Under the pieces are notes generated by a model. That model had not been told where the DNA came from, ran no database searches, and worked only from the letters and a program-made list of their open reading frames with translations. Made by a program: the position numbers and the translations under genes. This document shows, piece after piece, positions 1-64,000 of a DNA stretch of 64,000 nt (position 1 is the first letter of the stretch; every line of letters begins with the position of its first letter). This DNA is from Verrucomicrobiia bacterium (GTDB lineage: Bacteria > Verrucomicrobiota > Verrucomicrobiia > Limisphaerales > Fontisphaeraceae), in contig JAOAIT010000070.1 in NCBI GenBank assembly GCA_026414565.1, positions 1-64,000 on the forward strand, given 5' to 3'.

Positions 1-333
1 GGGCTGCTGAACATCGGCGAGTTTCACGGGGGCCTGACCTCGGCGGTGGACCGGTTGCATTATGTGCTGTTTGCGCAGGCGCTGGTGCTGGTGTGGCGTC
101 TGGACGAGCGGTATTTTGCGTATGCGCTGCTGGTGGGAGGGGTGCCTGGGCTGACGCATATCTACTGGTCGTATCCGCGACTGATGATGATGGCGTTTCC
201 GATGTTTATCGGGCTGGCGGTGTATTTGCGGGAGGGACTGGCGCGGTGGGTTTTGTGGTATTTGGTGGCGCTGATGGGGACGTTGCAGTTGTATTTCACG
301 GCGTTGTACGTGCATAATCGCTGGGCGAGTTGA
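1..333 (+). CDS. C-terminal end of an integral-membrane glycosyltransferase (partial)
   Basis: The reading frame is open from base 1, so the gene begins upstream of the window; only the last 110 codons are present. The fragment is almost entirely hydrophobic, with about three membrane spans, and contains a YWSYPRLMMMAFPMFIGLA segment followed by a last helix and a short polar tail. A Ser-Tyr-Pro-Arg motif before a late helix is typical of PIG-V-like mannosyltransferases and related GT-C membrane glycosyltransferases, which use polyprenyl-linked sugars. That assignment is an inference from a short fragment. The following gene is also a polytopic glycosyltransferase, which supports a role in envelope glycan or glycolipid assembly. 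Confidence 0.55.
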   Translation, partial: GLLNIGEFHGGLTSAVDRLHYVLFAQALVLVWRLDERYFAYALLVGGVPGLTHIYWSYPRLMMMAFPMFIGLAVYLREGLARWVLWYLVALMGTLQLYFTALYVHNRWAS

Positions 334-409
334 GGGGGAATGCCATTCGGCAAGACGCCAAAGGGAGAATGCGGAGCGCAAGTGCTACTTGAAACCGGGT
401 TAATTGGAC

Positions 410-1744
410 ATGAACGAGCAAGGATCACCAGACAAAGTGGCAGTGGATGAATCTCCGCAAGCATTGTTGTCGCGTTGGGCGGCGGGGCGAGTGGTGGTGG
501 AGGTGATGTCGGACCCGCGGCGTTTTTGGATATTTTTTTTGGTGGGCTTTTTGAGCTTGGTGGTGGTGGCGGAGTTGTTTCGCGGATTACGGCATAATCC
601 GCATGCGGACGTTCAATTATACCAAAAGGTGGCACTGAATACCTTGGACGGGCGATTGCCTTACCGCGATTATGTGCTGGAGTACCCGCCTTATGCCGTG
701 CCGTTTTTTCTGGTGACGGCGTTGCAGTCCGGCGAGCGCGGTCATTTGGCCGCGTTCTCAGCGCAAATGCTATTGGTGGACTGGCTGGTAAAAGGACTGT
801 TGCTGTGGATGGTGTTTCGTTGGTGGCGGGAGCAGGAGGCTGCCGCGTCACCAGGTGAGGGGCCAGCGGCGGCGGTGTATGCGCCGACGGCCCGGATGTT
901 TCTGCCACTGGTGGTGTTTTGCCTGTGCACGGCGCCGAACCACTTTTTTTATCTGCAACGGTACGACCTGATCCCGGCAGCCTTGTGTTTGGGGGTGTTG
1001 CTGGCATGGTGGCGTCAGCGGCAGGGCCTGGCGGGTGTGCTGTTGATGTTGGCCATCGGGGCCAAGCTGTATCCGGTGGTGTGGGTGCCGCCCTTGGTGG
1101 TGCTGGCGTGGCGGACGGGGCGGCTCAGGCCGTTTGTCCTGGGTTTGACGGCGGGGGCTGCGCCGCTGGTGCTTTTGGGGCTGGGGCTGCCCTGGTGGCG
1201 TTTCCTGGGCTTTCACGCTGAACGCGGCCTGCAGGTGGAGAGCCTGTTTGCGTCGGTCATCTGGCTGGGGAAACATCTGGGGTTATGGGCCGCGGAATAT
1301 CGTTCGATCAAAGCGTGGCTGGAGGTGACGGGGCCGGTGGCGGAGCGGTTATTCCCGGTAGCGCGGGCGGTGTTCGTGGTGGCGACACTGGCCGGCGTGG
1401 CGGCGGCCTGTTGGCGGGCGCAGCGGGCCAAGGAAGGCTTGAGCCTGCCGGAGCTGGCGCAAACGCTGCTGTTGCCGTTGCTGGCGTTTGTGGCGTTCAA
1501 CATCATTTTGAGTCCGCAGTACCTGATCTGGCTGGCCGTGGTGGTGGCGGTGGCGGCACTGGGGCCTTGGACGCCGCCGCTGCTGTTGATCACGGTGGCC
1601 GCTTTTATCACCCCCATCATTTTTCCGGGTTACCATTACAGCACGGGCGGGTCGCTGTTAGAATCGGTGATCACGGTAATTCGCAACGGTCTGTTGGTGC
1701 TGGCGGCGGCCCAACTTTTTCGGCAGATGCGTTCGACGCCATGA
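410..1744 (+). CDS. GT87-like (DUF2029) integral-membrane glycosyltransferase
   Basis: A 444-residue polytopic membrane protein. After a polar N-terminus, one helix is followed by a periplasmic-type loop with HADVQLYQ and RDYVLEYPPYAVP. The early acidic residue plus the Y-x-x-YPP pattern is characteristic of GT87/DUF2029 GT-C mannosyltransferases. About ten hydrophobic segments follow. Such enzymes transfer sugars from polyprenyl phosphate donors on the outer face of the inner membrane; the acceptor cannot be told here. I chose ATG 410; a TTG two codons earlier (404) is possible. The stop overlaps the start of the next gene in an ATGA arrangement, so the two are probably co-translated. Confidence 0.7.
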   Translation: MNEQGSPDKVAVDESPQALLSRWAAGRVVVEVMSDPRRFWIFFLVGFLSLVVVAELFRGLRHNPHADVQLYQKVALNTLDGRLPYRDYVLEYPPYAVPFFLVTALQSGERGHLAAFSAQMLLVDWLVKGLLLWMVFRWWREQEAAASPGEGPAAAVYAPTARMFLPLVVFCLCTAPNHFFYLQRYDLIPAALCLGVLLAWWRQRQGLAGVLLMLAIGAKLYPVVWVPPLVVLAWRTGRLRPFVLGLTAGAAPLVLLGLGLPWWRFLGFHAERGLQVESLFASVIWLGKHLGLWAAEYRSIKAWLEVTGPVAERLFPVARAVFVVATLAGVAAACWRAQRAKEGLSLPELAQTLLLPLLAFVAFNIILSPQYLIWLAVVVAVAALGPWTPPLLLITVAAFITPIIFPGYHYSTGGSLLESVITVIRNGLLVLAAAQLFRQMRSTP

Positions 1745-2580
1745 AACGGCGGTGTCCACGGGTATGGCGGCGGGGCTTCACGTTGGTGGAGCTGCTGGTG
1801 GTGGTGGGCATCATGGCGCTGTTGGCGGCGCTGGTGATGCCGGCTTTGGGGGCGGCCAAACGGCGGGCGGCCACGGTGCGGTGTTTGAACAATCTGCGGC
1901 AGTTGCAAGTGGCGTGGCAGATGTACGAGGTGGATCATCACGAGTTGCCCCCCAACAATGACCAGCCGGGCGCAGGGCAAAGCGCCGAACATCCCAGTTG
2001 GGTGGCGGGCTGGCTGCGGCTGGACAACGAGCAGGGGGACAAGCGGCAGTCCGTGGACACGGAGCTGCTCGTGGGCGCGAAGTACCGTCCGTTTGGGTCG
2101 TTGGGGCCTTATACCCGAAATCCGCAGCTCTACAAATGCGCGCACGACCGCAGCACGGTGCGAATTGACGGGGTGGATTTGCCGCGCACGCGCACGGTGG
2201 CGATGAACGCCTACATGAACGGTTCCGGCGTGTGGCAGGATACCAACTACGTGACGTTTCGGCGCTCGGCGCAAATCCCCAACCCCGCGGGGATGTGGGT
2301 GTTTATTGAGGAGCGGGAGGATTCAATCAATGACGGATACTTTGCGGTGGCCATGGCGGCCCGGTACGCGATCATTGACACGCCGGCCCAATACCACGAA
2401 GGGGCGGCGGTGGTGTCATTTGCCGACGGGCACGTGGACAAAAAGAAGTGGCAGGAGGCCACGACGCAGCCGCCTTTGCGGCCAGGGGTGCACCTGAGCG
2501 GCGTGCCGTTTTATACGCCGCCAACGGATCGGGACATGCGCTGGCTGGTGGAGCACACCAGTGTGCCGGCGCGGCCTTAG
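1741..2580 (+). CDS. Type II/IV pseudopilin-like protein (verrucomicrobial N-methylation-domain family)
   Basis: A 279-residue protein with a textbook class III prepilin signal: a basic leader, then RRGFTLVELLVV, with Gly12 before the cleavage site, Phe13 as the first mature residue and Glu17 as the conserved Glu5. One long hydrophobic helix follows, then a soluble domain with the NNLRQLQVAWQMYEVDHH segment common to the many secretion-type pseudopilins of Verrucomicrobia, Lentisphaerae and Planctomycetes, and a VSFADGHVD motif near the end. These are processed by PilD-type peptidase. Whether each builds a fibre or is only exported this way is not known. ATG 1741 overlaps the upstream stop. 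The frame stays open further upstream, but that part is a shadow of the glycosyltransferase gene. Confidence 0.85.
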   Translation: MKRRCPRVWRRGFTLVELLVVVGIMALLAALVMPALGAAKRRAATVRCLNNLRQLQVAWQMYEVDHHELPPNNDQPGAGQSAEHPSWVAGWLRLDNEQGDKRQSVDTELLVGAKYRPFGSLGPYTRNPQLYKCAHDRSTVRIDGVDLPRTRTVAMNAYMNGSGVWQDTNYVTFRRSAQIPNPAGMWVFIEEREDSINDGYFAVAMAARYAIIDTPAQYHEGAAVVSFADGHVDKKKWQEATTQPPLRPGVHLSGVPFYTPPTDRDMRWLVEHTSVPARP

Positions 2581-2586
2581 GGAAAG

Positions 2587-3186
2587 ATGCGACCCCACCA
2601 CGACCACACCGTAAAGCGTTGGGTGCTGGGCGCCAGCCGCGCCGAGGTGGCGCTGGTGTTGCTGGTATTGGGCATTTTGGGGATGGTGATACTGGCCTTC
2701 GTTTCACTGAATCGCGAGCGCACCAAGGAGACGGTCTGCTCCATGAATGTGAGGCGGCTGGCGGTGGCGTTTCAGAATTATGCCGCGGAACATTCCCAGT
2801 ATCCCGCTTGCGGCAAGCTGGGGGATGAGTTGCCGCAAGACTGGCTGCACTGGCAGCCGGGCCGCCGCATTGAGCAGAGCGCCCTGGCGCCGTGGCTGGG
2901 GGAGATTTCCTCGCGCACCATGGCCTGCCCGCGCGATTTGGACACGCGGCATCGGCAGTATCAATTTAGTTATACGATGAACATGCACCTGCACCTGGCC
3001 GCGGTGGCCGGAGGGAAGCCCGCCGCCACGGTGGTGGTGTTTGAGGAGGAGCATCCCAATGACGGCGCCTGCCTGCCGGGGCACCCGAGTGACCGGCTGG
3101 CGCATCGGCATACTCGGGGGCGGTCCCATGCGGGTTTTGGGGATGGCAGCGTGCGGCTGGTGCGTGAGCATGAGGTGGTGAAGTAG
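2587..3186 (+). CDS. Atypical pseudopilin-like protein
   Basis: A 199-residue protein beginning 6 bases after the upstream pseudopilin gene, so surely in the same operon. It has a short His-rich N-terminus, then GASRAEVALVLLVLGIL. Gly15 and Glu20 sit exactly where a prepilin needs Gly(-1) and Glu(+5), but the usual Phe-Thr-Leu between them is replaced by Ala-Ser-Arg-Ala. The body keeps the family pattern: MNVRRLAVAFQNYAAEHSQYP, a Met-Asn-rich middle, and GFGDGSVRLV near the C-terminus, equivalent to the ADGHV motif of its neighbour. It is probably a minor pseudopilin relative; whether PilD still cleaves it is uncertain. Confidence 0.7.
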   Translation: MRPHHDHTVKRWVLGASRAEVALVLLVLGILGMVILAFVSLNRERTKETVCSMNVRRLAVAFQNYAAEHSQYPACGKLGDELPQDWLHWQPGRRIEQSALAPWLGEISSRTMACPRDLDTRHRQYQFSYTMNMHLHLAAVAGGKPAATVVVFEEEHPNDGACLPGHPSDRLAHRHTRGRSHAGFGDGSVRLVREHEVVK

Positions 3187-3294
3187 CGCGGAGAGGGGGG
3201 CAGGGCGGGGACGAGGGGGCCAGGGTGCGCTCCCCACCGAAAAATGCAAATAATTGCTTGGCAGGGGGGCGGTGAATCCGTTTGATTGCGCGGC

Positions 3295-4770
3295 ATGACG
3301 CCCGCGCTGATTCTGGGCTGCATCGGGGTGTTTTTTGTGGTGCTGGTGACCATTGCCTGGCGGACAAGCCGGCAGGCCGGCGCCCATGCGTACTTTCTTG
3401 GGGAGCGCAAGTCGCCGTGGTATATCCTGGCGTTTGGTCTGATTGGGGAATCCCTGTCCGGGGTGACCTTTATTTCGGTGCCGGGCCAGGTGGGTTTGCA
3501 ACAATTTGGCTATTTCCAGATGGTCATGGGTTACGCCCTGGGCTACCTCATTATTGCCGGGGTGTTGTTGCCGTTGTATTACCGGCTGAATCTGACCTCG
3601 ATTTATTCCTACTTATTCGGGCGGTATGGGCCGCGCACGCAAAAAGTGGGTTCGACCTTTTTTCTGGTCTCGCGTCTATTGGGCGCGGCAGCGCGGTTGT
3701 ATTTGACGGCGGGGGTGATTCAGCATTTTGTGCTGGATCAATGGGGCGTGCCGTTTGCCGCCACGGTGGCCTTCATGATTTTGTTGATGATGGCCTACAC
3801 GTTCAAGGGTGGCATCAAAACGATTGTGTGGACCGACACCTTTCTATCGTCATTTCTGCTGCTGGGGCTGTTTCTCTCGATTGTCCTGATTGCCCGGCAA
3901 CTGGATTGGGGCGTGGGCGCCGTGTGGTCCAACCTGTGGGAGGGGCGTTACAGCCAGGTGTTTTTCTGGGACTGGCAGGCGAAGACCTTTTTCCCCAAGC
4001 AGTTCATTGGCGGCATCGTGGTGGCGGTGTGCATGACGGGCCTGGATCAAAATATGATGCAGCGCAACCTAAGCGCGCGCACCCTGCCCGAGGCGCAGAA
4101 AAACATCCGGTGGTTTGCGCTGATTGTGATGGTGGTCAATCTGGCATTTTTGTGCCTGGGGGCGCTGCTGCATGCGTATGCCGATGCCAAAGGCATTGCG
4201 AAGCCGGCCAATCTGGATCATCTGTTTCCGCTGCTGGCGCTGCAGCATTTGGGCCTGCTGGCGGGATTGATGTTCATCATCGGACTGACCTCGGCCACCT
4301 TTGCCAGCGCGGATACGGTGCTGACCACGCTGACCACCAGTTTTTGCATTGACATCCTGGACATGGACCGGCGGCCGCAGTGGGATGAGGCGTATAAAAC
4401 GCGCCTGCGGCATCAGGTGCATGTCTTTTTCGCGCTGCTGCTGCTGCTGGTGATCTTGACCTTCAAGGCCTTGAACGCGCGGGAGGTGATCTTGCTGGTG
4501 TTGAAGCTGGCCAATTACACCTATGGGCCATTGCTGGGCCTGTTTTTCTTTGGGTTGTTCACGCCAATGCGCGTGGAGGATCGGTGGACCCCGCTGGCCT
4601 GTCTGCTGCCGCCGGTGGTATGTTACGTGCTGGAAGTTTTCGGCCCGCGGTGGTTGGGAGGCTACCAGTTCAGCAACGAATTGCTGCTGGTCAATGGCTT
4701 GTTGACCGCCTTTGGCTTGTGGCTGGCCCGGTGTAAAAACTCCCCCGCGCCCGGGACAACGGCAGGATGA
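3295..4770 (+). CDS. Sodium:solute symporter (SSS family)
   Basis: A 491-residue protein with about 13 hydrophobic segments arranged as in the SSS/SLC5 family. The first helix is followed by RKSPWYILAFGLIGESLSGVTF, corresponding to the conserved TM2 region of these sodium-coupled carriers, and later by GGIKTIVWTD, a classic SSS signature after TM5. GLDQNMMQRNLSA matches the TM7-8 loop. Substrates in the family range from sugars and sialic acids to proline and pantothenate; the sequence alone does not identify this one. I prefer ATG 3295 over TTG 3286 because the first helix starts immediately. The tRNA-dihydrouridine synthase starts 7 bases downstream. Confidence 0.88.
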   Translation: MTPALILGCIGVFFVVLVTIAWRTSRQAGAHAYFLGERKSPWYILAFGLIGESLSGVTFISVPGQVGLQQFGYFQMVMGYALGYLIIAGVLLPLYYRLNLTSIYSYLFGRYGPRTQKVGSTFFLVSRLLGAAARLYLTAGVIQHFVLDQWGVPFAATVAFMILLMMAYTFKGGIKTIVWTDTFLSSFLLLGLFLSIVLIARQLDWGVGAVWSNLWEGRYSQVFFWDWQAKTFFPKQFIGGIVVAVCMTGLDQNMMQRNLSARTLPEAQKNIRWFALIVMVVNLAFLCLGALLHAYADAKGIAKPANLDHLFPLLALQHLGLLAGLMFIIGLTSATFASADTVLTTLTTSFCIDILDMDRRPQWDEAYKTRLRHQVHVFFALLLLLVILTFKALNAREVILLVLKLANYTYGPLLGLFFFGLFTPMRVEDRWTPLACLLPPVVCYVLEVFGPRWLGGYQFSNELLLVNGLLTAFGLWLARCKNSPAPGTTAG

Positions 4771-4777
4771 GCCGCGC

Positions 4778-5785
4778 ATGAGTCCGGTGGAATCATTTCG
4801 CGCCTTGTGGCGAGGGGGCACGCCTGTGCTGGCGCTGGCGCCGATGCAGGATGTGACCACCTTGCCGTTCATCCGGCTGTTGCATCAATATGGTGGAGCT
4901 GATTTGTATGTGACGGAATATTTCCGGGTCCATGCGTCCTCGCGGCCGGAGAAAGACATTCTGCGGTGCGTGGATGAAAACCCCACCGGCCGGCCGATGC
5001 TGGCGCAAATGATTGGCAATGACATTCCCGCCCTGATCCGCACCGCACAGGCCCTGTCCCGGCATCCGGTGGCGGGGATCGATCTCAATTTGGGCTGTCC
5101 AGCGCCGGTGGTTTATCGCAAGTGCGCCGGCGGGGGGCTGCTGCGGGAGCCGCAGCGGGTGGACCTGATCCTGGGCAGGCTGCGCGAGGCCATCACGCTT
5201 CCCTTGACCGTGAAGACGCGGCTGGGGTTTGCGGACGCGGCGGAGTTTGAAACGTTGCTGCCCATCTTTGCGCGGCACGGTTTGGATTTGTTGACGGTGC
5301 ATGGCCGGACGGTGGCCGATGGCTACGGCGGAGTGGTGCGTTATGATTTGATTACCCAAGCGGCCACCGTGATGCCGTGCCCCGTGCTGGCCAACGGCAA
5401 TGTTTTCAGCCCCGCTGATGCCGCGCGGGTTCTGCAGCAGACCGGTGCGCGCGGGGTGATGTTGGGGCGCGGGGCCATTCGCAATCCCTGGCTTTTTCGG
5501 CAAATTCGTGAGCATTTGGCGGGGCGGCCGGTCACTTTCCCGAGAGGGCGCGAAGTGCTGGCCTATTTGCATGCTTTGGACGAGGCCACGTCCACCCCAA
5601 ACGTGAGCGAAGCATGTCAGGTGCAGGCACTTAAGAAGTTCAGCAATCAGGTGGGGTTGGGGCTGCCGGAGGCGGCGGCATTTTTGCACGACAGCCGGCG
5701 GGCGAAAACACGGGCCGAGTTTTTTGCGGTGTGCGCGGCTCACTTGGATCACGACCACCCCTTGGCACTGGTGCCGGCCGCTTGA
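4778..5785 (+). CDS. dus: tRNA-dihydrouridine synthase family protein
   Basis: A 335-residue flavoprotein of the Dus family, which reduces uridine to dihydrouridine in tRNA D-loops using FMN and NADPH. The barrel begins with LALAPMQDVTTLPFI (FMN-binding strand). NLGCPAPVVYRKCAGGG carries the catalytic Cys107 followed by the Lys/Arg and triple-Gly pattern. Then come VKTRLGF, LTVHGRT, VLANGNV and GVMLGRGAIRNPWLF, which bind FMN phosphate. Length fits the family. It differs enough from the textbook DusA/B/C sequences that I do not assign a subfamily. It is probably transcribed with the symporter upstream. Confidence 0.9.
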   Translation: MSPVESFRALWRGGTPVLALAPMQDVTTLPFIRLLHQYGGADLYVTEYFRVHASSRPEKDILRCVDENPTGRPMLAQMIGNDIPALIRTAQALSRHPVAGIDLNLGCPAPVVYRKCAGGGLLREPQRVDLILGRLREAITLPLTVKTRLGFADAAEFETLLPIFARHGLDLLTVHGRTVADGYGGVVRYDLITQAATVMPCPVLANGNVFSPADAARVLQQTGARGVMLGRGAIRNPWLFRQIREHLAGRPVTFPRGREVLAYLHALDEATSTPNVSEACQVQALKKFSNQVGLGLPEAAAFLHDSRRAKTRAEFFAVCAAHLDHDHPLALVPAA

Positions 5786-5847
5786 AATGGCGGAAAGCAG
5801 TTGCCACTGGCGGGGATGGATGTTTTATTAGGGGCAACCAATCTGCT

Positions 5848-8800
5848 ATGAGACGCCTCGCCGTTGTGATCGGGGCGGTGTGTTACGTTTTAGTGACAAC
5901 CGCACAGCCCGCTGCTCCTTCGTTGGAAATCTCCGAATTTATGGCCAGCAACAACCGCGTGCTGGCCGATGAAGATGGAGATTTTCCGGACTGGATTGAG
6001 GTGCACAACCTCACCACCAATGCCGTTTCGCTGGGCGGGTATTATCTGACGGACGATCCGGCTCATTTGCGCAAGTGGGCTTTTCCAGAAATGGTGTTGC
6101 CGGCCGATGGTTATCTGCTGGTTTTTGCCTCGGGCAAAAACCGGCGCAACCCGGCGGCGCGCTTGCATGCCAATTTCGAGTTGGCGGCGGAGGGTGAGTT
6201 TCTGGCGCTGACGGATGGTCAAGCGGTGGTGCATGGCTTTGTGCCCACCTATCCCCCCCAATCGGAGGATATTTCCTATGGTATTGCCCGGCGGGTGATG
6301 GTGGCATCGTTGCTGGACCGCTCCGTGCCGCAGATTCTTATTCCCGCCAGCGCCGGGCAATGGGACAACCGCTGGGCGATGCCGGACTTTGTGCCGTCCG
6401 GACTGTGGTTTACCGGTGCCGTGCCTGCCGCCGTAGGCTATGATACCAACAAAGGCAGCGGGGTGGCGGCCAATGTGGCGCTAAGCGGCACGGCATCGCA
6501 GAGCACGACGCTCAGCTCCTACAGCGCCAGCCTGGCCATTAATGGGAGCACTTCGGATTTTACCCATACCACGTCGGCGGATTCCGCGCCGTTCTGGCAG
6601 GTCACCCTCACCAATCATTTTGCCATTTCGCGGGTCATCCTTTACAACCGCTCCTCCTGCTGCCAGTCCCGTTTGCGGGATATTCGGGTGCTCATCCTGT
6701 CCACCAATGTGTCCGGCATTGTCACCAACTGGCAATCGCCGTTGCTGAATCCGGAAAACGCCGGCTACACCTATCCCAACGGCCCCATGAGTATCACGGT
6801 GGATGTGGTGGCGTTGAACGGCGAGCCGGTGCTGGGCCGGATGGTGCGGGTGATCCGGATTCCGGATCCCGATTTGTCCGGCTCGGGCGGCCAGGGGAAT
6901 GCCGATGAACCCAATGTTCTCTCTCTGGCGGAGGTGGTGGTGGAAGGGATGTTGGGAACGGATTTCGGGCTGTACCTTAAAACGGATGTGCAACCGCAAA
7001 TGTTGGGGGTAAATGCCTCGGCCTTTTTGCGTCTGCCGTTTGTCGTGTCTCCGCAGCAGGCGGTGGAGCGGTTGCGGCTGCGGCTGCGCTATGATGATGG
7101 TTTTGTGGCCTACCTCAATGGGGTGGAAGTGGCGCGCGCCAACGCGCCGGCGGTACTGGACTGGAACAGCGCCGCCGTGACCAATCGCACCCTGCCTGCG
7201 GCCCGGCTGGAGGAGACGTTTGACCTTAGTGCCCAGGCCGGTTTGCTGGTGCCGGGCACCAACTGGCTGGCGATTCACGCGATGAATGTCTCCGCCCAAA
7301 ATGGAGACTTTCTCATGGTGCCTGTCCTGGAGCTGCAGCATACCGTCGTATCCAGCTACGCCTGGCTGGTGGATGCCACACCGGGGACGCAGAACAACTC
7401 GGATTTCTATTATGGACAGGTGGCGGACACCAAGTTCAGCGTGAACCGGGGATTTTTCTTTGAGCCATTCACCTTGTCCATCACCTCGGCCACCCCTGGT
7501 GCGGAGATTTATTACTCCTTTAATGGCGATGAGCCGGCGCCGGGGAAAGGGATGCTGTACACCGGCCCGCTCACCATCACCAACACCACGGTGGTGCGGG
7601 CGCGGGCGTTCAAGGCAGGCTACCGGCCCACCAATGTGGACACGCACACCTACCTGTTTTTGGATGACGTGATTTATCAGTCGCCCGATGGCCGGCCGCC
7701 GCCCTATTTCCCCGCCAGTTGGGGGCGGAATCGGGTGGATTATGGGATGGATCCCGAAGTGGTGAGCAAGTACACCCGAGAGCAATGGCGTGAGGCGCTC
7801 ACCCAAATCCCCACCCTTTCGATTGTAACCGAGCTGCCCAATTTGTTTGATCCGGTCATCGGCATCTATGCCAATGCCGACGGGCATGGGGAGGAATGGG
7901 AGCGGCCCAGCTCCATTGAGTTGCTGGATCCGACCAATGCAGTGCCGGGACGTTTTCAGGCGCCGTGCGGTCTGCGCATTCGCGGCGGTTACAGTCGCAA
8001 CGCCAACTTTGTCAAACATTCCTTCCGGGTGTTTTTCCGGCGGGATTATGGGTTGGGCCGTCTGCGATATCCTCTGTTTGAGGACGAAGGCGCCCAGGAG
8101 TTCGACACCTTTGACCTGCGCACGAGCCAGAATTACTCCTGGCCGCGGGAGACGGGCAGCAATGGCCTTTACGAGACCATGGTGCGCGAGGTGTGGTGCC
8201 GGGAAACCCTGGGGGCGATGGGCCAGCCCTATCGCCGCTCCCGGTATTATCATCTTTACCTCAACGGCCAGTACTGGGGCTTGTATGAAACGGACGAGCG
8301 CCCGGAGGCCTCCTATGGCGAGATTTATCTGGGGGGCCGGAAGGAGGATTACGATGTGGTCAAGTGCGCCAACCATGTGGGGAATTTTGTCACGGAGGTC
8401 ACCGATGGCAATATGACCTCCTGGTCCAACTTGTGGGTGATGGTGCGCTCGGTGCCGGGCAATCCCTCCAACTCCAATTATTTCCGCATCCTGGGGCGCA
8501 ACCCGGATGGCACACGCAACCCCTCGCTGCCGGTGATGCTGGATGTGGACAACCTGATTGATTACATGATTGGCATCTTCTATTCCGGGGACGGGGATGC
8601 CACGCTGTCGGCCTTTCTCTCGAACACCCGGCCCAACAACTGGTTTGCGATGAAGAATCGCAACAACCCGGAGCGGGGCTGGATTTTCTTCAACAGCGAC
8701 TGCGAGCACACCTTGGGCGCGCCGAGTTGGCAGGTGGACCGCACCGGGCCATGGAGCGGCATTAGCGGCTCGAATGTGGGCAATTTCACCTATTCCAATC

Positions 8801-11800
8801 CGCAGTACATGCATGAGGATTTGATGAACAATCCGGAGTACCGCCTCCGTTTTGCCGATCACGTGCAGAAGCATTTCTTCAACAACGGGGCCTTGACCTT
8901 TTCAGCCTGCACCAACCGTTGGTGGCGCAAGGCCAGTCAAATTACCAAGGCCATTCGCGCCTACTCTGCGCGCTGGGGGGATGCGGCCCCACGGGAGCCG
9001 CCGTATGGCGAGACGGACTGGATTAATGCCGTCAACGCCGTGCCCAACACCATTTTCCCCACCCGGGCCGACGTGGTTCTGGCGCAGCTCAAGACGGACG
9101 GTTTGTATCCCGCCGTGAATGCCCCCGGTTTCAACCGTCACGGGGGTTACGTGACCAATGGCTTTCCGCTGGCCATCAGTTTGAACAACCCCAGCGGGGT
9201 GGTGTATTACACGCTGGATGGGAGCGATCCGCGCCTGGTGGGCGGCGCGGTATCCCCGACGGCGGCCGCCTATACCGCGCCCATTCCACTGACCGGCAGC
9301 GTGCGCGTCAAGGCGCGCGCCCTGGTCAACAATGTTTGGAGCGCGTTGCTCGAGGCGGACTTCCTCACGCCGGAGCTGCCGTCGCTGCGTGTTACCGAGT
9401 TGATGTATCATCCGGCGCCTCCCACGGCGGCCGAACAGGCGGCCGGATTTACGGACGCCGATTTGTTTGAATATCTGGAGTTGCGCAATGTAGGCACCCA
9501 GACGGTGGCGCTCGCCGGTGTGCGCTTCATTGAGGGCATCAGCTTCCAATTCGAAGCGGGTACGCTGGCGCCCGGCGCCCGGTTGGTGCTGGTCAGAAAT
9601 CGGGCGGCTTTTACCCTGCGCTATGGCGCCCAGACGCCGGTGGCCGGTGTGTATGTGGGCCAGCTCAGCAACGCCGGCGAGACGCTGCACCTGGTGGATG
9701 CCGCCGGCCGCACCATTCAACGTTTTGGCTATGGCGATGGATGGTATCCCATCACAGATGGCTATGGGTTTTCGCTGGTGGTGGTGGATGAAAACGCGCC
9801 GGCCTCGCTATGGGATAACCGCGCCAATTGGCGGCCAAGTGGCGCGTTTAACGGCTCGCCGGGTGGCCCGAATCTGGCGCCGCCATTGTTTCCGGCGGTG
9901 GTCGTCAACGAGGTGCTGGCGCATTCCGGCCCCGGCCAGGTGCGGGCGGTGGAGCTGGCCAATTTGGGGGACACACCGGCCGACATCAGCGGCTGGTGGC
10001 TGACAGACGATCTCAACCAGCCGTTCAAATTCCAATTCCCGTCCAATTCCATAATCCCCCCCGGCGGCTTCCGGGTGGTGATGGAGAGCGAATTGATCTC
10101 CGGTATGGGAGGGCTGACGTGGAGCGGCAGTGGTGGCGCGGTGGGCTTGTTCAGTGCCAACCCGCAAGGACAGCTTAGTGGTTATTACCATGGCTTTAAC
10201 TTCCGCGGCTCCGAGGTTGGCGTGTCCTGGGGACGGCATGTGACCAGCACGGGCGCGGAGCACTTTGTCCGGCAGGCGCGCGTCACGCTGGGAGAGGCCA
10301 ACGCCGGGCCGGCAGTGGGGCCGGTGGTGATTGCCGAAATCATGTATCGGCCGCCAGACCTTGGCACCAACGACAACAGCCGCGAGGAGTACATTGTTCT
10401 GGCCAATATAACCTCCCAGCCTGTTCTATTGTTTGATCCGGCCTCACCTACCAATACCTGGCGCATTTCCGGGGGGGTGGATTTTGTGTTTCCCACCAAC
10501 GTCTGGCTGCCACCACGGGGGCGGTTGATGCTGGTCAATTTTAATCCTGTTAACAACCCGGGCGAGCTGGCTGCTTTTCGCCAGAAATACGGTGTGCCGC
10601 CTGAGATGCCCATATTGGGCGCGTACGCGGGCAAGCTGGACAATTCCGGCGAAGATGTGGAGCTCAAGGCGCCCATCGAATTTGCCACAGGTTTCCGGGG
10701 GGAAATGATGGTGGAGCAGGTGAGCTACCGCGACAACGCTCCGTGGCCCGGTGGCGCCGATGGTTTTGGCGCATCTCTGCAGCGGATTGATTTGAGCGCC
10801 TACGCCAATGATCCGGCCAACTGGCGGGCGGCCTGGCCGCGGTGGGCAGGTGGGCCGCTGATGGGGGCCGCGCCCGTCTTCACGCTCCAACCGCAAAGCC
10901 AGACGGTGGTGGAGGGTAGTACGGCCGTTTTCACGGCCACGGCCACGGGTGAGGGGCCGATTACATACTATTGGCGCTATAAGGGCACCGTGATTGCCAC
11001 CAACACCAGCGGCCTGCTCACCCTCACCAATGTGAGCCTGGCGCAACAGGGCAATTACTCGGTGGGCGCTGCCAACGCGCATGGTGTGACGCTGAGCGAA
11101 GCGGCCGCCTTGGCGGTCTTATCTCTGCCCTCCATCGTCCAACCGCCCCTCAGCACCAATGTTTTGGTGGGCGGCAACGTGACCCTGACGGTGGTGGCCA
11201 GCAGTCCCTGGCCGCTGGGCTATCAGTGGCAGAAGGATGGGGTGGACATTCCCGGGGCCAACGGTGCCTCCCTGACGCTCACCAACGTGCAAATCGCCCA
11301 TGAAGGCGCTTACCGGGTGATTGTGTCGGATTTGGTTGGGGCGCGCGTCAGCGCCCCGGCCTGGGTGCAGCCCATGCGGCGGGTCACCACGGTGCAGGGC
11401 ATCCCCTCCACACTCACCGTCACTGCCGGGGTGGACGTGGTGTTTGCGCCGGTGTTTTCGGGTTATCCACCACCGTTTTATTACCAATTCCAACGCGTGC
11501 CGGTGGTGTTGGAAAATCGGGTGACGGAGGTGACCAATCCTGTTTTTCGGATCGTCAACATTCAAATCACCAATGCCGGCGTGTATCGGATCACGGCCAC
11601 CAACCTGGCCGGCACAGGGGCCAGTGTGCTCTGTAATGTGACGGTAATTTCCTGGCCGCTGATCACCAATCAGCCGCTCAGCCGCTCGGCGCCTGCCGGC
11701 ACTAACGTCACCCTGACGGCTGGCGTGGCCGGCACGGCGCCGTTATCCTTCCAGTGGTACAGGGCTGGCGGAGAACCTTTGCTGTGGGCGCGCACCAATA

Positions 11801-12309
11801 GCCTGACCCTGACCAATCTGCAGGCTGGCGTTAATGACGGGGGGTATTATCTCGTGATCACCAACGCCTACGGGGCGGCCACCAGTGACGTGGCCGTGGT
11901 TTCGGTGGCGGGATTGGACCTGGATGGTGACGGCCTGCCCGATGACTGGGAAGCCCGCTACGGCCTGGGTTCCGGGCCGGGCCATGGACGGGACGATGAT
12001 CCGGATGGCGACGGTCGCACCAATTACGAGGAATACCTCAGCGGCACGCATCCGTTGGATGCCCGCAGTGTGCTTAAAGTGGAGGGATTCGCTGTGAATG
12101 CCTCGCAGGGTGCGCTTCTGCGATTCACCGCCCAGCCCGACATTGCCTATGTGGTGGAGTATCTCTCGCCCCTTGGGGCGGGGCCGTGGACGGTGTGGAC
12201 AAACCTGCCGGCCCAGCCCACCACCAATGCCATTCTGTTGATTGATCCTGCCGCACGAAACTCACCCCAAATCTATTACCGGATTCGAGCCTGGCGGCCC
12301 AATCCTTGA
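5848..12309 (+). CDS. Giant secreted CotH-kinase / lamin-tail-domain / Ig-repeat protein
   Basis: A 2153-residue protein with an N-terminal signal peptide ending near ATAQPAA. Approximate modules in order: lamin-tail domain (25-150, SEFMASNNRVLADEDG), discoidin-like sugar-binding domain (206-370), chitobiase C-terminal-like Ig fold (527-605), CotH kinase-like domain (655-1070, with LYLNGQYWGLYETDE), a second chitobiase-like fold (1091-1172), three more lamin-tail domains (about 1175-1320, 1347-1480, 1490-1640), four Ig-like domains (1676-2019), a thrombospondin-3/EF-hand-like calcium segment (DLDGDGLPDDWE, 2023-2071) and a C-terminal module ending YYRIRAWRPNP. CotH proteins are atypical kinases acting on secreted proteins; the substrate here is unknown. 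This architecture recurs in Verrucomicrobia and Planctomycetes. ATG 5848 is chosen because it begins the signal peptide. Confidence 0.85.
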   Translation: MRRLAVVIGAVCYVLVTTAQPAAPSLEISEFMASNNRVLADEDGDFPDWIEVHNLTTNAVSLGGYYLTDDPAHLRKWAFPEMVLPADGYLLVFASGKNRRNPAARLHANFELAAEGEFLALTDGQAVVHGFVPTYPPQSEDISYGIARRVMVASLLDRSVPQILIPASAGQWDNRWAMPDFVPSGLWFTGAVPAAVGYDTNKGSGVAANVALSGTASQSTTLSSYSASLAINGSTSDFTHTTSADSAPFWQVTLTNHFAISRVILYNRSSCCQSRLRDIRVLILSTNVSGIVTNWQSPLLNPENAGYTYPNGPMSITVDVVALNGEPVLGRMVRVIRIPDPDLSGSGGQGNADEPNVLSLAEVVVEGMLGTDFGLYLKTDVQPQMLGVNASAFLRLPFVVSPQQAVERLRLRLRYDDGFVAYLNGVEVARANAPAVLDWNSAAVTNRTLPAARLEETFDLSAQAGLLVPGTNWLAIHAMNVSAQNGDFLMVPVLELQHTVVSSYAWLVDATPGTQNNSDFYYGQVADTKFSVNRGFFFEPFTLSITSATPGAEIYYSFNGDEPAPGKGMLYTGPLTITNTTVVRARAFKAGYRPTNVDTHTYLFLDDVIYQSPDGRPPPYFPASWGRNRVDYGMDPEVVSKYTREQWREALTQIPTLSIVTELPNLFDPVIGIYANADGHGEEWERPSSIELLDPTNAVPGRFQAPCGLRIRGGYSRNANFVKHSFRVFFRRDYGLGRLRYPLFEDEGAQEFDTFDLRTSQNYSWPRETGSNGLYETMVREVWCRETLGAMGQPYRRSRYYHLYLNGQYWGLYETDERPEASYGEIYLGGRKEDYDVVKCANHVGNFVTEVTDGNMTSWSNLWVMVRSVPGNPSNSNYFRILGRNPDGTRNPSLPVMLDVDNLIDYMIGIFYSGDGDATLSAFLSNTRPNNWFAMKNRNNPERGWIFFNSDCEHTLGAPSWQVDRTGPWSGISGSNVGNFTYSNPQYMHEDLMNNPEYRLRFADHVQKHFFNNGALTFSACTNRWWRKASQITKAIRAYSARWGDAAPREPPYGETDWINAVNAVPNTIFPTRADVVLAQLKTDGLYPAVNAPGFNRHGGYVTNGFPLAISLNNPSGVVYYTLDGSDPRLVGGAVSPTAAAYTAPIPLTGSVRVKARALVNNVWSALLEADFLTPELPSLRVTELMYHPAPPTAAEQAAGFTDADLFEYLELRNVGTQTVALAGVRFIEGISFQFEAGTLAPGARLVLVRNRAAFTLRYGAQTPVAGVYVGQLSNAGETLHLVDAAGRTIQRFGYGDGWYPITDGYGFSLVVVDENAPASLWDNRANWRPSGAFNGSPGGPNLAPPLFPAVVVNEVLAHSGPGQVRAVELANLGDTPADISGWWLTDDLNQPFKFQFPSNSIIPPGGFRVVMESELISGMGGLTWSGSGGAVGLFSANPQGQLSGYYHGFNFRGSEVGVSWGRHVTSTGAEHFVRQARVTLGEANAGPAVGPVVIAEIMYRPPDLGTNDNSREEYIVLANITSQPVLLFDPASPTNTWRISGGVDFVFPTNVWLPPRGRLMLVNFNPVNNPGELAAFRQKYGVPPEMPILGAYAGKLDNSGEDVELKAPIEFATGFRGEMMVEQVSYRDNAPWPGGADGFGASLQRIDLSAYANDPANWRAAWPRWAGGPLMGAAPVFTLQPQSQTVVEGSTAVFTATATGEGPITYYWRYKGTVIATNTSGLLTLTNVSLAQQGNYSVGAANAHGVTLSEAAALAVLSLPSIVQPPLSTNVLVGGNVTLTVVASSPWPLGYQWQKDGVDIPGANGASLTLTNVQIAHEGAYRVIVSDLVGARVSAPAWVQPMRRVTTVQGIPSTLTVTAGVDVVFAPVFSGYPPPFYYQFQRVPVVLENRVTEVTNPVFRIVNIQITNAGVYRITATNLAGTGASVLCNVTVISWPLITNQPLSRSAPAGTNVTLTAGVAGTAPLSFQWYRAGGEPLLWARTNSLTLTNLQAGVNDGGYYLVITNAYGAATSDVAVVSVAGLDLDGDGLPDDWEARYGLGSGPGHGRDDDPDGDGRTNYEEYLSGTHPLDARSVLKVEGFAVNASQGALLRFTAQPDIAYVVEYLSPLGAGPWTVWTNLPAQPTTNAILLIDPAARNSPQIYYRIRAWRPNP

Positions 12310-12374
12310 GGGGGCTGCGTGGAGTCTCTCAGCGGCGCCTCCTGTTGGCAGATGATGCCGGGCGGCGGGCAGGT

Positions 12375-13064
12375 TTAATGTCCACCCTCAGCTTGGGCGA
12401 GGAAGAGCCATGCCAGACCGATGCCGAAGGCCGCCAGACCGCACAAGGTCATCAGACTGCGGTAGGCCTTCAGGCTGGAGAGCTGGAACCGTCGGGCCAG
12501 CCAGCCAATCAGCAGGGAGAAAACGGCCATGCTCAGGATGGTCCCGGCGGCAAACGCGGCCAAATAAAGAGCGCTTTCCCATTGGGTGCGCATGCCCAGC
12601 ATGGGCAAAATGCCCAGCAGATGCGAGCTGCCGGCCAGGCCATGCAAAACCCCAATGCCCATGGCGGCGTGGACATGGCCATGGGAACCAGGGGATCGCG
12701 GGCCGATTTCATGCACGTGCAAATGTGCGTGGGGGGAGGACTGGTGGCCGTGGTCATGAGGGTGCGCGTGAACCACCAGCCGATGTGCTTTGTGCACCCC
12801 CCATACACCAATGCCCATGAGCAGCACCCCCACCAGTTTTTCTCCCCAATGGGAAATCGCCTCCACGGGGAGCCATTCCCGGGCCAGAAGCGCGAGCAGA
12901 CCCACCAGGGCCACGCCGGCTGAATGGCCTATGCCCCAGCGGGCGCCGGGCACCCAGGCCCGTTGAGGATAGCGGGTGGCCAGCGGCGCAATGGCCGCGA
13001 GGTGGTCCGGACCGGACCACACATGCAAGGTGCCCGCCAGCCAGCCGCTAAAGAAAGCAATCAT
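12375..13064 (-). CDS. Nickel/cobalt-type metal transporter with His-rich loop (UreH/RcnA-like)
   Basis: A 229-residue membrane protein with about six helices. The first helix carries HVWSGPDHLAAIAPLA, matching the H-x-x-x-x-D-H-ish metal-binding signature of the NiCoT/RcnA/UreH transporter group, and the mirrored helix HGLAGSSHLLGILPML repeats this as the family does. Between them lies a hydrophilic loop with 13 histidines, many alternating (HAHPHDHGH, HAHLHVH), typical of nickel or cobalt binding. Direction of transport cannot be told. Import for urease or hydrogenase and export for tolerance are both possible, and no urease or hydrogenase gene is in the window. The start at 13064 opens the first helix. 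It is divergent from the GH42-like gene. Confidence 0.75.
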   Translation of the reverse strand: MIAFFSGWLAGTLHVWSGPDHLAAIAPLATRYPQRAWVPGARWGIGHSAGVALVGLLALLAREWLPVEAISHWGEKLVGVLLMGIGVWGVHKAHRLVVHAHPHDHGHQSSPHAHLHVHEIGPRSPGSHGHVHAAMGIGVLHGLAGSSHLLGILPMLGMRTQWESALYLAAFAAGTILSMAVFSLLIGWLARRFQLSSLKAYRSLMTLCGLAAFGIGLAWLFLAQAEGGH

Positions 13065-13132
13065 AACAACTGTCCTAATCGTAATACTACCCCAATGAAT
13101 GCGCAACGGAAAAACCGGAGGCTTCAGCGGCA

Positions 13133-13157
13133 GGCAGGCCAACGGCATTGGCCCGCC
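13133..13157. repeat. Inverted repeat between divergent metal-transporter and GH42-like genes
   Basis: A 10-base arm GGCAGGCCAA at 13133-13142 and TTGGCCCGCC at 13148-13157 are complementary at 9 of 10 positions (the tenth can pair G-U) around a 5-base loop. It lies inside the 153-base divergent intergenic region, so it could be an operator or a leader hairpin. I see no known riboswitch around it. Confidence 0.4.
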
Positions 13158-13217
13158 GCCTTTCGGGTTGTCAGCCTGTCGCCGGTGGGGTAACTTGTAG
13201 CAGTCACCCAAAGCCTT

Positions 13218-15278
13218 ATGTATTTTGGCGCCGATTATCATCCGGAGCATTGGGTTTATCCTTATGCTGGCACGGCGGAGGAGCCGGAACGCCGTTGGGA
13301 ACGCGATGCGGAATTGATGGTGGCGGCAGGCATCAACGCCGTGCGCATGGGGGAGTTCACCTGGGGGATCTGCGAGCCGGAGGAGGGAAAATATGATTTT
13401 GCCTGGCTGCGGCGGGTGATGGACGTCATGCAGCGCCACGGCATCAAGGTCGTGCTGGCCACGCCCACGGCGGCCCCGCCGTTGTGGTTGAGCCAGAAAC
13501 ATCCGGAGATTTTGCCGATTGATGAGAAGGGGCTGGTGTTACATGAGGGCACTCGCCATGCCTGCTGCCTGAACTGCGATGTCTTCTGGGAATACTCACG
13601 CAAAATTGTGACGGCGATGGCCCGGGCGCTGGGAGATCATCCCCAGCTCCTGGCCTGGCAGATTGACAACGGCATTGGCGGCCATGCCACCGAGTTTTGT
13701 TACAATCCGGAAACCCGCAAGGACTGGCACGATTGGTTGCGCGCCAAATACGAAACGGTGGAGCGCCTCAACGAATGCCTGGGACTGCGGTTCTGGGGCC
13801 AGACGGCGACGGCGTTTGAACAGGTGCCCATGCCCATGCGGGCGCCCACCGCCCATCATCCGGGCTTGATGCTCGACTGGATGCGTTTTTCCAGCGACAC
13901 CATCGTAGCCTACCTCAAAATGCAGGCCGAGCTGCTGCGGGAGCTGACGCCCCACGCGCCGGTCACCACCAACATGCGCATCTTTGGCCGGCACTATGAC
14001 CAGTTTGATGTGGCCGAAGTGCTCGACTTTGTGTCCATGGACAGCTACGCCACGGTTAAAACCCGATCAGCCATCAATGCCTGCGAAATTGACATGGCGC
14101 GTTCGCTCAAGAAACGGCATCGCCGCCTGCCCGGAGAGGGGTTAAACTTTTGGGTCATTGAACAGAAGGCGGGGCAGGTGAACTGGCAGGAGGTCAATCC
14201 GCTGCTGCGTCCCGGGGTAACACGGCTGTTCACCTACCAGTTTATTTCGCGCGGCGCGGATGCGGTGTTTTACTTTTATTGGCGGCAGCCGCGTTTTGGC
14301 ACCGAGCAATTTTACGGCGGCGTGCTGACGCATGACGGCCGGGGGGAGAACCGGGTGTACCGCGAGATCTGCCAGATTGGCGAGGAGATGCAGCGGCTGC
14401 GTCCTTTGTTGCAGGGCACCGAAGTCAGGGCAGAGGTGGGCCTGCTCTACAGCCACGCCAACGAATGGACCCAGAAGCTGCCGTTTCAGCCCAACCGGCA
14501 TTTTCGCCAGCATGATCACGTTCTGTTGTATTACACCGCCTTGCACGATCGCAACATGCCGGTGGACTTTGTGCGGACGGACGAGGATTTAAGCCGGTAC
14601 CGGCTCATCATTGCGCCATCGCTGCGCCTGTACAGCGAGGTGGAGGCCGCGGTGCTGCGCCAATATGTCGAGCAGGGCGGCACCCTGGTATCCACCTGCA
14701 ACAGCGGGTTGCTGGACGAGAACAGTATGGTACCGGATGGCGGGCTGCCTTATTTGCTGGGCGATGTCTTTGGGCTGGAGGTGCAGGAATTTGACACCCT
14801 GGCACCGGGCGAGGAAAACCATCTGGCCTTTCGGGGCACATTCCCCACCAGCGCCCTGCATCCGGCTTGGTTATGGTGCGACATTATCGAGCCGCGCGGC
14901 TGCCAGATTGTGGCCACGTATGCCAAGGATTTCTATGCCGGCCGGCCGGCGGTGACGATCAATGATTATGGCAAGGGCCGCGCGGTCTATGTGGGGACTG
15001 TCAGTCATCAGCCCTTCTATTTGGATTTGATGGCCTGGCTGCGAGGCATGGCGGGGTTGCATCCGCTCCTTAAAGTCCCCGACACGGTGGAGGTGAGCCT
15101 GCGCGAGGGCAACGGCAAGAAAGTGTTTTTCCTGCTCAATCACCAGGCCTCGCCGGTGCGGATTACGTTTTACAAGCCCGCCCATGATTTCTTGAGCGGC
15201 CGCACCTTCACGGGCAATTACGACATTCCTCCCCACGGCGTCCTGGTGCTGGATGAACACGTGGCGCCGGCTGTGTGA
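13218..15278 (+). CDS. GH42 beta-galactosidase-like protein, acid/base Glu replaced by Gly
   Basis: A 686-residue protein without a signal peptide, matching GH42 along its length: an N-terminal barrel (MYFGADYHPEHW, GINAVRMGEFTWG, ATPTAAPPLWL), a trimerisation domain near 390-600 (GLLYSHANEW, GGTLVSTCNSG) and a C-terminal beta domain (VFFLLNHQASPV). In the family, the acid/base catalyst is the Glu of the Q-x-D-N-E-Y-G motif; here the stretch reads WQIDNGIGGH, so residue 152 is Gly. The nucleophile appears kept as Glu315 in FWVIEQKAGQVNW. Either catalysis differs, another residue substitutes, or the protein is not a standard galactosidase. The frame is intact throughout, so it is not simply a decayed gene. 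Confidence 0.82.
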   Translation: MYFGADYHPEHWVYPYAGTAEEPERRWERDAELMVAAGINAVRMGEFTWGICEPEEGKYDFAWLRRVMDVMQRHGIKVVLATPTAAPPLWLSQKHPEILPIDEKGLVLHEGTRHACCLNCDVFWEYSRKIVTAMARALGDHPQLLAWQIDNGIGGHATEFCYNPETRKDWHDWLRAKYETVERLNECLGLRFWGQTATAFEQVPMPMRAPTAHHPGLMLDWMRFSSDTIVAYLKMQAELLRELTPHAPVTTNMRIFGRHYDQFDVAEVLDFVSMDSYATVKTRSAINACEIDMARSLKKRHRRLPGEGLNFWVIEQKAGQVNWQEVNPLLRPGVTRLFTYQFISRGADAVFYFYWRQPRFGTEQFYGGVLTHDGRGENRVYREICQIGEEMQRLRPLLQGTEVRAEVGLLYSHANEWTQKLPFQPNRHFRQHDHVLLYYTALHDRNMPVDFVRTDEDLSRYRLIIAPSLRLYSEVEAAVLRQYVEQGGTLVSTCNSGLLDENSMVPDGGLPYLLGDVFGLEVQEFDTLAPGEENHLAFRGTFPTSALHPAWLWCDIIEPRGCQIVATYAKDFYAGRPAVTINDYGKGRAVYVGTVSHQPFYLDLMAWLRGMAGLHPLLKVPDTVEVSLREGNGKKVFFLLNHQASPVRITFYKPAHDFLSGRTFTGNYDIPPHGVLVLDEHVAPAV

Positions 15279-15305
15279 AAACACTCCCTGTGCTAAGCTG
15301 CGCCC

Positions 15306-15530
15306 ATGGCAGTGCCGCGACGCATTAAATGCCCCACCTGTAAAAAGGTGGGCGACTGGTTTGGCGGTCCCTACGGGCCTTTCTGCTCGGAGCGATGCCG
15401 CCTGATTGATTTGGGCAGGTGGCTGGGAGAGGAGCACCGTATCTCCGAGCCCTTGCAGGAGCCTCGGCTGAGTGACGGGGCGCCTGCGCCGCAGTCCCCT
15501 GCCGGCCCGGAGAAGCCGCGGGAAGGTTAA
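15306..15530 (+). CDS. yacG: DNA gyrase inhibitor / zinc-ribbon protein YacG
   Basis: A 74-residue protein with the YacG zinc ribbon: Cys9 and Cys12 in IKCPTCKK, Cys27 and Cys31 in [15 protein letters not shown]. The C-R-x-I-D-L-x-x-W stretch after the last Cys is diagnostic. E. coli YacG binds GyrB and inhibits gyrase; the function in this organism is inferred from homology. The C-terminal half is Pro-rich and disordered, as usual. It starts 27 bases after the GH42-like gene. Its stop TAA shares three bases with the stop of the convergent hemB gene. Confidence 0.9.
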
Positions 15531-16537
15531 CGGGCGGAATTTAACCGGCGCGCCATGTCCACCGCGGCGTAGGTGATAAGAATGTCAGCCCCGGCGCGCC
15601 GCATGGCCAGCAGACTTTCCCACTGCACTGCGGCCTCATCAATCCATCCCCTGGCCCCGGCCGCTTTGATCATGGAATACTCGGCGCTGACGGCATAGGC
15701 CGCGGTGGGCAGGCCGAAGGTGATCTTGACCCGGTACAAGACATCCAGATAAGCCAGGGCCGGCTTCACCATGACAATGTCGGCGCCTTCCGCCACATCG
15801 AGGGCCACTTCACGCAACGCCTCGTCCCCGTTCGCCGGGTCCATTTGGTAGCTGCGCCGGTCCCCAAACCCTGGGGCCGACTCGGCTGCCTCACGAAAGG
15901 GGCCATAGAAGGCGGAGGCGAATTTGGCCGCATAAGCCATGATGGGCGTCTCGGTAAAACCGGCCTTGTCCAGGGCTTCCCGGATGGCGCGCACCCGGCC
16001 ATCCATCATATCGCTGGGGGCGACAATATCGGCCCCCGCCCGGGCGTGGCTGAGGGCGGTTTTGGCGAGCAGTTGAAGCGAGGGATCGTTGAGTACGCGG
16101 CCGGTGCGGTCCTTTTGGTCCACGAGCCCGCAGTGACCGTGGCTCATATACTCACAGAGGCACACGTCCGTGATGACCACCAGTTGGGGAAAAGCCTTTT
16201 TCAGTTGTCGCACGGCCTGCTGCACGATTCCCTGCGGGGCATAGGCCTCCGAAGCGCGTTCGTCCTTGCGCGCCGGCAGGCCAAACAGCAAAACGGCCTG
16301 GACCCCCGCCTCCTGGGCACGGCCCGCTTCTTTGACCAGTTCATCCACGGAAAGCTGGCACACGCCCGGCATGGAATTCACCGGTTGACGCACCCCCTGT
16401 CCATGGCGGACGAAAAGCGGCAGCACCAATTGATCCGCACTCAGGCGGTTCTCGCGCACCAGGCGCCGCAAGGCCTCGGTCTGACGCAGGCGGCGCAACC
16501 GCCGCACGGGAAAATCACCTGCAAACCAGGTATTCAT
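15527..16537 (-). CDS. hemB: Delta-aminolevulinic acid dehydratase (porphobilinogen synthase)
   Basis: A 336-residue enzyme condensing two 5-aminolevulinate molecules to porphobilinogen in tetrapyrrole synthesis. It has the two active-site lysines, Lys205 in [13 protein letters not shown] and the Schiff-base Lys258 in [11 protein letters not shown], and the zinc-type cysteines Cys126, Cys128 and Cys136 ([14 protein letters not shown]). It is therefore expected to be a Zn-dependent form. [10 protein letters not shown] is also conserved. ATG 16537 gives the usual length; an open extension upstream lacks conservation and runs into tcdA. It is the last gene of the LOG-tatD-tcdA-hemB operon, 29 bases after tcdA. 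Confidence 0.96.
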
Positions 16538-16566
16538 AAAGGCCAATGTATCGCAGGGAGGGCGAA

Positions 16567-17343
16567 TTAACGAGCCTGATTTTCTCCGGCCACCGTGGGG
16601 CATTCCAATAAAAAGCGCAAGGCTTCATGCGCCAGCCGCAAGCCAAACAGGCCGGTGAGGGTTGGCAGGCTGCCCAGTCCCGCCCGTGGGTCCAAAAGAT
16701 TTGGCTCCTCCTGGGACATTTTTTCATCCCGCCGGGCTGCCACCCCCAAGGGGGCCGCCGGTTCGGTGGAGTAGATGCATAAAAAGTCTCCCGTGAAGCC
16801 GGCGCGGCGCAGGCGTTGCCGCAAATGCCTGGCCAGCGGACAGGCGGTCACCTGGGAAAACAATCCCGCCTGCACCTGGGCCGGGTCCCGGCGTCGGGCG
16901 GCCCCCATCGAGGCCATGAGGGGAATACCGCGGGTGTGGGCTTCAAGCACCAGCGCCATCTTGCCGGTGACTGAATCAATGGCATCCAGAACCAAATCCG
17001 GCTGGCCGCTTAGGGCTTGTACGGCGGTCTGACGATCCAGTTTTAACGCCAGCGTTTCCACCTGGCACCGAGGGTTGATGTCGAGCACACGCTCACGTGC
17101 CACTTCGCATTTGAGGCGTCCCAAAGTGGATTCCAAGGCAAACAGTTGGCGGTTGAGGTTGCTGAGCTGTACCCGATCAAAATCCACCAGCCGCAGGCGG
17201 CCCACGCCTGCGCGGGCCAGGGCTTCGGTGGCAAAACTGCCCACCGCCCCCAGACCGGCCACGACGACGAAGGAGGATTGCAGCCGTTGCAGGCCGGCTT
17301 CGCCGATGAGCTGGACGGTGCGGGTGAAACGGGGATCGCTCAT
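16567..17343 (-). CDS. tcdA: tRNA threonylcarbamoyladenosine dehydratase (ThiF/E1-like)
   Basis: A 258-residue E1-like enzyme. TcdA (formerly CsdL/YgdL) uses ATP to cyclise t6A37 of tRNA to ct6A. The Rossmann motif GLGAVG is at 30-35, followed by [18 protein letters not shown], the adenylation-site motif, and [14 protein letters not shown]. Downstream [13 protein letters not shown] and the cysteine-containing [14 protein letters not shown] match the TcdA subfamily better than ThiF, MoeB or HesA. Its start codon overlaps the tatD stop by 4 bases, which argues for translational coupling. Confidence 0.88.
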
Positions 17344-18185
17344 GGGGCGGGCGGAGGCCCCGGGGCAGGTAATAGCCGAGGCCCCAGAAACCTTTGCGTG
17401 TTTTGCCAGAGTTGTTGTGCCAGCGCTTCTTCGCTCATCCCCAAGAGGGCGGCCACCCCTCGCAAAATGGGCCGCAGGTTGGCTGGCTCGTTGACCCGGC
17501 GTCCGTGCTGGTCCTGCAGGGGGCGCAGGCAGTGAGGCGGCGGCGGGGGCATGTCGGGCGCATCGGTTTCCAACAGCAAACGGTCTGGTGGAATCAGCGG
17601 CAGCGTTTCACGCCGCAATTTTTTGCGTTCGTCCAGGGTGCTGCCGCCGTAACTGAAGTAGGCGCCCATTTCGGCCAGGGGTTGGATCAGCTCGGCGGGG
17701 CCGCCGTAGGCATGCAACAGAAAACCGGCCGGCAGCGGCGGCTCGTCGCGCAGAACGTCCATCAACCATCCCCAGGCGCGTACGCAGTGGATCATGGCGG
17801 GCAGCCGGCGGCGCCGGGCCACAGCAAGCTGGGCGCGAAAAACCTCCTCCTGCGCCGCTTCGTCGCGCGGTTCTTTCCACCGGTCCAGCCCAATTTCCCC
17901 CACGGCCGAGGGGACGGCATCGAGGTGCTGCTCCAAGGTTTCCAGCCATTGCGGTGAGCGCGCGCCGACATACCACGGATGCAACCCAAAACACGGCACG
18001 ATGGCGGGGTGCGCGCGGGACTGTGCCAGCACCTGGGGCCAGTCGCTTTCCTCGGCGCCGTTGTTGATGAATCCCTGCACCCCTGCCGTGCGGGCCAGAT
18101 GGAGTATTTCGTCCAGCCGCGCGGAAAGGAAATCATCCTGCAAATGCAGGTGCACATCCACAAGGGGGCAGGGCAGGGGATTCAC
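17340..18185 (-). CDS. tatD: TatD-family metal-dependent hydrolase (DNase)
   Basis: A 281-residue TIM-barrel amidohydrolase-superfamily protein. Metal ligands are recognisable: His12 and His14 in VDVHLHLQ, Glu in AVGEIGLDRWK, His in PAMIHCVRAW, and Asp in LLLETDAPDMPP; CFGLHPWYV is also typical. TatD proteins are 3'-5' exonucleases or endonucleases linked to DNA repair and RNA quality control. The start is GTG, and it overlaps the stop of the LOG-family gene by 4 bases; the same 4-base coupling is repeated with tcdA downstream. Confidence 0.9.
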   Translation of the reverse strand: MNPLPCPLVDVHLHLQDDFLSARLDEILHLARTAGVQGFINNGAEESDWPQVLAQSRAHPAIVPCFGLHPWYVGARSPQWLETLEQHLDAVPSAVGEIGLDRWKEPRDEAAQEEVFRAQLAVARRRRLPAMIHCVRAWGWLMDVLRDEPPLPAGFLLHAYGGPAELIQPLAEMGAYFSYGGSTLDERKKLRRETLPLIPPDRLLLETDAPDMPPPPPHCLRPLQDQHGRRVNEPANLRPILRGVAALLGMSEEALAQQLWQNTQRFLGPRLLPAPGPPPAP

Positions 18186-19213
18186 AGCGTATTGAGCCGG
18201 TCAATCAATTCGCGCAGCCGGCCATAATTCTTGCGGTTGAAACCAAAGGCCAGCCGGGGCAGCGTGGGCACGTCCTCATCCTCGATTTCCTCCGGTGTGG
18301 CCTGAATGAGGCGGAAGGGCTCGCCTTTGACGATGTCCGCAAAGTCCTCGTTCAAGCTGCGCAGGGCGCCGGGGCTGGGGGCGTGTTGGAGCCGTAACAC
18401 GAGGAGGTCTTTGACATAACGGAAGGAATGGTAATTGCGGTAGAAGCGGGTGATCCACCTCACCGCCTGTTCCGGGTCGTCGGTGATCTGATAAAGATTT
18501 AGATCTTCGGGCGATATCAACTCATTGCGAAGCAGGTGTTCCCTAACGTGCTTGTCCCAGGTTTTCCAATAAGTCCCCCCGGGGCGGTCAATCAACACCA
18601 GCGGCATGATCTGGCTTTTGCCCGTTTGCATGAGGGTCAGGGCCTCGAATCCCTCGTCCAACGTGCCAAAACCGCCGGGAAACAGGGCCAGCGCATCGCT
18701 CTGCCGGATAAAGGTCAGCTTGCGGGTGAAGAAATATTTGAACGTGATGAGTTTTTTGTCCTGGGAAATGACCGGGTTGGCCGATTGCTCCCAGGGCAGG
18801 CGGATATTGGCGCCAAAACTTTTTTCCGGCCCCGCCCCTTCATGTCCGGCCTGCATGATGCCCGGGCCGGCGCCCGTGATTACCATGTAACCGGCCTCCA
18901 CCATCCGGCGGGCAAACTCCACGGCTTGTTTGTACTCGGGCCGCTGGGGGCGGGTGCGAGCCGAGCCAAAAATGGCCACCTTGCGCACGGCGGCGTAAGG
19001 CTCAAACAATTTGAAAGCATAACGCAGCTCGCGCAGTGCCGTCTGGATGATGCGCACATCGCCCCGGTGTTTGACGTCCTTGAGCAGCTTGAGGGCGGTG
19101 GCGATCATGTCCGCCACCAAATCCTCGTTGTAACCACCCCCCTGGCTGGCCACGAGTTCTTCAATGCGCTTTTGCAGCGCCCCATCCACCGGCTTGCGAG
19201 TGCGTTGTTGCAT
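18182..19213 (-). CDS. LOG-family (TIGR00730-like) nucleotide-binding protein
   Basis: A 343-residue protein with a Rossmann-like LOG fold. KVAIFGSARTRP, VITGAGPGIMQAGHEGA and PGGFGTLDE (179-187) form the phosphoribohydrolase signature. Shorter relatives release cytokinin-type bases from nucleotides or are PpnN-like nucleotide 5'-monophosphate nucleosidases. Here roughly 75 extra N-terminal residues and about 90 extra C-terminal residues flank the core, as in the longer bacterial LOG group; they were once misnamed lysine decarboxylases. ATG 19213 gives the usual size. ATG 19330 in frame would add a low-complexity leader, so the start is not certain. It is the first gene of the operon. Confidence 0.82.
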   Translation of the reverse strand: MQQRTRKPVDGALQKRIEELVASQGGGYNEDLVADMIATALKLLKDVKHRGDVRIIQTALRELRYAFKLFEPYAAVRKVAIFGSARTRPQRPEYKQAVEFARRMVEAGYMVITGAGPGIMQAGHEGAGPEKSFGANIRLPWEQSANPVISQDKKLITFKYFFTRKLTFIRQSDALALFPGGFGTLDEGFEALTLMQTGKSQIMPLVLIDRPGGTYWKTWDKHVREHLLRNELISPEDLNLYQITDDPEQAVRWITRFYRNYHSFRYVKDLLVLRLQHAPSPGALRSLNEDFADIVKGEPFRLIQATPEEIEDEDVPTLPRLAFGFNRKNYGRLRELIDRLNTL

Positions 19214-19479
19214 GAGCGAGTTAAACCGTAAAGGCGCCCGACTGACAAGCCCGCTGTCTTCTTCCGGCCGGCGCGGCTGTTCTTGGCCGTTCTTAGCAGT
19301 TGAGCTGCCATGGCCGGTAGAATTTAACATTGTCAAAGCTGTTAAATGATGGCATTTTACCAGTTGAATCACCTGTAAAAGCCAGCCTCCCTGAAAGGCT
19401 TGCCGGGCAGGTGGTGTGGCTTGTGCCGCCTGTCAGCGCCCCACGGCGGCCGGGCCGAAACGAATACATCCAAAATCCC

Positions 19480-19779
19480 ATGAAAACTACTCGCATGCTT
19501 GTGGCAGTCCTGCTGGCAGCCGCTCTGAGTCTGGGTACTTCTGCTGTGCTGGCGGCGCAATCTTGTTGTGTGCAGGCCAAATCCAAGGGCAAAGACTGCG
19601 CGCACCCCTGCTGCGTGGAAGCCCGCAAGGCCGAAAAAACCTGTGAGAAATGCCAGAAGGATGCCTCCTGCTGTGACAAGGCCATCGCCAAGGGCAAGGC
19701 TTGTGCGCATCCTTGCTGCGTGGAGTCCGCCAAGGAAAAGAAGATCTGCGAAAAATGCAATTCTCCCGCGAAGAAGTAA
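19480..19779 (+). CDS. Small secreted cysteine-rich protein with two 35-residue repeats
   Basis: A 99-residue protein: a signal peptide (residues 1 to about 26, MKTTRMLVAVLLAAALSLG then TSAVLAAQ) followed by two repeats of exactly 35 residues (28-62 and 63-97) and a final Lys-Lys. Each repeat has 7 cysteines in the same order: SCC, KGK-x-CAHPCCVE, K-x-CEKC. The mature part is thus 14 Cys and many Lys in about 72 residues, with one conserved His per repeat. I do not recognise a named family. The CxxC and CC clusters suggest metal binding or a disulfide-rich fold in the periplasm or outside the cell. It is divergent from the LOG-tatD-tcdA-hemB operon. Confidence 0.8.
   Translation: MKTTRMLVAVLLAAALSLGTSAVLAAQSCCVQAKSKGKDCAHPCCVEARKAEKTCEKCQKDASCCDKAIAKGKACAHPCCVESAKEKKICEKCNSPAKK
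19561..19770 (+). repeat. Tandem duplication inside the Cys-rich gene (2 x 105 bp)
   Basis: Bases 19561-19665 and 19666-19770 encode equal-length 35-residue units with all seven cysteines and the CAHPCCVE core in register. Codon-level identity is partial, so the duplication is old or has been diversified while keeping the cysteine spacing. Confidence 0.8.
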
Positions 19780-19932
19780 GCAGGTTGATTTAGGACTCCT
19801 GTCCTGGCAGGAGAATCGGACGAGCCCCGGGCTTGGGGGAGGGGGTTGGGGAAGGGGCCTGTTAAAGGTGGGCTGGGTTTGGGGAGTGCGGCCCGACACT
19901 AAGGGCCAATCAATTCCCTCCGCGAGCCGGGG

Positions 19933-20205
19933 TCACGGGGCGTGCCTGTTCTTTTCTTGCTCCAGGCGCGCCTTAAACTTTTCGCGCAACAGGGCATGGA
20001 TTTTTTCCCGGCACTGGGGCGGAATTTCGTATTGCCGTCCATCCTTGCACAACAGAATCGTCTGCCGCAGGTTGTTGACCACCACCTGGCAGGGCTGGCA
20101 ATGGGCCAGATGCTGCTTGAACTCCTCGCAAAGAGGGGCGGCTTCGTTGCCGTCCACGTATTCATTGAGGGCGGCCAGGATTTCTTCGCAATTCATGGTG
20201 CTCAT
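19933..20205 (-). CDS. Zinc-finger anti-sigma factor (ZAS-like)
   Basis: A 90-residue soluble protein with the anti-sigma zinc motif H-x3-C-x2-C at His32, Cys36 and Cys39 (HLAHCQPC), preceded by CEEILAALNEYVDG, the usual first helix. There is no membrane helix, so it should act in the cytoplasm. It follows the ECF sigma gene by 35 bases on the same strand, the normal arrangement in which the anti-sigma holds the sigma inactive. The C-terminus is charged and helical. ATG 20196 is an alternative start three codons in. Confidence 0.82.
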   Translation of the reverse strand: MSTMNCEEILAALNEYVDGNEAAPLCEEFKQHLAHCQPCQVVVNNLRQTILLCKDGRQYEIPPQCREKIHALLREKFKARLEQEKNRHAP

Positions 20206-20240
20206 AATGATGGAGTCGCCAAGCCAGGAAAAGTTACAGC

Positions 20241-20885
20241 TTAATCTTCGGCTTCCTCGTGCTGGTGGGGGGCAAGGCGGCGTTCAGGATCGCCCAGCCA
20301 TCGCGTCAGGCGTTCGCGCAGTTGCAGCCGGGCCCGCAACAGGCGCACCTTGACATTGGCCGGGGTAATGCCCAGCGCGGTGGCGGTTTCTTCCACCGAC
20401 AACCCCTCCACGTCGCGCAGCAGGAATACCACCCGGTGTTTTTCGTCGAGCTCGGCGAGGGCCTGCTCGATAAGCTGGCGCACCTCCTGTCGTTGGGCCA
20501 GGTGCTCCGGCGTGTCCCGCCAGTCGGCAATAAATTCGGGGTGCGGCGGAGGGCCCTCCTGTTCCGGGGTGGGATCCACGGAAGCATCCAGGGAGATGGT
20601 GTCCAGCCCCTTGCGCTTGCGCAGGATTTTAAAGGCGGCAAAGGTGGCCACCCGATAAAGCCAGGTGCGAAACGAGCTTTCCCCCCGGAATGAATCCAGG
20701 TTTTCGACGAGATTTAAAAACGTCTGCTGGGTGACGTCTTCGGCATCCTGCTCATGGCGGAGGAGGCGCATGGCCAGGTTGTACACGGGCTGCTCGTAGC
20801 GGCTCACCAGTGTCTCCAAGGCTTCCAGGCTCCCTTGGCGGGCTTGCTCAAGCAGGGCTTCGTCCGAAAGTTCGGCCTGTGGCAC
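20241..20885 (-). CDS. ECF-type RNA polymerase sigma factor
   Basis: A 214-residue sigma-70-family factor. Region 2 (about 25-95) has YNLAMRLLRHEQDAEDVTQQ and FRTWLYRVATFAAFKILR; region 4 (about 135-190) has HRVVFLLRDVEGLSVEETA and GITPANVKVRLLRARLQLR. A charged linker with DPTPEQEGPPPHPE separates them, and there is no region 1 or 3, as expected for extracytoplasmic-function factors. The start is GTG at 20885. With the zinc-finger anti-sigma it forms a regulatory pair; the signal and target promoters are unknown. It is divergent from the Crp/Fnr-like gene, with a 119-base shared intergenic region. Confidence 0.92.
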   Translation of the reverse strand: MPQAELSDEALLEQARQGSLEALETLVSRYEQPVYNLAMRLLRHEQDAEDVTQQTFLNLVENLDSFRGESSFRTWLYRVATFAAFKILRKRKGLDTISLDASVDPTPEQEGPPPHPEFIADWRDTPEHLAQRQEVRQLIEQALAELDEKHRVVFLLRDVEGLSVEETATALGITPANVKVRLLRARLQLRERLTRWLGDPERRLAPHQHEEAED

Positions 20886-21004
20886 GGGGGCAGGCTAAAG
20901 GACTCCCGGTATCTAAAGAAGCAAAAACTTACATGGCTTCCCGCCGCCTGTCCCCGTTGCATTTTCAGCGCGACAGTGCGCAAGGCTTGACGCATAATAA
21001 ACCC

Positions 21005-21721
21005 ATGAGCTTAGCCGCCGACCTGAAGCAGGCAGCCATTCTTAATACCTTGCGAAATTGCCGGATTTTCCACGGCCTTTCGACCGAGGATTTGACGGCC
21101 ATTGCGGCGGCTGTGGTGGTGAAACCGTTGCAAAAAGGGGAATATTTGTTTCGCGAAAGCCAGCCGTCACAGGGCTTTTATATTGTGCAGGCCGGCGCGG
21201 TGAACGTGCATCGCGTCAACGCCGCGGGCAAAGAGCAGGTGATTCGCATCTTTCGGGCCGGGGAGACTTTTGCCGAGGCCACACTGGCCACCGATGCGGG
21301 CTACCCGGCGGATGCCAAGGCGGTGGAGCCATCGCAGGTGTTGCTGGTGCAAAAGTCGGCTTTTCTGGCGCTGCTGCGCCGGCAACCCGAGCTGGCCTTG
21401 CGCATGTTGGCCTCCATGAGCCTGCACTTGCGCGCCCTGGTGGCGCAGATGGAAGACCTGATGATGAAGGATGTGGAGACCCGGCTGGCCAACTGGCTCA
21501 TCAAGCGGTGCCCCCACCCCGAGCAGCCGACGCCGGTGACCATCGAGCTGAGCATGACCAAGCGCGTGCTGGCGGCCGAACTGGGCACGGTCAGCGAGAC
21601 CCTTTCCCGCACACTGGCAAAGTTCAAGTCGCAAAAACTCGTTTCTGTCAAAGGCCGTACGGTCACGGTGCTGGACCCGCCGGGATTACGGCGGTTGTTG
21701 CAGAAAAATTTGGGAGAATAA
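21005..21721 (+). CDS. Crp/Fnr-family transcriptional regulator
   Basis: A 238-residue regulator. The cyclic-nucleotide-binding-type beta barrel occupies roughly 15-125 (CRIFHGLSTEDLTAIA, YIVQAGAVNVHRVN, FRAGETFAEATL). A long dimerisation helix follows (LRALVAQMEDLMMKDVETRL), then the winged helix-turn-helix with the recognition segment LGTVSETLSRTLAKF. The N-terminal cysteine cluster of FNR is absent, so it is not an oxygen-sensing iron-sulfur type; ligand unknown. ATG 21005 starts the conserved domain directly. The next gene, a secreted esterase, begins 3 bases after the stop with a GGGAG ribosome-binding sequence inside the end of this gene, so they are probably co-transcribed. Confidence 0.9.
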   Translation: MSLAADLKQAAILNTLRNCRIFHGLSTEDLTAIAAAVVVKPLQKGEYLFRESQPSQGFYIVQAGAVNVHRVNAAGKEQVIRIFRAGETFAEATLATDAGYPADAKAVEPSQVLLVQKSAFLALLRRQPELALRMLASMSLHLRALVAQMEDLMMKDVETRLANWLIKRCPHPEQPTPVTIELSMTKRVLAAELGTVSETLSRTLAKFKSQKLVSVKGRTVTVLDPPGLRRLLQKNLGE

Positions 21722-21724
21722 ACC

Positions 21725-22624
21725 ATGAATCATGGAATCTGGCTTTTCCTTATGTGCAGCATGGCGTTTGTCCTTCATGCCGCACCCGCACCGGTCACTT
21801 TGCCTCTCTGGCCGAACCAGCCACCGGGCGAAACGGAAACGTACGGTGAGGAGCGCGACACCACTAACGAGAAGGGGGGCTTGGTGGCAGGGCGCCGGGT
21901 GATGCGGCTGGCACCGGTCAGCCGGCCCACACTGACGTTTTACCCGGCGCCAGCGGAGCGGAACACGCGCACCACCATCCTGGTATGTCCGGGGGGAGCC
22001 TATCATATTCTGGCGTGGGATTTGGAGGGCACCGAGGTGGCGGAATGGTTGAACTCGATTGGCGTGAATGCCGTCCTGCTGAAATATCGCGTGCCCATCC
22101 GCAAGAACCGGGAGCGTTGGGAGGCGCCGCTGGAGGATGCCCAGCGGGCGATGGGGCTGGTGCGTGCCCGCGCCCGGGAATGGAATCTGGATCCGGAGCG
22201 TCTCGGCGTTCTGGGCTTTTCGGCGGGAGGGCATTTGTGTGCTCTGCTGTCCTGCCGCCATGCCAGCCGGCATTACGCGCCGGTGGATGAGGCCGACAAG
22301 CTAAGTTGCCGGCCGGATTTTACGGTGTTGGTTTATCCGGCTTACCTTACTGTGCCCAAGGAGAATGATGCCATCGCTCCTGAACTGACCATTTCCTCCA
22401 ATCTTCCGCCCACTTTCTTGGTGCAGACACAGGATGATGGCGTGCGAGTGGAGAACAGTGTCTATTACTACCTGGCCTTGAAGAAGGCCGGCGTGCCGGC
22501 GGAGTTGCATCTCTATCCCCGCGGTGGTCACGGCTACGGATTGCGGCCCACGGACAACCCGGTCACGCATTGGCCCCGGCGGGTGGAAGAATGGCTGCGC
22601 GCCAGCGGCTGGCTCAAACCTTAA
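21725..22624 (+). CDS. Secreted alpha/beta hydrolase (acetyl-xylan-esterase-like)
   Basis: A 299-residue secreted hydrolase with a signal peptide ending near VLHAAPA. The fold shows LVCPGGAYHILAWDLEG (oxyanion region), the nucleophile Ser166 in GFSAGGH, the acid Asp237 or Asp238 in VQTQDDGV, and His269 in YPRGGHGYG. The LWPNQPPGE opening and this triad match the secreted esterases common in planctomycetes and verrucomicrobia that deacetylate xylan or similar polysaccharides. Substrate is inferred, not shown. It is convergent with the Tat-exported oxidoreductase downstream. Confidence 0.85.
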   Translation: MNHGIWLFLMCSMAFVLHAAPAPVTLPLWPNQPPGETETYGEERDTTNEKGGLVAGRRVMRLAPVSRPTLTFYPAPAERNTRTTILVCPGGAYHILAWDLEGTEVAEWLNSIGVNAVLLKYRVPIRKNRERWEAPLEDAQRAMGLVRARAREWNLDPERLGVLGFSAGGHLCALLSCRHASRHYAPVDEADKLSCRPDFTVLVYPAYLTVPKENDAIAPELTISSNLPPTFLVQTQDDGVRVENSVYYYLALKKAGVPAELHLYPRGGHGYGLRPTDNPVTHWPRRVEEWLRASGWLKP

Positions 22625-22700
22625 GCCGCAGCCCGGGGGCGGCTGCCGACACCCGGGATGAGGACTGGCGGGCGTCCTGCGGAAATATCGTGGACGGAAG

Positions 22701-24011
22701 TCACACCTTGGGCAACTGCCACGGATCCCGCCGCGCGCGATCCATCATCGCCGTGGCGGCAGCGTCATCAATAAAGACCTCCTTGACCGGGTCCCACCGC
22801 AGCTTGCGCCCGAGTTTGATGGCGATGTTGGCGAGATGGCAGATGGTGGAGACCCGATGGCCAATGTCCACCGGGAAGTAGGGATCCTTGCGGCTCTTGA
22901 CACATTTCAGGAAATCGTCGTGCTCACCGGCGGGGTTGGTGTAAAGGTGGATTTCGTTGGGGCCGATTTTGCTTTCCAAGATTTCCTTGGAGCTGGCCTG
23001 TACCGGGGCGCGCCAGCCGGTGTTGCCCACCCAGCCATCGGTGCCGATAAATTTAATGCTGGGGTTGCCAGGCTTGCAGGTCATCACCACGCCATTGGCG
23101 TAGCGAAAAGTCACGTCATAGTCCTTGACGGTGTTGAACAGTCCGCCTTCCCAGTGTGTGCCGGTGCCTTCAATTTCCACGGGGCCACTGCGCTCGGTGT
23201 CGTTGGCCCATTGGGCCGTGTCGAACAGGTGGGTGCCCCAGTCACAAATAATCCCGCCCGAATAATCCCAAATCCACCGGAAATTCCAATGCACCCGGTC
23301 CTTGGTGTAGGGGGCGTAAGGGGCCGGGCCAAGCCACATGTCATAATCCAGCCCCGGCGGGACGGGCTGCGGCGTGGGATCGCCAGGGGAGGTGGGCTGC
23401 TTGGGCAGGATGACTTCGATGCGCTGCAGTTTGCCGATGCGGCCGTTGCGCACGAGTTCAGCCATGCGGTGGTATTCCGGCACCGCGCGGTCTTCCGTGC
23501 TGGTCTGAAAGACCCGTTTGTGTTTGCGCACGGCCTCCACCAACACCTTGCCTTCATGAATGGTCAGGGTGGGTTTCTCGCATTGCACATCTTTGCCGGC
23601 TTGGATGGCCATGAGGCTGATGATGGTGTGCCAGTGGTCTGGCGTGGAGATCATCACGGCATCAATGTCCTTGCGGGCCAGAACGTGCCGAAAGTCTTTG
23701 GTGGCCAGGCAATCTTCATTGCCGTGATGCTCATCCACGGTTTGTTTGGCGCGGATGAGCCGGCGCTCGTCCACGTCGCACACGGCCAGGATTTGCGCCA
23801 CTTTCTGCTTGCGGTAAAAGCTCAGATTCCAGTTGGTGCCGTGGTCACCGGTGCCAATGAAGCCCACGGTGATGCGCTCGCTGGGGGGCACCTGGCCGTT
23901 GGCGCCAATGACCGAGGAGGGAACCAGCGTGGGAAACAAGGCCAATCCGCCGGCGGCAGCCCCCGCCTGCTGGAGAAAACGACGACGTGAAGCGACAAAG
24001 GGTTTGTTCAT
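22701..24011 (-). CDS. Tat-exported Gfo/Idh/MocA-family oxidoreductase
   Basis: A 436-residue protein with a twin-arginine signal (ASRRRFLQQAG at 8-18, then a hydrophobic stretch), so it is exported folded with its cofactor. The NAD(P)-binding motif is VGFIGTGDHG. STPDHWHTIISL and VQCEKPTLT carry the Glu-Lys-Pro motif expected in this family, and SGGIICDWGTHLFDTA is the substrate-side His region. Families with this leader are very numerous in Verrucomicrobia and Planctomycetes and are usually tied to sugar breakdown; the sugar is unknown. Its start faces the secreted LamG-like gene across a 247-base divergent region. Confidence 0.92.
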   Translation of the reverse strand: MNKPFVASRRRFLQQAGAAAGGLALFPTLVPSSVIGANGQVPPSERITVGFIGTGDHGTNWNLSFYRKQKVAQILAVCDVDERRLIRAKQTVDEHHGNEDCLATKDFRHVLARKDIDAVMISTPDHWHTIISLMAIQAGKDVQCEKPTLTIHEGKVLVEAVRKHKRVFQTSTEDRAVPEYHRMAELVRNGRIGKLQRIEVILPKQPTSPGDPTPQPVPPGLDYDMWLGPAPYAPYTKDRVHWNFRWIWDYSGGIICDWGTHLFDTAQWANDTERSGPVEIEGTGTHWEGGLFNTVKDYDVTFRYANGVVMTCKPGNPSIKFIGTDGWVGNTGWRAPVQASSKEILESKIGPNEIHLYTNPAGEHDDFLKCVKSRKDPYFPVDIGHRVSTICHLANIAIKLGRKLRWDPVKEVFIDDAAATAMMDRARRDPWQLPKV

Positions 24012-24187
24012 ATGGTGCTTATATCTAAAAACCAGACGCAGGAAAAGAGGGGATTATTCGCCGGTTTCGGTGCAACATCCCCAAGCTGTGCCCGGGAAAC
24101 AGGCGAAAGGCAGGCCTTCCAGATTAACAACGCCATCAGTTACTTTGCGTCTGCCGGCGGTGTTGGGAGAAATTTTGCCGGGTTTTT

Positions 24188-24216
24188 TTGACAGACAAAA
24201 TACCGGGGCTTAAACT
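24188..24216 (+). promoter_or_regulatory. Candidate sigma-70-type promoter for the 1037-residue secreted protein
   Basis: A perfect -35 hexamer TTGACA (24188-24193), a 17-base spacer, then TAAACT (24211-24216), which matches four of six -10 positions. The start codon at 24259 lies 42 bases downstream. It is the clearest promoter-like element I found in the window. Confidence 0.5.
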
Positions 24217-24258
24217 GAAAAAAACTGTTAAAAAATAATTGAAGCAAAAAGGGCAACC

Positions 24259-27200
24259 ATGAAAAAGGTTCTCATCACAACCGTGACGCTGCTGGCGGGA
24301 TTATTGGTTGGCCGGGCGGCTTTTGTTGAATTGGACACTTTCAACCGCCTGACCAACGGCCCCATTGGCGGGCGTAATGGATGGGTGACCTCGCAAAGCG
24401 CTTTTGTGGTGACCAATGATCCGGCCGGCGGCCCCAACAAGGTGCTGGCCGCCCTAGCCATGTCCGAAAGTCCGGTGTACAAACCCCTCGGCGCGCTCAC
24501 CATCACCAACGGCACGACCGGCACCTTGTTCTTTCGTATGCGCCGGGCGGATAGTGCGCCCAATGTGTCGGTGGGCATGTCGGATGTCACCGCGCCCACC
24601 AGCAGTTTTGCGGATTTTGAGGCGCAAATCAATTGTAACACCGTGGGCGGGACGCTCAACGTGCGCGACGCCGGCACCTTTGATGCCGTTGATACCTTCA
24701 ACCCCAACATCTGGTACAAGGTTTGGATGGTGATAGATAATGCCGCTGATTTGACCCGCGTGTACATGCAGGGGGGGCATTTGGGCACGCAAACGCTGCT
24801 GGACGGCAATGACGGCGAAACTTATTTCACTTTTCGCAACACCACCGGCGATGGATTTAATGGGAATACCACCCCTGTGGCCAATCATCTGGTCACTTTC
24901 CTGATTCGCGTCGGCAGCGGCCACACCGGACCATTTTACATTGATGATATTTACGTGGATCCCCAGGGGATGAATCTCAGCGACCCCGCGCTGGATGTGG
25001 CCCCCCCCGAGGTGATCCAGGTGGTGCCCGCTGCCGGTAGCACGGTTTCCGGGGTGTTTCAGGCAACCATCACCTTCAACGAAATGGTGGGCGGGGTCAC
25101 CGCCAGCAGCCTGCTGCTTAATGGCTTGCCGGCCACCAACGTCGTGGGGGGGCCGGAAGTTTATACCTTTCAATTCGACGCCCCAACACCTGGTCCGCTC
25201 ACGTTGAGCTGGAATAATTCCCATGGGATAGTGGATTACGCCGGCAATGCTTTTCCGGGGACGAACATCTGGCAGTACACTTACACCACCGACCTCACCC
25301 CTCCCGCGATTCTTTCTGTTTCACCCGGGCCCGGCTCGCTGATTACCAATTGGGGGGGCTTAACCATCCTTGTCAGTTTCAACGAGTTGGTCACGGGCGT
25401 TGAGGCTGAGGATTTGCTTATCAATGGACTCCCTGCACTGGCAGTTACCAATCAGGGCGCCAGTTATTATTTCAAAGCGCCGCAGCCTTTGTCCGGGCCG
25501 GTTGCCATTCGTTTTGCCGCCAATCACGGGATTAAAGACTTGTTTAACAATTCCTTTGATGCCGAACTGCCAGCCCATCAGTGGACATATGATTTCACCG
25601 ATACCGTACCTCCCTTCGTGGCGGTGGTGACGCCGGCCCCCGCCCAACTGGTTTTAAGCCTGGATTCCATCGAGGTTGTCTTCAATGAGGAAGTGAACGG
25701 AGTGGATGCCGGCGATTTACTGGTGAATGGCGTGGCTGCCACCAGCCTTGTCGGTAGTGGGGCCGGCCCGTACCGCTTCAGCTTCCCGGCGCCGATTGCA
25801 GGGCCGGTTCGCCTGGAATGGGCTGCGAGCCATCAAATCGTTGATCGCAACGGCCTGCCCTTCGCCGGCGGCGCCTGGCAGGTGATGTTGGCGGCCATCC
25901 GGCCATCTGGTTTCGTGTTGTTTGAGGATTTCCAAGCACTGACGCCGGGGCCCCTCAACGGTCAGAATAATTGGCTGGCCAGCAACGAAGTGCAGGTAGT
26001 GGCGGATCCGGTTGAGCCACGCAACCGGGTTTTGTGCATCAGCAATAGCACCACCGCCGATGCCTGGCGGGCGCTGGGACCGTTGACGATTTCCAATAAT
26101 GTGACAGCCACGGTGTTCTGGCGCTTTCGCCGCGCCGACACCGACGTCAACATGTCTCATGGCCTTTCGGATTCACTGCCCCCGGCCAGCCGCAACTTTG
26201 CGGATTTCGAGGCTCAATTGCAGAGCAACGGCAGCGGGCTAACGCCGCTGAACGCCCGGGACGCCGGCGCGTTTAAGGGACTTCGCGTCTTTACGCCCAA
26301 CGTGTGGTTTAGTGTCTGGCTGGTGGTGGACAATGCCAATGATTTGTATCGTGTTTACTTGCAAGGCGACGATTTGACCGTGCCCACGCTGATGACCAGC
26401 ACGGCCGATCCCTCGGAGTTTGCCTTTACTTTCCGCAACACCACGGGCGACGGCATCAACCTGAACACGGGGCCGGTGGTGAGCAATCTCACGGTCTTCC
26501 TGATTCGCGCCAGCGGCAGTGTTAACCACGTCGGGCCTTTCTACCTCGATGACATTTATGTGGATTTGCTTGGGGCCAATCTTGCCAATCCTTTACCGCC
26601 TCCCAAACCAGCCGGGGTGGAAATATTCCCGGGCACTGCGGAGGCCACGCTGGTTTGGGCGCCCGTGCCCGGGGTGACCAATTACATCGTCAAGCGCGGC
26701 ACCACCACCGGGGGGCCTTACCAGCGCCTGGGCACCAACAACGATGTTTTTTTCACTGACTCCACCCCTGATGTGAACACCACATACTATTATGTGGTCT
26801 CGGCGTTGGGAGTGAATGGGGAAAGCTTCGATTCCGAGGAGGTATTCCTCCGCATCAACACCCCGCCGCTGGCGGGCCAGACCAATTGGCAGGTGACAGC
26901 CAACACTTCGGTGACACGCTCTGCAGATGTGCTGCTGGCCCTTTGCACTGATGTGGAAAATGATGCCTTGACCCTGGTGGCGGTGCAGGCGGGCACCAAT
27001 GGGGCTACAGTGACTCTCGCTGATGGCCTGATTACGTATGCGCCTCCTCCGGGATTTGTGGGCCAGGACCAATTTACTTATACGGTTCGCGATGCCCGCG
27101 GTGGCACTTCGCAGGGGGTGGTGAGAGTGGAGGTTGTCATGCCGCCCGCGCAACCCATGCCGCTGCTGGCGCCGCGTTTTACCATAGGCGGTGGTTTTGC

Positions 27201-27372
27201 TTTTGAGTTTGCAGGTCAGCCCGGCCGCACTTACATCATCGAGCGGGCGGTGGATATTTCCGGGCCGTGGTCCACAGTGGCGGAAATCCCAGGGGCGGCT
27301 GAGGGGCGCACGCCTTTTGTGGATAGCCAACCCCCGGCCGGCCGGGCGTTTTATCGCTTGCGTACGCCTTGA
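24259..27372 (+). CDS. Secreted multidomain protein with two copies of a LamG-like module and Ig-like repeats
   Basis: A 1037-residue secreted protein with a signal peptide (MKKVLITTVTLLAGLLVG). Residues about 21-245 and 549-778 are two copies of the same jelly-roll, LamG-like module: shared landmarks are FRMRRAD/FRFRRAD, FADFEAQ, LNVRDAG/LNARDAG, TFRNTTGDG and GPFYIDDIYVD/GPFYLDDIYVD. Between them are three bacterial Ig-like repeats of the Big_5 kind (about 248-347, 348-447, 450-547), each starting with a proline pair and containing an FNE motif. After the second copy come a fibronectin-III-like domain (TYYYVVSALGVNGES), a cadherin/VCBS-like domain (DQFTYTVRDARGGTSQG) and a C-terminal module ending AFYRLRTP. 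No catalytic site is visible; binding or adhesion is likely. Confidence 0.82.
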   Translation: MKKVLITTVTLLAGLLVGRAAFVELDTFNRLTNGPIGGRNGWVTSQSAFVVTNDPAGGPNKVLAALAMSESPVYKPLGALTITNGTTGTLFFRMRRADSAPNVSVGMSDVTAPTSSFADFEAQINCNTVGGTLNVRDAGTFDAVDTFNPNIWYKVWMVIDNAADLTRVYMQGGHLGTQTLLDGNDGETYFTFRNTTGDGFNGNTTPVANHLVTFLIRVGSGHTGPFYIDDIYVDPQGMNLSDPALDVAPPEVIQVVPAAGSTVSGVFQATITFNEMVGGVTASSLLLNGLPATNVVGGPEVYTFQFDAPTPGPLTLSWNNSHGIVDYAGNAFPGTNIWQYTYTTDLTPPAILSVSPGPGSLITNWGGLTILVSFNELVTGVEAEDLLINGLPALAVTNQGASYYFKAPQPLSGPVAIRFAANHGIKDLFNNSFDAELPAHQWTYDFTDTVPPFVAVVTPAPAQLVLSLDSIEVVFNEEVNGVDAGDLLVNGVAATSLVGSGAGPYRFSFPAPIAGPVRLEWAASHQIVDRNGLPFAGGAWQVMLAAIRPSGFVLFEDFQALTPGPLNGQNNWLASNEVQVVADPVEPRNRVLCISNSTTADAWRALGPLTISNNVTATVFWRFRRADTDVNMSHGLSDSLPPASRNFADFEAQLQSNGSGLTPLNARDAGAFKGLRVFTPNVWFSVWLVVDNANDLYRVYLQGDDLTVPTLMTSTADPSEFAFTFRNTTGDGINLNTGPVVSNLTVFLIRASGSVNHVGPFYLDDIYVDLLGANLANPLPPPKPAGVEIFPGTAEATLVWAPVPGVTNYIVKRGTTTGGPYQRLGTNNDVFFTDSTPDVNTTYYYVVSALGVNGESFDSEEVFLRINTPPLAGQTNWQVTANTSVTRSADVLLALCTDVENDALTLVAVQAGTNGATVTLADGLITYAPPPGFVGQDQFTYTVRDARGGTSQGVVRVEVVMPPAQPMPLLAPRFTIGGGFAFEFAGQPGRTYIIERAVDISGPWSTVAEIPGAAEGRTPFVDSQPPAGRAFYRLRTP
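25909..26592 (+). repeat. Second copy of a ~225-residue lectin-like module (first copy near 24319-24993)
   Basis: The segment encodes residues 551-778 of the same protein and aligns by eye along its whole length with residues 21-245, including the FADFEAQ, TFRNTTGDG and DDIYVD landmarks. It indicates an internal duplication separated by three Ig-like repeats. Confidence 0.75.
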
Positions 27373-27387
27373 GGCCTGCGGAGAGCT

Positions 27388-27840
27388 TCAGGCGCGCGCT
27401 TGTGGCGGGGGACACGCATCGTCGGAAGGCCCCGCCTGCCACCATTCTTGTTGGGCACGGAGTTTCTCCAGCAGGCGGGCGTCGGCGGGGGGAAACGGGT
27501 AATGAGCCATTTCCTCCGGGGTGATCCAGGCGAGGGCAGCGCAGCCCAGGGGCTGGGGGTCACCGTGGAGGATGCGGCAGAGAAAGAAACGCAGGTGCAC
27601 CTGTTTTTCGGGATAGTCGTGGTCTACAGTTTCCACCAGCTCCCCCACCTGCACTTCCACGCCCAGCTCCTCCCGCAATTCACGCGCCAGGCACATCTCG
27701 AAACTCTCTCCCGCTTCGCGTTTGCCTCCGGGAAATTCCCATGTTCCCCCCAGATGATCCTCGGCGCGGCGCTGGGCCACAAGCAAACGCCCGTGGCGGA
27801 AAATCAGGCCGGCGGCGACTTCGATGCGTTGGCCGGGCAT
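27388..27840 (-). CDS. Nudix hydrolase, MutT-like (8-oxo-dGTP diphosphatase type)
   Basis: A 150-residue protein with a complete Nudix box at residues 39-61 (G39, E45, R53-E54, E57-E58, G60), preceded by GLIFRHGRLLVAQRR and GTWEFPGGK. This is the MutT arrangement that hydrolyses oxidised nucleoside triphosphates; the exact substrate is an inference. The start ATG overlaps the last base of the UDP-glucose dehydrogenase stop (TGATG), so the pair is translationally coupled. It is convergent with the secreted LamG-like gene, with only 15 bases between stops. Confidence 0.88.
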   Translation of the reverse strand: MPGQRIEVAAGLIFRHGRLLVAQRRAEDHLGGTWEFPGGKREAGESFEMCLARELREELGVEVQVGELVETVDHDYPEKQVHLRFFLCRILHGDPQPLGCAALAWITPEEMAHYPFPPADARLLEKLRAQQEWWQAGPSDDACPPPQARA

Positions 27841-29129
27841 CAGCGTCCCACGCTTTTATAGATGAAACCCAGCCGCTCCATTTCGGCCGGGTCAAAGAGG
27901 TTGCGCCCGTCAAACATAATGGGATGGCTGAGCGCCTTGCGGGCCCGCTCCAGGTCGAGTTTCTTGAACTCCTCCCACTCCGTGGCAATGACCAGCGCGT
28001 CGCAGCCTTCGGCCAAGGCATTCATGTCGTCCACGTACTCCGCCTCGGGCAACACGGCGCGTGCCTTGGGCATGGCTTTGGGATCGTGCACGCGCAGGCG
28101 GGCGCCTTCTTTGAGCAGCCGCTGGCACAGCTCAATGGCGGGGGACATGCGAATGTCATCCGTGTTCTGCTTGAACGCCAGCCCCAGCACGCCCAGCGTC
28201 TTGCCTTTGAGCACCCAGAGGGTGTCGGTGATCTTTTTGATAAAGCGGTCCATTTGTGCCGCGTTAATCCGCTGCACCTCGCGCAACAAATGAAAGGGAC
28301 AGCCCAAATCTTCCGAGATGCGGATGAACGCGCTCAGATCCTTGGGAAAACAACTGCCGCCAAAGCCGATGCCGGCATTCAGGAAGGCCCGGCCAATCCG
28401 CTTGTCCATGCCGATGCCGTTGGCCACTTCCTCCACGTTGGCGCCGGAGGCTTCGCAAATGGCGGCCACGGCGTTGATGTAGGAGATTTTGAGGGCCAGG
28501 AAGGAGTTGGCGGCGTGTTTGATCAGCTCGGCCGAATTGATGTCGGTGACGATGATGGGGGCGTTGAAGGGCGCGTACAACTCCTTCATTGCGGCCACGG
28601 GGCGCGGCGAGCGCACACCAATGACGATGCGGTCTGGTTTGAGGAAATCCTCGACCGCAAAGCCTTCACGCAAAAACTCCGGGTTGCTGACAACGTCAAA
28701 CTCCACTTTGGCCTTGCAATAGCGTTTGATGGTCTCGGCCACTTTTTCGCCGGTTTTTACGGGCACGGTGCTTTTGTCCACGACGATTTTGTAGGAGGTC
28801 ATGGCGCCAGCAATGTCGCGCGAGACTCCTTCCATGAAGCTCAAATCCACCGAGCCATCCGGCAGCGGGGGGGTGGGCACCGCAATGAAAATGATGTCGG
28901 CGCGGTCCACGCCCTCCTTGGTGGAGGTGGTGAAATCCAGGCGGCCGGCGGCCTTGTTGCGCTGCACCAGCTCTTCCAGCCCCGGCTCATAAATGGGCAT
29001 CTGACCGGCCTTGAGGGTGGCAATCTTGGCGGCATCGCAATCCACGCAAACCACCTGATGGCCCACCTCCGCAAAACAGGTGCCGGTCACCAATCCCACG
29101 TAACCCGTCCCAATAATGCACAGGCGCAT
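27840..29129 (-). CDS. ugd: UDP-glucose 6-dehydrogenase
   Basis: A 429-residue enzyme oxidising UDP-glucose to UDP-glucuronate with two NAD+. It has the N-terminal Rossmann motif GTGYVGLVTGTCFA, VPTPPLPDG, STVPVKTGE, NPEFLREGFAVEDFLKPDR, the middle-helix Lys/Asn region SAELIKHAANSFLALKISYIN, and the catalytic Cys260 in GFGGSCFPKD. The C-terminal UDP-binding domain has GLAFKQNTDDIRMSPA. ATG 29129 begins right at the Rossmann strand; longer starts are unsupported. It supplies precursor for uronic-acid-containing surface polysaccharides. Confidence 0.96.
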   Translation of the reverse strand: MRLCIIGTGYVGLVTGTCFAEVGHQVVCVDCDAAKIATLKAGQMPIYEPGLEELVQRNKAAGRLDFTTSTKEGVDRADIIFIAVPTPPLPDGSVDLSFMEGVSRDIAGAMTSYKIVVDKSTVPVKTGEKVAETIKRYCKAKVEFDVVSNPEFLREGFAVEDFLKPDRIVIGVRSPRPVAAMKELYAPFNAPIIVTDINSAELIKHAANSFLALKISYINAVAAICEASGANVEEVANGIGMDKRIGRAFLNAGIGFGGSCFPKDLSAFIRISEDLGCPFHLLREVQRINAAQMDRFIKKITDTLWVLKGKTLGVLGLAFKQNTDDIRMSPAIELCQRLLKEGARLRVHDPKAMPKARAVLPEAEYVDDMNALAEGCDALVIATEWEEFKKLDLERARKALSHPIMFDGRNLFDPAEMERLGFIYKSVGR

Positions 29130-29213
29130 AGTGCGGCGTAGGCTAGCCACCTTGCTGCTGCGGCTCAAGCACTTTCCCTTGATGCAGCCGGGGATTGGCG
29201 GTAAGAAAATGGC

Positions 29214-30443
29214 ATGCAACCATGGCGACGAGAGCTGGGGCCGTGCCCCTTTTGCGGGCGGGCCGTGCTGGGAGTGCTGATCCTACTGCTAATTTTATTG
29301 TCACTCTTACGCTCCCTGGCGCAGCCGGCCAATGCTTCATCCAGCCCCTACGCCCGCTGGAAGAACGGCCCCTCGGCGGATCCCGGCTTTTTCCCAATCG
29401 CGGTATGGCTGCAGAACCCTGCCAAGGCCGAGCACTTCAAAGCCGCGGGCTTCAACGTGTATGTGGGCCTGTGGCGCGGTCCCACCGAGGCGCAGTTGAG
29501 CGCCCTCAAAGCCGCCGGTATGAAGGTGATTTGTCATCAGAATGAAGTGGGGCTTCGTCATCGCGATGATCCCATCATCATTGGCTGGATGCACGGCGAT
29601 GAACCGGATAATGCCCAGTCCCTTGGGCAGGGCAAGGGTTATGGCCCGCCCATTCCGCCGGCAAAAATTGTGGAGGATTACCACCGCATTCGGGCCGCCG
29701 ACCCGACGCGCCCGGTGCTCCTGAACCTGGGCCAGGGGGTGGCGTGGGATCGCTGGCATGGCCGCGGCGTGCGCACCAATCACCCCGAAGATTATCCGGA
29801 GTACATCAAAGGCTGCGATATTGTGTCATTTGACATTTATCCCGTGGCCCACAGCCATCCGGACGTGCGCGGCAACCTCTGGTACGTGGCTCGGGGGGTG
29901 GAGCGCCTCAAGCAATGGAGCCGCCCCGAGCAGGTGGTCTGGAATTGCATCGAATGCACGCGCATCAGCTCCACCAACAAGGCCACCGCCGCGCAGGTGA
30001 AGGCCGAGGTGTGGATGTCCCTCATTCACGGCTCGCGTGGCCTTATTTATTTTGTCCACGAATGGAATCCCCGCTTTAACGAATCAGCCCTGCTGGACGA
30101 TCCAGAGCTGCTGCCGGCGATCACCGAGATTAATCGCCAGATCCATGCTCTGGCCCCCGTGCTGAACCAGCCAACCCTGCCGCAAGCCGTGCGTGTGACC
30201 ACCGAACCGCCGGAGGTGCCCGTGGCCGTGGCCGCCCATCGCCACGAGGGCGCCCTCTACATATTTGCCGTCGCCATGCGCGACCGGCCCGTGCAAGCCG
30301 TTTTCACCCTGCAACAACAGGCTGTGGGAGCTTCCGTGGAAGTCCTCCACGAAAACCGCCGCCTTCCCCTCACCAACGCCACCTTCCGCGACACCTTCCC
30401 CCCTTACGGCGTGCATTTGTATAAAATAGATGAGCGACCCTGA
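29214..30443 (+). CDS. Secreted glycoside-hydrolase-like TIM-barrel protein
   Basis: A 409-residue protein with an N-terminal membrane/signal segment (GVLILLLILLSLLRSL). The body reads as a beta/alpha barrel: FPIAVWLQNP, AAGFNVYVGLW, AGMKVICHQN, IIGWMHGDEPDN, RPVLLNLGQG, CDIVSFDIYPV, VVWNCIECTR, GSRGLIYFVHEW. Glu130 in HGDEPDN and Glu247 in NCIECTR sit at the ends of strands 4 and 7, where clan GH-A enzymes place the acid/base and nucleophile, so hydrolysis of a glycoside is plausible. I cannot name the family. A small beta-sandwich (about 330-409) follows the barrel. It is divergent from ugd with an 84-base gap. Confidence 0.65.
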   Translation: MQPWRRELGPCPFCGRAVLGVLILLLILLSLLRSLAQPANASSSPYARWKNGPSADPGFFPIAVWLQNPAKAEHFKAAGFNVYVGLWRGPTEAQLSALKAAGMKVICHQNEVGLRHRDDPIIIGWMHGDEPDNAQSLGQGKGYGPPIPPAKIVEDYHRIRAADPTRPVLLNLGQGVAWDRWHGRGVRTNHPEDYPEYIKGCDIVSFDIYPVAHSHPDVRGNLWYVARGVERLKQWSRPEQVVWNCIECTRISSTNKATAAQVKAEVWMSLIHGSRGLIYFVHEWNPRFNESALLDDPELLPAITEINRQIHALAPVLNQPTLPQAVRVTTEPPEVPVAVAAHRHEGALYIFAVAMRDRPVQAVFTLQQQAVGASVEVLHENRRLPLTNATFRDTFPPYGVHLYKIDERP

Positions 30444-30598
30444 TAATTGGTCGAACTTCAACCACCAGATTGGGGAGAATAAAATACTCAGCATGTCTCG
30501 CACTAGTGACAAAAGTCTGACATTGAGATGCCTTCAACCTTTATGGGAATAGGTCATTTGCCCGAGCAATTAGCCAGCCATCGGATTGTGTTTGGGGG

Positions 30599-30919
30599 TT
30601 ATTTGGAATCGCGGTCAATTTGGTCGATTTTTTGTTGCAGACTCTCCAAACGGGACAGCAGTTCGCTGATCGAGACGGCATTGGATTCCTTGTGCCCAAG
30701 GAAAAGGGAGGCAACGAGGCCGCTAAGGCCGGCAAAAGATGCCCGAGCCGCAGACGAGGGTATCCATGAATTGGATGCCTTGGCTGGTTTTCGGTGGCAG
30801 GGTCAAGAGGATGTTGGCGGCCAGGGCGGTGAGTATGACAAGCTAAGGATGTGAATGGCGATTGGGAATGAGCCGACGGAGACAATGATTTGGAGTTTGG
30901 TGTTTTGCGTGGGGGTGTT
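30599..30919 (-). pseudogene. Possible decayed small membrane-protein gene with two compensating frameshifts
   Basis: Reading the minus strand, one frame from 30919 gives TKLQIIVSVGSFPIAIHIL. The next frame (30842 downward) continues with LVILTALAANILLTLPPK and GIQFMDTLV. The first frame then resumes with SFAGLSGLVASLFLGHKES and ends SELLSRLESLQQKIDQID at TAA 30599-30601. Together these would make about 105 residues with two membrane helices and a coiled-coil tail. No single frame is open throughout (TGA at 30803-30805 in the first frame, TAG at 30723-30725 in the other), and no ATG, GTG or TTG opens the first stretch. I read this as a pseudogene; chance or sequence errors are alternatives. 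Confidence 0.35.
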
Positions 30920-30999
30920 TTAACAAAAAGTACGGGGAATGGCACGAAGTTGCTTGTGCTGCCTGCGAGGCGTGAAGGGGTGGACGGGAGGCTGGCAAT

Positions 31000-31029
31000 A
31001 AAAAAGCCCCCGCGGTGAGGCGGGGGCTT
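31000..31029 (-). terminator. Rho-independent terminator of the Gfo/Idh/MocA gene
   Basis: Perfect 10-base arms AAGCCCCCGC (31004-31013) and GCGGGGGCTT (31020-31029) around the loop GGTGAG. Read on the minus strand, the GC-rich stem is followed by a run of T (complement of the A-tract at 31000-31005). It lies 32 bases past the stop codon of the gene at 31062-32249. Confidence 0.9.
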
Positions 31030-31061
31030 GAGGGGAAACGGCGTGTGGCCGTGCGCCGCGG

Positions 31062-32249
31062 CTAGATTTTCTTGGGCATTTTGACCCACGCGCCTTTCTT
31101 GGACGCGCTTTTGACCGCGGTTTCGATGAAGGCCAGGCCCATCCAGCCGTCTTCGATGTTGGCGTATTTGCTGCCGTCAATGGTGACCTTGCCGGTGGCT
31201 TTCCACTTCCGGATGTCCGCCTCGAAGCAGCGGTGCAGGCGGGCAAAGGCATCGTGGAAGGCTTCGGGGTGCCCGGGCGGAATGGTGACCTCGTCGAGCA
31301 ATTCCTTGGGCACGTCCTTGAGGAAGCCGTCGTTGGGCACCACGCAGCCGCGCCAATAGACGCGGTCGGGCTGGCCCATGAGGCTGATGGTGATGCTTTC
31401 GGGTTCCTCCTGGCGCCAGCGCAGGGAGCCTTTGGTGCCGTTGATGCTGATGCCCAGATCATTCTTGTGCCCGATGCAAATCTGGGAGGCCCGCACCAGC
31501 GCGCGCGCGCCGTTGTTGAGTTTGCAGTAGGTGGTGAAGTGGTCGTCCAATTGGCGGCCGGGCACAAAAGTTTCGAGCTGGGCCGACACTTCCGTGACCT
31601 CCAGGCCGGTGACGTAGCGCAATTGCATGAGGGCGTGGGTGCCGATGTCCCCGCCGCAGCCGGAGGCGCCGGCGAGCTTGGGATTGACGCGCCAGGAGGC
31701 CTGCTGCTGGCCGGTGTCTTCCAGCTTGGTGGCGAGCCAGCCCTGGATGTAGTAGCTGTCCACCCAGCGGATTTCGCCCAGCAACCCGCTGCGCACCACC
31801 CAGCGGGCAAAGCGCGAGGTCCAATGGCCCAGATAGGTGTGCGCCACACCAAAAGGCACGCCGGTCTTGCGTTGCATCTTCACCAGTTCGGTGGCCTGCT
31901 TAAGGTTGACGGTCAGGGGCTTTTCGCAGAACACCGGGATGCCAGCCTTCATGGCCTTCATGGCGGGGTCGAAGTGCACATGATTGGGCGTCACGATGAG
32001 CACGTAGTCCAGGCGTTCTTCTTCGGGCAGTTTGGCCTGTTCAGCGATCATTTCATCGTAGGAGCCGTAACCCTTGATGGGATAGGGCCATTTCTCGGCT
32101 TCCTCGAGCGCGATTTTGGGATCCGGGAACAAGGCGCCAGCCACCACGCGGCGGGTGCCGTCCATGTGGATGGCGCGTTGATGGGGATGCACAATAAACG
32201 CGCCTTTGCCGCCGCCAATCAATCCGACTTTCAATGGTTTCTGTGACAT
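31062..32249 (-). CDS. Cytoplasmic Gfo/Idh/MocA-family oxidoreductase
   Basis: A 395-residue NAD(P)-dependent oxidoreductase without a signal peptide, unlike its relative at 22701-24011. The Rossmann start is KVGLIGGGKGAFIVHPHQRA. TPNHVHFDPAMKAMKAG and VFCEKPLTVN hold the Glu-Lys-Pro motif; CGGDIGTHALMQLRYVTG is the conserved His region at the substrate site. The C-terminal part ends with a Lys-rich tail. The GGGKGAFIVHPHQ variant is typical of a subgroup often found beside sugar-utilisation genes; its substrate is unknown. ATG 32249 begins at the Rossmann strand. A strong terminator follows the gene. Confidence 0.92.
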   Translation of the reverse strand: MSQKPLKVGLIGGGKGAFIVHPHQRAIHMDGTRRVVAGALFPDPKIALEEAEKWPYPIKGYGSYDEMIAEQAKLPEEERLDYVLIVTPNHVHFDPAMKAMKAGIPVFCEKPLTVNLKQATELVKMQRKTGVPFGVAHTYLGHWTSRFARWVVRSGLLGEIRWVDSYYIQGWLATKLEDTGQQQASWRVNPKLAGASGCGGDIGTHALMQLRYVTGLEVTEVSAQLETFVPGRQLDDHFTTYCKLNNGARALVRASQICIGHKNDLGISINGTKGSLRWRQEEPESITISLMGQPDRVYWRGCVVPNDGFLKDVPKELLDEVTIPPGHPEAFHDAFARLHRCFEADIRKWKATGKVTIDGSKYANIEDGWMGLAFIETAVKSASKKGAWVKMPKKI

Positions 32250-32806
32250 AAGCAACTTGTGGTTTGTTCGTTTCTTCGTGTTCACACCACTGAGCCCCGC
32301 CCGGGAAAACCCCCGGAACCACGGCAACCCAGCGCAGGACGTATGGGCATGACCCTAGAAAATCAGCGCCCGGGCTTCAAGGTTTTTGTTGCTGGCGTTG
32401 TTGGCCCAGCGGCAGGTGTTGCCTGCCCGAGGCTCCTCCTTCTTTCAGGGCGATGGGGGCAGGAGTTCATTTCGTAGCGGCTAAGGCGCCACAGCGGTTT
32501 AATTTTGCCGGGTTCTTCTGCAGGGAGCGGACGTCGAGACATCGAGGCCGGAACAGGCAGGGCGGGCCGTCTCTTGGGTGCACAGCCGAGGTGCGGTGCC
32601 CTGCGATATAAATTGGAAATTTAGGCTTGTGTGCCGGCTCCATTTATGCATTATGTTGAATGAAGCAAAAATCCAAATAGCTGCCGATAACTGCATCCTG
32701 ACGCAATTCCCACCCATCGTTCAAAGTCCTTGGGCAAGCAGGTTGTGGTCATAGTGGTTATTTGGGGCACAGAGTGCCGTAATTTGTCAGTTGCCTGAGG
32801 TACGCC
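32250..32806. other. 557-base intergenic region upstream of the giant secreted-protein gene
   Basis: No gene is supported. It carries a small hairpin (GGCAGG 32411-32416, CCTGCC 32422-32427) and a short palindrome-rich tract near 32530-32550 (GGACGTCGAGACATCGAGG). An AT-rich stretch at about 32600-32700 could hold the promoter of the giant gene. I could not pick a convincing -35/-10 pair. Confidence 0.5.
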
Positions 32807-35800
32807 ATGAAAACAAACCTGTTGCCCTTTTATTTAAGGCATCTTTTTGGGATTCTTTCACTCAGCCTCTTTCTTGCCCCGCATATTTGGGCTGCGTGTC
32901 TGGCACCGCCCGCCGGCAGCGTGGGGTGGTGGCCGGCGGAGGGGTGGCCGAACGATTTGCTGGGGCGGCATCCCAACGTGATGCAGGATGGCGCCACGTT
33001 TGCGACCGGCAAGGTGGGGCGCGCGTTTTATTTTGACGGAGCAAATGCCACCATTGAGCCTCTCACGCAGCCGCTGACCAATATCGCCAATACGTTTACC
33101 CTGGAATTTTGGGCTTACCCTACCCGGGGGCGTAATACTACTACGGAAAACACCAGCGGCCTGGCCGGGACAAGCGGCCAACGTTATGCCGTGGCTCCCG
33201 AGAGCGTCAATCTGGGCACGGTGGTGGGAGCTGGAGTGTCGGTGGGGACCAATGGCGTGAGTGTGTTTGAACATGGCACCAGTTACCTGCCTTCTTTGCT
33301 GGTGTTCGACACGAACATCACCGACTGGGTGCACATTGCGGTGGTTTATCAAAATAAACAACCCCGCCTCTATCTTAATGGCGTGTTGGTACGCACGGGA
33401 CTGACCAGCACACGCGCCACCGTTTTTCCCTCCAAATTGTTCGGGGGCGTGTCGAGCTATGGCTATTACGGCGGGTGGTTGGATGAGGTTACGATCTATG
33501 ACCGTGCCTTGTCGGACACCGAGATAGAGGCCATTTACCAGGCGGACGCTGCGGGGAAGTGTCGTCCTGATCCTGCCGTGCCGCCGGAAGGCATGCTCGC
33601 CTGGTGGACGGGTGATCGTCATCCTTACGATGTGGTGGGGACTAATCCTGGGGCACTCAGCAACGGCGTGACCTATGCGGTGGGAGTGAATGATTATGCA
33701 TTCAGCCTGGATGGCGTGAATGATTTTGTGGCGGTTGGGGCGCTGGGGTTGGGCCAGGTCTTTAGTTTGGAGGGATGGTTCAGACCCACCATCCTGACCA
33801 ATGACATGATGCTTATTTGCCGTGATGATTTTGGGGAAGCGCGCAGTTATTACTTGATGCTGGAGGCTTCCGGCGCCCTGGTGGGGTCGGTGGTTAACAG
33901 TAACAATTTGCCCACGCAATACCGGACTACCGCGGGAACGGTGAGCGCCGGCAACTGGCAGCACGTGGTGTGGACCTACAATGGCCAGGCCGGCTCAGGT
34001 CAGAAAATGAAGTTTTACGTCAATGGGGCTGCGGTCACCGGCACCGCTGCGGATGGCCAGGATCATGGCGGCACCCCGGCGGCCTTGATGGCGGGCGCGC
34101 GCCTGGGGGCCAACCTGGGTGGAGGCCAGGTATTTCGCGGCCAGATGGACGAGGTGGCGGTGTATGGCCGGGGATTGGGAATGGCCGAGGTGCAGGCGGT
34201 GTACCAGGCTGGATTTATGAACAAGTTCAAGCCCAACCCTTATGACGTGCCGTTCGGGGCAGAGTTATGGGTGCGCGGCAACGCCGCCAACGGAAATCAG
34301 AACCTCCAGCGAGCCGGCTTCAACAACGCCGGCACCGTGCGGTTACAATCCACCGACGGCGGTTATACCAGTGCCTTGACGGTGAATCTGGGTGCTTTGA
34401 CCAATTCGCCTTTGGGCGTGGTGAACATCGAGCAAGGTTCAGGGGGCAGCCGTTATTTGTATGGTGATTTGGTCAACCGCGGCACCTTCAACGTCAATTA
34501 CGGCATCACCTTCAGCAAGGCGGGGGGGGTGTATGAGAATCAAGGGACGTTCAATATTGCCAGCGGCCGGGAGTTAACGATCAGCGGCCAGAATCAGGTG
34601 TTTCGGCAGGTGGACGGCTTGCTCAACATTCAGGGGGCTTTGACGCTGAACAACGTCAGCATGAGTTATCTTGGGGGTGCGATCAGCGGCTCCCTCCATC
34701 TGATCAACAGCCGGCTATGGTTGGGGCCGGAGGCGACCAATGCCGCCAGTTTTATCATGACGGGTTCTTCCAGCACGTGGAGCGGGGACATTAAGGAGGG
34801 GCAAAGCATTTGGGTGCGGGGTAGCTCGGTGGGGAGCAGCACGACGATTACGGTGACCAATGGTTTTCGCAATGCGGGGACGCTGATGTTGCAGTCGGTG
34901 GATGGCGGTTATACGTCGGCCTTGGCGGTGGGGGAAGGAGTGTTGACCAACATGGCGGCGGGGGTCATCAACATTAATCCGGGCACTGGGGGGCCGCGGA
35001 CCGTTTCGGCCAGCCTGCTTAACTTGGGCACGGTCAACATCAATTACGGCACCACGTTCAGCAAGGCGGGTGGGGTGTATGAGAATCAGGGGACGTTCAA
35101 CATTGCCAGTGGCCAGGGGCTATCCCTGAGCGGCCAGAACCAGGTGTTCCGGCAGGCCGACGGGGAATTGAAGATCCTGGGGGGGCTCGACCTGGATAAT
35201 GTCACGTTCGATTATGTGTCGGGCAGGATTCAGGGGACTCCATTACTGGTGAACTCACGGTTGTTTCTGGGGGCTGGCGCGGTGAATGCCGCCAGTTTCA
35301 CCTTGACCGGCTCGGGCAGCACGTGGGTGGGGGACATCAAACCGGGCCAGTCCATTTGGGTGCAAGGCAGTGGCCGTGCCGGCAATACCACCGTGGTGGT
35401 GACCAATGGATTTGAAAACTCGGGGCTGCTTACACTGCAATCGGTCAATGGCGGGTACATCAGCAGCCTAACGGTCAACAACGGCACCCTTACCAACCGA
35501 CTGGGAGGGACAATCGCCGTTAACGGCGGGAATGGCGGGCCGCGGACCATCTCGGCCAACCTCTTGAATGAAGGGCTATTATCCGTCAATACCGGCCTCA
35601 CCTTGAGCAGGGCCAATGGCGTTTATGAGAATCTGGGCTATATATTCATCAATAATGGCGGCAGCATTTCCCTCAGCGGCCAAAACCAAATCTTCCGCCA
35701 GCGGGGCGGCAGTATCACCAATTTGGGCACATTGGATCTGACTGGGGTTCAGTTCCTTTTTGAGGGTGGGGGTCTTTACGGCAATGCCATCATCCTGGAG

Positions 35801-38800
35801 AATGTGCGGCTGGATATGGGGGCGGGTGCTGCCAGCCCGTGTGAGTTTCAAATGACGGGCAGCGGCAGCCGGTACTATGGGGATTTGAAGGCGGGACAAT
35901 TGTTGTGGGTGCAGGGCAGTTATCGAGGCGGCCACACCACCCTGATTGCGCCGGAGGGCTTCCGGAATGAAGGAACCATTCGCTTGCAATCTAGCGGGTC
36001 GAGTTTTGTATCCAGTTTGTCCGTGACCAACGGAGTGTTCACCAACGCAGCCGGTGGCGTGTTGGAGATCAACGGCGGCAGTGGCGGTTCACGCGATATT
36101 TACGGTCACCTGCTCAATGAGGGCGTGATCCAGGTGAACTATCACGGGGCATGGACACGCCCCGGGGCGGAGCTCATCAACCGGGGCACCATAAACATCG
36201 CCAACAACATCAACCTGACGTTGAATGGGGCAGGTCAGGTTTTTAACCAGGAAGGCATCATGACGGGAGGTGGGCGACTGGTCATGAGCGGGGGAAATCA
36301 AATCCTGAATCAGAACGGCGGCACCCTGGCGTTGGGCGGGGGTCTCGATTTGACGGGGGTGGCTTTCAATTTTGTGCGCAACGGGGCCACCGCCGCGAGT
36401 GGGCCGGTGGTGATGGAGAATTGCCGGCTGGTATTGGGGCCGGAAGCGGCCAGCCCGTGTGAGTTTCAAATGACGGGCAGCGGCAACCGGTACTATGGGG
36501 ATTTGAAGGCGGGACAATTGTTGTGGGTGCAGGGCAGTTATCGGGGTGGTCACACCACCGTGATTGCGCCGGAGGGGTTTCGAAATGAAGGGACCATTCG
36601 CTTGCAATCCACAGGGTCGAGTTTTGAATCCAGTTTATCCGTGACCAACGGCGTGCTGACCAATGCCGCCAGCGGCGTGGTGGAAATTGTTGGCGGGAGC
36701 GGCGGCGCGCGCGTCTTGTCCGCCAACCTGGTGAATGAGGGGTTGATGGCGGTTTACACGGGATTGACGCTCAGCAAGGCTAACGGCATTTATAACAACC
36801 GGGGGCGACTTTACATTGACAGCACGGGCAGCCTCACCCTCAACGGCCAAAACCAGGTTTTTCGCCAGCGCGGCGGTGGTTTCACAAATTCGGGGAGTGT
36901 AGATTTAACGGCGGTGACCTTTGTACTGGAGGAGGGGGGCATACCGGGCAACGCCCTTTATATGCAGGATTGCCGGTTGGAAATCGGGCCACAGGCCACC
37001 GGACCGGCGAATTTTATCCTGACCGGCTCCGGCAGCCGGTACTATGGGGATCTGAAAGCTGGTCAGGTGGTCTGGGTGCAGGGCAATTATCGAGGCGGCT
37101 ACACCACAGTGATTGCGCCGGAGGGCTTCCGGAATGAAGGGACCATTCGCCTGCAATCCTCGGGGTCAAGTTTTGAATCCAGTTTGTCCGTGACCAACGG
37201 GGTGTTCACTAATGCGGCCGGGGGCGTGGTGGAGATCAACCGTGGCACCGGCGGCGCGCGCAATATCGCTGCAAGCATTCTCAATGCCGGCCAGTTGTGG
37301 GTCAATTACTCCCTCAATTGCAGTAAAGCCGGGGCGGGTTTCCTCAACGAGGGGCGGATCATTATCGCCAGTGGCCAAACCTTGACGATCGCCAGCCCCA
37401 TGACGCAAGTGGGTGGCGCCCTTGAGCTTAATGGTGGAACGGTGGACCCCGGCGACAGCCTGCTGCTCCAGGGCGGGGTCCTCCTGGGCAATGGTACCGT
37501 GGCGGGCCAGGTGACCAACACTGCCGGCCGTGTGGCGCCCGGCACCAGCGCGGGGACGCTAACCATCAATGGCAATTACTCGCAGGGGCCGGGAGGAACT
37601 TTGGAAATTGAGTTGGGCGGCGCGAATGCGGGCAGTGAGTACGACCAATTAGTGGTCAACGGAACCGCCGAATTGAACGGGCGGTTGGTGGTGACTTTAA
37701 TCAATAATTTCGTGCCCACCAACGGCCAGTCTTTCACCGTGCTGACTGCGTCCTTGCGCAAAGGGGCCTTCACCGAGCTGCAATTGCCGACCCTGCCGGG
37801 AGGGCTGACCTGGGAAATCTTACACCAACCGGCTTCGGTCGTGGTGCGCGTGGCCGAGGCGTTGCCGGAGGGCGATGCCCGGATAACCGGCACGGTGCGC
37901 AATTCGGCGGGTTTGCCGCTCACCAATCTTTTGGTGACCGCCTATAGCGCCCAGACCAATTTTAATGGGCTGCGGGGAGATTACTATGACAACAAGGACT
38001 TCACGGCCTACAAGTTCAGCCGGCTCGATGCCACGGTGGATTTCAATTGGGGAGCTGGCGCACCGGACAGCCGCTTGGAGGTGGATACCTTTTCGGTGCG
38101 GTGGAGTGGCACGGTGACGCCACTGTACACCGAAACTTACACCTTCTACACGGTGACTGATGATGGGGTGCGCTTGTGGGTCAATGGACAGCAAATCATC
38201 AGCTATTGGGCTGACCAAGGGGCCACCGAACGTGCCAGCACGGGCATCGCCCTGACCAGCGGCGTGCCTTATGAAATTGTCATGGAGTATTACGACAATG
38301 CTGTGTACGCCACGGCCCGGCTCTTATGGAGCAGTCCCAGCCAGCCCAAGCAGGTGATTCCTGCTACTCAGTTGGCGCCCTCCAGCACCACCAACCTTGA
38401 GTACACCACTAGCAGTGCCTACGCCCGTGTGGTGGAAACCACCACCGACGCGCAGGGGCAGTTCAGTCTATTGGTATATCCCAGCATGTGGCAGGTGAAT
38501 GTGTTTGGGCTGCCCAGCCTCGGTTATGCCGAAACCACCAACCGCACGGTCGTCATTGCCTCCTCCCCTACCAACGCTGTCGTGGACTTTGTGGCGCAGC
38601 CGTTCACCGGTGAATATTACAATATCCTGGCCCAGGCCAATCCGCCGCAGGGCGGCAGTGTCAACGGTTCGGGCACCTATCCCGGCGGCGGCAGTGTGAC
38701 CTTGACCGCCCTCCCCAACACCAACGCCATGCCGTATTATTTTGTGAGCTGGACCGAGGGCGGTGTGGTCGCCAGCTCGAATGCCGTGTACACCTTCACC

Positions 38801-41800
38801 GTCGCGCGCGACCGCCAGTTGCTGGCGAATTTTGCTCTGCCACGTTACGCCGTGACGGTCAGCAATAACCCATCCGGGGCGGGCAGCGTGTCCGGTGCGG
38901 GCACTTACACCCACGGCACCACAGTGACCCTTAGCGCCACACCGTCCTACGGCTATCGCTTCAGTCACTGGAGTGAAGGTGGGACGGTGTTAAGCAGCAA
39001 CAGCCCATACAGTTTCACGGCCACACGACCCACGAGTGTTACCGCCAATTATGCCGAAGCGCATCTGGTGCACGTGGTTACCACCGCCACCAGCCCGGCG
39101 GGCCTGGCGAACGTGGCAGGGGCAGGGGTGTACACCAACGGCGAGACCACCACCATTAGCGCGCCGGTGACGGTCACCAATCCGCCCAACCTCTACACCT
39201 TCGTTCGTTTTCGTCTGAACGGGACGGTTTATGGGGCCCAGCCGGAGTTTCAAAAGACCTTCAACACCACGGACAACACCAACATGCACTTCGTAGCCGA
39301 GTACAGCTCCCGCCCACTGGCACCGCAGTTGGCGGCGGTTTGGGCCAATTTCAACAACCCCGTGCCGGCCACGACTGATTTGGCGCTGAGTGTTCGGTTT
39401 GATCGCTCAATGAACACGGGCGTTCAGCCGTTGCTGGTGTTCACCAACCTGAGCGGCATGGCCGCGCCGCAGGTACCCGCCAATGGCACATGGACCACCA
39501 CCTATGTGGCCAATGACACCTATCGCACGCCCGCCTTCACGGTGGACGCCTCCATGAACGGCACCAACCGTTTGAATGTCAGCCTGGCCCGCGCCACCGA
39601 CAATCAGGAGATGACGCCGGTGGATGCGTGGGACCTGGTGGTGGATGGCACATTCCCCACAATCACTAACATCAATGCCTACCCCGGGGCGGCGGGTGTC
39701 GTCATCACCTGGCAAACGGACGAGCCGGCCACCCGGCAGGTGGAATATGGGCTGACGGTGGCGTATGGCAACATGAGCACTCTGGGGGGCACCTTTGCCA
39801 CCGCCCACTCTGTGAGCATCGGCAATCTTGCGCCGGAAACAACTTATCATTATCGGGTGCGCTCGCGGGACCGTGCGGGCAATGAAACCATTTCCGAGGA
39901 CAAAATCTTCACCACCCTGGCGGCGCCGGATCTCATCGTCACCAACCTTACGCTCATCCCCACCAACGGCCTGGCCTCCAGCGGCGAGCTGACCATTTAT
40001 TGGGAAGATCTGAATGTGGGCGCGGGCCGCACGGAAACTTCATGGCAGGACTGGCTGGTGATCAGCAACCTCGACAGCGGCGAGCGGCTCTTAAATGTCA
40101 CGATTCCTTACAACGCGGGCGCGCAGGGCCATCTGACCAACGGCGCCTGGCGGGCGCGCCAGTATGTGTATCAGTTGCCGGATGGGCCGCGGGGAGCGGG
40201 TACGATTGGGGTGCGGGTGATGGTGGACACGTTCGGTGAAGTCGTGGAAGTCAACACCGCGGGGACGGCCGAGCAGAACAATTCGGCGCTGGCCACCAAT
40301 CTTTCTGCTCTTGCGCCCTATCCTGATCTGGCGGTGAGCAACCTCGTCATCGCCCCTCCTGTGCCGCAAAGCGGTGGCACGGTAACCGTGAGCTGGGCGG
40401 TGGCCAACGTGGGCGAGGCGGCGGTGGGGCGTGCCTTTCGCGATCGCTTGATCTTGCGGAATACGACGGCAGGTACGACGTATGTGGACACCACCCTGCT
40501 TTATGATGCTGCCGCCCAGGGCGCCATCCCGCCGGGCGCAATGCGCCTGCGGCAGCATAGCTTCCGCCTGCCTGATGGCGGGGCTGGAGTGGGCGAGCTG
40601 CGGGCGGAGGTGACGGTAGATTCACAAAACGCCGTGTTTGAGTACATGGGCGGATACGATGCCGAGACGAATAACGCCGCCGTCGCCACCGCCACCGCTG
40701 TCCTTGCGCCCTATCCAGATTTGGCGGTGGCCGCCATTGCCTCACCGGCCGCTGCGCCAATGGGCCAAACGCTGTTTATCACCATCACCCTCACAAACCA
40801 GGGGGATGGCCTGGCTGCGGCGCCGTGGAATAATGCGGTGGCGCTGGCCAGCGATCCTACCGGTGCGGGAGCGCAAGTGCTGGGGATGTTCACGGTGACC
40901 AATCCCCTGCCGCCCGGGGCGGCGCTGGTGGTCACCCAACAGGTGATTTTGCCGCCCGGCCTGCATGGCACGCGGTATTGGGTCATCACCGCAGACAGTG
41001 GCAATCAGGTCTTTGAGTTGGACAACGGCAACAACGTGCGGGTGGCCGAAACGCCGGTGCAGATTCAGGCCGCGGACCTGGTGGTGGAGGCGATTAATGT
41101 GCCCGCCAGCGCGGTGTATGGGCAACCGTTTGAAGTCACGTGGACCGTGCGCAACGCGGGCACCGCAGCCGCCAGCGGCTCGTGGCGGGATCGCCTTTAT
41201 TATGCCACTTCGCCCAGCCTGGCTTTTGCCCAACCGCTGCTGGATCGCACCACCGATGACATCAGCCCGTTGGCAGCCGGAGCGACTTACCTCCGTCAGG
41301 CCAGTGTGGTGATTCCCTTTGGAGCCACCTTGGAAAGCAGGACTTATTATCTCATTGTCGTGACAGATTTTAACAACCGCCAGCCCGAGAGCAACGATGG
41401 CAACAATTCGCGCATTCCCTCGGCGTTGACGGTGACGGCGCCGCCGTTGCCGGACCTGGCGGTGACCGGCGTGCAGGCGCCGCTGGTGGGCGTGCCGGGC
41501 CAGCCGGTGGAGTTGGTGTGGACGGTGACCAACGTGGGGAACGCCGCTGCAAACGGGCCGTGGGTGGAAACGGTCTATGTTTCCGGAGATGACCAGATTG
41601 GTGGCGATCTCTCGGTAGCCTCCTTCACCTTCACCAACTCCCTGGCGGCGGGAGAGTTTGTGACGCGCACGCAGGCGGTCACCCTCCCGGGCAATACGTT
41701 CATTGGCAACTTGTATTTCGTCGTCTCGGCGGACAGCTCCCTGCTGGTGCGCGAAGTGACGGAGGGCAACAACACCGCCGTGGCCCCCACCAACACTTAC

Positions 41801-44800
41801 GTGCCGGCGCGCCTGGGCCTCACCGCTCCCGTCACGCGCATTGCGGAAAACAGTCCCAACCCTGCGCTGCGTCTGACGGTCAGCCGCAATGGGCCGTTGA
41901 CCAATGCGCTGACGGTGACGTTGTCCAACAGTCATCCGTCGCGGCTGGTCTCGCCACCGCAGGTGGTCATTGCTGCAGGCCAGGCTGCGGCCAGTTTTGA
42001 GGTGTTGGTCATTCCGGACGGGGTGGCCGGGCCGGATGTGGAGGTGCATCTTATGGCCTCAGCCCCGGATTACCTCAGCGAGGACTTGCTCCTACGCATA
42101 TTGAATAGTGATCGCCGACCGCTTTACCTGCAACCCGCCACCACCACCGTCACCGAGGGGCAGAGCATCACGTTCACTGTGCGCCGCGAGGCTCTGGACG
42201 GCCTGCCCTTGCAGGTGAATCTGGAAAGCTCGGCGCCCGCTCAACTGGTGGCGCCCGCCCAGGTGGTTATTCCCTCCAATAGCTTGTCGGTGACCTTTGG
42301 CGTGCTCGCCACCGACGATCAGGACTTGGAGCCGGTCACCAGTTACACCCTTACGGCTGCTGCCGCTGGCTTCTCCAACGCCGTGGCGCAGGTGGTGGTG
42401 CAGGACAATGACATCCCCACTTTGCAGGTGGCGTTTGCGGCGCCGTCGGTGGGCGAGGGCATAATTCACGCCACGACGCTGACGATCACCCGCACCCCGG
42501 TGACGGCGTTCCGCTTGAACGTGGAACTGCAGGCCAGCCTGCCCGGCCAACTGATTATCCCGGCCACGGTGACCTTGCCGGCCAATGTGGCCACTTTGAC
42601 CCTTCCCGTCTCCACGGTGGACAATGCGTTTGCCGACGGCACGCGGCAGGTGGCGGTTACAGCGCATGTTCTGGATGCGGCCGGCAACCGTCTGGCCACC
42701 GGCGGGTCTGACACGTTGGAGATCAACGATGATGATGGCAATGCTCTGCAGCTCACCCTGGCGCGCAGTCTGGTGGCGGAGGGTTTAAGTCCGGCCACCA
42801 CGGGCACCGTAACCCGCAACACCGCCACCAACGAACCCTTGGATATCACGCTCACCTCCAGCCGCAATACGGAAGCCACCGTACCGGGCACGGTGACCAT
42901 CCCGGCAGGCCAGCGCTCGGTCACCTTCCCGATCAATACACTGGAGGACGGGGTGAGCGACGGCAATCAGACGGTTTTGATTACGGCTGCGGCCTCTGGT
43001 TTTGCCCTGGGGCGGGCGGCCCTGGTGGTTTCCGATGTGAATCTCCCCGATCTGGTGGTGCCGCAGTTGATCGCCCCCACCAACGGCTTGACCGAGACGA
43101 CGGTGCCGGTCTCCTTCCGCGTGCTAAATCAGGGCGTGGCTGTGGCCAGCGGCTCGTTTGTGCAGCGGGTGTGGCTCTCGCGGGATCCTCTGCCCGGCAG
43201 TGATGATCTGTTGATGGGAGAGTTTCCTTTCACCGGCCAGTTGCCGGTGGGGATGCACATTGAGCAGGTGCTGACCATTACGTTGCCGCGCACCCCGGGC
43301 GACTATTACGTGCTGGTGACAGCCGATGCCGGCGGGCAGATCAACGAAACGTTGGAGAACAACAACACGGCGATTTCCACCACACCCATCCGCGTCGCGC
43401 CGGCCTTCACGGCCACGGTACAAACGGATGTGGAGACCGCCCTGGCTGATACGGCGGTGCCGCTCTATGGCACGGCCACGAAGGCTGCCGGCGGACCGGC
43501 GCCATTTGAGGCTGTGAGCATTCACATTTATTTGCGCGAGACGCGACGCACTCTGGCCGCGTTAACGGATGCCAACGGCCAGTTCACTGCGGTTTTCCAG
43601 CCGCTGCCGGGAGAGGGGGGCGTGTACCGGGTGGGCGCGGCGCATCCCGCGGCCACGGACATCCCCATACAGGATCAATTCACTTTGCTGGGCCTGCGGC
43701 TTAACCCCGACTATGTGCATCGCAAGGTGCTGGGGCTGGAGACAATCACCGGCACTGTGCGTTTGGAGAACCTGGCGGATGTGGATTTGCACAACCTCAC
43801 CGCCCAGTTGCAGGACGTGCCGGCCGGGCTAAGTGTGCAGGTAATGTTGACCAATGCCCTGCCGGGGCTGGCCACCGCCACACTGACCTATACCATTCAA
43901 TCGTTGGAGGATGCCGAATCGTACAACACCTTTGCGGTGCGCCTTCTTTCGCAGGAGGGGGCCAATCTCACCCTGCCCATGTATATCCAGGTGGAGCCGC
44001 GGCGGCCTCGTTTGCAGGTACAACCGGCTGTCCTCATGGGAGGCATGGTGCGCGGGGAGCAACGCGTGGTGGGCCTTGAAGTGGCCAATGTTGGCGGCGC
44101 GCCCACCGGGCCGCTCAGCATTATGATTCCCGAAGTGCCTTGGCTGCGGGTGGTTTCCACCAATCCGCTGCCCAACCTTGAGCCGGGCCAGACCAGCCGG
44201 GTGGAGTTGTTGTTAATGCCGGCGGCGGACCTGCCGCTGGCGGAGTATCAGGGCAGCATTGTTCTGGCCGCCACGCTGGCCAACAACACCATTCCCTTCA
44301 ACTTCCGTTGCCTCTCGGATGCCGTGGGCGACTTGCGCATTCTGACGGTGGACGAGTTGAGCTACCACGGCGACAACCCGCGCAATCTGGCCGGGGCCAA
44401 AGTGGTGTTGCGTGATCCTTTCACCGGTGCCGTGGTGGCCAGCGGGGTGACGGATACCAATGGCATATTTGACGTATTTAATCTGCGCGAAGGCACTTAC
44501 CATCTGGAAGCCACCGCGGACCGGCACGACCGCACGCTGGCCACCCTGGAAGTGAAGGCCGGCCAGCGGAATGAGCAGACCATCTTCCTGCGTCTGCAGT
44601 TGGTGCGGTACAACTGGACGGTGGAGGAGATTGAGATTGAAGATCGCACCCGCATTACCCTGGAAACAGTTTATGAAGCGTTCGTGCCCACGCCGGTGGT
44701 GACCGTGGAGCCGAGCGTAATTGATTTGGCTGGGGTTACCGGCGAGATGGCGCAGATTGATCTGAAAATCAGCAACCACGGCCTGATTGCCGCGCGGGAT

Positions 44801-47800
44801 GTCGTCATCAAGTTCCCCGAGCACGAACGCTGGATTATTACGCCGCTCATCAGCGGGGCGGCCAGCATTCCCGCCAACAGCTCGATGACGGTGCCGGTCA
44901 TTATTCAGCGGCGGCCGCCGGAAACCAATGGTCTAGTGGCAGCCAATCCGCGGGATTTGACGATTCGCATCGGCGACTGCACCTACACGGCCACCATTGA
45001 ATGGCGGTTGATCTGCGGCCCCTTCAACATTGCCTATCCGGTTCCCATCCCGGTGATCAATGCCACGGGTAACTGCTTCGGCGGAAGTCGCGTAGGCGGT
45101 CCGGCCAGCGGAGGCAGTGGCACAGGGTGGTGGAGAGGCGGCTTGGGGAGTTGGGGTGATCCCGGTGTGGCGACAGCACCGGGCCAGCCCCAGCTCACCA
45201 TTTACACACCTACCCCCAGTGTGACTCCCAGCAACAAGTGCGCGTGTGTGAAAAGTGAGTACCAGGAGGAGTGCCTGAAATATGAGGCCGGCTTGAAAGC
45301 CGAAATTGCCGGCGCTCTCACCAAGGCCATCAATGCGGCGCTGGCCAGCACGCCCTTAAGCGTCAAAAGCATCGAGGTCAGCTTCAACGTCAACGGCCAG
45401 CTTTGTACCTGCTGCGAAGATGACTTAAAGGGCCTGAAGGCCTCGGTGGGTGGAAGTGCCAGCGTCACCGCCACGCTGGTTATTGGTTATAATCCGGAAG
45501 CCAGCGGGCAGGTGAACATCCCCGGCTTGGGCGCGGCCAGCTACGAGGCCTCGTTCCTGGCGGGCGCCGAGATCACCCTCTCCGGAAGTGTCAGCGGTTC
45601 ATACGGCACGGAATGTCACATGCGCAATCCCAAGCTCTGTCTCGGCGGCAGCGTGAGCGCATCCGGCGTGGCGGGGCTGCGCGGCAAGGTGGATTTGACG
45701 CATGAGCGCAACGGCCGGACTTATAAAGGCGGCGGCACCGCGTTCGCGGGCGTGACCGTGGGCGCAACCGTTTCCATACAAGGTTGCACGCCCGGCGGGG
45801 GCATCGAGGTCAAGGTGTGTCTCGATCCGGTGGTCTTCAAGGTCAACGTGGAAGGCAGCATTGAAGTGGACGGACTGTCCTATTCCACCTCCACCGGTTA
45901 TGAGCGCCAGTTGCTGCCGGGCGGCTGCTATCCGCCGGAAGGGGACGGGGTGGTGCGCCTGCATCTGCCGGATTTTGGCCTCGCAGCTCAGCCCACCGCC
46001 GGAGAGATGGCGCAAGTGCTCGGGTTCCGTCACGCCGAAGGCATGGTGCAGGATTTGACCGGCCGCCGCGCCGCCATTGCTGCGGAGGCCCCGGCGAGCC
46101 ATCTGGCGGCGGCGCTGCAATCTGCGCGCTCTCCGACCGGCACGGCTGCGCTGTTCACAGCGCCCTTCCGCCGCTCGCAGGTGACGGTGGGCTGGGCCGC
46201 CCCGCGGCCGGCGGCGCCTCCGGTGGGCAGCCTGGCGCGCGCCGCCCTGCCACCGGCTCCGCTCCAAAATGGTGTCTGTGCCCAGGTGCGGCTGCAGATT
46301 GACCAGGAGGCTGTCATGACGCGCAAAGCCATTGGCGCAACGCTGGATATCTTCAATGACTCCAACGTGGACCCGTTGCAAAACCTGAATGTCACCCTCA
46401 GCATTCTGGACCCCAACGGCAACCTGGCCAACCACAAGTTTGTCATCCTGCCGCCCGAGCTGACCGACATCGAGCCGGTCAGCGGCTCCGCCGACACCAA
46501 TGAATTTACGGTCACGCGGGATTTGTGGCGGATGCCGCCGGCCTCCACGGGCCGGGCGCGGTGGATCATTCTGCCGCGGGACGAAGCCGCGCCGGAGACG
46601 CCGGTGGTCTATTCGGTGGGCGGCATCATGACCTACAGCGCCGGCGGTGTCCCCGGCTCCGCCATCCTGCTGCCGTCGCCGGTGACGGTGTATCCCAATC
46701 CGAAACTCATCCTGAAGTACTTCCACCAGCGCGATGTGATGAGTGATGACCCCTTCACGCCCGAAGTGGAGCCGGCCGAGCCGTTCACGCTGGCGGTCAT
46801 GGTGCAGAACGTGGGTAAGGGTATCGCCAAAAAATTTAGCATCACCTCCGCCCAGCCGAAGATCATCGAGAACGAAAAAGGCCTGCAGATTGACTTCAGC
46901 ATCATCGCCACAGAAGTGGCCGGCAAATCATTGTCGCCTTCGCTTACCGCCGTTTTCGGGGATATTGGCCCCAATCAAATCGTCATCGGCCGCTGGTTGA
47001 TGAAGGCGTCCTTGCTGGGCTTTTTTGTGGATTATCGCGCCACTTTTGAACATGAAAACACGTTGGGCGGCCGCGAAACCTCGCTGATTGATAGCGTGGA
47101 AATCCACGAGATGATTCGCCAGGTGCAGGCGGCCGGGCCGTTGGAGGATGGCCGCCCTGATTTCTTGGTCAATGATGTCAAGGATGATCTGACGCTGCCA
47201 GATGTCATTTACCTCAGCGATGGCTCCACCGGGATGGTGGCGGCCGTCACCTCGGGGGTTGTGGACCAGGCGCCGGGCCCCGGCCGTCTGGTGGTCACGT
47301 TGACCGCGCCAATGCCCGGTGGCTGGGCCTATTTGCGGGTGCCGGACCCGGCCGATGGCCAATATGTCCTGACTCGCGTCGAGCGAAGCGACGGGGGCCT
47401 CGTTCCGCTTAACACCAATGTCTGGGTTTCGCGTTACACCTTCACCAAACCGGGTGTGCGCCCGACGCGGGAAAATGTGTTGCACCTGCTCGATTACAAT
47501 TCTCCCGGGGTTTATTACCTGCATTATACGCCGCCGCCCCGGCCCGATACCAATCCGCCGACCAGCCGGGTGGCTGCGTTGCCGCCGGCCAGCTTCCCGC
47601 AAATCCCCGTAAGCTGGTCAGGGACAGACGCCGAGAGTGAGATTCATTATTATGATGTGTTTGTTTCCCTCAACGACGGCCCCTTTGTGCCGTGGCTGCA
47701 AAGGACCCGGCAAAGCGGGGCGGTGTATCAGGGGGCGGCCGGCCAGCGTTATGCCTTCTATTGCGTGGCCACGGATACCGCCGGCAACACGGAGCCAGTG

Positions 47801-49615
47801 CCATTGACGCCCCAGGCGGTGACCACCGTCTCCCTGATTAACACACCGCCGCAACTGGCTGCGCTGCCCAATGTCACGCTTAAGGAGGGCGAGACACTGC
47901 AGGTTGCCGTCATCGCGACCGACGCGGATATGCCCGCGCAGCAGCTCGTGTACAGCCTCGGCAGCGGCACGCCGCCAGGAGTGAGCATTCACCCGCAAAG
48001 CGGCGCGCTGACCTGGCTGACGGGCGAGTCGCACGGTGGCACCACCAACCGCATCGCCGTGGTGGTAACCGACAATGGTGTGCCGGCCATGTCTGCCACC
48101 CAATCCTTTGTGGTGGTGGTGCGCGAGGTCAACCAGCCACCGGTGGTGCCGGCACTGATTGACCGCCGCGTGGATGCCGGACAGATCATCGGCTTCCTGG
48201 TGGGCGCTTCAGATCCGGATATCCCAGCCAATACTTTAACCTACAGCCTGGAAAATGCCCCGGCCGGGGCGACCCTCCACCCCACCACGGGCCTGTTCCA
48301 ATGGACACCGTCGCTGGCGCAATCACCCAGCACCAATGTCATCACGGTGCGCGTCACGGACAACGGCACTCCGAATCTTTCCGCAGCCAGCACCTTCATG
48401 GTCATCGTCAACCGGCCCAATCAGCCGCCCAACCTGGCAGTGCCCGCAGACCAGGTGATTGATGAAGGAAACTTGCTGCTTGTCAGCGCCTCGGCCAGCG
48501 ATGCCGATGTGCCGGCGCAACAGCTTGCCTACAGTCTCGTGAACCCGCCGGCAGGGGCCACCATCCACCCGGTGAGTGGCATTATCTCCTGGACGCCTGC
48601 CGAGGCCCAGGGGCCTTCCACCAACACGCTCACCGTGAAAGTCACGGATAATGGCTCGCCCCCGCAGAGCGCCACGCGCAGCTTCACGGTGATCGTCAAT
48701 GAGGTCAATTCGGCGCCTGTCTGGCCGTCTCTGCCGCTGCTGACGGCGGCGCCGCGACGGCCGTTGACCAATCAAGTGGCCGCCACCGATGCTGATCTGC
48801 CCCCCAATCAGATTACATACCGGCTCGCGGCAGGAAGTCCGGTAAGCGCCTCGATCAACGCCAGCAATGGCATGCTGGTTTTCCTGCCGGGGGCCGAGCA
48901 TGCGGGCCGCACCAACTGGCTGCCGATTGTGGCAACTGACAGTGGTCAGCCACCCCTGAGCGCTACCACCTTGGTGGCGGTGGCCGTCTCGGACATGATG
49001 GATCTGGCGGCGGGGCAGGGCATCGTTCCCGCCGGCCAGAGCGGCCGCATACCGTTGAATCTATTTGTCAGCAGCCCACTAACGAATCTGGGCTTTACGC
49101 TGCAAGTGCCCTCGGCGGGTTTGACCAACTTCATGGTGACGTCTTCCAATGCCGCCCTGACGGCCAGCCCTGCCGTGCGTATATCGGACATGGAATGGCG
49201 GTTCACTTTGGAAATCCGTGATGCCAGCCTGGTGGGCACGCAGGAATTCGCGGCATTGCAATTTGACGTTTTGCCCCAGGCATCCGCGGCCATCATACCG
49301 CTGAATCTTCAGCAGGTGTCGGCGCAAACCATCGCCGGGCAGCCCGTGCCTTATGTGTGGACCTACCCGGGAAGGGCGATTGTGGTGGGAGCACAACCCT
49401 TGCTGAACCTCAGCACGGAAGCGGGTCAGGTCCGTCTGCTGCTCTATGAATTGCCGGGCACGACTCTGCAATTGCAGACGGCCACGCGCCTGGAGCCGCC
49501 GCCACCCTGGCAGAACTGGATGCGGATTACGGTAACCAATTACCAGACAGAGGTATTGGATTTGATGAGCCATCCCGCCATGTACTATCGGGCCTTCCGC
49601 ACCAATGCACCGTGA
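32807..49615 (+). CDS. Giant (5602-residue) secreted multidomain surface protein
   Basis: One uninterrupted frame of 16.8 kb with a signal peptide ending near LAPHIWA. Approximate modules in order: two LamG-like domains (40-245, 255-474); six beta-rich repeats of about 182 residues (487-1520); an autotransporter-like tail (GTLTINGNYSQGPGG); a PA14 domain (1721-1854); bacterial repeat domains (1937-2165); a fibronectin-III-like domain (2281-2371); five CARDB-like domains (2374-2997); four Calx-beta-like domains (3002-3411); a sixth CARDB-like domain (3413-3533); Ig-like and carboxypeptidase-regulatory-like segments; a Gly-rich linker; a private Cys-rich module (4145-4374); four putative-Ig (He_PIG-like) repeats (5013-5394); a cohesin-like domain (5398-5521); and the shared C-terminal module. 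No enzyme is visible; adhesion or matrix building is inferred. Confidence 0.88.
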   Translation: MKTNLLPFYLRHLFGILSLSLFLAPHIWAACLAPPAGSVGWWPAEGWPNDLLGRHPNVMQDGATFATGKVGRAFYFDGANATIEPLTQPLTNIANTFTLEFWAYPTRGRNTTTENTSGLAGTSGQRYAVAPESVNLGTVVGAGVSVGTNGVSVFEHGTSYLPSLLVFDTNITDWVHIAVVYQNKQPRLYLNGVLVRTGLTSTRATVFPSKLFGGVSSYGYYGGWLDEVTIYDRALSDTEIEAIYQADAAGKCRPDPAVPPEGMLAWWTGDRHPYDVVGTNPGALSNGVTYAVGVNDYAFSLDGVNDFVAVGALGLGQVFSLEGWFRPTILTNDMMLICRDDFGEARSYYLMLEASGALVGSVVNSNNLPTQYRTTAGTVSAGNWQHVVWTYNGQAGSGQKMKFYVNGAAVTGTAADGQDHGGTPAALMAGARLGANLGGGQVFRGQMDEVAVYGRGLGMAEVQAVYQAGFMNKFKPNPYDVPFGAELWVRGNAANGNQNLQRAGFNNAGTVRLQSTDGGYTSALTVNLGALTNSPLGVVNIEQGSGGSRYLYGDLVNRGTFNVNYGITFSKAGGVYENQGTFNIASGRELTISGQNQVFRQVDGLLNIQGALTLNNVSMSYLGGAISGSLHLINSRLWLGPEATNAASFIMTGSSSTWSGDIKEGQSIWVRGSSVGSSTTITVTNGFRNAGTLMLQSVDGGYTSALAVGEGVLTNMAAGVININPGTGGPRTVSASLLNLGTVNINYGTTFSKAGGVYENQGTFNIASGQGLSLSGQNQVFRQADGELKILGGLDLDNVTFDYVSGRIQGTPLLVNSRLFLGAGAVNAASFTLTGSGSTWVGDIKPGQSIWVQGSGRAGNTTVVVTNGFENSGLLTLQSVNGGYISSLTVNNGTLTNRLGGTIAVNGGNGGPRTISANLLNEGLLSVNTGLTLSRANGVYENLGYIFINNGGSISLSGQNQIFRQRGGSITNLGTLDLTGVQFLFEGGGLYGNAIILENVRLDMGAGAASPCEFQMTGSGSRYYGDLKAGQLLWVQGSYRGGHTTLIAPEGFRNEGTIRLQSSGSSFVSSLSVTNGVFTNAAGGVLEINGGSGGSRDIYGHLLNEGVIQVNYHGAWTRPGAELINRGTINIANNINLTLNGAGQVFNQEGIMTGGGRLVMSGGNQILNQNGGTLALGGGLDLTGVAFNFVRNGATAASGPVVMENCRLVLGPEAASPCEFQMTGSGNRYYGDLKAGQLLWVQGSYRGGHTTVIAPEGFRNEGTIRLQSTGSSFESSLSVTNGVLTNAASGVVEIVGGSGGARVLSANLVNEGLMAVYTGLTLSKANGIYNNRGRLYIDSTGSLTLNGQNQVFRQRGGGFTNSGSVDLTAVTFVLEEGGIPGNALYMQDCRLEIGPQATGPANFILTGSGSRYYGDLKAGQVVWVQGNYRGGYTTVIAPEGFRNEGTIRLQSSGSSFESSLSVTNGVFTNAAGGVVEINRGTGGARNIAASILNAGQLWVNYSLNCSKAGAGFLNEGRIIIASGQTLTIASPMTQVGGALELNGGTVDPGDSLLLQGGVLLGNGTVAGQVTNTAGRVAPGTSAGTLTINGNYSQGPGGTLEIELGGANAGSEYDQLVVNGTAELNGRLVVTLINNFVPTNGQSFTVLTASLRKGAFTELQLPTLPGGLTWEILHQPASVVVRVAEALPEGDARITGTVRNSAGLPLTNLLVTAYSAQTNFNGLRGDYYDNKDFTAYKFSRLDATVDFNWGAGAPDSRLEVDTFSVRWSGTVTPLYTETYTFYTVTDDGVRLWVNGQQIISYWADQGATERASTGIALTSGVPYEIVMEYYDNAVYATARLLWSSPSQPKQVIPATQLAPSSTTNLEYTTSSAYARVVETTTDAQGQFSLLVYPSMWQVNVFGLPSLGYAETTNRTVVIASSPTNAVVDFVAQPFTGEYYNILAQANPPQGGSVNGSGTYPGGGSVTLTALPNTNAMPYYFVSWTEGGVVASSNAVYTFTVARDRQLLANFALPRYAVTVSNNPSGAGSVSGAGTYTHGTTVTLSATPSYGYRFSHWSEGGTVLSSNSPYSFTATRPTSVTANYAEAHLVHVVTTATSPAGLANVAGAGVYTNGETTTISAPVTVTNPPNLYTFVRFRLNGTVYGAQPEFQKTFNTTDNTNMHFVAEYSSRPLAPQLAAVWANFNNPVPATTDLALSVRFDRSMNTGVQPLLVFTNLSGMAAPQVPANGTWTTTYVANDTYRTPAFTVDASMNGTNRLNVSLARATDNQEMTPVDAWDLVVDGTFPTITNINAYPGAAGVVITWQTDEPATRQVEYGLTVAYGNMSTLGGTFATAHSVSIGNLAPETTYHYRVRSRDRAGNETISEDKIFTTLAAPDLIVTNLTLIPTNGLASSGELTIYWEDLNVGAGRTETSWQDWLVISNLDSGERLLNVTIPYNAGAQGHLTNGAWRARQYVYQLPDGPRGAGTIGVRVMVDTFGEVVEVNTAGTAEQNNSALATNLSALAPYPDLAVSNLVIAPPVPQSGGTVTVSWAVANVGEAAVGRAFRDRLILRNTTAGTTYVDTTLLYDAAAQGAIPPGAMRLRQHSFRLPDGGAGVGELRAEVTVDSQNAVFEYMGGYDAETNNAAVATATAVLAPYPDLAVAAIASPAAAPMGQTLFITITLTNQGDGLAAAPWNNAVALASDPTGAGAQVLGMFTVTNPLPPGAALVVTQQVILPPGLHGTRYWVITADSGNQVFELDNGNNVRVAETPVQIQAADLVVEAINVPASAVYGQPFEVTWTVRNAGTAAASGSWRDRLYYATSPSLAFAQPLLDRTTDDISPLAAGATYLRQASVVIPFGATLESRTYYLIVVTDFNNRQPESNDGNNSRIPSALTVTAPPLPDLAVTGVQAPLVGVPGQPVELVWTVTNVGNAAANGPWVETVYVSGDDQIGGDLSVASFTFTNSLAAGEFVTRTQAVTLPGNTFIGNLYFVVSADSSLLVREVTEGNNTAVAPTNTYVPARLGLTAPVTRIAENSPNPALRLTVSRNGPLTNALTVTLSNSHPSRLVSPPQVVIAAGQAAASFEVLVIPDGVAGPDVEVHLMASAPDYLSEDLLLRILNSDRRPLYLQPATTTVTEGQSITFTVRREALDGLPLQVNLESSAPAQLVAPAQVVIPSNSLSVTFGVLATDDQDLEPVTSYTLTAAAAGFSNAVAQVVVQDNDIPTLQVAFAAPSVGEGIIHATTLTITRTPVTAFRLNVELQASLPGQLIIPATVTLPANVATLTLPVSTVDNAFADGTRQVAVTAHVLDAAGNRLATGGSDTLEINDDDGNALQLTLARSLVAEGLSPATTGTVTRNTATNEPLDITLTSSRNTEATVPGTVTIPAGQRSVTFPINTLEDGVSDGNQTVLITAAASGFALGRAALVVSDVNLPDLVVPQLIAPTNGLTETTVPVSFRVLNQGVAVASGSFVQRVWLSRDPLPGSDDLLMGEFPFTGQLPVGMHIEQVLTITLPRTPGDYYVLVTADAGGQINETLENNNTAISTTPIRVAPAFTATVQTDVETALADTAVPLYGTATKAAGGPAPFEAVSIHIYLRETRRTLAALTDANGQFTAVFQPLPGEGGVYRVGAAHPAATDIPIQDQFTLLGLRLNPDYVHRKVLGLETITGTVRLENLADVDLHNLTAQLQDVPAGLSVQVMLTNALPGLATATLTYTIQSLEDAESYNTFAVRLLSQEGANLTLPMYIQVEPRRPRLQVQPAVLMGGMVRGEQRVVGLEVANVGGAPTGPLSIMIPEVPWLRVVSTNPLPNLEPGQTSRVELLLMPAADLPLAEYQGSIVLAATLANNTIPFNFRCLSDAVGDLRILTVDELSYHGDNPRNLAGAKVVLRDPFTGAVVASGVTDTNGIFDVFNLREGTYHLEATADRHDRTLATLEVKAGQRNEQTIFLRLQLVRYNWTVEEIEIEDRTRITLETVYEAFVPTPVVTVEPSVIDLAGVTGEMAQIDLKISNHGLIAARDVVIKFPEHERWIITPLISGAASIPANSSMTVPVIIQRRPPETNGLVAANPRDLTIRIGDCTYTATIEWRLICGPFNIAYPVPIPVINATGNCFGGSRVGGPASGGSGTGWWRGGLGSWGDPGVATAPGQPQLTIYTPTPSVTPSNKCACVKSEYQEECLKYEAGLKAEIAGALTKAINAALASTPLSVKSIEVSFNVNGQLCTCCEDDLKGLKASVGGSASVTATLVIGYNPEASGQVNIPGLGAASYEASFLAGAEITLSGSVSGSYGTECHMRNPKLCLGGSVSASGVAGLRGKVDLTHERNGRTYKGGGTAFAGVTVGATVSIQGCTPGGGIEVKVCLDPVVFKVNVEGSIEVDGLSYSTSTGYERQLLPGGCYPPEGDGVVRLHLPDFGLAAQPTAGEMAQVLGFRHAEGMVQDLTGRRAAIAAEAPASHLAAALQSARSPTGTAALFTAPFRRSQVTVGWAAPRPAAPPVGSLARAALPPAPLQNGVCAQVRLQIDQEAVMTRKAIGATLDIFNDSNVDPLQNLNVTLSILDPNGNLANHKFVILPPELTDIEPVSGSADTNEFTVTRDLWRMPPASTGRARWIILPRDEAAPETPVVYSVGGIMTYSAGGVPGSAILLPSPVTVYPNPKLILKYFHQRDVMSDDPFTPEVEPAEPFTLAVMVQNVGKGIAKKFSITSAQPKIIENEKGLQIDFSIIATEVAGKSLSPSLTAVFGDIGPNQIVIGRWLMKASLLGFFVDYRATFEHENTLGGRETSLIDSVEIHEMIRQVQAAGPLEDGRPDFLVNDVKDDLTLPDVIYLSDGSTGMVAAVTSGVVDQAPGPGRLVVTLTAPMPGGWAYLRVPDPADGQYVLTRVERSDGGLVPLNTNVWVSRYTFTKPGVRPTRENVLHLLDYNSPGVYYLHYTPPPRPDTNPPTSRVAALPPASFPQIPVSWSGTDAESEIHYYDVFVSLNDGPFVPWLQRTRQSGAVYQGAAGQRYAFYCVATDTAGNTEPVPLTPQAVTTVSLINTPPQLAALPNVTLKEGETLQVAVIATDADMPAQQLVYSLGSGTPPGVSIHPQSGALTWLTGESHGGTTNRIAVVVTDNGVPAMSATQSFVVVVREVNQPPVVPALIDRRVDAGQIIGFLVGASDPDIPANTLTYSLENAPAGATLHPTTGLFQWTPSLAQSPSTNVITVRVTDNGTPNLSAASTFMVIVNRPNQPPNLAVPADQVIDEGNLLLVSASASDADVPAQQLAYSLVNPPAGATIHPVSGIISWTPAEAQGPSTNTLTVKVTDNGSPPQSATRSFTVIVNEVNSAPVWPSLPLLTAAPRRPLTNQVAATDADLPPNQITYRLAAGSPVSASINASNGMLVFLPGAEHAGRTNWLPIVATDSGQPPLSATTLVAVAVSDMMDLAAGQGIVPAGQSGRIPLNLFVSSPLTNLGFTLQVPSAGLTNFMVTSSNAALTASPAVRISDMEWRFTLEIRDASLVGTQEFAALQFDVLPQASAAIIPLNLQQVSAQTIAGQPVPYVWTYPGRAIVVGAQPLLNLSTEAGQVRLLLYELPGTTLQLQTATRLEPPPPWQNWMRITVTNYQTEVLDLMSHPAMYYRAFRTNAP
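34265..37400 (+). repeat. Six-unit tandem repeat array (five full units of ~545-620 bp plus a partial)
   Basis: Units begin at codons 487, 668, 850, 1033, 1239 and 1422 with (L/I/V)WV(R/Q)G. Each runs through NGF-x-N-x-G, a Leu-Gln-Ser, a LTN, SANL-x-NEG, SGQNQVFRQ-like and TGSGS-x-x-x-GD-x-K-x-GQ landmarks. Units are 181-183 residues, except the fourth (206), which carries a partial internal duplication. Near-identical DNA occurs at the unit 3/4 and 4/5 junctions: 35831-35925 and 36449-36543 differ at one base in 95. A third, more diverged copy starts near 37031. This suggests recent duplication or gene conversion within the array. The strand-turn pattern suggests a beta-solenoid. Confidence 0.85.
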
Positions 49616-49653
49616 GCCTTGAGCAAAGGCGCCAAACTGTTTTCGGTGCCAGC

Positions 49654-49683
49654 GGGGAGGGGAAGGAGACGGCCCTCCCCTTT
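49654..49683 (+). terminator. Probable terminator of the giant gene
   Basis: Arms GGGGAGGG (49654-49661) and CCCTCCCC (49673-49680) form an 8-base GC stem with an 11-base loop, followed by TTT. The T-run is short, so termination may be partial. It stands 38 bases past the stop codon and 71 bases before the MoxR gene. Confidence 0.55.
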
Positions 49684-49754
49684 CAGGCATGAATTCATTC
49701 CTGTTTTCCCTGAGACGCATTTGGTGTTACTTTATCCGGTAACTGGCGAAAACC

Positions 49755-50765
49755 TTGAGTACGCAACCAGCATCAGCGGCGTGGGGTGCGGCCACCCGCA
49801 CCACCACGAGTGACACACCGCGCGCCCGCCCCGGCGCGCACACGGAAACCGTCCGACAGCTCATTGCGAGCGTAAGCCAGGCTTTTCTGGGCAAGGAAGA
49901 GGTGGTGGCGCGCGCCGTCCTCACCCTCATTGCTGGCGGTCACGTGCTGATTGAGGACGTGCCCGGGGTGGGCAAGACGCTGCTGGCCAAGGCCCTGGCC
50001 CGCTCGCTGGCCGCGGAGTTCAAACGCATTCAATTCACGGCGGACCTGCTGCCTTCGGACATTACTGGCGTCACTGTCTATGCACCCGAACGACATGAGT
50101 TCTCCTTCCGGCGCGGGCCGGTCTTCACCAACATCTTGCTGGGCGACGAAATCAATCGTGCCACGCCCCGCACGCAGTCCAGTCTGCTGGAAGCCATGGA
50201 GGAGGGACATGTGACGGTGGATGGCGTGCTGTACCCCTTACAGACGCCGTTTTTTGTTATTGCCACGCAAAATCCCATCGAGCTGGAAGGCACCTATCCG
50301 CTGCCCTTCGCGCAGATGGATCGCTTCATGGCGCGCCTGAGCATCGGCTACCTGCAGCGCGCCGAGGAAGTGCGCATGTTGCGCGCACAGCAAACCTTTG
50401 ATCCGCTGGAGCGCGTCACGCCGGTGTTGGATTGCTATGGCCTGACCGTCATTCAAGCCGCGGTGCGTGAAGTGCGTGTGGAGGAGGCACTGGCGGGTTA
50501 TGTGGTGGACATTGTCAACGCCACCCGGCAGCACGAGGCTTTGGAGCATGGCGCCAGCCCGCGCGGCAGTTTGGACATGCAGGCCTACAGCCAGGCCCTG
50601 GCCCTGCTGGCCGGGCGGAATTATGTGCTGCCGGACGATGTGAAAGAGGCCGCGCGCGTGGTTTTGCCCCATCGTTTGATTGTGCGCAAGGGCACGCGCT
50701 CGGTGCCCTTGAGCGCACCGGCCGTGGTGGAGCGCATCCTCGAATCGGTGCCGGTGCCGGTGTGA
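49755..50765 (+). CDS. MoxR-family AAA+ ATPase
   Basis: A 336-residue AAA+ protein. Walker A is DVPGVGKTLLAKA (68-80), Walker B is NILLGDEINRA, and FRRGPVFTN, TQSSLLEAMEEG and ATQNPIELEGTYPLPFAQMDRF are MoxR signatures (sensor 1 and the arginine region). MoxR ATPases act as chaperone-like partners of von Willebrand-type proteins. Here the next two genes are DUF58 and a transglutaminase-like membrane protein, the standard trio. The start is TTG 49755; there is no in-frame ATG before the conserved domain. It begins 139 bases after the giant gene, beyond a terminator-like hairpin. Confidence 0.93.
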   Translation: MSTQPASAAWGAATRTTTSDTPRARPGAHTETVRQLIASVSQAFLGKEEVVARAVLTLIAGGHVLIEDVPGVGKTLLAKALARSLAAEFKRIQFTADLLPSDITGVTVYAPERHEFSFRRGPVFTNILLGDEINRATPRTQSSLLEAMEEGHVTVDGVLYPLQTPFFVIATQNPIELEGTYPLPFAQMDRFMARLSIGYLQRAEEVRMLRAQQTFDPLERVTPVLDCYGLTVIQAAVREVRVEEALAGYVVDIVNATRQHEALEHGASPRGSLDMQAYSQALALLAGRNYVLPDDVKEAARVVLPHRLIVRKGTRSVPLSAPAVVERILESVPVPV

Positions 50766-50793
50766 GGCAGGGCAAGGCATAACTCCCCAAGGT

Positions 50794-51912
50794 ATGCGGT
50801 TAACCCGTCCAGGCGCGTTGGTGATGCTGGCGTCCCTGGCTTTTGCCCTCGCGGCGCTGACCTCGCAATCCAGCCTGTTGGTCATGCTTTGCGGCCTGCT
50901 GCTGGGGTGCCTGAGTCTCAACGCATGGCGGGCGTGGCAGGCGTTACAACAGGTGCAGGTTACGGCCCCCGCTGTCAGCCATGCTGAAGAGAAACGTGCT
51001 CCGCAAGAACCGTGGACGCTCGTTCACGGGGGGCGTTCCGCGATTTCCACTCTCAGGGTGGTGCATCCCGAAGGCATTTTATTTGCACTCCCCCTTTTGT
51101 CCCCGGGTGAAAGCCGCCATCTGGTGCCGCAATGGTGCCCTTCCCGCCGTGGGGTTTATCATTGGCGGGACGTTCGCCTGGAAACCACGCATCCCTTTGG
51201 ATTGGTCCTGGGCCGGCGGCGGCTGGCCTTGAACGGCGAGCTGGTGGTTTTCCCCGCCCTGTATCCGGCCTCCTCGCCCCTGGCAGCCGGTTACGATGCG
51301 ATGGTGGGTGGCAAGCATCGCGGCACGCGCCGCATTGCCAGCGGCACCCATTTTGCCGGGGTGCGCCCTCTGCAACCCGGTGACGCATTCAAACAAATCC
51401 ACTGGCCTTCCAGCGCCAAGGGCCTGGGCTTGATGGTCAAGACCTACGAGGAGGAGCTGGCCGGCCGCATTTCGGTCTTGCTGGATCCGGGACATGACGG
51501 CAACCGGCAGGCGGCTGATGCCTGCGTGCGTGCAGCCGGCTCTCTCATGTTTGCCGCGTTGGATGAGGGACATCACGTGGAGTGGCTGGCGGTGGGAACG
51601 GAGATGGTGGAATTGGTGCCGCCGTTTTCCGATGGCCACGAATTATTGGAAGCCCTGGCGCGTCTGCCGGTGCAAACGGGAGTGCTGACCCAGTCGTGGC
51701 TGGAGGAAGGCTACAAAAGGGTGTCGGCTCGCAGCGCCCTGGTATTGGTGGTCACCACCGTGAATGACGCGGTGGCTCACGCCGTCAACGCCTGGCTGGA
51801 GCGGCGGCGAACCATCACCCTCTGTGTGCCGGCGCCGGCGCGGCAATGGCCCTCATTGCCGGGGGTGGCGGTATGGGAATATGGTGAGGATTATGTGACC
51901 CCCGTGACATGA
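50794..51912 (+). CDS. DUF58 domain protein (MoxR partner)
   Basis: A 372-residue protein with two N-terminal membrane helices (about 8-45), a beta-rich middle (SPGESRHLVPQWCPSRRGVY, THPFGLVLGRRR) and the DUF58 motif GTHFAGVRPLQPGDAFKQIH followed by WPSSAKG. A vWA-like fold follows (RISVLLDPGHDG with an Asp at the metal-site position). DUF58 proteins are encoded next to MoxR throughout bacteria and are thought to be handled by the ATPase. Its stop overlaps the next start by 4 bases (ATGA), so translation is coupled to the transglutaminase-like gene. Confidence 0.9.
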   Translation: MRLTRPGALVMLASLAFALAALTSQSSLLVMLCGLLLGCLSLNAWRAWQALQQVQVTAPAVSHAEEKRAPQEPWTLVHGGRSAISTLRVVHPEGILFALPLLSPGESRHLVPQWCPSRRGVYHWRDVRLETTHPFGLVLGRRRLALNGELVVFPALYPASSPLAAGYDAMVGGKHRGTRRIASGTHFAGVRPLQPGDAFKQIHWPSSAKGLGLMVKTYEEELAGRISVLLDPGHDGNRQAADACVRAAGSLMFAALDEGHHVEWLAVGTEMVELVPPFSDGHELLEALARLPVQTGVLTQSWLEEGYKRVSARSALVLVVTTVNDAVAHAVNAWLERRRTITLCVPAPARQWPSLPGVAVWEYGEDYVTPVT

Positions 51913-53873
51913 GCTCGGCGCGTCATCAACTGGTTTTGCTGGGGCTGCTGTGCATGGGGTTGACGTGGAACGACTGGCTCATGCCCGGCCTTTACGCGCT
52001 CTCATGGGCGGTGTGCCTCAGACTGGGCCGGCGCCCAAGACATCTGGGAGCCGCGGGCGAGGCCCTGTTGCTCGTTGGCGGCACGTTGGCGGGACATTTC
52101 CTGGCCCGCTGGCTGGGTTACAGCGCCCATTTTGCCATCGGTCATGGCCTGGCGTGGCTCCAATTAGGGCGGTTGTTGCGCCCGCTGAACCGCCGCGAGC
52201 AATGGTTTTCCTTCCTCATTGCCCTGTTTCATCTGGCGGTGGCGTGCACCTTCCTGTTCGATTACCGCTTCCTAGCCGTGTTGCTGGCGGCGCTTTGGTG
52301 TGTGCCTCGCGCCCTGACTGAACTGGCAGCCGAGGCCTCCCCCGGGGCACAGGCCTGGCGCCGGCCGTTGCGGCTGGCGGGAGTGGATCTCCTGCTGATT
52401 TTTGGGGTGACGCTGATCTTGTTCCTGCTTTTTCCCCGTGGCTGGATGAGCGGAGGCATGCGCTGGCGCCTGGGGCGGGCGGCGGATGAGGCCACGTTGC
52501 TGGACACCGTTCTGGACCCGGCCAGCCGCGCGGGCGGGGGCGGGCGCCGCATTTTATTCCAAATTCGCGGCGAGCAACTGGGCTATTTGCGCTGTTACAC
52601 CCTCGCGGCATTCGATGGCCAGCGCTGGCAGATCATGGCGGAGAATCAGCGCTGGCGTTTGCTGCAAAGTGGCACTTACGACCCGCCGCCGCCGGAGGTT
52701 TTAGAGCGGGAGCTGCGCATCAAAAATCCTTCTTTTTTGGGCCGCGTGCTCCCGGTGGATGGCCATGTGGTACGCTTGAGCGGCACTTTCTTTCATCGCG
52801 CCTACGAAACGCGGCAGGGCATGGTGGAAACCGATGTGGTTTTCTCGCGCCAAAACAATGTCTGTCTTTACTACATCCTGCGCACCCCGCCGTGGCGGGC
52901 CTTGCGGGCGGACGAGGAGGCGGCACTGACCCGGCATCCGCCGGCCTCCCCCCGTTTGCGGGCGTGGCTGGACCAGGTGTTGGCGGGAGAAACCAACGCC
53001 TATCAGCAGGCGCGTCTCCTGGAAAAATATCTGGAGCGTCATTTTACCTATGACCTGGGCGCGCCGGAGCTGAGCCGGCTCAATACCTTGGAGGATTTCC
53101 TATTCGTCCAACGCCGCGGTCACTGCGAGCGCTTTGCCTCGGCGTTGGCCCAGCTTTTGCGCCTGCAAGGCATTCCCAGCCGGGTGGTGATTGGTTACCT
53201 TCCCCGTACCCGCAACCCCATCTCTGGCTGGTATGACATCCGCCTGCGCGATGCTCACGCCTGGACGGAGGCCTGGTTTCCCGAGCGGGGTTGGGAGCGA
53301 TTTGATGCCACGCCGGCGGCCACTCTGCCGCCGCCGTCCGCCTGGAGTGACTGGCTTGAAGCCCTCGATTTTGCCTGGTACGCCCACGTGGTCAATTTTG
53401 ACCGCGCCAGCCAGAATGCTTTGTGGGACGCGCTCGGCCAGGGCTGGCACACGGTTTATTTCACACTTTCGGAGTGGGGGCGCCGCCACGGCGCTTGGCT
53501 GGCGGGCAGTGGCCTGGCGCTCGGGATGCTGTTCTTGGGGTGGTTTGCCTGGCGGCACTTGGGCTGGCGTGGCTGGCGGCGCAAGGCGGCCCGGGATGCC
53601 GAAAGTGCCCGCGCTTTGGCGGGACATTACTATGGGCGCATGTTGCGAATCCTGGCGCGGCGCGGCCTGTACCGTCAGCCCCATCAAACACCGCTGGAAT
53701 TCCTGCAAACCCTGGCCCGCGCCCACCTCCCGGACTATGACGAGGCGGTTGGCATCACCCAAACTTTTTGCCTGACCCATTACGGTGGCCTGCCTATGAT
53801 GCCCGAAATCCAGCGGGAAATGGAAAATGCGCTGAAGCGCATGGAGGCCACGAAATATGCGGCAAATAAGTGA
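51909..53873 (+). CDS. Transglutaminase-like membrane protein (TgpA/DUF3488-type)
   Basis: A 654-residue protein: five or six N-terminal helices, a large periplasmic domain with a transglutaminase-like triad Cys406 (RRGHCERFASALAQLLR), His450 (DAHAWTEAWFPE) and Asp466 (RFDATPA), one more helix near 525-550 (GSGLALGMLFLGWFAW), and a cytoplasmic C-terminal domain of the DUF4129 kind. This is the TgpA architecture. TgpA of Pseudomonas is essential, but its substrate is not settled; the domain may be a peptidase or crosslinker. Completes the MoxR-DUF58-transglutaminase trio. The next gene starts 17 bases before its stop. Confidence 0.92.
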   Translation: MSSARHQLVLLGLLCMGLTWNDWLMPGLYALSWAVCLRLGRRPRHLGAAGEALLLVGGTLAGHFLARWLGYSAHFAIGHGLAWLQLGRLLRPLNRREQWFSFLIALFHLAVACTFLFDYRFLAVLLAALWCVPRALTELAAEASPGAQAWRRPLRLAGVDLLLIFGVTLILFLLFPRGWMSGGMRWRLGRAADEATLLDTVLDPASRAGGGGRRILFQIRGEQLGYLRCYTLAAFDGQRWQIMAENQRWRLLQSGTYDPPPPEVLERELRIKNPSFLGRVLPVDGHVVRLSGTFFHRAYETRQGMVETDVVFSRQNNVCLYYILRTPPWRALRADEEAALTRHPPASPRLRAWLDQVLAGETNAYQQARLLEKYLERHFTYDLGAPELSRLNTLEDFLFVQRRGHCERFASALAQLLRLQGIPSRVVIGYLPRTRNPISGWYDIRLRDAHAWTEAWFPERGWERFDATPAATLPPPSAWSDWLEALDFAWYAHVVNFDRASQNALWDALGQGWHTVYFTLSEWGRRHGAWLAGSGLALGMLFLGWFAWRHLGWRGWRRKAARDAESARALAGHYYGRMLRILARRGLYRQPHQTPLEFLQTLARAHLPDYDEAVGITQTFCLTHYGGLPMMPEIQREMENALKRMEATKYAANK

Positions 53874-54855
53874 TGGCGAACGATCGGCATTGCCGGCAAT
53901 GCTGAGGATGCTGATCTTGGGGGGAAGCCTGGCGGCGTGCCTGCTGCCCGCCGCCGGGCAGGTGGACCTGCCTTCGGCCAGGCCCGTGCCCGCCCTGCAG
54001 GCTCTGCCCCTGCCTTTGGAGCAAATCAGCTTCGAATATCAGGGCCGTGAACTGACGCGATATTATTACAGCGCAAACTTACAGCGCCCTTTCCTTTATC
54101 CGCTTAACGGCCCGGCGGGGCGCTCCCTTACCCGCATGGGGCATCCGCGTGATCCCCAATCGCACAAGCACCATAACTCCGTCTGGATTTCGCATCAAAA
54201 CGTCCAGGGCGCCAATTTTTGGGAGGATTTCGCCACCAATCAGATCGTGCACGTGGCCATGGAGCGCCTCGAGGATGGGGAAGATGCCGCATATATGGTG
54301 GCCCTCAACGAATGGCGCTCGGGAGGGGCGCCTCTGCTCAGAGAACGCCGGCAAATCACCGTGCGTTATTTGAACCGCGGCGAATGGCTGCTGTTGTTGG
54401 ATATGCGATTCGAGCCGGTGGCAAAGCCGGTCACTTTGGGGCAGACGGCTTTCGGTTTTGTGGGTGTCCGCATGGCCAAAACCGTGGGTGTGCGCGATGG
54501 CGGCGGCCTCATGCGCAACTCCGAAGGTGGCGTCAATGAGGCGGGATGTTTCCGCAAGCCGGCCCGGTGGGTGGATTATTCCGGCGCCATCACGGCGACG
54601 GCGCGGGAGGGCGTCACCCTGATGGATCATCCTGCCAACTATAGCCATCCCACCCCGTTTCATGTGCGGGATGATGGATGGATGGGGGCTTCCCCCACTT
54701 TTCTGGGGGAACGCGTAATCAGCGCGGAAAACCCCTTGGAGCTGCGCTATGGACTTTACGTACATGACGGCATTCCCACGGCAGCGGATATTGAAAAGGT
54801 TTACGCCTTGTTTGTGAAAATGCCGCGGCCGGATTTGCGGGCCAAAGGGCGCTGA
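53857..54855 (+). CDS. Secreted DUF6807 (PmoA-like) family protein
   Basis: A 332-residue protein with a signal peptide (MLRMLILGGSLAACLLPAAG, which follows an optional 14-residue leader; ATG 53899 may be the true start, giving 318 residues). The body matches the DUF6807 family: RPFLYPLNGPAGRSLTRMG, HKHHNSVWISHQNVQGANFW, DHPANYSHPTPFHVRDDGW and NPLELRYGLYVHDG. The family is named after a supposed methane-oxygenase link, but it is widespread in Planctomycetes and Verrucomicrobia next to sugar genes and is probably carbohydrate-related; the activity is not established. It overlaps the transglutaminase-like gene by 17 bases. Confidence 0.82.
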   Translation: MRQISDGERSALPAMLRMLILGGSLAACLLPAAGQVDLPSARPVPALQALPLPLEQISFEYQGRELTRYYYSANLQRPFLYPLNGPAGRSLTRMGHPRDPQSHKHHNSVWISHQNVQGANFWEDFATNQIVHVAMERLEDGEDAAYMVALNEWRSGGAPLLRERRQITVRYLNRGEWLLLLDMRFEPVAKPVTLGQTAFGFVGVRMAKTVGVRDGGGLMRNSEGGVNEAGCFRKPARWVDYSGAITATAREGVTLMDHPANYSHPTPFHVRDDGWMGASPTFLGERVISAENPLELRYGLYVHDGIPTAADIEKVYALFVKMPRPDLRAKGR

Positions 54856-54865
54856 ACCCACGGGA

Positions 54866-54873
54866 AAAGGAGG
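54866..54873 (+). promoter_or_regulatory. Strong Shine-Dalgarno of the histidine kinase gene
   Basis: AAAGGAGG lies 6 bases before ATG 54880. It is the best ribosome-binding site seen in the window, where most starts show little or none, and it settles the start against the in-frame ATG at 54910. Confidence 0.7.
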
Positions 54874-54879
54874 CGAGGA

Positions 54880-56694
54880 ATGGCAGGTATCTTGGCGGAG
54901 AAAACGCTGATGGCGCGGGAATTTCCGCGCCGCCTGTTGCTGGTGGCGGCCGGTTGTTCGGTGGCCTTGCTGGTGGCAGCCTTGTGGAGCCTGAATCGCG
55001 AGGCGCGGCTGAACCGCGAGCTGGCTGAAAAGCTGGCGCAGGAGAGCGCCCTGGTGCTGGAGCTGCACCACCTCAACCATGAATTGAGCCAGAGCGCGGT
55101 CCTGGCGGTGTGGCGTGGTGGCGCAGGTGCGGTGGAGGCTTATTATTGGCGTGAGAGCCAGGCGGCGGCACGGCTGGGCGAAGTGGCGCAGCGCCTGCCC
55201 TGGTTATATCGCCAAATTCCCCTGCGCCGACTAACCCAGGTGGAGCGGCAGGCCCTGGACCTTGTCCGGCAGGGCAACCTCGATGCTGCCCAGCGGCTCT
55301 TGCGGACCGACGAATATCAAACGCAACTGCAGTCCTACAACCTGGCCTGGCATCGTTTGCGGGAGGGGCTGGCGGCGCAGCATCAGCAGATTTGGCTGCG
55401 GCGGTTTGAGCAAGTCAATCGGACCAGCCTGCTGCTGGCCTCCGGCATGGCCGTGCTCACCTTGTTCTGGGGATTGGTCTTTCGGGACTTGCGCCAATTC
55501 GTGGCCCAGGCCTCCCACCATGAAGCCGCCCTGCGGGAGAGTGAGGAGCTGAATCGCACCCTGCTGGCCAGTTTGCCGCAACGGGTGTTTTACAAAGATC
55601 GCCAGCTCGTGTTTCGCGGCGTCAATGCCGCCTTTGCTGCGGATCTGGGCAAAACGCCCGAGCAGGTGGTGGGGCGGAATGATTTTGATTTCTTCCCGCG
55701 CGATCTGGCCGAGAAATATCGGGCGGATGATTTGCGGGTGATGCAGGAGCGCAAGCCGGTGACGCTCGAGGAGCGGAATGTCGCGCAGGGCCGCGAACGG
55801 ATTGTGGAGGTGGTGAAAGCCCCGGTGATTGATGCCTCGGGCGAGGTCATAGGGTTGGTGGGATTGTTTACGGACATCACGTCCCGCAAGCAGGCAGAGG
55901 CACGCCTGCAGGAATATACCCGCCGGCTGGCGCAGAACAACCGGGAATTACAGGAATTTGCCTACGTGGCCTCGCATGATTTGCAGGAGCCGCTGCGCAA
56001 GGTGCGCGCCTTTGGCGACCGCCTCCAGGCCAAATGTGGCGCGGCGCTCACGCCCGAGGGCAAGGATTATCTGGCGCGCATGCAAAATGCCGCCGAACGC
56101 ATGCAGATGTTGATTGAGGCCCTGCTGGCCTATTCTCGCATTACCACCAAGGCCAAGCCTTTCGCGCAGGTGAAGCTCTCGGAGATTGCGCGGGAGGTGC
56201 TGGGCGATCTGGAAATTCGCATCGAACAGACCAACGCCCGCATCCAGGTGGGTGAGCTGCCGGAAATCCAGGCCGATCCGATGCAAATGCGGCAGTTGTT
56301 GCAGAACCTCCTGGGTAACGCCCTGAAATTCCATCGCCCGGGCGTGCCGCCGGAGATTCAGGTCACCGCAAAAATCTTTACCACCGCGGAAGGGGCGGCG
56401 CACGGCGTTTCGCCCGCCTTGCTGGCCGATTATCCACCGGAGACGGAATTTTGTCAGATCGCCGTGCAGGATAACGGCATCGGGTTTGACGACAAATACG
56501 CCGAGCGAATTTTCGGCGTTTTTCAACGGTTGCATGGCCGCGGCGATTACGAGGGCGCAGGAGTGGGTCTGGCCATTTGTCGCAAAATTGCCGAACGCCA
56601 TGGCGGGGAAATTACCGCTCGCGGCCAGCCGGGGCAGGGGGCTTTGTTTCGCGTGACCCTGCCGGTCCACCACGCCGTGGATATTGAGAGCTGA
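54880..56694 (+). CDS. PAS-domain sensor histidine kinase
   Basis: A 604-residue membrane sensor. Helix 1 is at about 18-37 and helix 2 at about 185-203, framing a mostly helical periplasmic domain (CHASE3-like in size, not otherwise recognised). A PAS domain follows (about 225-340, LPQRVFYKDRQLVFRGVNAA to FTDITSRKQAEARL), then the dimerisation/phosphoacceptor helix with His366 in YVASHDLQEPLRKV, and an ATPase domain with N box QNLLGNALKFHRPG, DNGIGFDDKYAERIF and GAGVGLAICRKIAERHGG. The SHDLQEPLR form is that of phytochrome-like kinases. No response regulator lies nearby, so the partner is elsewhere. It is convergent with the permease gene. Confidence 0.92.
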   Translation: MAGILAEKTLMAREFPRRLLLVAAGCSVALLVAALWSLNREARLNRELAEKLAQESALVLELHHLNHELSQSAVLAVWRGGAGAVEAYYWRESQAAARLGEVAQRLPWLYRQIPLRRLTQVERQALDLVRQGNLDAAQRLLRTDEYQTQLQSYNLAWHRLREGLAAQHQQIWLRRFEQVNRTSLLLASGMAVLTLFWGLVFRDLRQFVAQASHHEAALRESEELNRTLLASLPQRVFYKDRQLVFRGVNAAFAADLGKTPEQVVGRNDFDFFPRDLAEKYRADDLRVMQERKPVTLEERNVAQGRERIVEVVKAPVIDASGEVIGLVGLFTDITSRKQAEARLQEYTRRLAQNNRELQEFAYVASHDLQEPLRKVRAFGDRLQAKCGAALTPEGKDYLARMQNAAERMQMLIEALLAYSRITTKAKPFAQVKLSEIAREVLGDLEIRIEQTNARIQVGELPEIQADPMQMRQLLQNLLGNALKFHRPGVPPEIQVTAKIFTTAEGAAHGVSPALLADYPPETEFCQIAVQDNGIGFDDKYAERIFGVFQRLHGRGDYEGAGVGLAICRKIAERHGGEITARGQPGQGALFRVTLPVHHAVDIES

Positions 56695-56697
56695 GGC

Positions 56698-58434
56698 TTA
56701 TGCGGCAGGACGAGCCACCCGTTGCCACCACCCGCCCAGCCTCTGCCACCATGGGGGCGGGGCGCATTCGTAGCGATGTTGCAGGGCGAGCGCGCGAAAG
56801 TGTTTTTTAACCTGCTGGCGGCCGCGCAAGCCCAGCATGAGGCTGATGGGCACCGCAAAGACGAGTAAAAGTAAATGGCTTGTTGATTGTTCGGGAAGTG
56901 GTTGATGATAATGACCGTTCACCCACACGAGGAAGCCGAAGGCCACGGACGTTAGGATCCAGGGCATCCCCAAGACCAGCACCATCGTATAAAGCCCGCT
57001 GTTTAACTGCTTGCGGAGCTTGAGTCCCTGCCACAGGCCCACCCAGCCCAGCGCCCAGCAATCCAGGAAAAACAGGAGCAAGAGTCCTCCGTATTGCAGC
57101 CATATCGTCAATCGTTCCCCCTCGCTAAAGGGGTGGAAGGGCCATGTGCCAATGGCGCCGTTAAAGTAAAACATAACCAACACCAGCACCACCAACGCCA
57201 CCAACGGCTTCAGAAACAGAATCCGCAAGGCCCGCCAATGACTGGCAATAAAGTCAGACGCCCGCAAGGGGGTGCCCAACAGCGCCTCCAATTCTTGCTG
57301 CCGAATTTCGCGCGCCAGACCCTGCGAGCTTTCGAGGCTCAGGGCAACTTTGAACAGCCCCAAAGTCATCCACGCCAGCCAGAGCCAATTCCCCCGCACT
57401 TCCTTACCCTGCAACTCGAGCGAAAGCGCAAAAAACGCAGCAAACAGACCCAAAATGAGCCACACGACGATGGGTTTATACCAGGGCCGCACTAACATCC
57501 AGGCAATGGGGTCTTGTGCAAACCAGCGTTGGTAAACTCGCCGGCGATACCAGGCCGGACCAAATAACAGCCAGTGCCGCAACCGCTGCCAAAGGAAGAA
57601 TTGCCGCTCGGGCTTTTCCTGCCAGAAGCGTGCCGTGAAAAAAACGGCGGCGAGGATGAGCACCGCGATGGCGCCGGATTGCACCATGACCAGGATTTCC
57701 CAGGCGGCAATCGGAGAGCTATAGGGCGGAGCGAGCCCAGCACCCTGCATGGAAAAACCTGTGGAAACTTTAAGCATGGCGGCTACCGGGCTGAGCGTCA
57801 ACAAGCCGCATGCTATTGAGGTAAGCAGGTTTTCCCCTGCCGGCGTCTCCACCGCAGAGGCGATAGATAGAAGGACAAATCCGGAAAAATTGTAGAGCAG
57901 CAGCAGCGCAACAGCGGTGGCCGTGGCCAGACTGGCAGTGCGTAGCAGGGACGAGGCAAATAGGCCCGCCGCCAGGGACAGCAGCATGGTCAACAACAAG
58001 ATGGTGGCGGTTTGCCCGACTTGTGACAAGCTGATGCCTCCCAACAACACCGGAATCATCAGCAGCGGCAGGGTGGCCACCAAACCGCTCAGGGCCACGA
58101 TGGAGTGCGAGATGAGCTTGCCCAGGACGATATCGAAGCTGCGGAGATGCGTTAGAAAGAGCAGCCCCAGTGTGTGTTCCCGCTTTTCCCGGCTCAGGCA
58201 GTCGGCGGTCAACGCAAAGCCGCTGAATGAGGCATAAAAAAAGGCAATCCAGGCCGTGGTCAGGAAAAGAAACTGCCCCATCTCGCGCTGGTCCAGCCGG
58301 CTCAGGTCCTTTCCCAGAATCAGGAAGGTAAAGGCCATCACCGCCGCCGGGGTGAACAGACGACGCGCATACGTCATCCATCGCCGGCTGGACACCAGCA
58401 GTTCGCGCCGCTCAATCGGAAACCAGAACCTCAT
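56698..58434 (-). CDS. ABC-2-type transporter permease (orphan)
   Basis: A 578-residue protein with about 12 hydrophobic segments. After the first helix, DCLSREKREHTLGLLFLTHL is the amphipathic motif typical of ABC-2 permeases of the ABC-transporter permease/gliding (GldF-like) group, and REIRQQELEALLGTPL in the second half mirrors it, so the protein looks like two permease halves fused. No ATP-binding subunit is adjacent; one must be encoded elsewhere if it works as a transporter. It is 45 bases downstream of lpxA on the same strand, so probably transcribed with the lipid A genes. Confidence 0.78.
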   Translation of the reverse strand: MRFWFPIERRELLVSSRRWMTYARRLFTPAAVMAFTFLILGKDLSRLDQREMGQFLFLTTAWIAFFYASFSGFALTADCLSREKREHTLGLLFLTHLRSFDIVLGKLISHSIVALSGLVATLPLLMIPVLLGGISLSQVGQTATILLLTMLLSLAAGLFASSLLRTASLATATAVALLLLYNFSGFVLLSIASAVETPAGENLLTSIACGLLTLSPVAAMLKVSTGFSMQGAGLAPPYSSPIAAWEILVMVQSGAIAVLILAAVFFTARFWQEKPERQFFLWQRLRHWLLFGPAWYRRRVYQRWFAQDPIAWMLVRPWYKPIVVWLILGLFAAFFALSLELQGKEVRGNWLWLAWMTLGLFKVALSLESSQGLAREIRQQELEALLGTPLRASDFIASHWRALRILFLKPLVALVVLVLVMFYFNGAIGTWPFHPFSEGERLTIWLQYGGLLLLFFLDCWALGWVGLWQGLKLRKQLNSGLYTMVLVLGMPWILTSVAFGFLVWVNGHYHQPLPEQSTSHLLLLVFAVPISLMLGLRGRQQVKKHFRALALQHRYECAPPPWWQRLGGWWQRVARPAA

Positions 58435-58479
58435 AAACGCGGGGCGCAGTGCCCGGGAGGTCGGGGCTACGGGCCGGTC

Positions 58480-59250
58480 TTAGGCCCGGGCAATGCCGCG
58501 TTCACTGGCCCGCACAAATGCCACCAGATGCACGATCTCGGGCAGGGCTGGCAGTTCCTGCTCAATGCGTTCCAAAGCATTGGAAACCGTCAGCCCTTCC
58601 CGGCATAAAATCTTGTAGGCCCGCTTCAAGGCCGTCTGGGCCTCGTCGGAAACGCCGTTGCGCTCCATGCCCACCTTGTTGATGGTGCGCGCCACGGCGG
58701 GGTTGCCATCGGCCAGCATGTAGGGCGGGATGTCCTGCACCACCTTCGAGCAGCCGCCGATGATGGCCATGCGCCCGATGCGGCAGAACTGATGCACTGC
58801 CGCCAGCCCGCCAATGACCGCATAATCCTCCACCGTGACATGTCCGGCCAGTGTGGCCACGTTGCTCATGATGATGTGATTGCCCAGGGTGACATTGTGG
58901 GCGATGTGGCAGTAGGCAAGGATGTGATTGTGCGAGCCGATGACGGTGACCTCCCCGTCCCCCGTGGCACTGTGCACGGTGACGTACTCGCGGAAGGTGT
59001 TGTGGTCGCCGATTCGGGTATATGTCGCGCCCCCCTTCCATTTCAGGTCCTGGGTTTTCAGCCCCAGTGAGGCAAAGGGAAAAATTTCGTTGTTCCGGCC
59101 CAGGGTGATGCGGCCGTCCAGGACCACATGGCTGTGCAGATAACAGCCGTCCCCCAGCTCCACATGCTCTCCAATAATGCAATAAGGTCCAATATGGCAG
59201 TCTGCGCCTATTTTGGCCTTGGGATGAATGATGGCGGTAGGATGAATCAT
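58480..59250 (-). CDS. lpxA: Acyl-ACP--UDP-N-acetylglucosamine O-acyltransferase
   Basis: A 256-residue hexapeptide-repeat acyltransferase catalysing the first step of lipid A synthesis, transfer of a 3-hydroxyacyl chain to UDP-GlcNAc. The left-handed helix starts at IHPTAIIHPKAKIG; the catalytic His118 is in LAYCHIAHNVTLG; GGLAAVHQFCRIGRMAIIGG and the helical C-terminus (RNGVSDEAQTALKRAYKIL) match LpxA and not LpxD. Length is normal. It follows lpxC-fabZ by 126 bases in the same direction, the common order for these fused genes. Confidence 0.96.
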   Translation of the reverse strand: MIHPTAIIHPKAKIGADCHIGPYCIIGEHVELGDGCYLHSHVVLDGRITLGRNNEIFPFASLGLKTQDLKWKGGATYTRIGDHNTFREYVTVHSATGDGEVTVIGSHNHILAYCHIAHNVTLGNHIIMSNVATLAGHVTVEDYAVIGGLAAVHQFCRIGRMAIIGGCSKVVQDIPPYMLADGNPAVARTINKVGMERNGVSDEAQTALKRAYKILCREGLTVSNALERIEQELPALPEIVHLVAFVRASERGIARA

Positions 59251-59376
59251 GGAATTAGGATGCCGCTAAAATAAATCCTTCCAGGTCGGACGCACCTCGG
59301 GGGGCGTTGGGAATAATAAACAACCCATGGCGCAGCTTCCTCTCGGATTTTGAATTATGGGTGATGGTTTTGCTTG

Positions 59377-60774
59377 TTATTTGTTATCCACCAGCATGAA
59401 GGTGACTTCGGCCTCGCTGACCACGTCTCCTTCCACCAGGCACGTGCCTTTGGCCTTGCCAATTTTGCCCCGCATCTTCAGCACCTCCACGTCAATGGTG
59501 AGCACATCCCCGGGACGCACCGGTTTGCGCCATTTGACGTTTTCCGCGGACATGAAATAGGCCAGCTTGCCGATGTTCTCCGCCTGGCGCATCATCAGGA
59601 TGCCGGCCACCTGCGCCATGGCCTCCAATTGCAACACGCCGGGCATGATGGGGTGTCCGGGGAAATGGCCTTCAAAGTAAAATTCGCCAATGCTGACATT
59701 CTTGATGCCCACCACGCGGTTACCCTCGATTTTGATGACCTTGTCCACCATCAGAAACGGATGACGGTGGGGCAGGATTTGCATCACCTGCATCACATCC
59801 AGCGTGGCGCCGTCCTTGACCAAATCCGGCGAAGGCCCGGCCTTTTCGCCGGCTGCTTCCCGCTCCTTGCGCGGCGCCGGCGCCGGTTTTTCTTTTTCCG
59901 GCTCCGGCGGGGGAGGGGTGAAGGTCTGGACCGCCTGGAGGGGCTTGCGCATCTGCGCCAGAATGGCCTTGCCGAGCTCATTGTTGGCGGCGTGACTGGG
60001 TTTCACCGCCACGATATGCGCCAGCAGGGGCCGTCCCAGCAACGCCAGATCGCCGACAATATCCAGCATTTTGTGCCGCACGAATTCGTTGGCGTACCGC
60101 AGCGGCTCATTCGTCAGCACGGCGTCCTCGCGGATGATGACGGCATTCTCCAGGCTGCCGCCCTTGATGAGGCCATTTTTGAACAGCAGCTCAATCTCCT
60201 CAAAAAAGCAAAAGGTGCGCGCGTGGGCCAGCTCCTTTTCCCAGCTCTCCGGGGTGACTTCGAGGCTGAAATACTGGGTGAACCGCCCGTTTTTGTCGGC
60301 GCTGGTGCAGGTGATTTTGAAGGAGTCATGCGGGAATGCCGCCATGAAGGTTTCGCCCAGTTGCAGCTCGATGGGAGTGGTCAGGCGGTAAGGCTCGCGC
60401 TGCTCGGCCAGCGGGGCGATGCCAGCCTCATGAATCATCCGCACGTATTCCCGGGCGCTGCCATCAGCGATGGGGGGTTCATTGGCATCCAGTTCCACGA
60501 TGGCGTTGTCCACCCCGCAGCCGGCGAAAGCGGCCAGCACGTGCTCCACCGTGTGCACTTTGGCATTGCCCTTGGCCAGGGTGGTGGAGCGCAGGGTGTC
60601 GCTCACCTGCTCGATGCGCGCCTCTATCTCCGGCCGGCCTTCCAGGTCCACCCGCCGAAAGCGGATGCCGGTATTGGCCGGAGCGGGCAGAAACGTCATG
60701 TTCACCCGGTTGCCGCTATGAAGGCCAATGCCGGAGAACGACGCGGACTTTTTAAGCGTTTGTTGTTGCGCCAT
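59377..60774 (-). CDS. lpxC/fabZ: Bifunctional UDP-3-O-acyl-GlcNAc deacetylase / 3-hydroxyacyl-ACP dehydratase (LpxC-FabZ fusion)
   Basis: A 465-residue fusion. LpxC occupies 1 to about 280: zinc ligands His78 (HTVEHVLAAF), His234 and Asp238 (RHKMLDIVGD), and general base His261 (KPSHAANNELG). A Pro/Glu/Lys-rich linker (about 282-322, PPPPEPEKEK) joins it to FabZ, with LPHRHPFLMVD, the catalytic His374 in GHFPGHPIMPG and Glu384 in QLEAMAQ. LpxC commits to lipid A; FabZ supplies unsaturated acyl chains, so the fusion ties the two pathways competing for hydroxyacyl-ACP. The same fusion is known in Bacteroidetes and some other phyla. ATG 60774 starts the conserved domain. Confidence 0.96.
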   Translation of the reverse strand: MAQQQTLKKSASFSGIGLHSGNRVNMTFLPAPANTGIRFRRVDLEGRPEIEARIEQVSDTLRSTTLAKGNAKVHTVEHVLAAFAGCGVDNAIVELDANEPPIADGSAREYVRMIHEAGIAPLAEQREPYRLTTPIELQLGETFMAAFPHDSFKITCTSADKNGRFTQYFSLEVTPESWEKELAHARTFCFFEEIELLFKNGLIKGGSLENAVIIREDAVLTNEPLRYANEFVRHKMLDIVGDLALLGRPLLAHIVAVKPSHAANNELGKAILAQMRKPLQAVQTFTPPPPEPEKEKPAPAPRKEREAAGEKAGPSPDLVKDGATLDVMQVMQILPHRHPFLMVDKVIKIEGNRVVGIKNVSIGEFYFEGHFPGHPIMPGVLQLEAMAQVAGILMMRQAENIGKLAYFMSAENVKWRKPVRPGDVLTIDVEVLKMRGKIGKAKGTCLVEGDVVSEAEVTFMLVDNK

Positions 60775-60977
60775 GCAGAGGCATTCAACAAAAACCGTGT
60801 CCGCTTTGCAAGAACGCCGTTTTGCCAATCAGGCCGGTGGCGGTGCGTGGGATGGGTGCCCTTTTTTAAATCCCGCGACTGCGGCGGGTGGGCGCCGGCT
60901 CCTGAAAGCCGTTGGCGCACTCCACCGTTGCGCGGGAGGGCTGCCTCCACTACTCTTGGGGGTGGACGGATGCCGCC

Positions 60978-61544
60978 ATGATGCTGGTCATAGACAATTA
61001 CGATTCGTTTACCTTCAACCTGGTGCAATACCTGGGCGAGATGAATGTCCCCATGCGCGTTGTCCGCAATGACCAGATCACTCTGGACGAGGTCGCCGCG
61101 CTCAAACCGGAGCGCATTCTCATTTCGCCCGGCCCTTGTTCGCCGCGCGAGGCCGGCCTGTCCAATGACATCATCCGCACCTTCGGCCCGCGCATCCCGC
61201 TGTTTGGCGTCTGCCTGGGGCATCAATGTATTGGGCACACCTTTGGCGCCCGGGTGATTGTGAACTACCGCATGATGCACGGCAAAGTCTCACCGATCCA
61301 CCACAACGGGCGCGATTTATTCCAGGGCATGCCCAATCCCTTCCGCGCCACCCGCTATCATTCGCTGGTGATTGAACGGGCCTCGCTGCCGGATTGTCTG
61401 GAAATCACCGCCGAATCGGATGAAGGGGAGATCATGGGGGTGCGGCACAAGCAGTATCCCATCTGGGGCGTGCAGTTTCACCCGGAAAGCATTTTGACCG
61501 AGGAAGGCCGCCGGTTGGTGGGCAACTTTCTGAAACTGGGATGA
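60978..61544 (+). CDS. pabA: Anthranilate / aminodeoxychorismate synthase glutaminase subunit
   Basis: A 188-residue class I glutamine amidotransferase. It starts [20 protein letters not shown], the hallmark of TrpG/PabA. The triad is Cys79 ([11 protein letters not shown]), His168 and Glu170 (VQFHPES). It releases ammonia from glutamine for the chorismate-binding partner (TrpE or PabB), which is not in the window; in many bacteria one subunit serves both pathways, so pabA or trpG are equally fitting names. The frame extends upstream, but ATG 60978 (or 60981) matches family length. It is divergent from lpxC-fabZ by about 200 bases. Confidence 0.93.
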
Positions 61545-61559
61545 CGGCATCTTGGGCGC

Positions 61560-62483
61560 TCAAGCCCGGGGATGGAAGCGGCGATGAAGCTCCCGCAAGT
61601 GGCTGGAGGCGACGTGAGTATAGACCTCGGTGGTGGCGATGTGCGCGTGGCCGAGCAGTTCCTGAATTACCCGCAAATCCGCCCCATGTTCCAAAAGATG
61701 CGTGGCAAAGCTGTGGCGCAGCATGTGGGGCGTGATGCGCCGTTGAATCCCCGCCCGGCGCACACATTGCCGAATGCGCCACCATAGGGTGACTGGCGAA
61801 AAGGCCGTGCCGCGCCGGGTCAGGAAAACATTGGCCGGGGACTTGGGGGTGACCAGCTCCGGCCGGCCACGCGCCAGGTAATCCCGCAGCGCGGCAATGG
61901 CCACTTCTCCCACCGGCACCACCCGCTCTTTATTGCCCTTGCCAATCACGTTGATGAAGCCGGCTTCCAGATGCAGTTGTTCCACCCGTAGCGCGCACAA
62001 TTCGGCCCGGCGCAGGCCGCAGGCGTAGGCCAGCTCCAGAATGGCATGATCGCACAAGTCGCGGGGCGTGGCCTTCTGTCCCGGGGCCTGCAGGAGGCGC
62101 TGGATTTCCGCGTCGGAGAGCGCCTTGGGCAGCCGCTGCCAGCGGCGTGGCAGGGACAACGATTCAGTGACGTTGAGCGGGAGGTGTTTTTCCTGTTCAG
62201 CCCAGCGGTAAAAGGCCCGCAACGCCGCAATTTCCAGATAAACGCTCTCAGGGGCCAGACGGCGGGGAGAATCCTTTGGCTCGGTGTGCAGAGGTCGTCG
62301 GCGCTCGTGCTCCAGGTAGCGCATCAAATCCGGCAGCTTGATTTGGCGCCAGTCCTGAAAACCTTCCTTTTCCGCCCAGTTGACAAACGCCCCTAGCAGC
62401 GCGGCGTAGGTGCGCTGGGTGTGCTCGGCCATGCCGCGCTCCAGGCGCAGGTGCATGAGAAAGTCCTCCACCAGCGCTTGCAT
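61560..62483 (-). CDS. xerD: XerC/XerD-type tyrosine recombinase
   Basis: A 307-residue recombinase: the N-terminal SAM-like DNA-binding domain (5-105, FLMHLRLERGMAEHTQRTY) and the catalytic domain with Arg158 (ACGLRRAELC), Lys182 (IGKGNKERVVP), His253 and Arg256 (HMLRHSFATHLLEHG), His279 (LLGHAHIATT) and nucleophile Tyr288 (EVYTHV). All active-site residues are present. Length and motifs fit the chromosomal dimer-resolution XerC/D pair, and XerD is my preference. It sits between housekeeping genes with no att-like repeats or tRNA, so it is not a phage integrase. It starts 33 bases after purC and is co-directional. Confidence 0.92.
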   Translation of the reverse strand: MQALVEDFLMHLRLERGMAEHTQRTYAALLGAFVNWAEKEGFQDWRQIKLPDLMRYLEHERRRPLHTEPKDSPRRLAPESVYLEIAALRAFYRWAEQEKHLPLNVTESLSLPRRWQRLPKALSDAEIQRLLQAPGQKATPRDLCDHAILELAYACGLRRAELCALRVEQLHLEAGFINVIGKGNKERVVPVGEVAIAALRDYLARGRPELVTPKSPANVFLTRRGTAFSPVTLWWRIRQCVRRAGIQRRITPHMLRHSFATHLLEHGADLRVIQELLGHAHIATTEVYTHVASSHLRELHRRFHPRA

Positions 62484-62516
62484 GGCTGCGGTGGCTGGGG
62501 GCCCCGAAGGGGCCGC

Positions 62517-63407
62517 TTACAAATCGCGGCCCGTCAGGCGGCGATAGGCCTCCAGGTATTTGGCCTGGGTCTTTTCGACAACGTCCGGCGGCAGCATCGG
62601 GCCGGGGGGATTCTTGTCCCAATTCAACGTCTCCAAATAATCCCGCACAAATTGCTTGTCGTAACTGGGCTGGCCGCGCCCCGGTTGGTATTGATCCGCC
62701 GGCCAGAACCGGGACGAGTCCGGCGTCAGGACTTCATCAATCAAAATCAACTGGCCCTGGTACAGCCCAAACTCAAACTTGGTATCCGCGATGATGATGC
62801 CCCGCTGGCGGGCGTAAGCCCGGGCATGAGTGTAGATTTTCAGGCTTAAATCGCGCACTTTTTCAGCAATTTCCCGTCCCACAATCTGCGCTGCCTGTTC
62901 AAAGGAGATGTTCTCGTCATGCCCGGTCTCCGCCTTGGTGGCGGGGGTGAAGATCGGCTCCGGCAGCTCGCTGGACTCCTGCAATCCCGGCGGCAGTGGG
63001 ATGCCGCATACAGTCCGGGAGGCCTTGTATTCCTTCCACCCGGAGCCAGCCAGATAGCCGCGCACCACGCACTCGATGGCCAGGGGCTGGGCCTTTTTTA
63101 CAATCATGCTGCGGCGTTGCAACTGGGGCGCCCAGGCCGCCAGCGCCGGGGGCAGGGGATCGCCCGCCCGCAGCACCCGATGGTTGGGCACCAACGCTTC
63201 GGTTTGGTCAAACCAGAAATGCGAAAGCTGGGTCAGCACTTCGCCCTTGCGCGGGATGCCATTGGGCATGACGACATCAAATGCCGAAATGCGATCTGTG
63301 GCCACAAACAGCAGATGTTCGCCCAGGTCAAACACCTCGCGCACCTTGCCGCTTTTCAGTTTCTTGATGCCCGGCAGCTCAATTGTCAGCAATGGTATGT
63401 CAGCCAT
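62517..63407 (-). CDS. purC: Phosphoribosylaminoimidazole-succinocarboxamide synthase (SAICAR synthetase)
   Basis: A 296-residue enzyme of the purine pathway, joining CAIR and aspartate with ATP. It begins with [20 protein letters not shown], the phosphate-binding loop; [32 protein letters not shown], the ATP-site [17 protein letters not shown] and [16 protein letters not shown] are all canonical. The length fits the plant/yeast-like longer form common in Bacteroidetes and Verrucomicrobia. ATG 63407 opens the domain, and an inverted repeat lies upstream. Confidence 0.96.
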
Positions 63408-63441
63408 GCGCCGAATATGCTAAGCAAAATAAAAACTGCAA

Positions 63442-63466
63442 CTGTAAAACAGTCCCATTTTTACAG
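63442..63466. repeat. AT-rich inverted repeat upstream of purC
   Basis: CTGTAAAA (63442-63449) and TTTTACAG (63459-63466) are perfect 8-base arms around a 9-base centre. It lies 35 bases upstream of the purC start, in the gap after the partial beta-helix gene. It could be an operator for purC or a weak terminator of the upstream gene; the arms are mostly A/T, which favours protein binding. Confidence 0.45.
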
Positions 63467-63477
63467 ATTTTTTCGGT

Positions 63478-64000
63478 TCATTTTCCCCGGCGCGGAAGAC
63501 GGCCGGCCTGGGACACATCCACCGGCCCGATGCCCAGGGCATGGGCGGGCGATTCCGGCGCGGGGCGGGCCGTGGGCTGCCACAAATTGAGGAGTAACGG
63601 GCGATTGGTGGCCACTCCCGGCGGCGGGTTGGTGGAGCTTGCACGCGCGCTGTATTGATTCAAGGTCACCCACTCATAGCGGCCACTCTCGGCAAAAAAC
63701 AAGTTGTTGCTCCAGGTCATGACGGCCTGCGCGCCCTCCACCCGGATTTTGCCGGTGGCGTACAGCAGATTGCGCTCCAGAATAAAGCCCGTGGAGCGTG
63801 GAAAGGTGATTTTGGCGTCCCCCAGCACCATGAACAGATTATGGCGGATGGTGTTGTTGGTGGCCATGTGGTTATGGGACGGCCAGTTCACGCGGATGGA
63901 CAGGTTGGATTCGACCAGACAGCCGGAGCTGCGCTCATCCAAATAGTAGGCGGAGGCGCCGTAGCCGCCGGTATCCACAATGTCCCGGGCCAGGTTGCCG
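63478..64000 (-). CDS. C-terminal part of a right-handed beta-helix protein (partial)
   Basis: The frame is open to the window edge (174 codons present), so the gene begins beyond base 64000. The fragment shows the ladder pattern of parallel beta-helix proteins: NNTIRHNLFMVLG, ITFPRSTGFILERNLLY, VMTWSNNLFFAES, with Asn-Asn-Leu/Asn-Leu turns. The end, with a Pro-rich region and PVDVSQAGRLPRRG, has the GPVDVS-type closing segment seen in planctomycete and verrucomicrobial pectate-lyase-like proteins. Sugar cleavage or binding is possible, but no catalytic site is visible in this part. The stop is TGA at 63478. Confidence 0.7.
   Translation of the reverse strand, partial: GNLARDIVDTGGYGASAYYLDERSSGCLVESNLSIRVNWPSHNHMATNNTIRHNLFMVLGDAKITFPRSTGFILERNLLYATGKIRVEGAQAVMTWSNNLFFAESGRYEWVTLNQYSARASSTNPPPGVATNRPLLLNLWQPTARPAPESPAHALGIGPVDVSQAGRLPRRGK

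What the first reader, a model, noticed from the sequence alone, without database searches (positions are those of the whole stretch)
32807..49615. Intact 5602-codon gene for a giant modular surface protein
It takes up a quarter of the window with no frame break, so it is under selection. The order LamG, solenoid repeats, PA14, CARDB, Calx-beta, private module, He_PIG repeats, cohesin-like is not an arrangement I know. The presence of PA14, LamG and cohesin-like folds hints at a carbohydrate-binding or matrix-forming scaffold.
Basis: partly seen in the sequence, partly recalled or inferred. Interest (0 to 1): 0.75.

Follow-up and report, generated by a model that had tools for sequence, protein, structure and literature searches.

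The report
Giant surface protein with swappable middle
The gene is real and intact: it encodes a 5,602-residue exported protein of a Verrucomicrobiota bacterium whose family keeps one long central scaffold constant, swaps the modules at its front end and in one internal slot, and ends in a short tail with about 70 matches in the same genome, which may be an undescribed address label for the cell surface.

Summary
The 5,602-codon gene is real. A sister species (single-contig genome) has it as one 5,787-aa ORF with the same neighbours, and whole-gene dN/dS is 0.13, so it is not an assembly join. Missed: InlB-B repeats, PA14 lying inside a CarboxypepD_reg-like domain, an unnamed ~430-aa hub, and a ~75-aa C-terminal domain.

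The full order occurs only in the sister, but aa ~2,400-5,200 form a colinear core found in 3-6 kaa ORFs across the order. The most conserved part is the hub (aa 4486-4915), not the "private module". That module sits in an exchangeable slot: two unrelated domain types alternate there, with at least 5-6 switches on the hub tree and unchanged flanks. Relatives have RHS repeats or Hint domains at this position. The C-terminal domain has 71 matches in this genome, next to the stop codon in all 29 loci checked, mostly behind signal peptides, with no Pfam or NCBIfam model.

Best reading: a Sec-exported, surface-displayed scaffold with a swappable adhesive head, a swappable internal module and a candidate sorting tail. 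Surface location and function are inferred.

The parts
32807..49615 (+). whole gene, 5,602 aa plus stop
   Evidence: single-ORF orthologue in sister G068
32807..32893 (+). Sec-type signal peptide (aa 1-29)
   Evidence: sequence; heuristic
32897..34216 (+). two LamG/ConA-like lectin domains (aa 31-470)
   Evidence: Pfam PF13385, E 1.6e-32, 2 stretches
34244..37876 (+). beta-solenoid-type repeats ending in an autotransporter-like repeat (aa 480-1690)
   Evidence: sequence; shared by G168 and G170 proteins and the sister
37877..38611 (+). CarboxypepD_reg-like domain with a PA14 domain inside it (PA14 at 37964-38365)
   Evidence: PF07691 E 7e-19, PF13620 E 5e-5 (below its curated cut-off)
38612..39922 (+). 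InlB-B (Flg_new_2) repeats, Big_5-like and fn3 (aa 1936-2372)
   Evidence: PF18998 E 3.8e-22, PF00041 E 1.6e-4; Big_5-like assignment by eye
39923..41806 (+). CARDB domains 1-5 (aa 2373-3000); start of the conserved core
   Evidence: PF07705 E 8.8e-51, 5 stretches; core map
41807..43042 (+). four Calx-beta-like repeats (aa 3001-3412)
   Evidence: profile-profile 96% probability each; no Pfam match at E<=1
43043..44614 (+). CARDB 6, unnamed conserved beta region and second CarboxypepD_reg (aa 3413-3936)
44615..45061 (+). 'pre' domain before the slot (aa 3937-4085)
   Evidence: 37-53% identity in the family; pilus-chaperone/ASH/MSP-type fold matches, Z about 9-10
   Evidence: no Pfam match
46262..47551 (+). 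hub (aa 4486-4915), the most conserved part, unnamed
   Evidence: 51-58% identity over aa 4613-5038 outside the genus; dN/dS 0.049-0.061; no Pfam match at E<=10
47552..47836 (+). fibronectin type III domain (aa 4916-5010)
47837..48991 (+). four He_PIG/cadherin-type Ig repeats (aa 5011-5395)
   Evidence: PF05345, PF00028, PF18957
48992..49387 (+). cohesin-fold domain (aa 5396-5527)
   Evidence: AlphaFold pLDDT 92; PDB cohesins, target TM up to 0.82
49388..49612 (+). C-terminal 'FYR' domain (aa 5528-5602), candidate sorting or anchoring domain

Best explanation
The gene encodes a Sec-exported, surface-displayed giant scaffold of an order-wide family in Limisphaerales-type Verrucomicrobiota. From N to C it has a swappable adhesive head (here LamG-LamG-solenoid-PA14-InlB repeats), a conserved stalk of CARDB and Calx-beta-like beta-sandwiches, a pre/slot/hub unit holding one exchangeable Cys-rich module, a short Ig-type stalk with a cohesin fold, and a ~75-aa C-terminal FYR domain. 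Proposed mechanism: Sec takes it to the periplasm, the FYR domain hands it to an outer-membrane export or attachment route shared with other FYR-tailed proteins, the stalk holds the head away from the cell to bind polymers, cells or matrix, and the hub presents the exchanged module. Shown here: gene integrity, selection, modularity, colinear core, module exchange, terminal position of the FYR domain and its association with signal peptides. Inferred: surface location, ligand binding, the export route, disulphides in the slot and the purpose of the slot module.
For: Single ORF and shared neighbours in the sister, dN/dS 0.126. Colinear core aa ~2400-5200 in 3-6 kaa ORFs, while front ends differ. 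Hub in 73 of 196 genomes of the order and 35 of 388 sampled from the phylum; 452 related stretches in genome contigs, the 80 kept nearly all labelled Verrucomicrobiota. Slot exchange: 6 changes on the hub tree, 5 forced by starred branches; four class I/II pairs with 50-64% identical flanks and no detectable similarity in the slot. FYR domain: 71 matches in the genome, in 29 of 29 loci 0-6 residues from the stop, 22 of 23 complete carriers with a signal-peptide-like start against 23 of 54 control ORFs, attached to unrelated domains, no Pfam or NCBIfam model. Cohesin fold.
Against: No experimental localisation or binding data. The signal-peptide test is a heuristic that also fires on 43% of control ORFs. 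The carriers examined are the stronger matches. The FYR domain could be a plain folded C-cap with no sorting role. No export partner was identified. The cohesin fold evolves fastest within the genus (dN/dS 0.45) and no dockerin partner was sought.
Confidence: 0.6

Rival explanations
1. The pre/slot/hub unit is a delivery device related to polymorphic toxin systems: the giant is a contact stalk and the slot holds an effector-type module released by processing.
For: At the same position relatives carry RHS repeats (Methylomonas, 15 repeats in the same ORF; Eleftheria, a separate RHS gene) or Hint domains including PT-HINT (7 of 7 split Verrucomicrobiota giant tails). The slot module is exchanged while its flanks stay. 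In Eleftheria an ankyrin gene lies beside the RHS gene and T2SS genes follow the hub gene.
Against: In the fused proteins, P0001 included, the exchanged module is internal, not C-terminal. Neither slot class matches a Pfam family. No immunity-like gene was recognised directly beside P0001. RHS and Hint domains also occur in non-toxin proteins. The T2SS link rests on one locus.
Confidence: 0.25
2. An ordinary giant adhesin or matrix scaffold: domain shuffling of beta-sandwich modules, with the slot module just another binding domain and the FYR domain a passive C-cap.
For: Most modules are common extracellular ones. Giant surface proteins are frequent in the PVC superphylum (PMC11573180, PMC5177795). 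Head modules differ between relatives.
Against: Does not explain a hub more conserved than all the binding modules, the fixed slot position, or why the FYR domain ends many unrelated exported proteins.
Confidence: 0.3
3. A cellulosome-like scaffold in which the cohesin fold recruits dockerin-bearing enzymes.
For: Clear cohesin fold; LamG and PA14 in the head.
Against: Only one cohesin-like domain; it is the fastest-evolving part (dN/dS 0.45) and by BLAST at E<=0.01 it was found in only some of the relatives. Dockerins were not searched for.
Confidence: 0.08
4. Artefact: separate genes joined by the assembly, or a decaying pseudogene.
For: None found; the window is part of a draft assembly of 71 contigs.
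Against: Same single ORF and neighbours in the single-contig sister genome; purifying selection in every domain.
Confidence: 0.01

Closest known systems
Giant modular surface proteins of the PVC superphylum and other bacteria ('giant genes', 'huge proteins'; PMC5177795, PMC11573180, PMC12863079)
   Same: Very long proteins, many of them surface proteins; several per genome
   Different: Here a colinear ~2,800-aa core with an unnamed hub, an exchangeable slot at a fixed position and a shared terminal domain could be demonstrated
Polymorphic toxin systems with RHS repeats and HINT processing (PMC3482391)
   Same: Exchange of one module at a fixed place in a large exported protein; RHS or Hint domains at the equivalent position in relatives
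   Different: Exchanged module is internal in the fused proteins; no known toxin domain and no adjacent immunity gene recognised
Bacteroidota type IX secretion C-terminal domains (Por_Secre_tail type) and PEP-CTERM
   Same: A short conserved domain at the very end of many otherwise unrelated exported proteins
   Different: No match to any sorting-domain model in Pfam or NCBIfam; sequence pattern G..Y.L...L..W....FYR differs; no hydrophobic tail seen, unlike PEP-CTERM
Cellulosomal cohesins
   Same: Fold of aa 5396-5527
   Different: Single, fast-evolving copy; no dockerin partner established

Membership tests
Cohesin fold | cohesin beta-sandwich fold | tested here: met
   model pLDDT 92; leading PDB matches are cohesins, target TM 0.60-0.82 in most rows
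Cellulosome scaffoldin | several cohesins and dockerin-bearing partner enzymes | not tested
   one cohesin-like domain seen; no dockerin search was run
Type IX secretion cargo | C-terminal domain matching the known T9SS CTD models | tested here: not met
   41 members of A2: no such model in Pfam or NCBIfam at E<=0.1
Type IX secretion cargo | SprA translocon in the genome | tested here: inconclusive
   PF14349 gave no match, but neither did any control genome
Polymorphic toxin | exchangeable toxin domain at the C-terminus | tested here: not met
   in P0001 and the fused relatives the exchanged module is internal, about 1,100 aa from the C-terminus in P0001
Polymorphic toxin | recognisable toxin domain | tested here: inconclusive
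   no Pfam match for slot classes I and II; undescribed domains are not excluded
Polymorphic toxin | RHS repeats or HINT processing at the delivery end | tested here: inconclusive
   present in split or proteobacterial relatives, not in P0001
Classical autotransporter (type Va) | C-terminal 12-strand barrel | tested here: not met
   C-terminal 212 aa are predicted as a cohesin fold plus a small beta domain; no autotransporter model
RTX/LapA-type type I secreted adhesin | C-terminal RTX repeats, no Sec signal peptide | tested here: not met
   no RTX match; Sec-type signal peptide present

The most novel reading that the evidence does not exclude
Verrucomicrobiota possess an undescribed surface-export route that recognises the ~75-aa FYR domain, and use it to display giant stalks whose pre/slot/hub unit presents interchangeable effector-like modules related by position to RHS and Hint cassettes.
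Probability: 0.2. Interest if true: 0.85.

Novelty: new variant of a known kind. Interest (0 to 1): 0.58.

Why it matters
To my knowledge, secretion and surface sorting in Verrucomicrobiota are poorly described. A terminal domain shared by dozens of unrelated exported proteins gives a directly testable sorting-signal hypothesis, and an unnamed, strongly conserved hub beside an exchangeable slot gives a defined target for structure and function work in a large group of environmental bacteria.

Tried and rejected
Metalloprotease reading of the hub 'HEMIH' motif: rejected, the second His is not conserved and P0001 has HEMIR. Search of genome contigs with the private module alone found nothing, because it is the variable part; the hub alignment found 452 relatives. 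SprA search was uninformative, since no control rang. Fold search with the 1,074-aa model gave matches for the pre and FN3 domains only; slot and hub were barely tested, so absence of a known fold is not claimed. Plasmid search showed the hub also in Nostoc, Methylomonas and Eleftheria, but the T2SS link rests on Eleftheria alone. Literature searches found no description of the FYR domain in the held library, which lacks most subscription journals. The downstream MoxR/DUF58/TgpA genes keep their place in the sister by position and size only, and I did not see such a run beside the other relatives, whose neighbours were not annotated; they were not taken as part of the system.

Full report
Observation. 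The ORF at 32807-49615 is intact, with a coding-like composition along its length and a negligible chance of arising at random. A sister species in the same genus, whose genome is a single contig, carries it as one ORF of 5,787 aa with matching neighbours on both sides. Over 5,597 aligned codons identity is 79% and dN/dS 0.126; the hub is most constrained (0.05-0.06), the slot 0.09 and the cohesin-like domain least (0.45).

Modules. Pfam supports LamG x2, PA14, CARDB, CarboxypepD_reg and He_PIG/cadherin repeats and adds InlB-B repeats and fn3. PA14 lies inside the first CarboxypepD_reg-like stretch. Calx-beta is not reached by Pfam but is supported by profile-profile comparison with clear Calx-beta repeats of the same genome. 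The cohesin-like domain is confirmed as a fold.

Family. A search with the private module found giant ORFs in 13 of 196 genomes of the order. Comparing those proteins with P0001 showed a colinear core from about aa 2,400 to 5,200, while the front ends differ: some have LamG and solenoid, some LamG only, some neither. Column identity across the core shows that the private module is the least conserved part and that aa ~4,620-5,020 are the most conserved. A search with that hub found it in 73 of 196 genomes of the order, often in several copies, in 35 of 388 sampled from the phylum, and in 452 stretches of genome contigs. The hub has no Pfam match at E<=10 and no PDB sequence match except its C-terminal FN3.

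Slot. Between the pre domain and the hub lies a Gly-rich linker and a Cys-rich module. Of 70 sequences, counting P0001, 25 carry class I (all-beta, CTCC motif; P0001), 40 class II (Cys-rich, RWNRT...DFI) and 5 something else or both motifs; the classes were called by motif. On a tree of the hub the class changes at least 6 times, 5 of them forced by starred branches, against 21 in shuffles. In four class I/II pairs, three of them sisters or joined in one small clade and one (L153/L144) from the same clade of six, the upstream part is 50-57% and the downstream part 56-64% identical while the slot shows no similarity; same-class control pairs remain similar. The tree is a quick one, and the rows are mostly metagenome assemblies, so chimaeras in single cases are possible. 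In split loci the giant ends with the pre domain, linker and a Hint domain and the hub is the next gene; a gene of about 270-290 aa follows it in four genomes, identified as a secreted rhodanese-type protein in the own genome. In Methylomonas RHS repeats follow the pre domain in the same ORF; in Eleftheria an RHS gene and an ankyrin gene lie between the two parts and T2SS genes follow.

C-terminal domain. Most complete relatives end in a W....[FY][FY]R-type tail. A profile of 41 such ends has 71 matches in the window's genome; in the 29 loci checked the match ends 0-6 residues before the stop codon. Of 23 complete carriers, 22 have a signal-peptide-like start by a home-made test that also accepts 23 of 54 control ORFs. 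Carriers have unrelated front parts: LamG, Ig, lamin-tail, beta-propeller, passenger repeats. 89 of 289 sampled genomes of the phylum have it at E<=1e-5. No Pfam or NCBIfam model covers it. This is what a sorting domain looks like, but a passive cap is not excluded.

Mechanism. Best supported: export by Sec, display at the surface by way of the FYR domain, an adhesive head on a beta-sandwich stalk, and a pre/slot/hub unit that presents one of several modules. The toxin-like reading rests on position and on RHS and Hint relatives; in P0001 itself the exchanged module is internal and unidentified, so membership in a polymorphic toxin family is not claimed.

Novelty. Giant modular surface proteins are known, also in this superphylum (PMC5177795, PMC11573180). 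The conserved hub, the exchange slot and the FYR domain were not found described in the libraries searched.

Noticed in passing
window 5731-12309 and 24259-27372; G000:C70:70552-70734: Three further ORFs on the same contig (2,192, 1,037 and ~1,360 aa) also end in the FYR domain and have signal-peptide-like starts.
   Followed up: partly
L092 (G000:C12:44001-62000): Own-genome split relative: giant with C-terminal Hint domain, 1,336-aa hub protein, secreted rhodanese-type protein, 548-aa protein with two tandem FYR domains; the same gene order by size in G068, G083 and G118.
   Followed up: partly
L177 (Eleftheria terrae plasmid): Hub protein in a cluster with an Ig-like giant, an RHS protein, an ankyrin protein, type II secretion genes and a cohesin-containing protein.
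   Followed up: no
L176 (Nostoc conjugative plasmid), L227 (Methylomonas mobilizable plasmid): The core occurs on plasmids outside Verrucomicrobiota; the Nostoc copy has a class II slot and a 50%-identical hub.
   Followed up: partly
G000:C44:106851-107141: An open frame of 10,043 aa in the same genome matches only the FN3 part of the hub profile.
   Followed up: no
L103, L105, L121, L130: Records titled Akkermansia muciniphila carry core proteins that group with the other Verrucomicrobiota rows here, so the record titles may be wrong.
   Followed up: no
window 49755-53873: MoxR-type ATPase, DUF58 and TgpA-type transglutaminase genes directly downstream; ORFs of similar size and position follow the gene in the sister species.
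   Followed up: partly
window 48992-49387: The cohesin-fold domain has about nine times the dN/dS of the hub between the two sister species (0.45 against 0.05).
   Followed up: no
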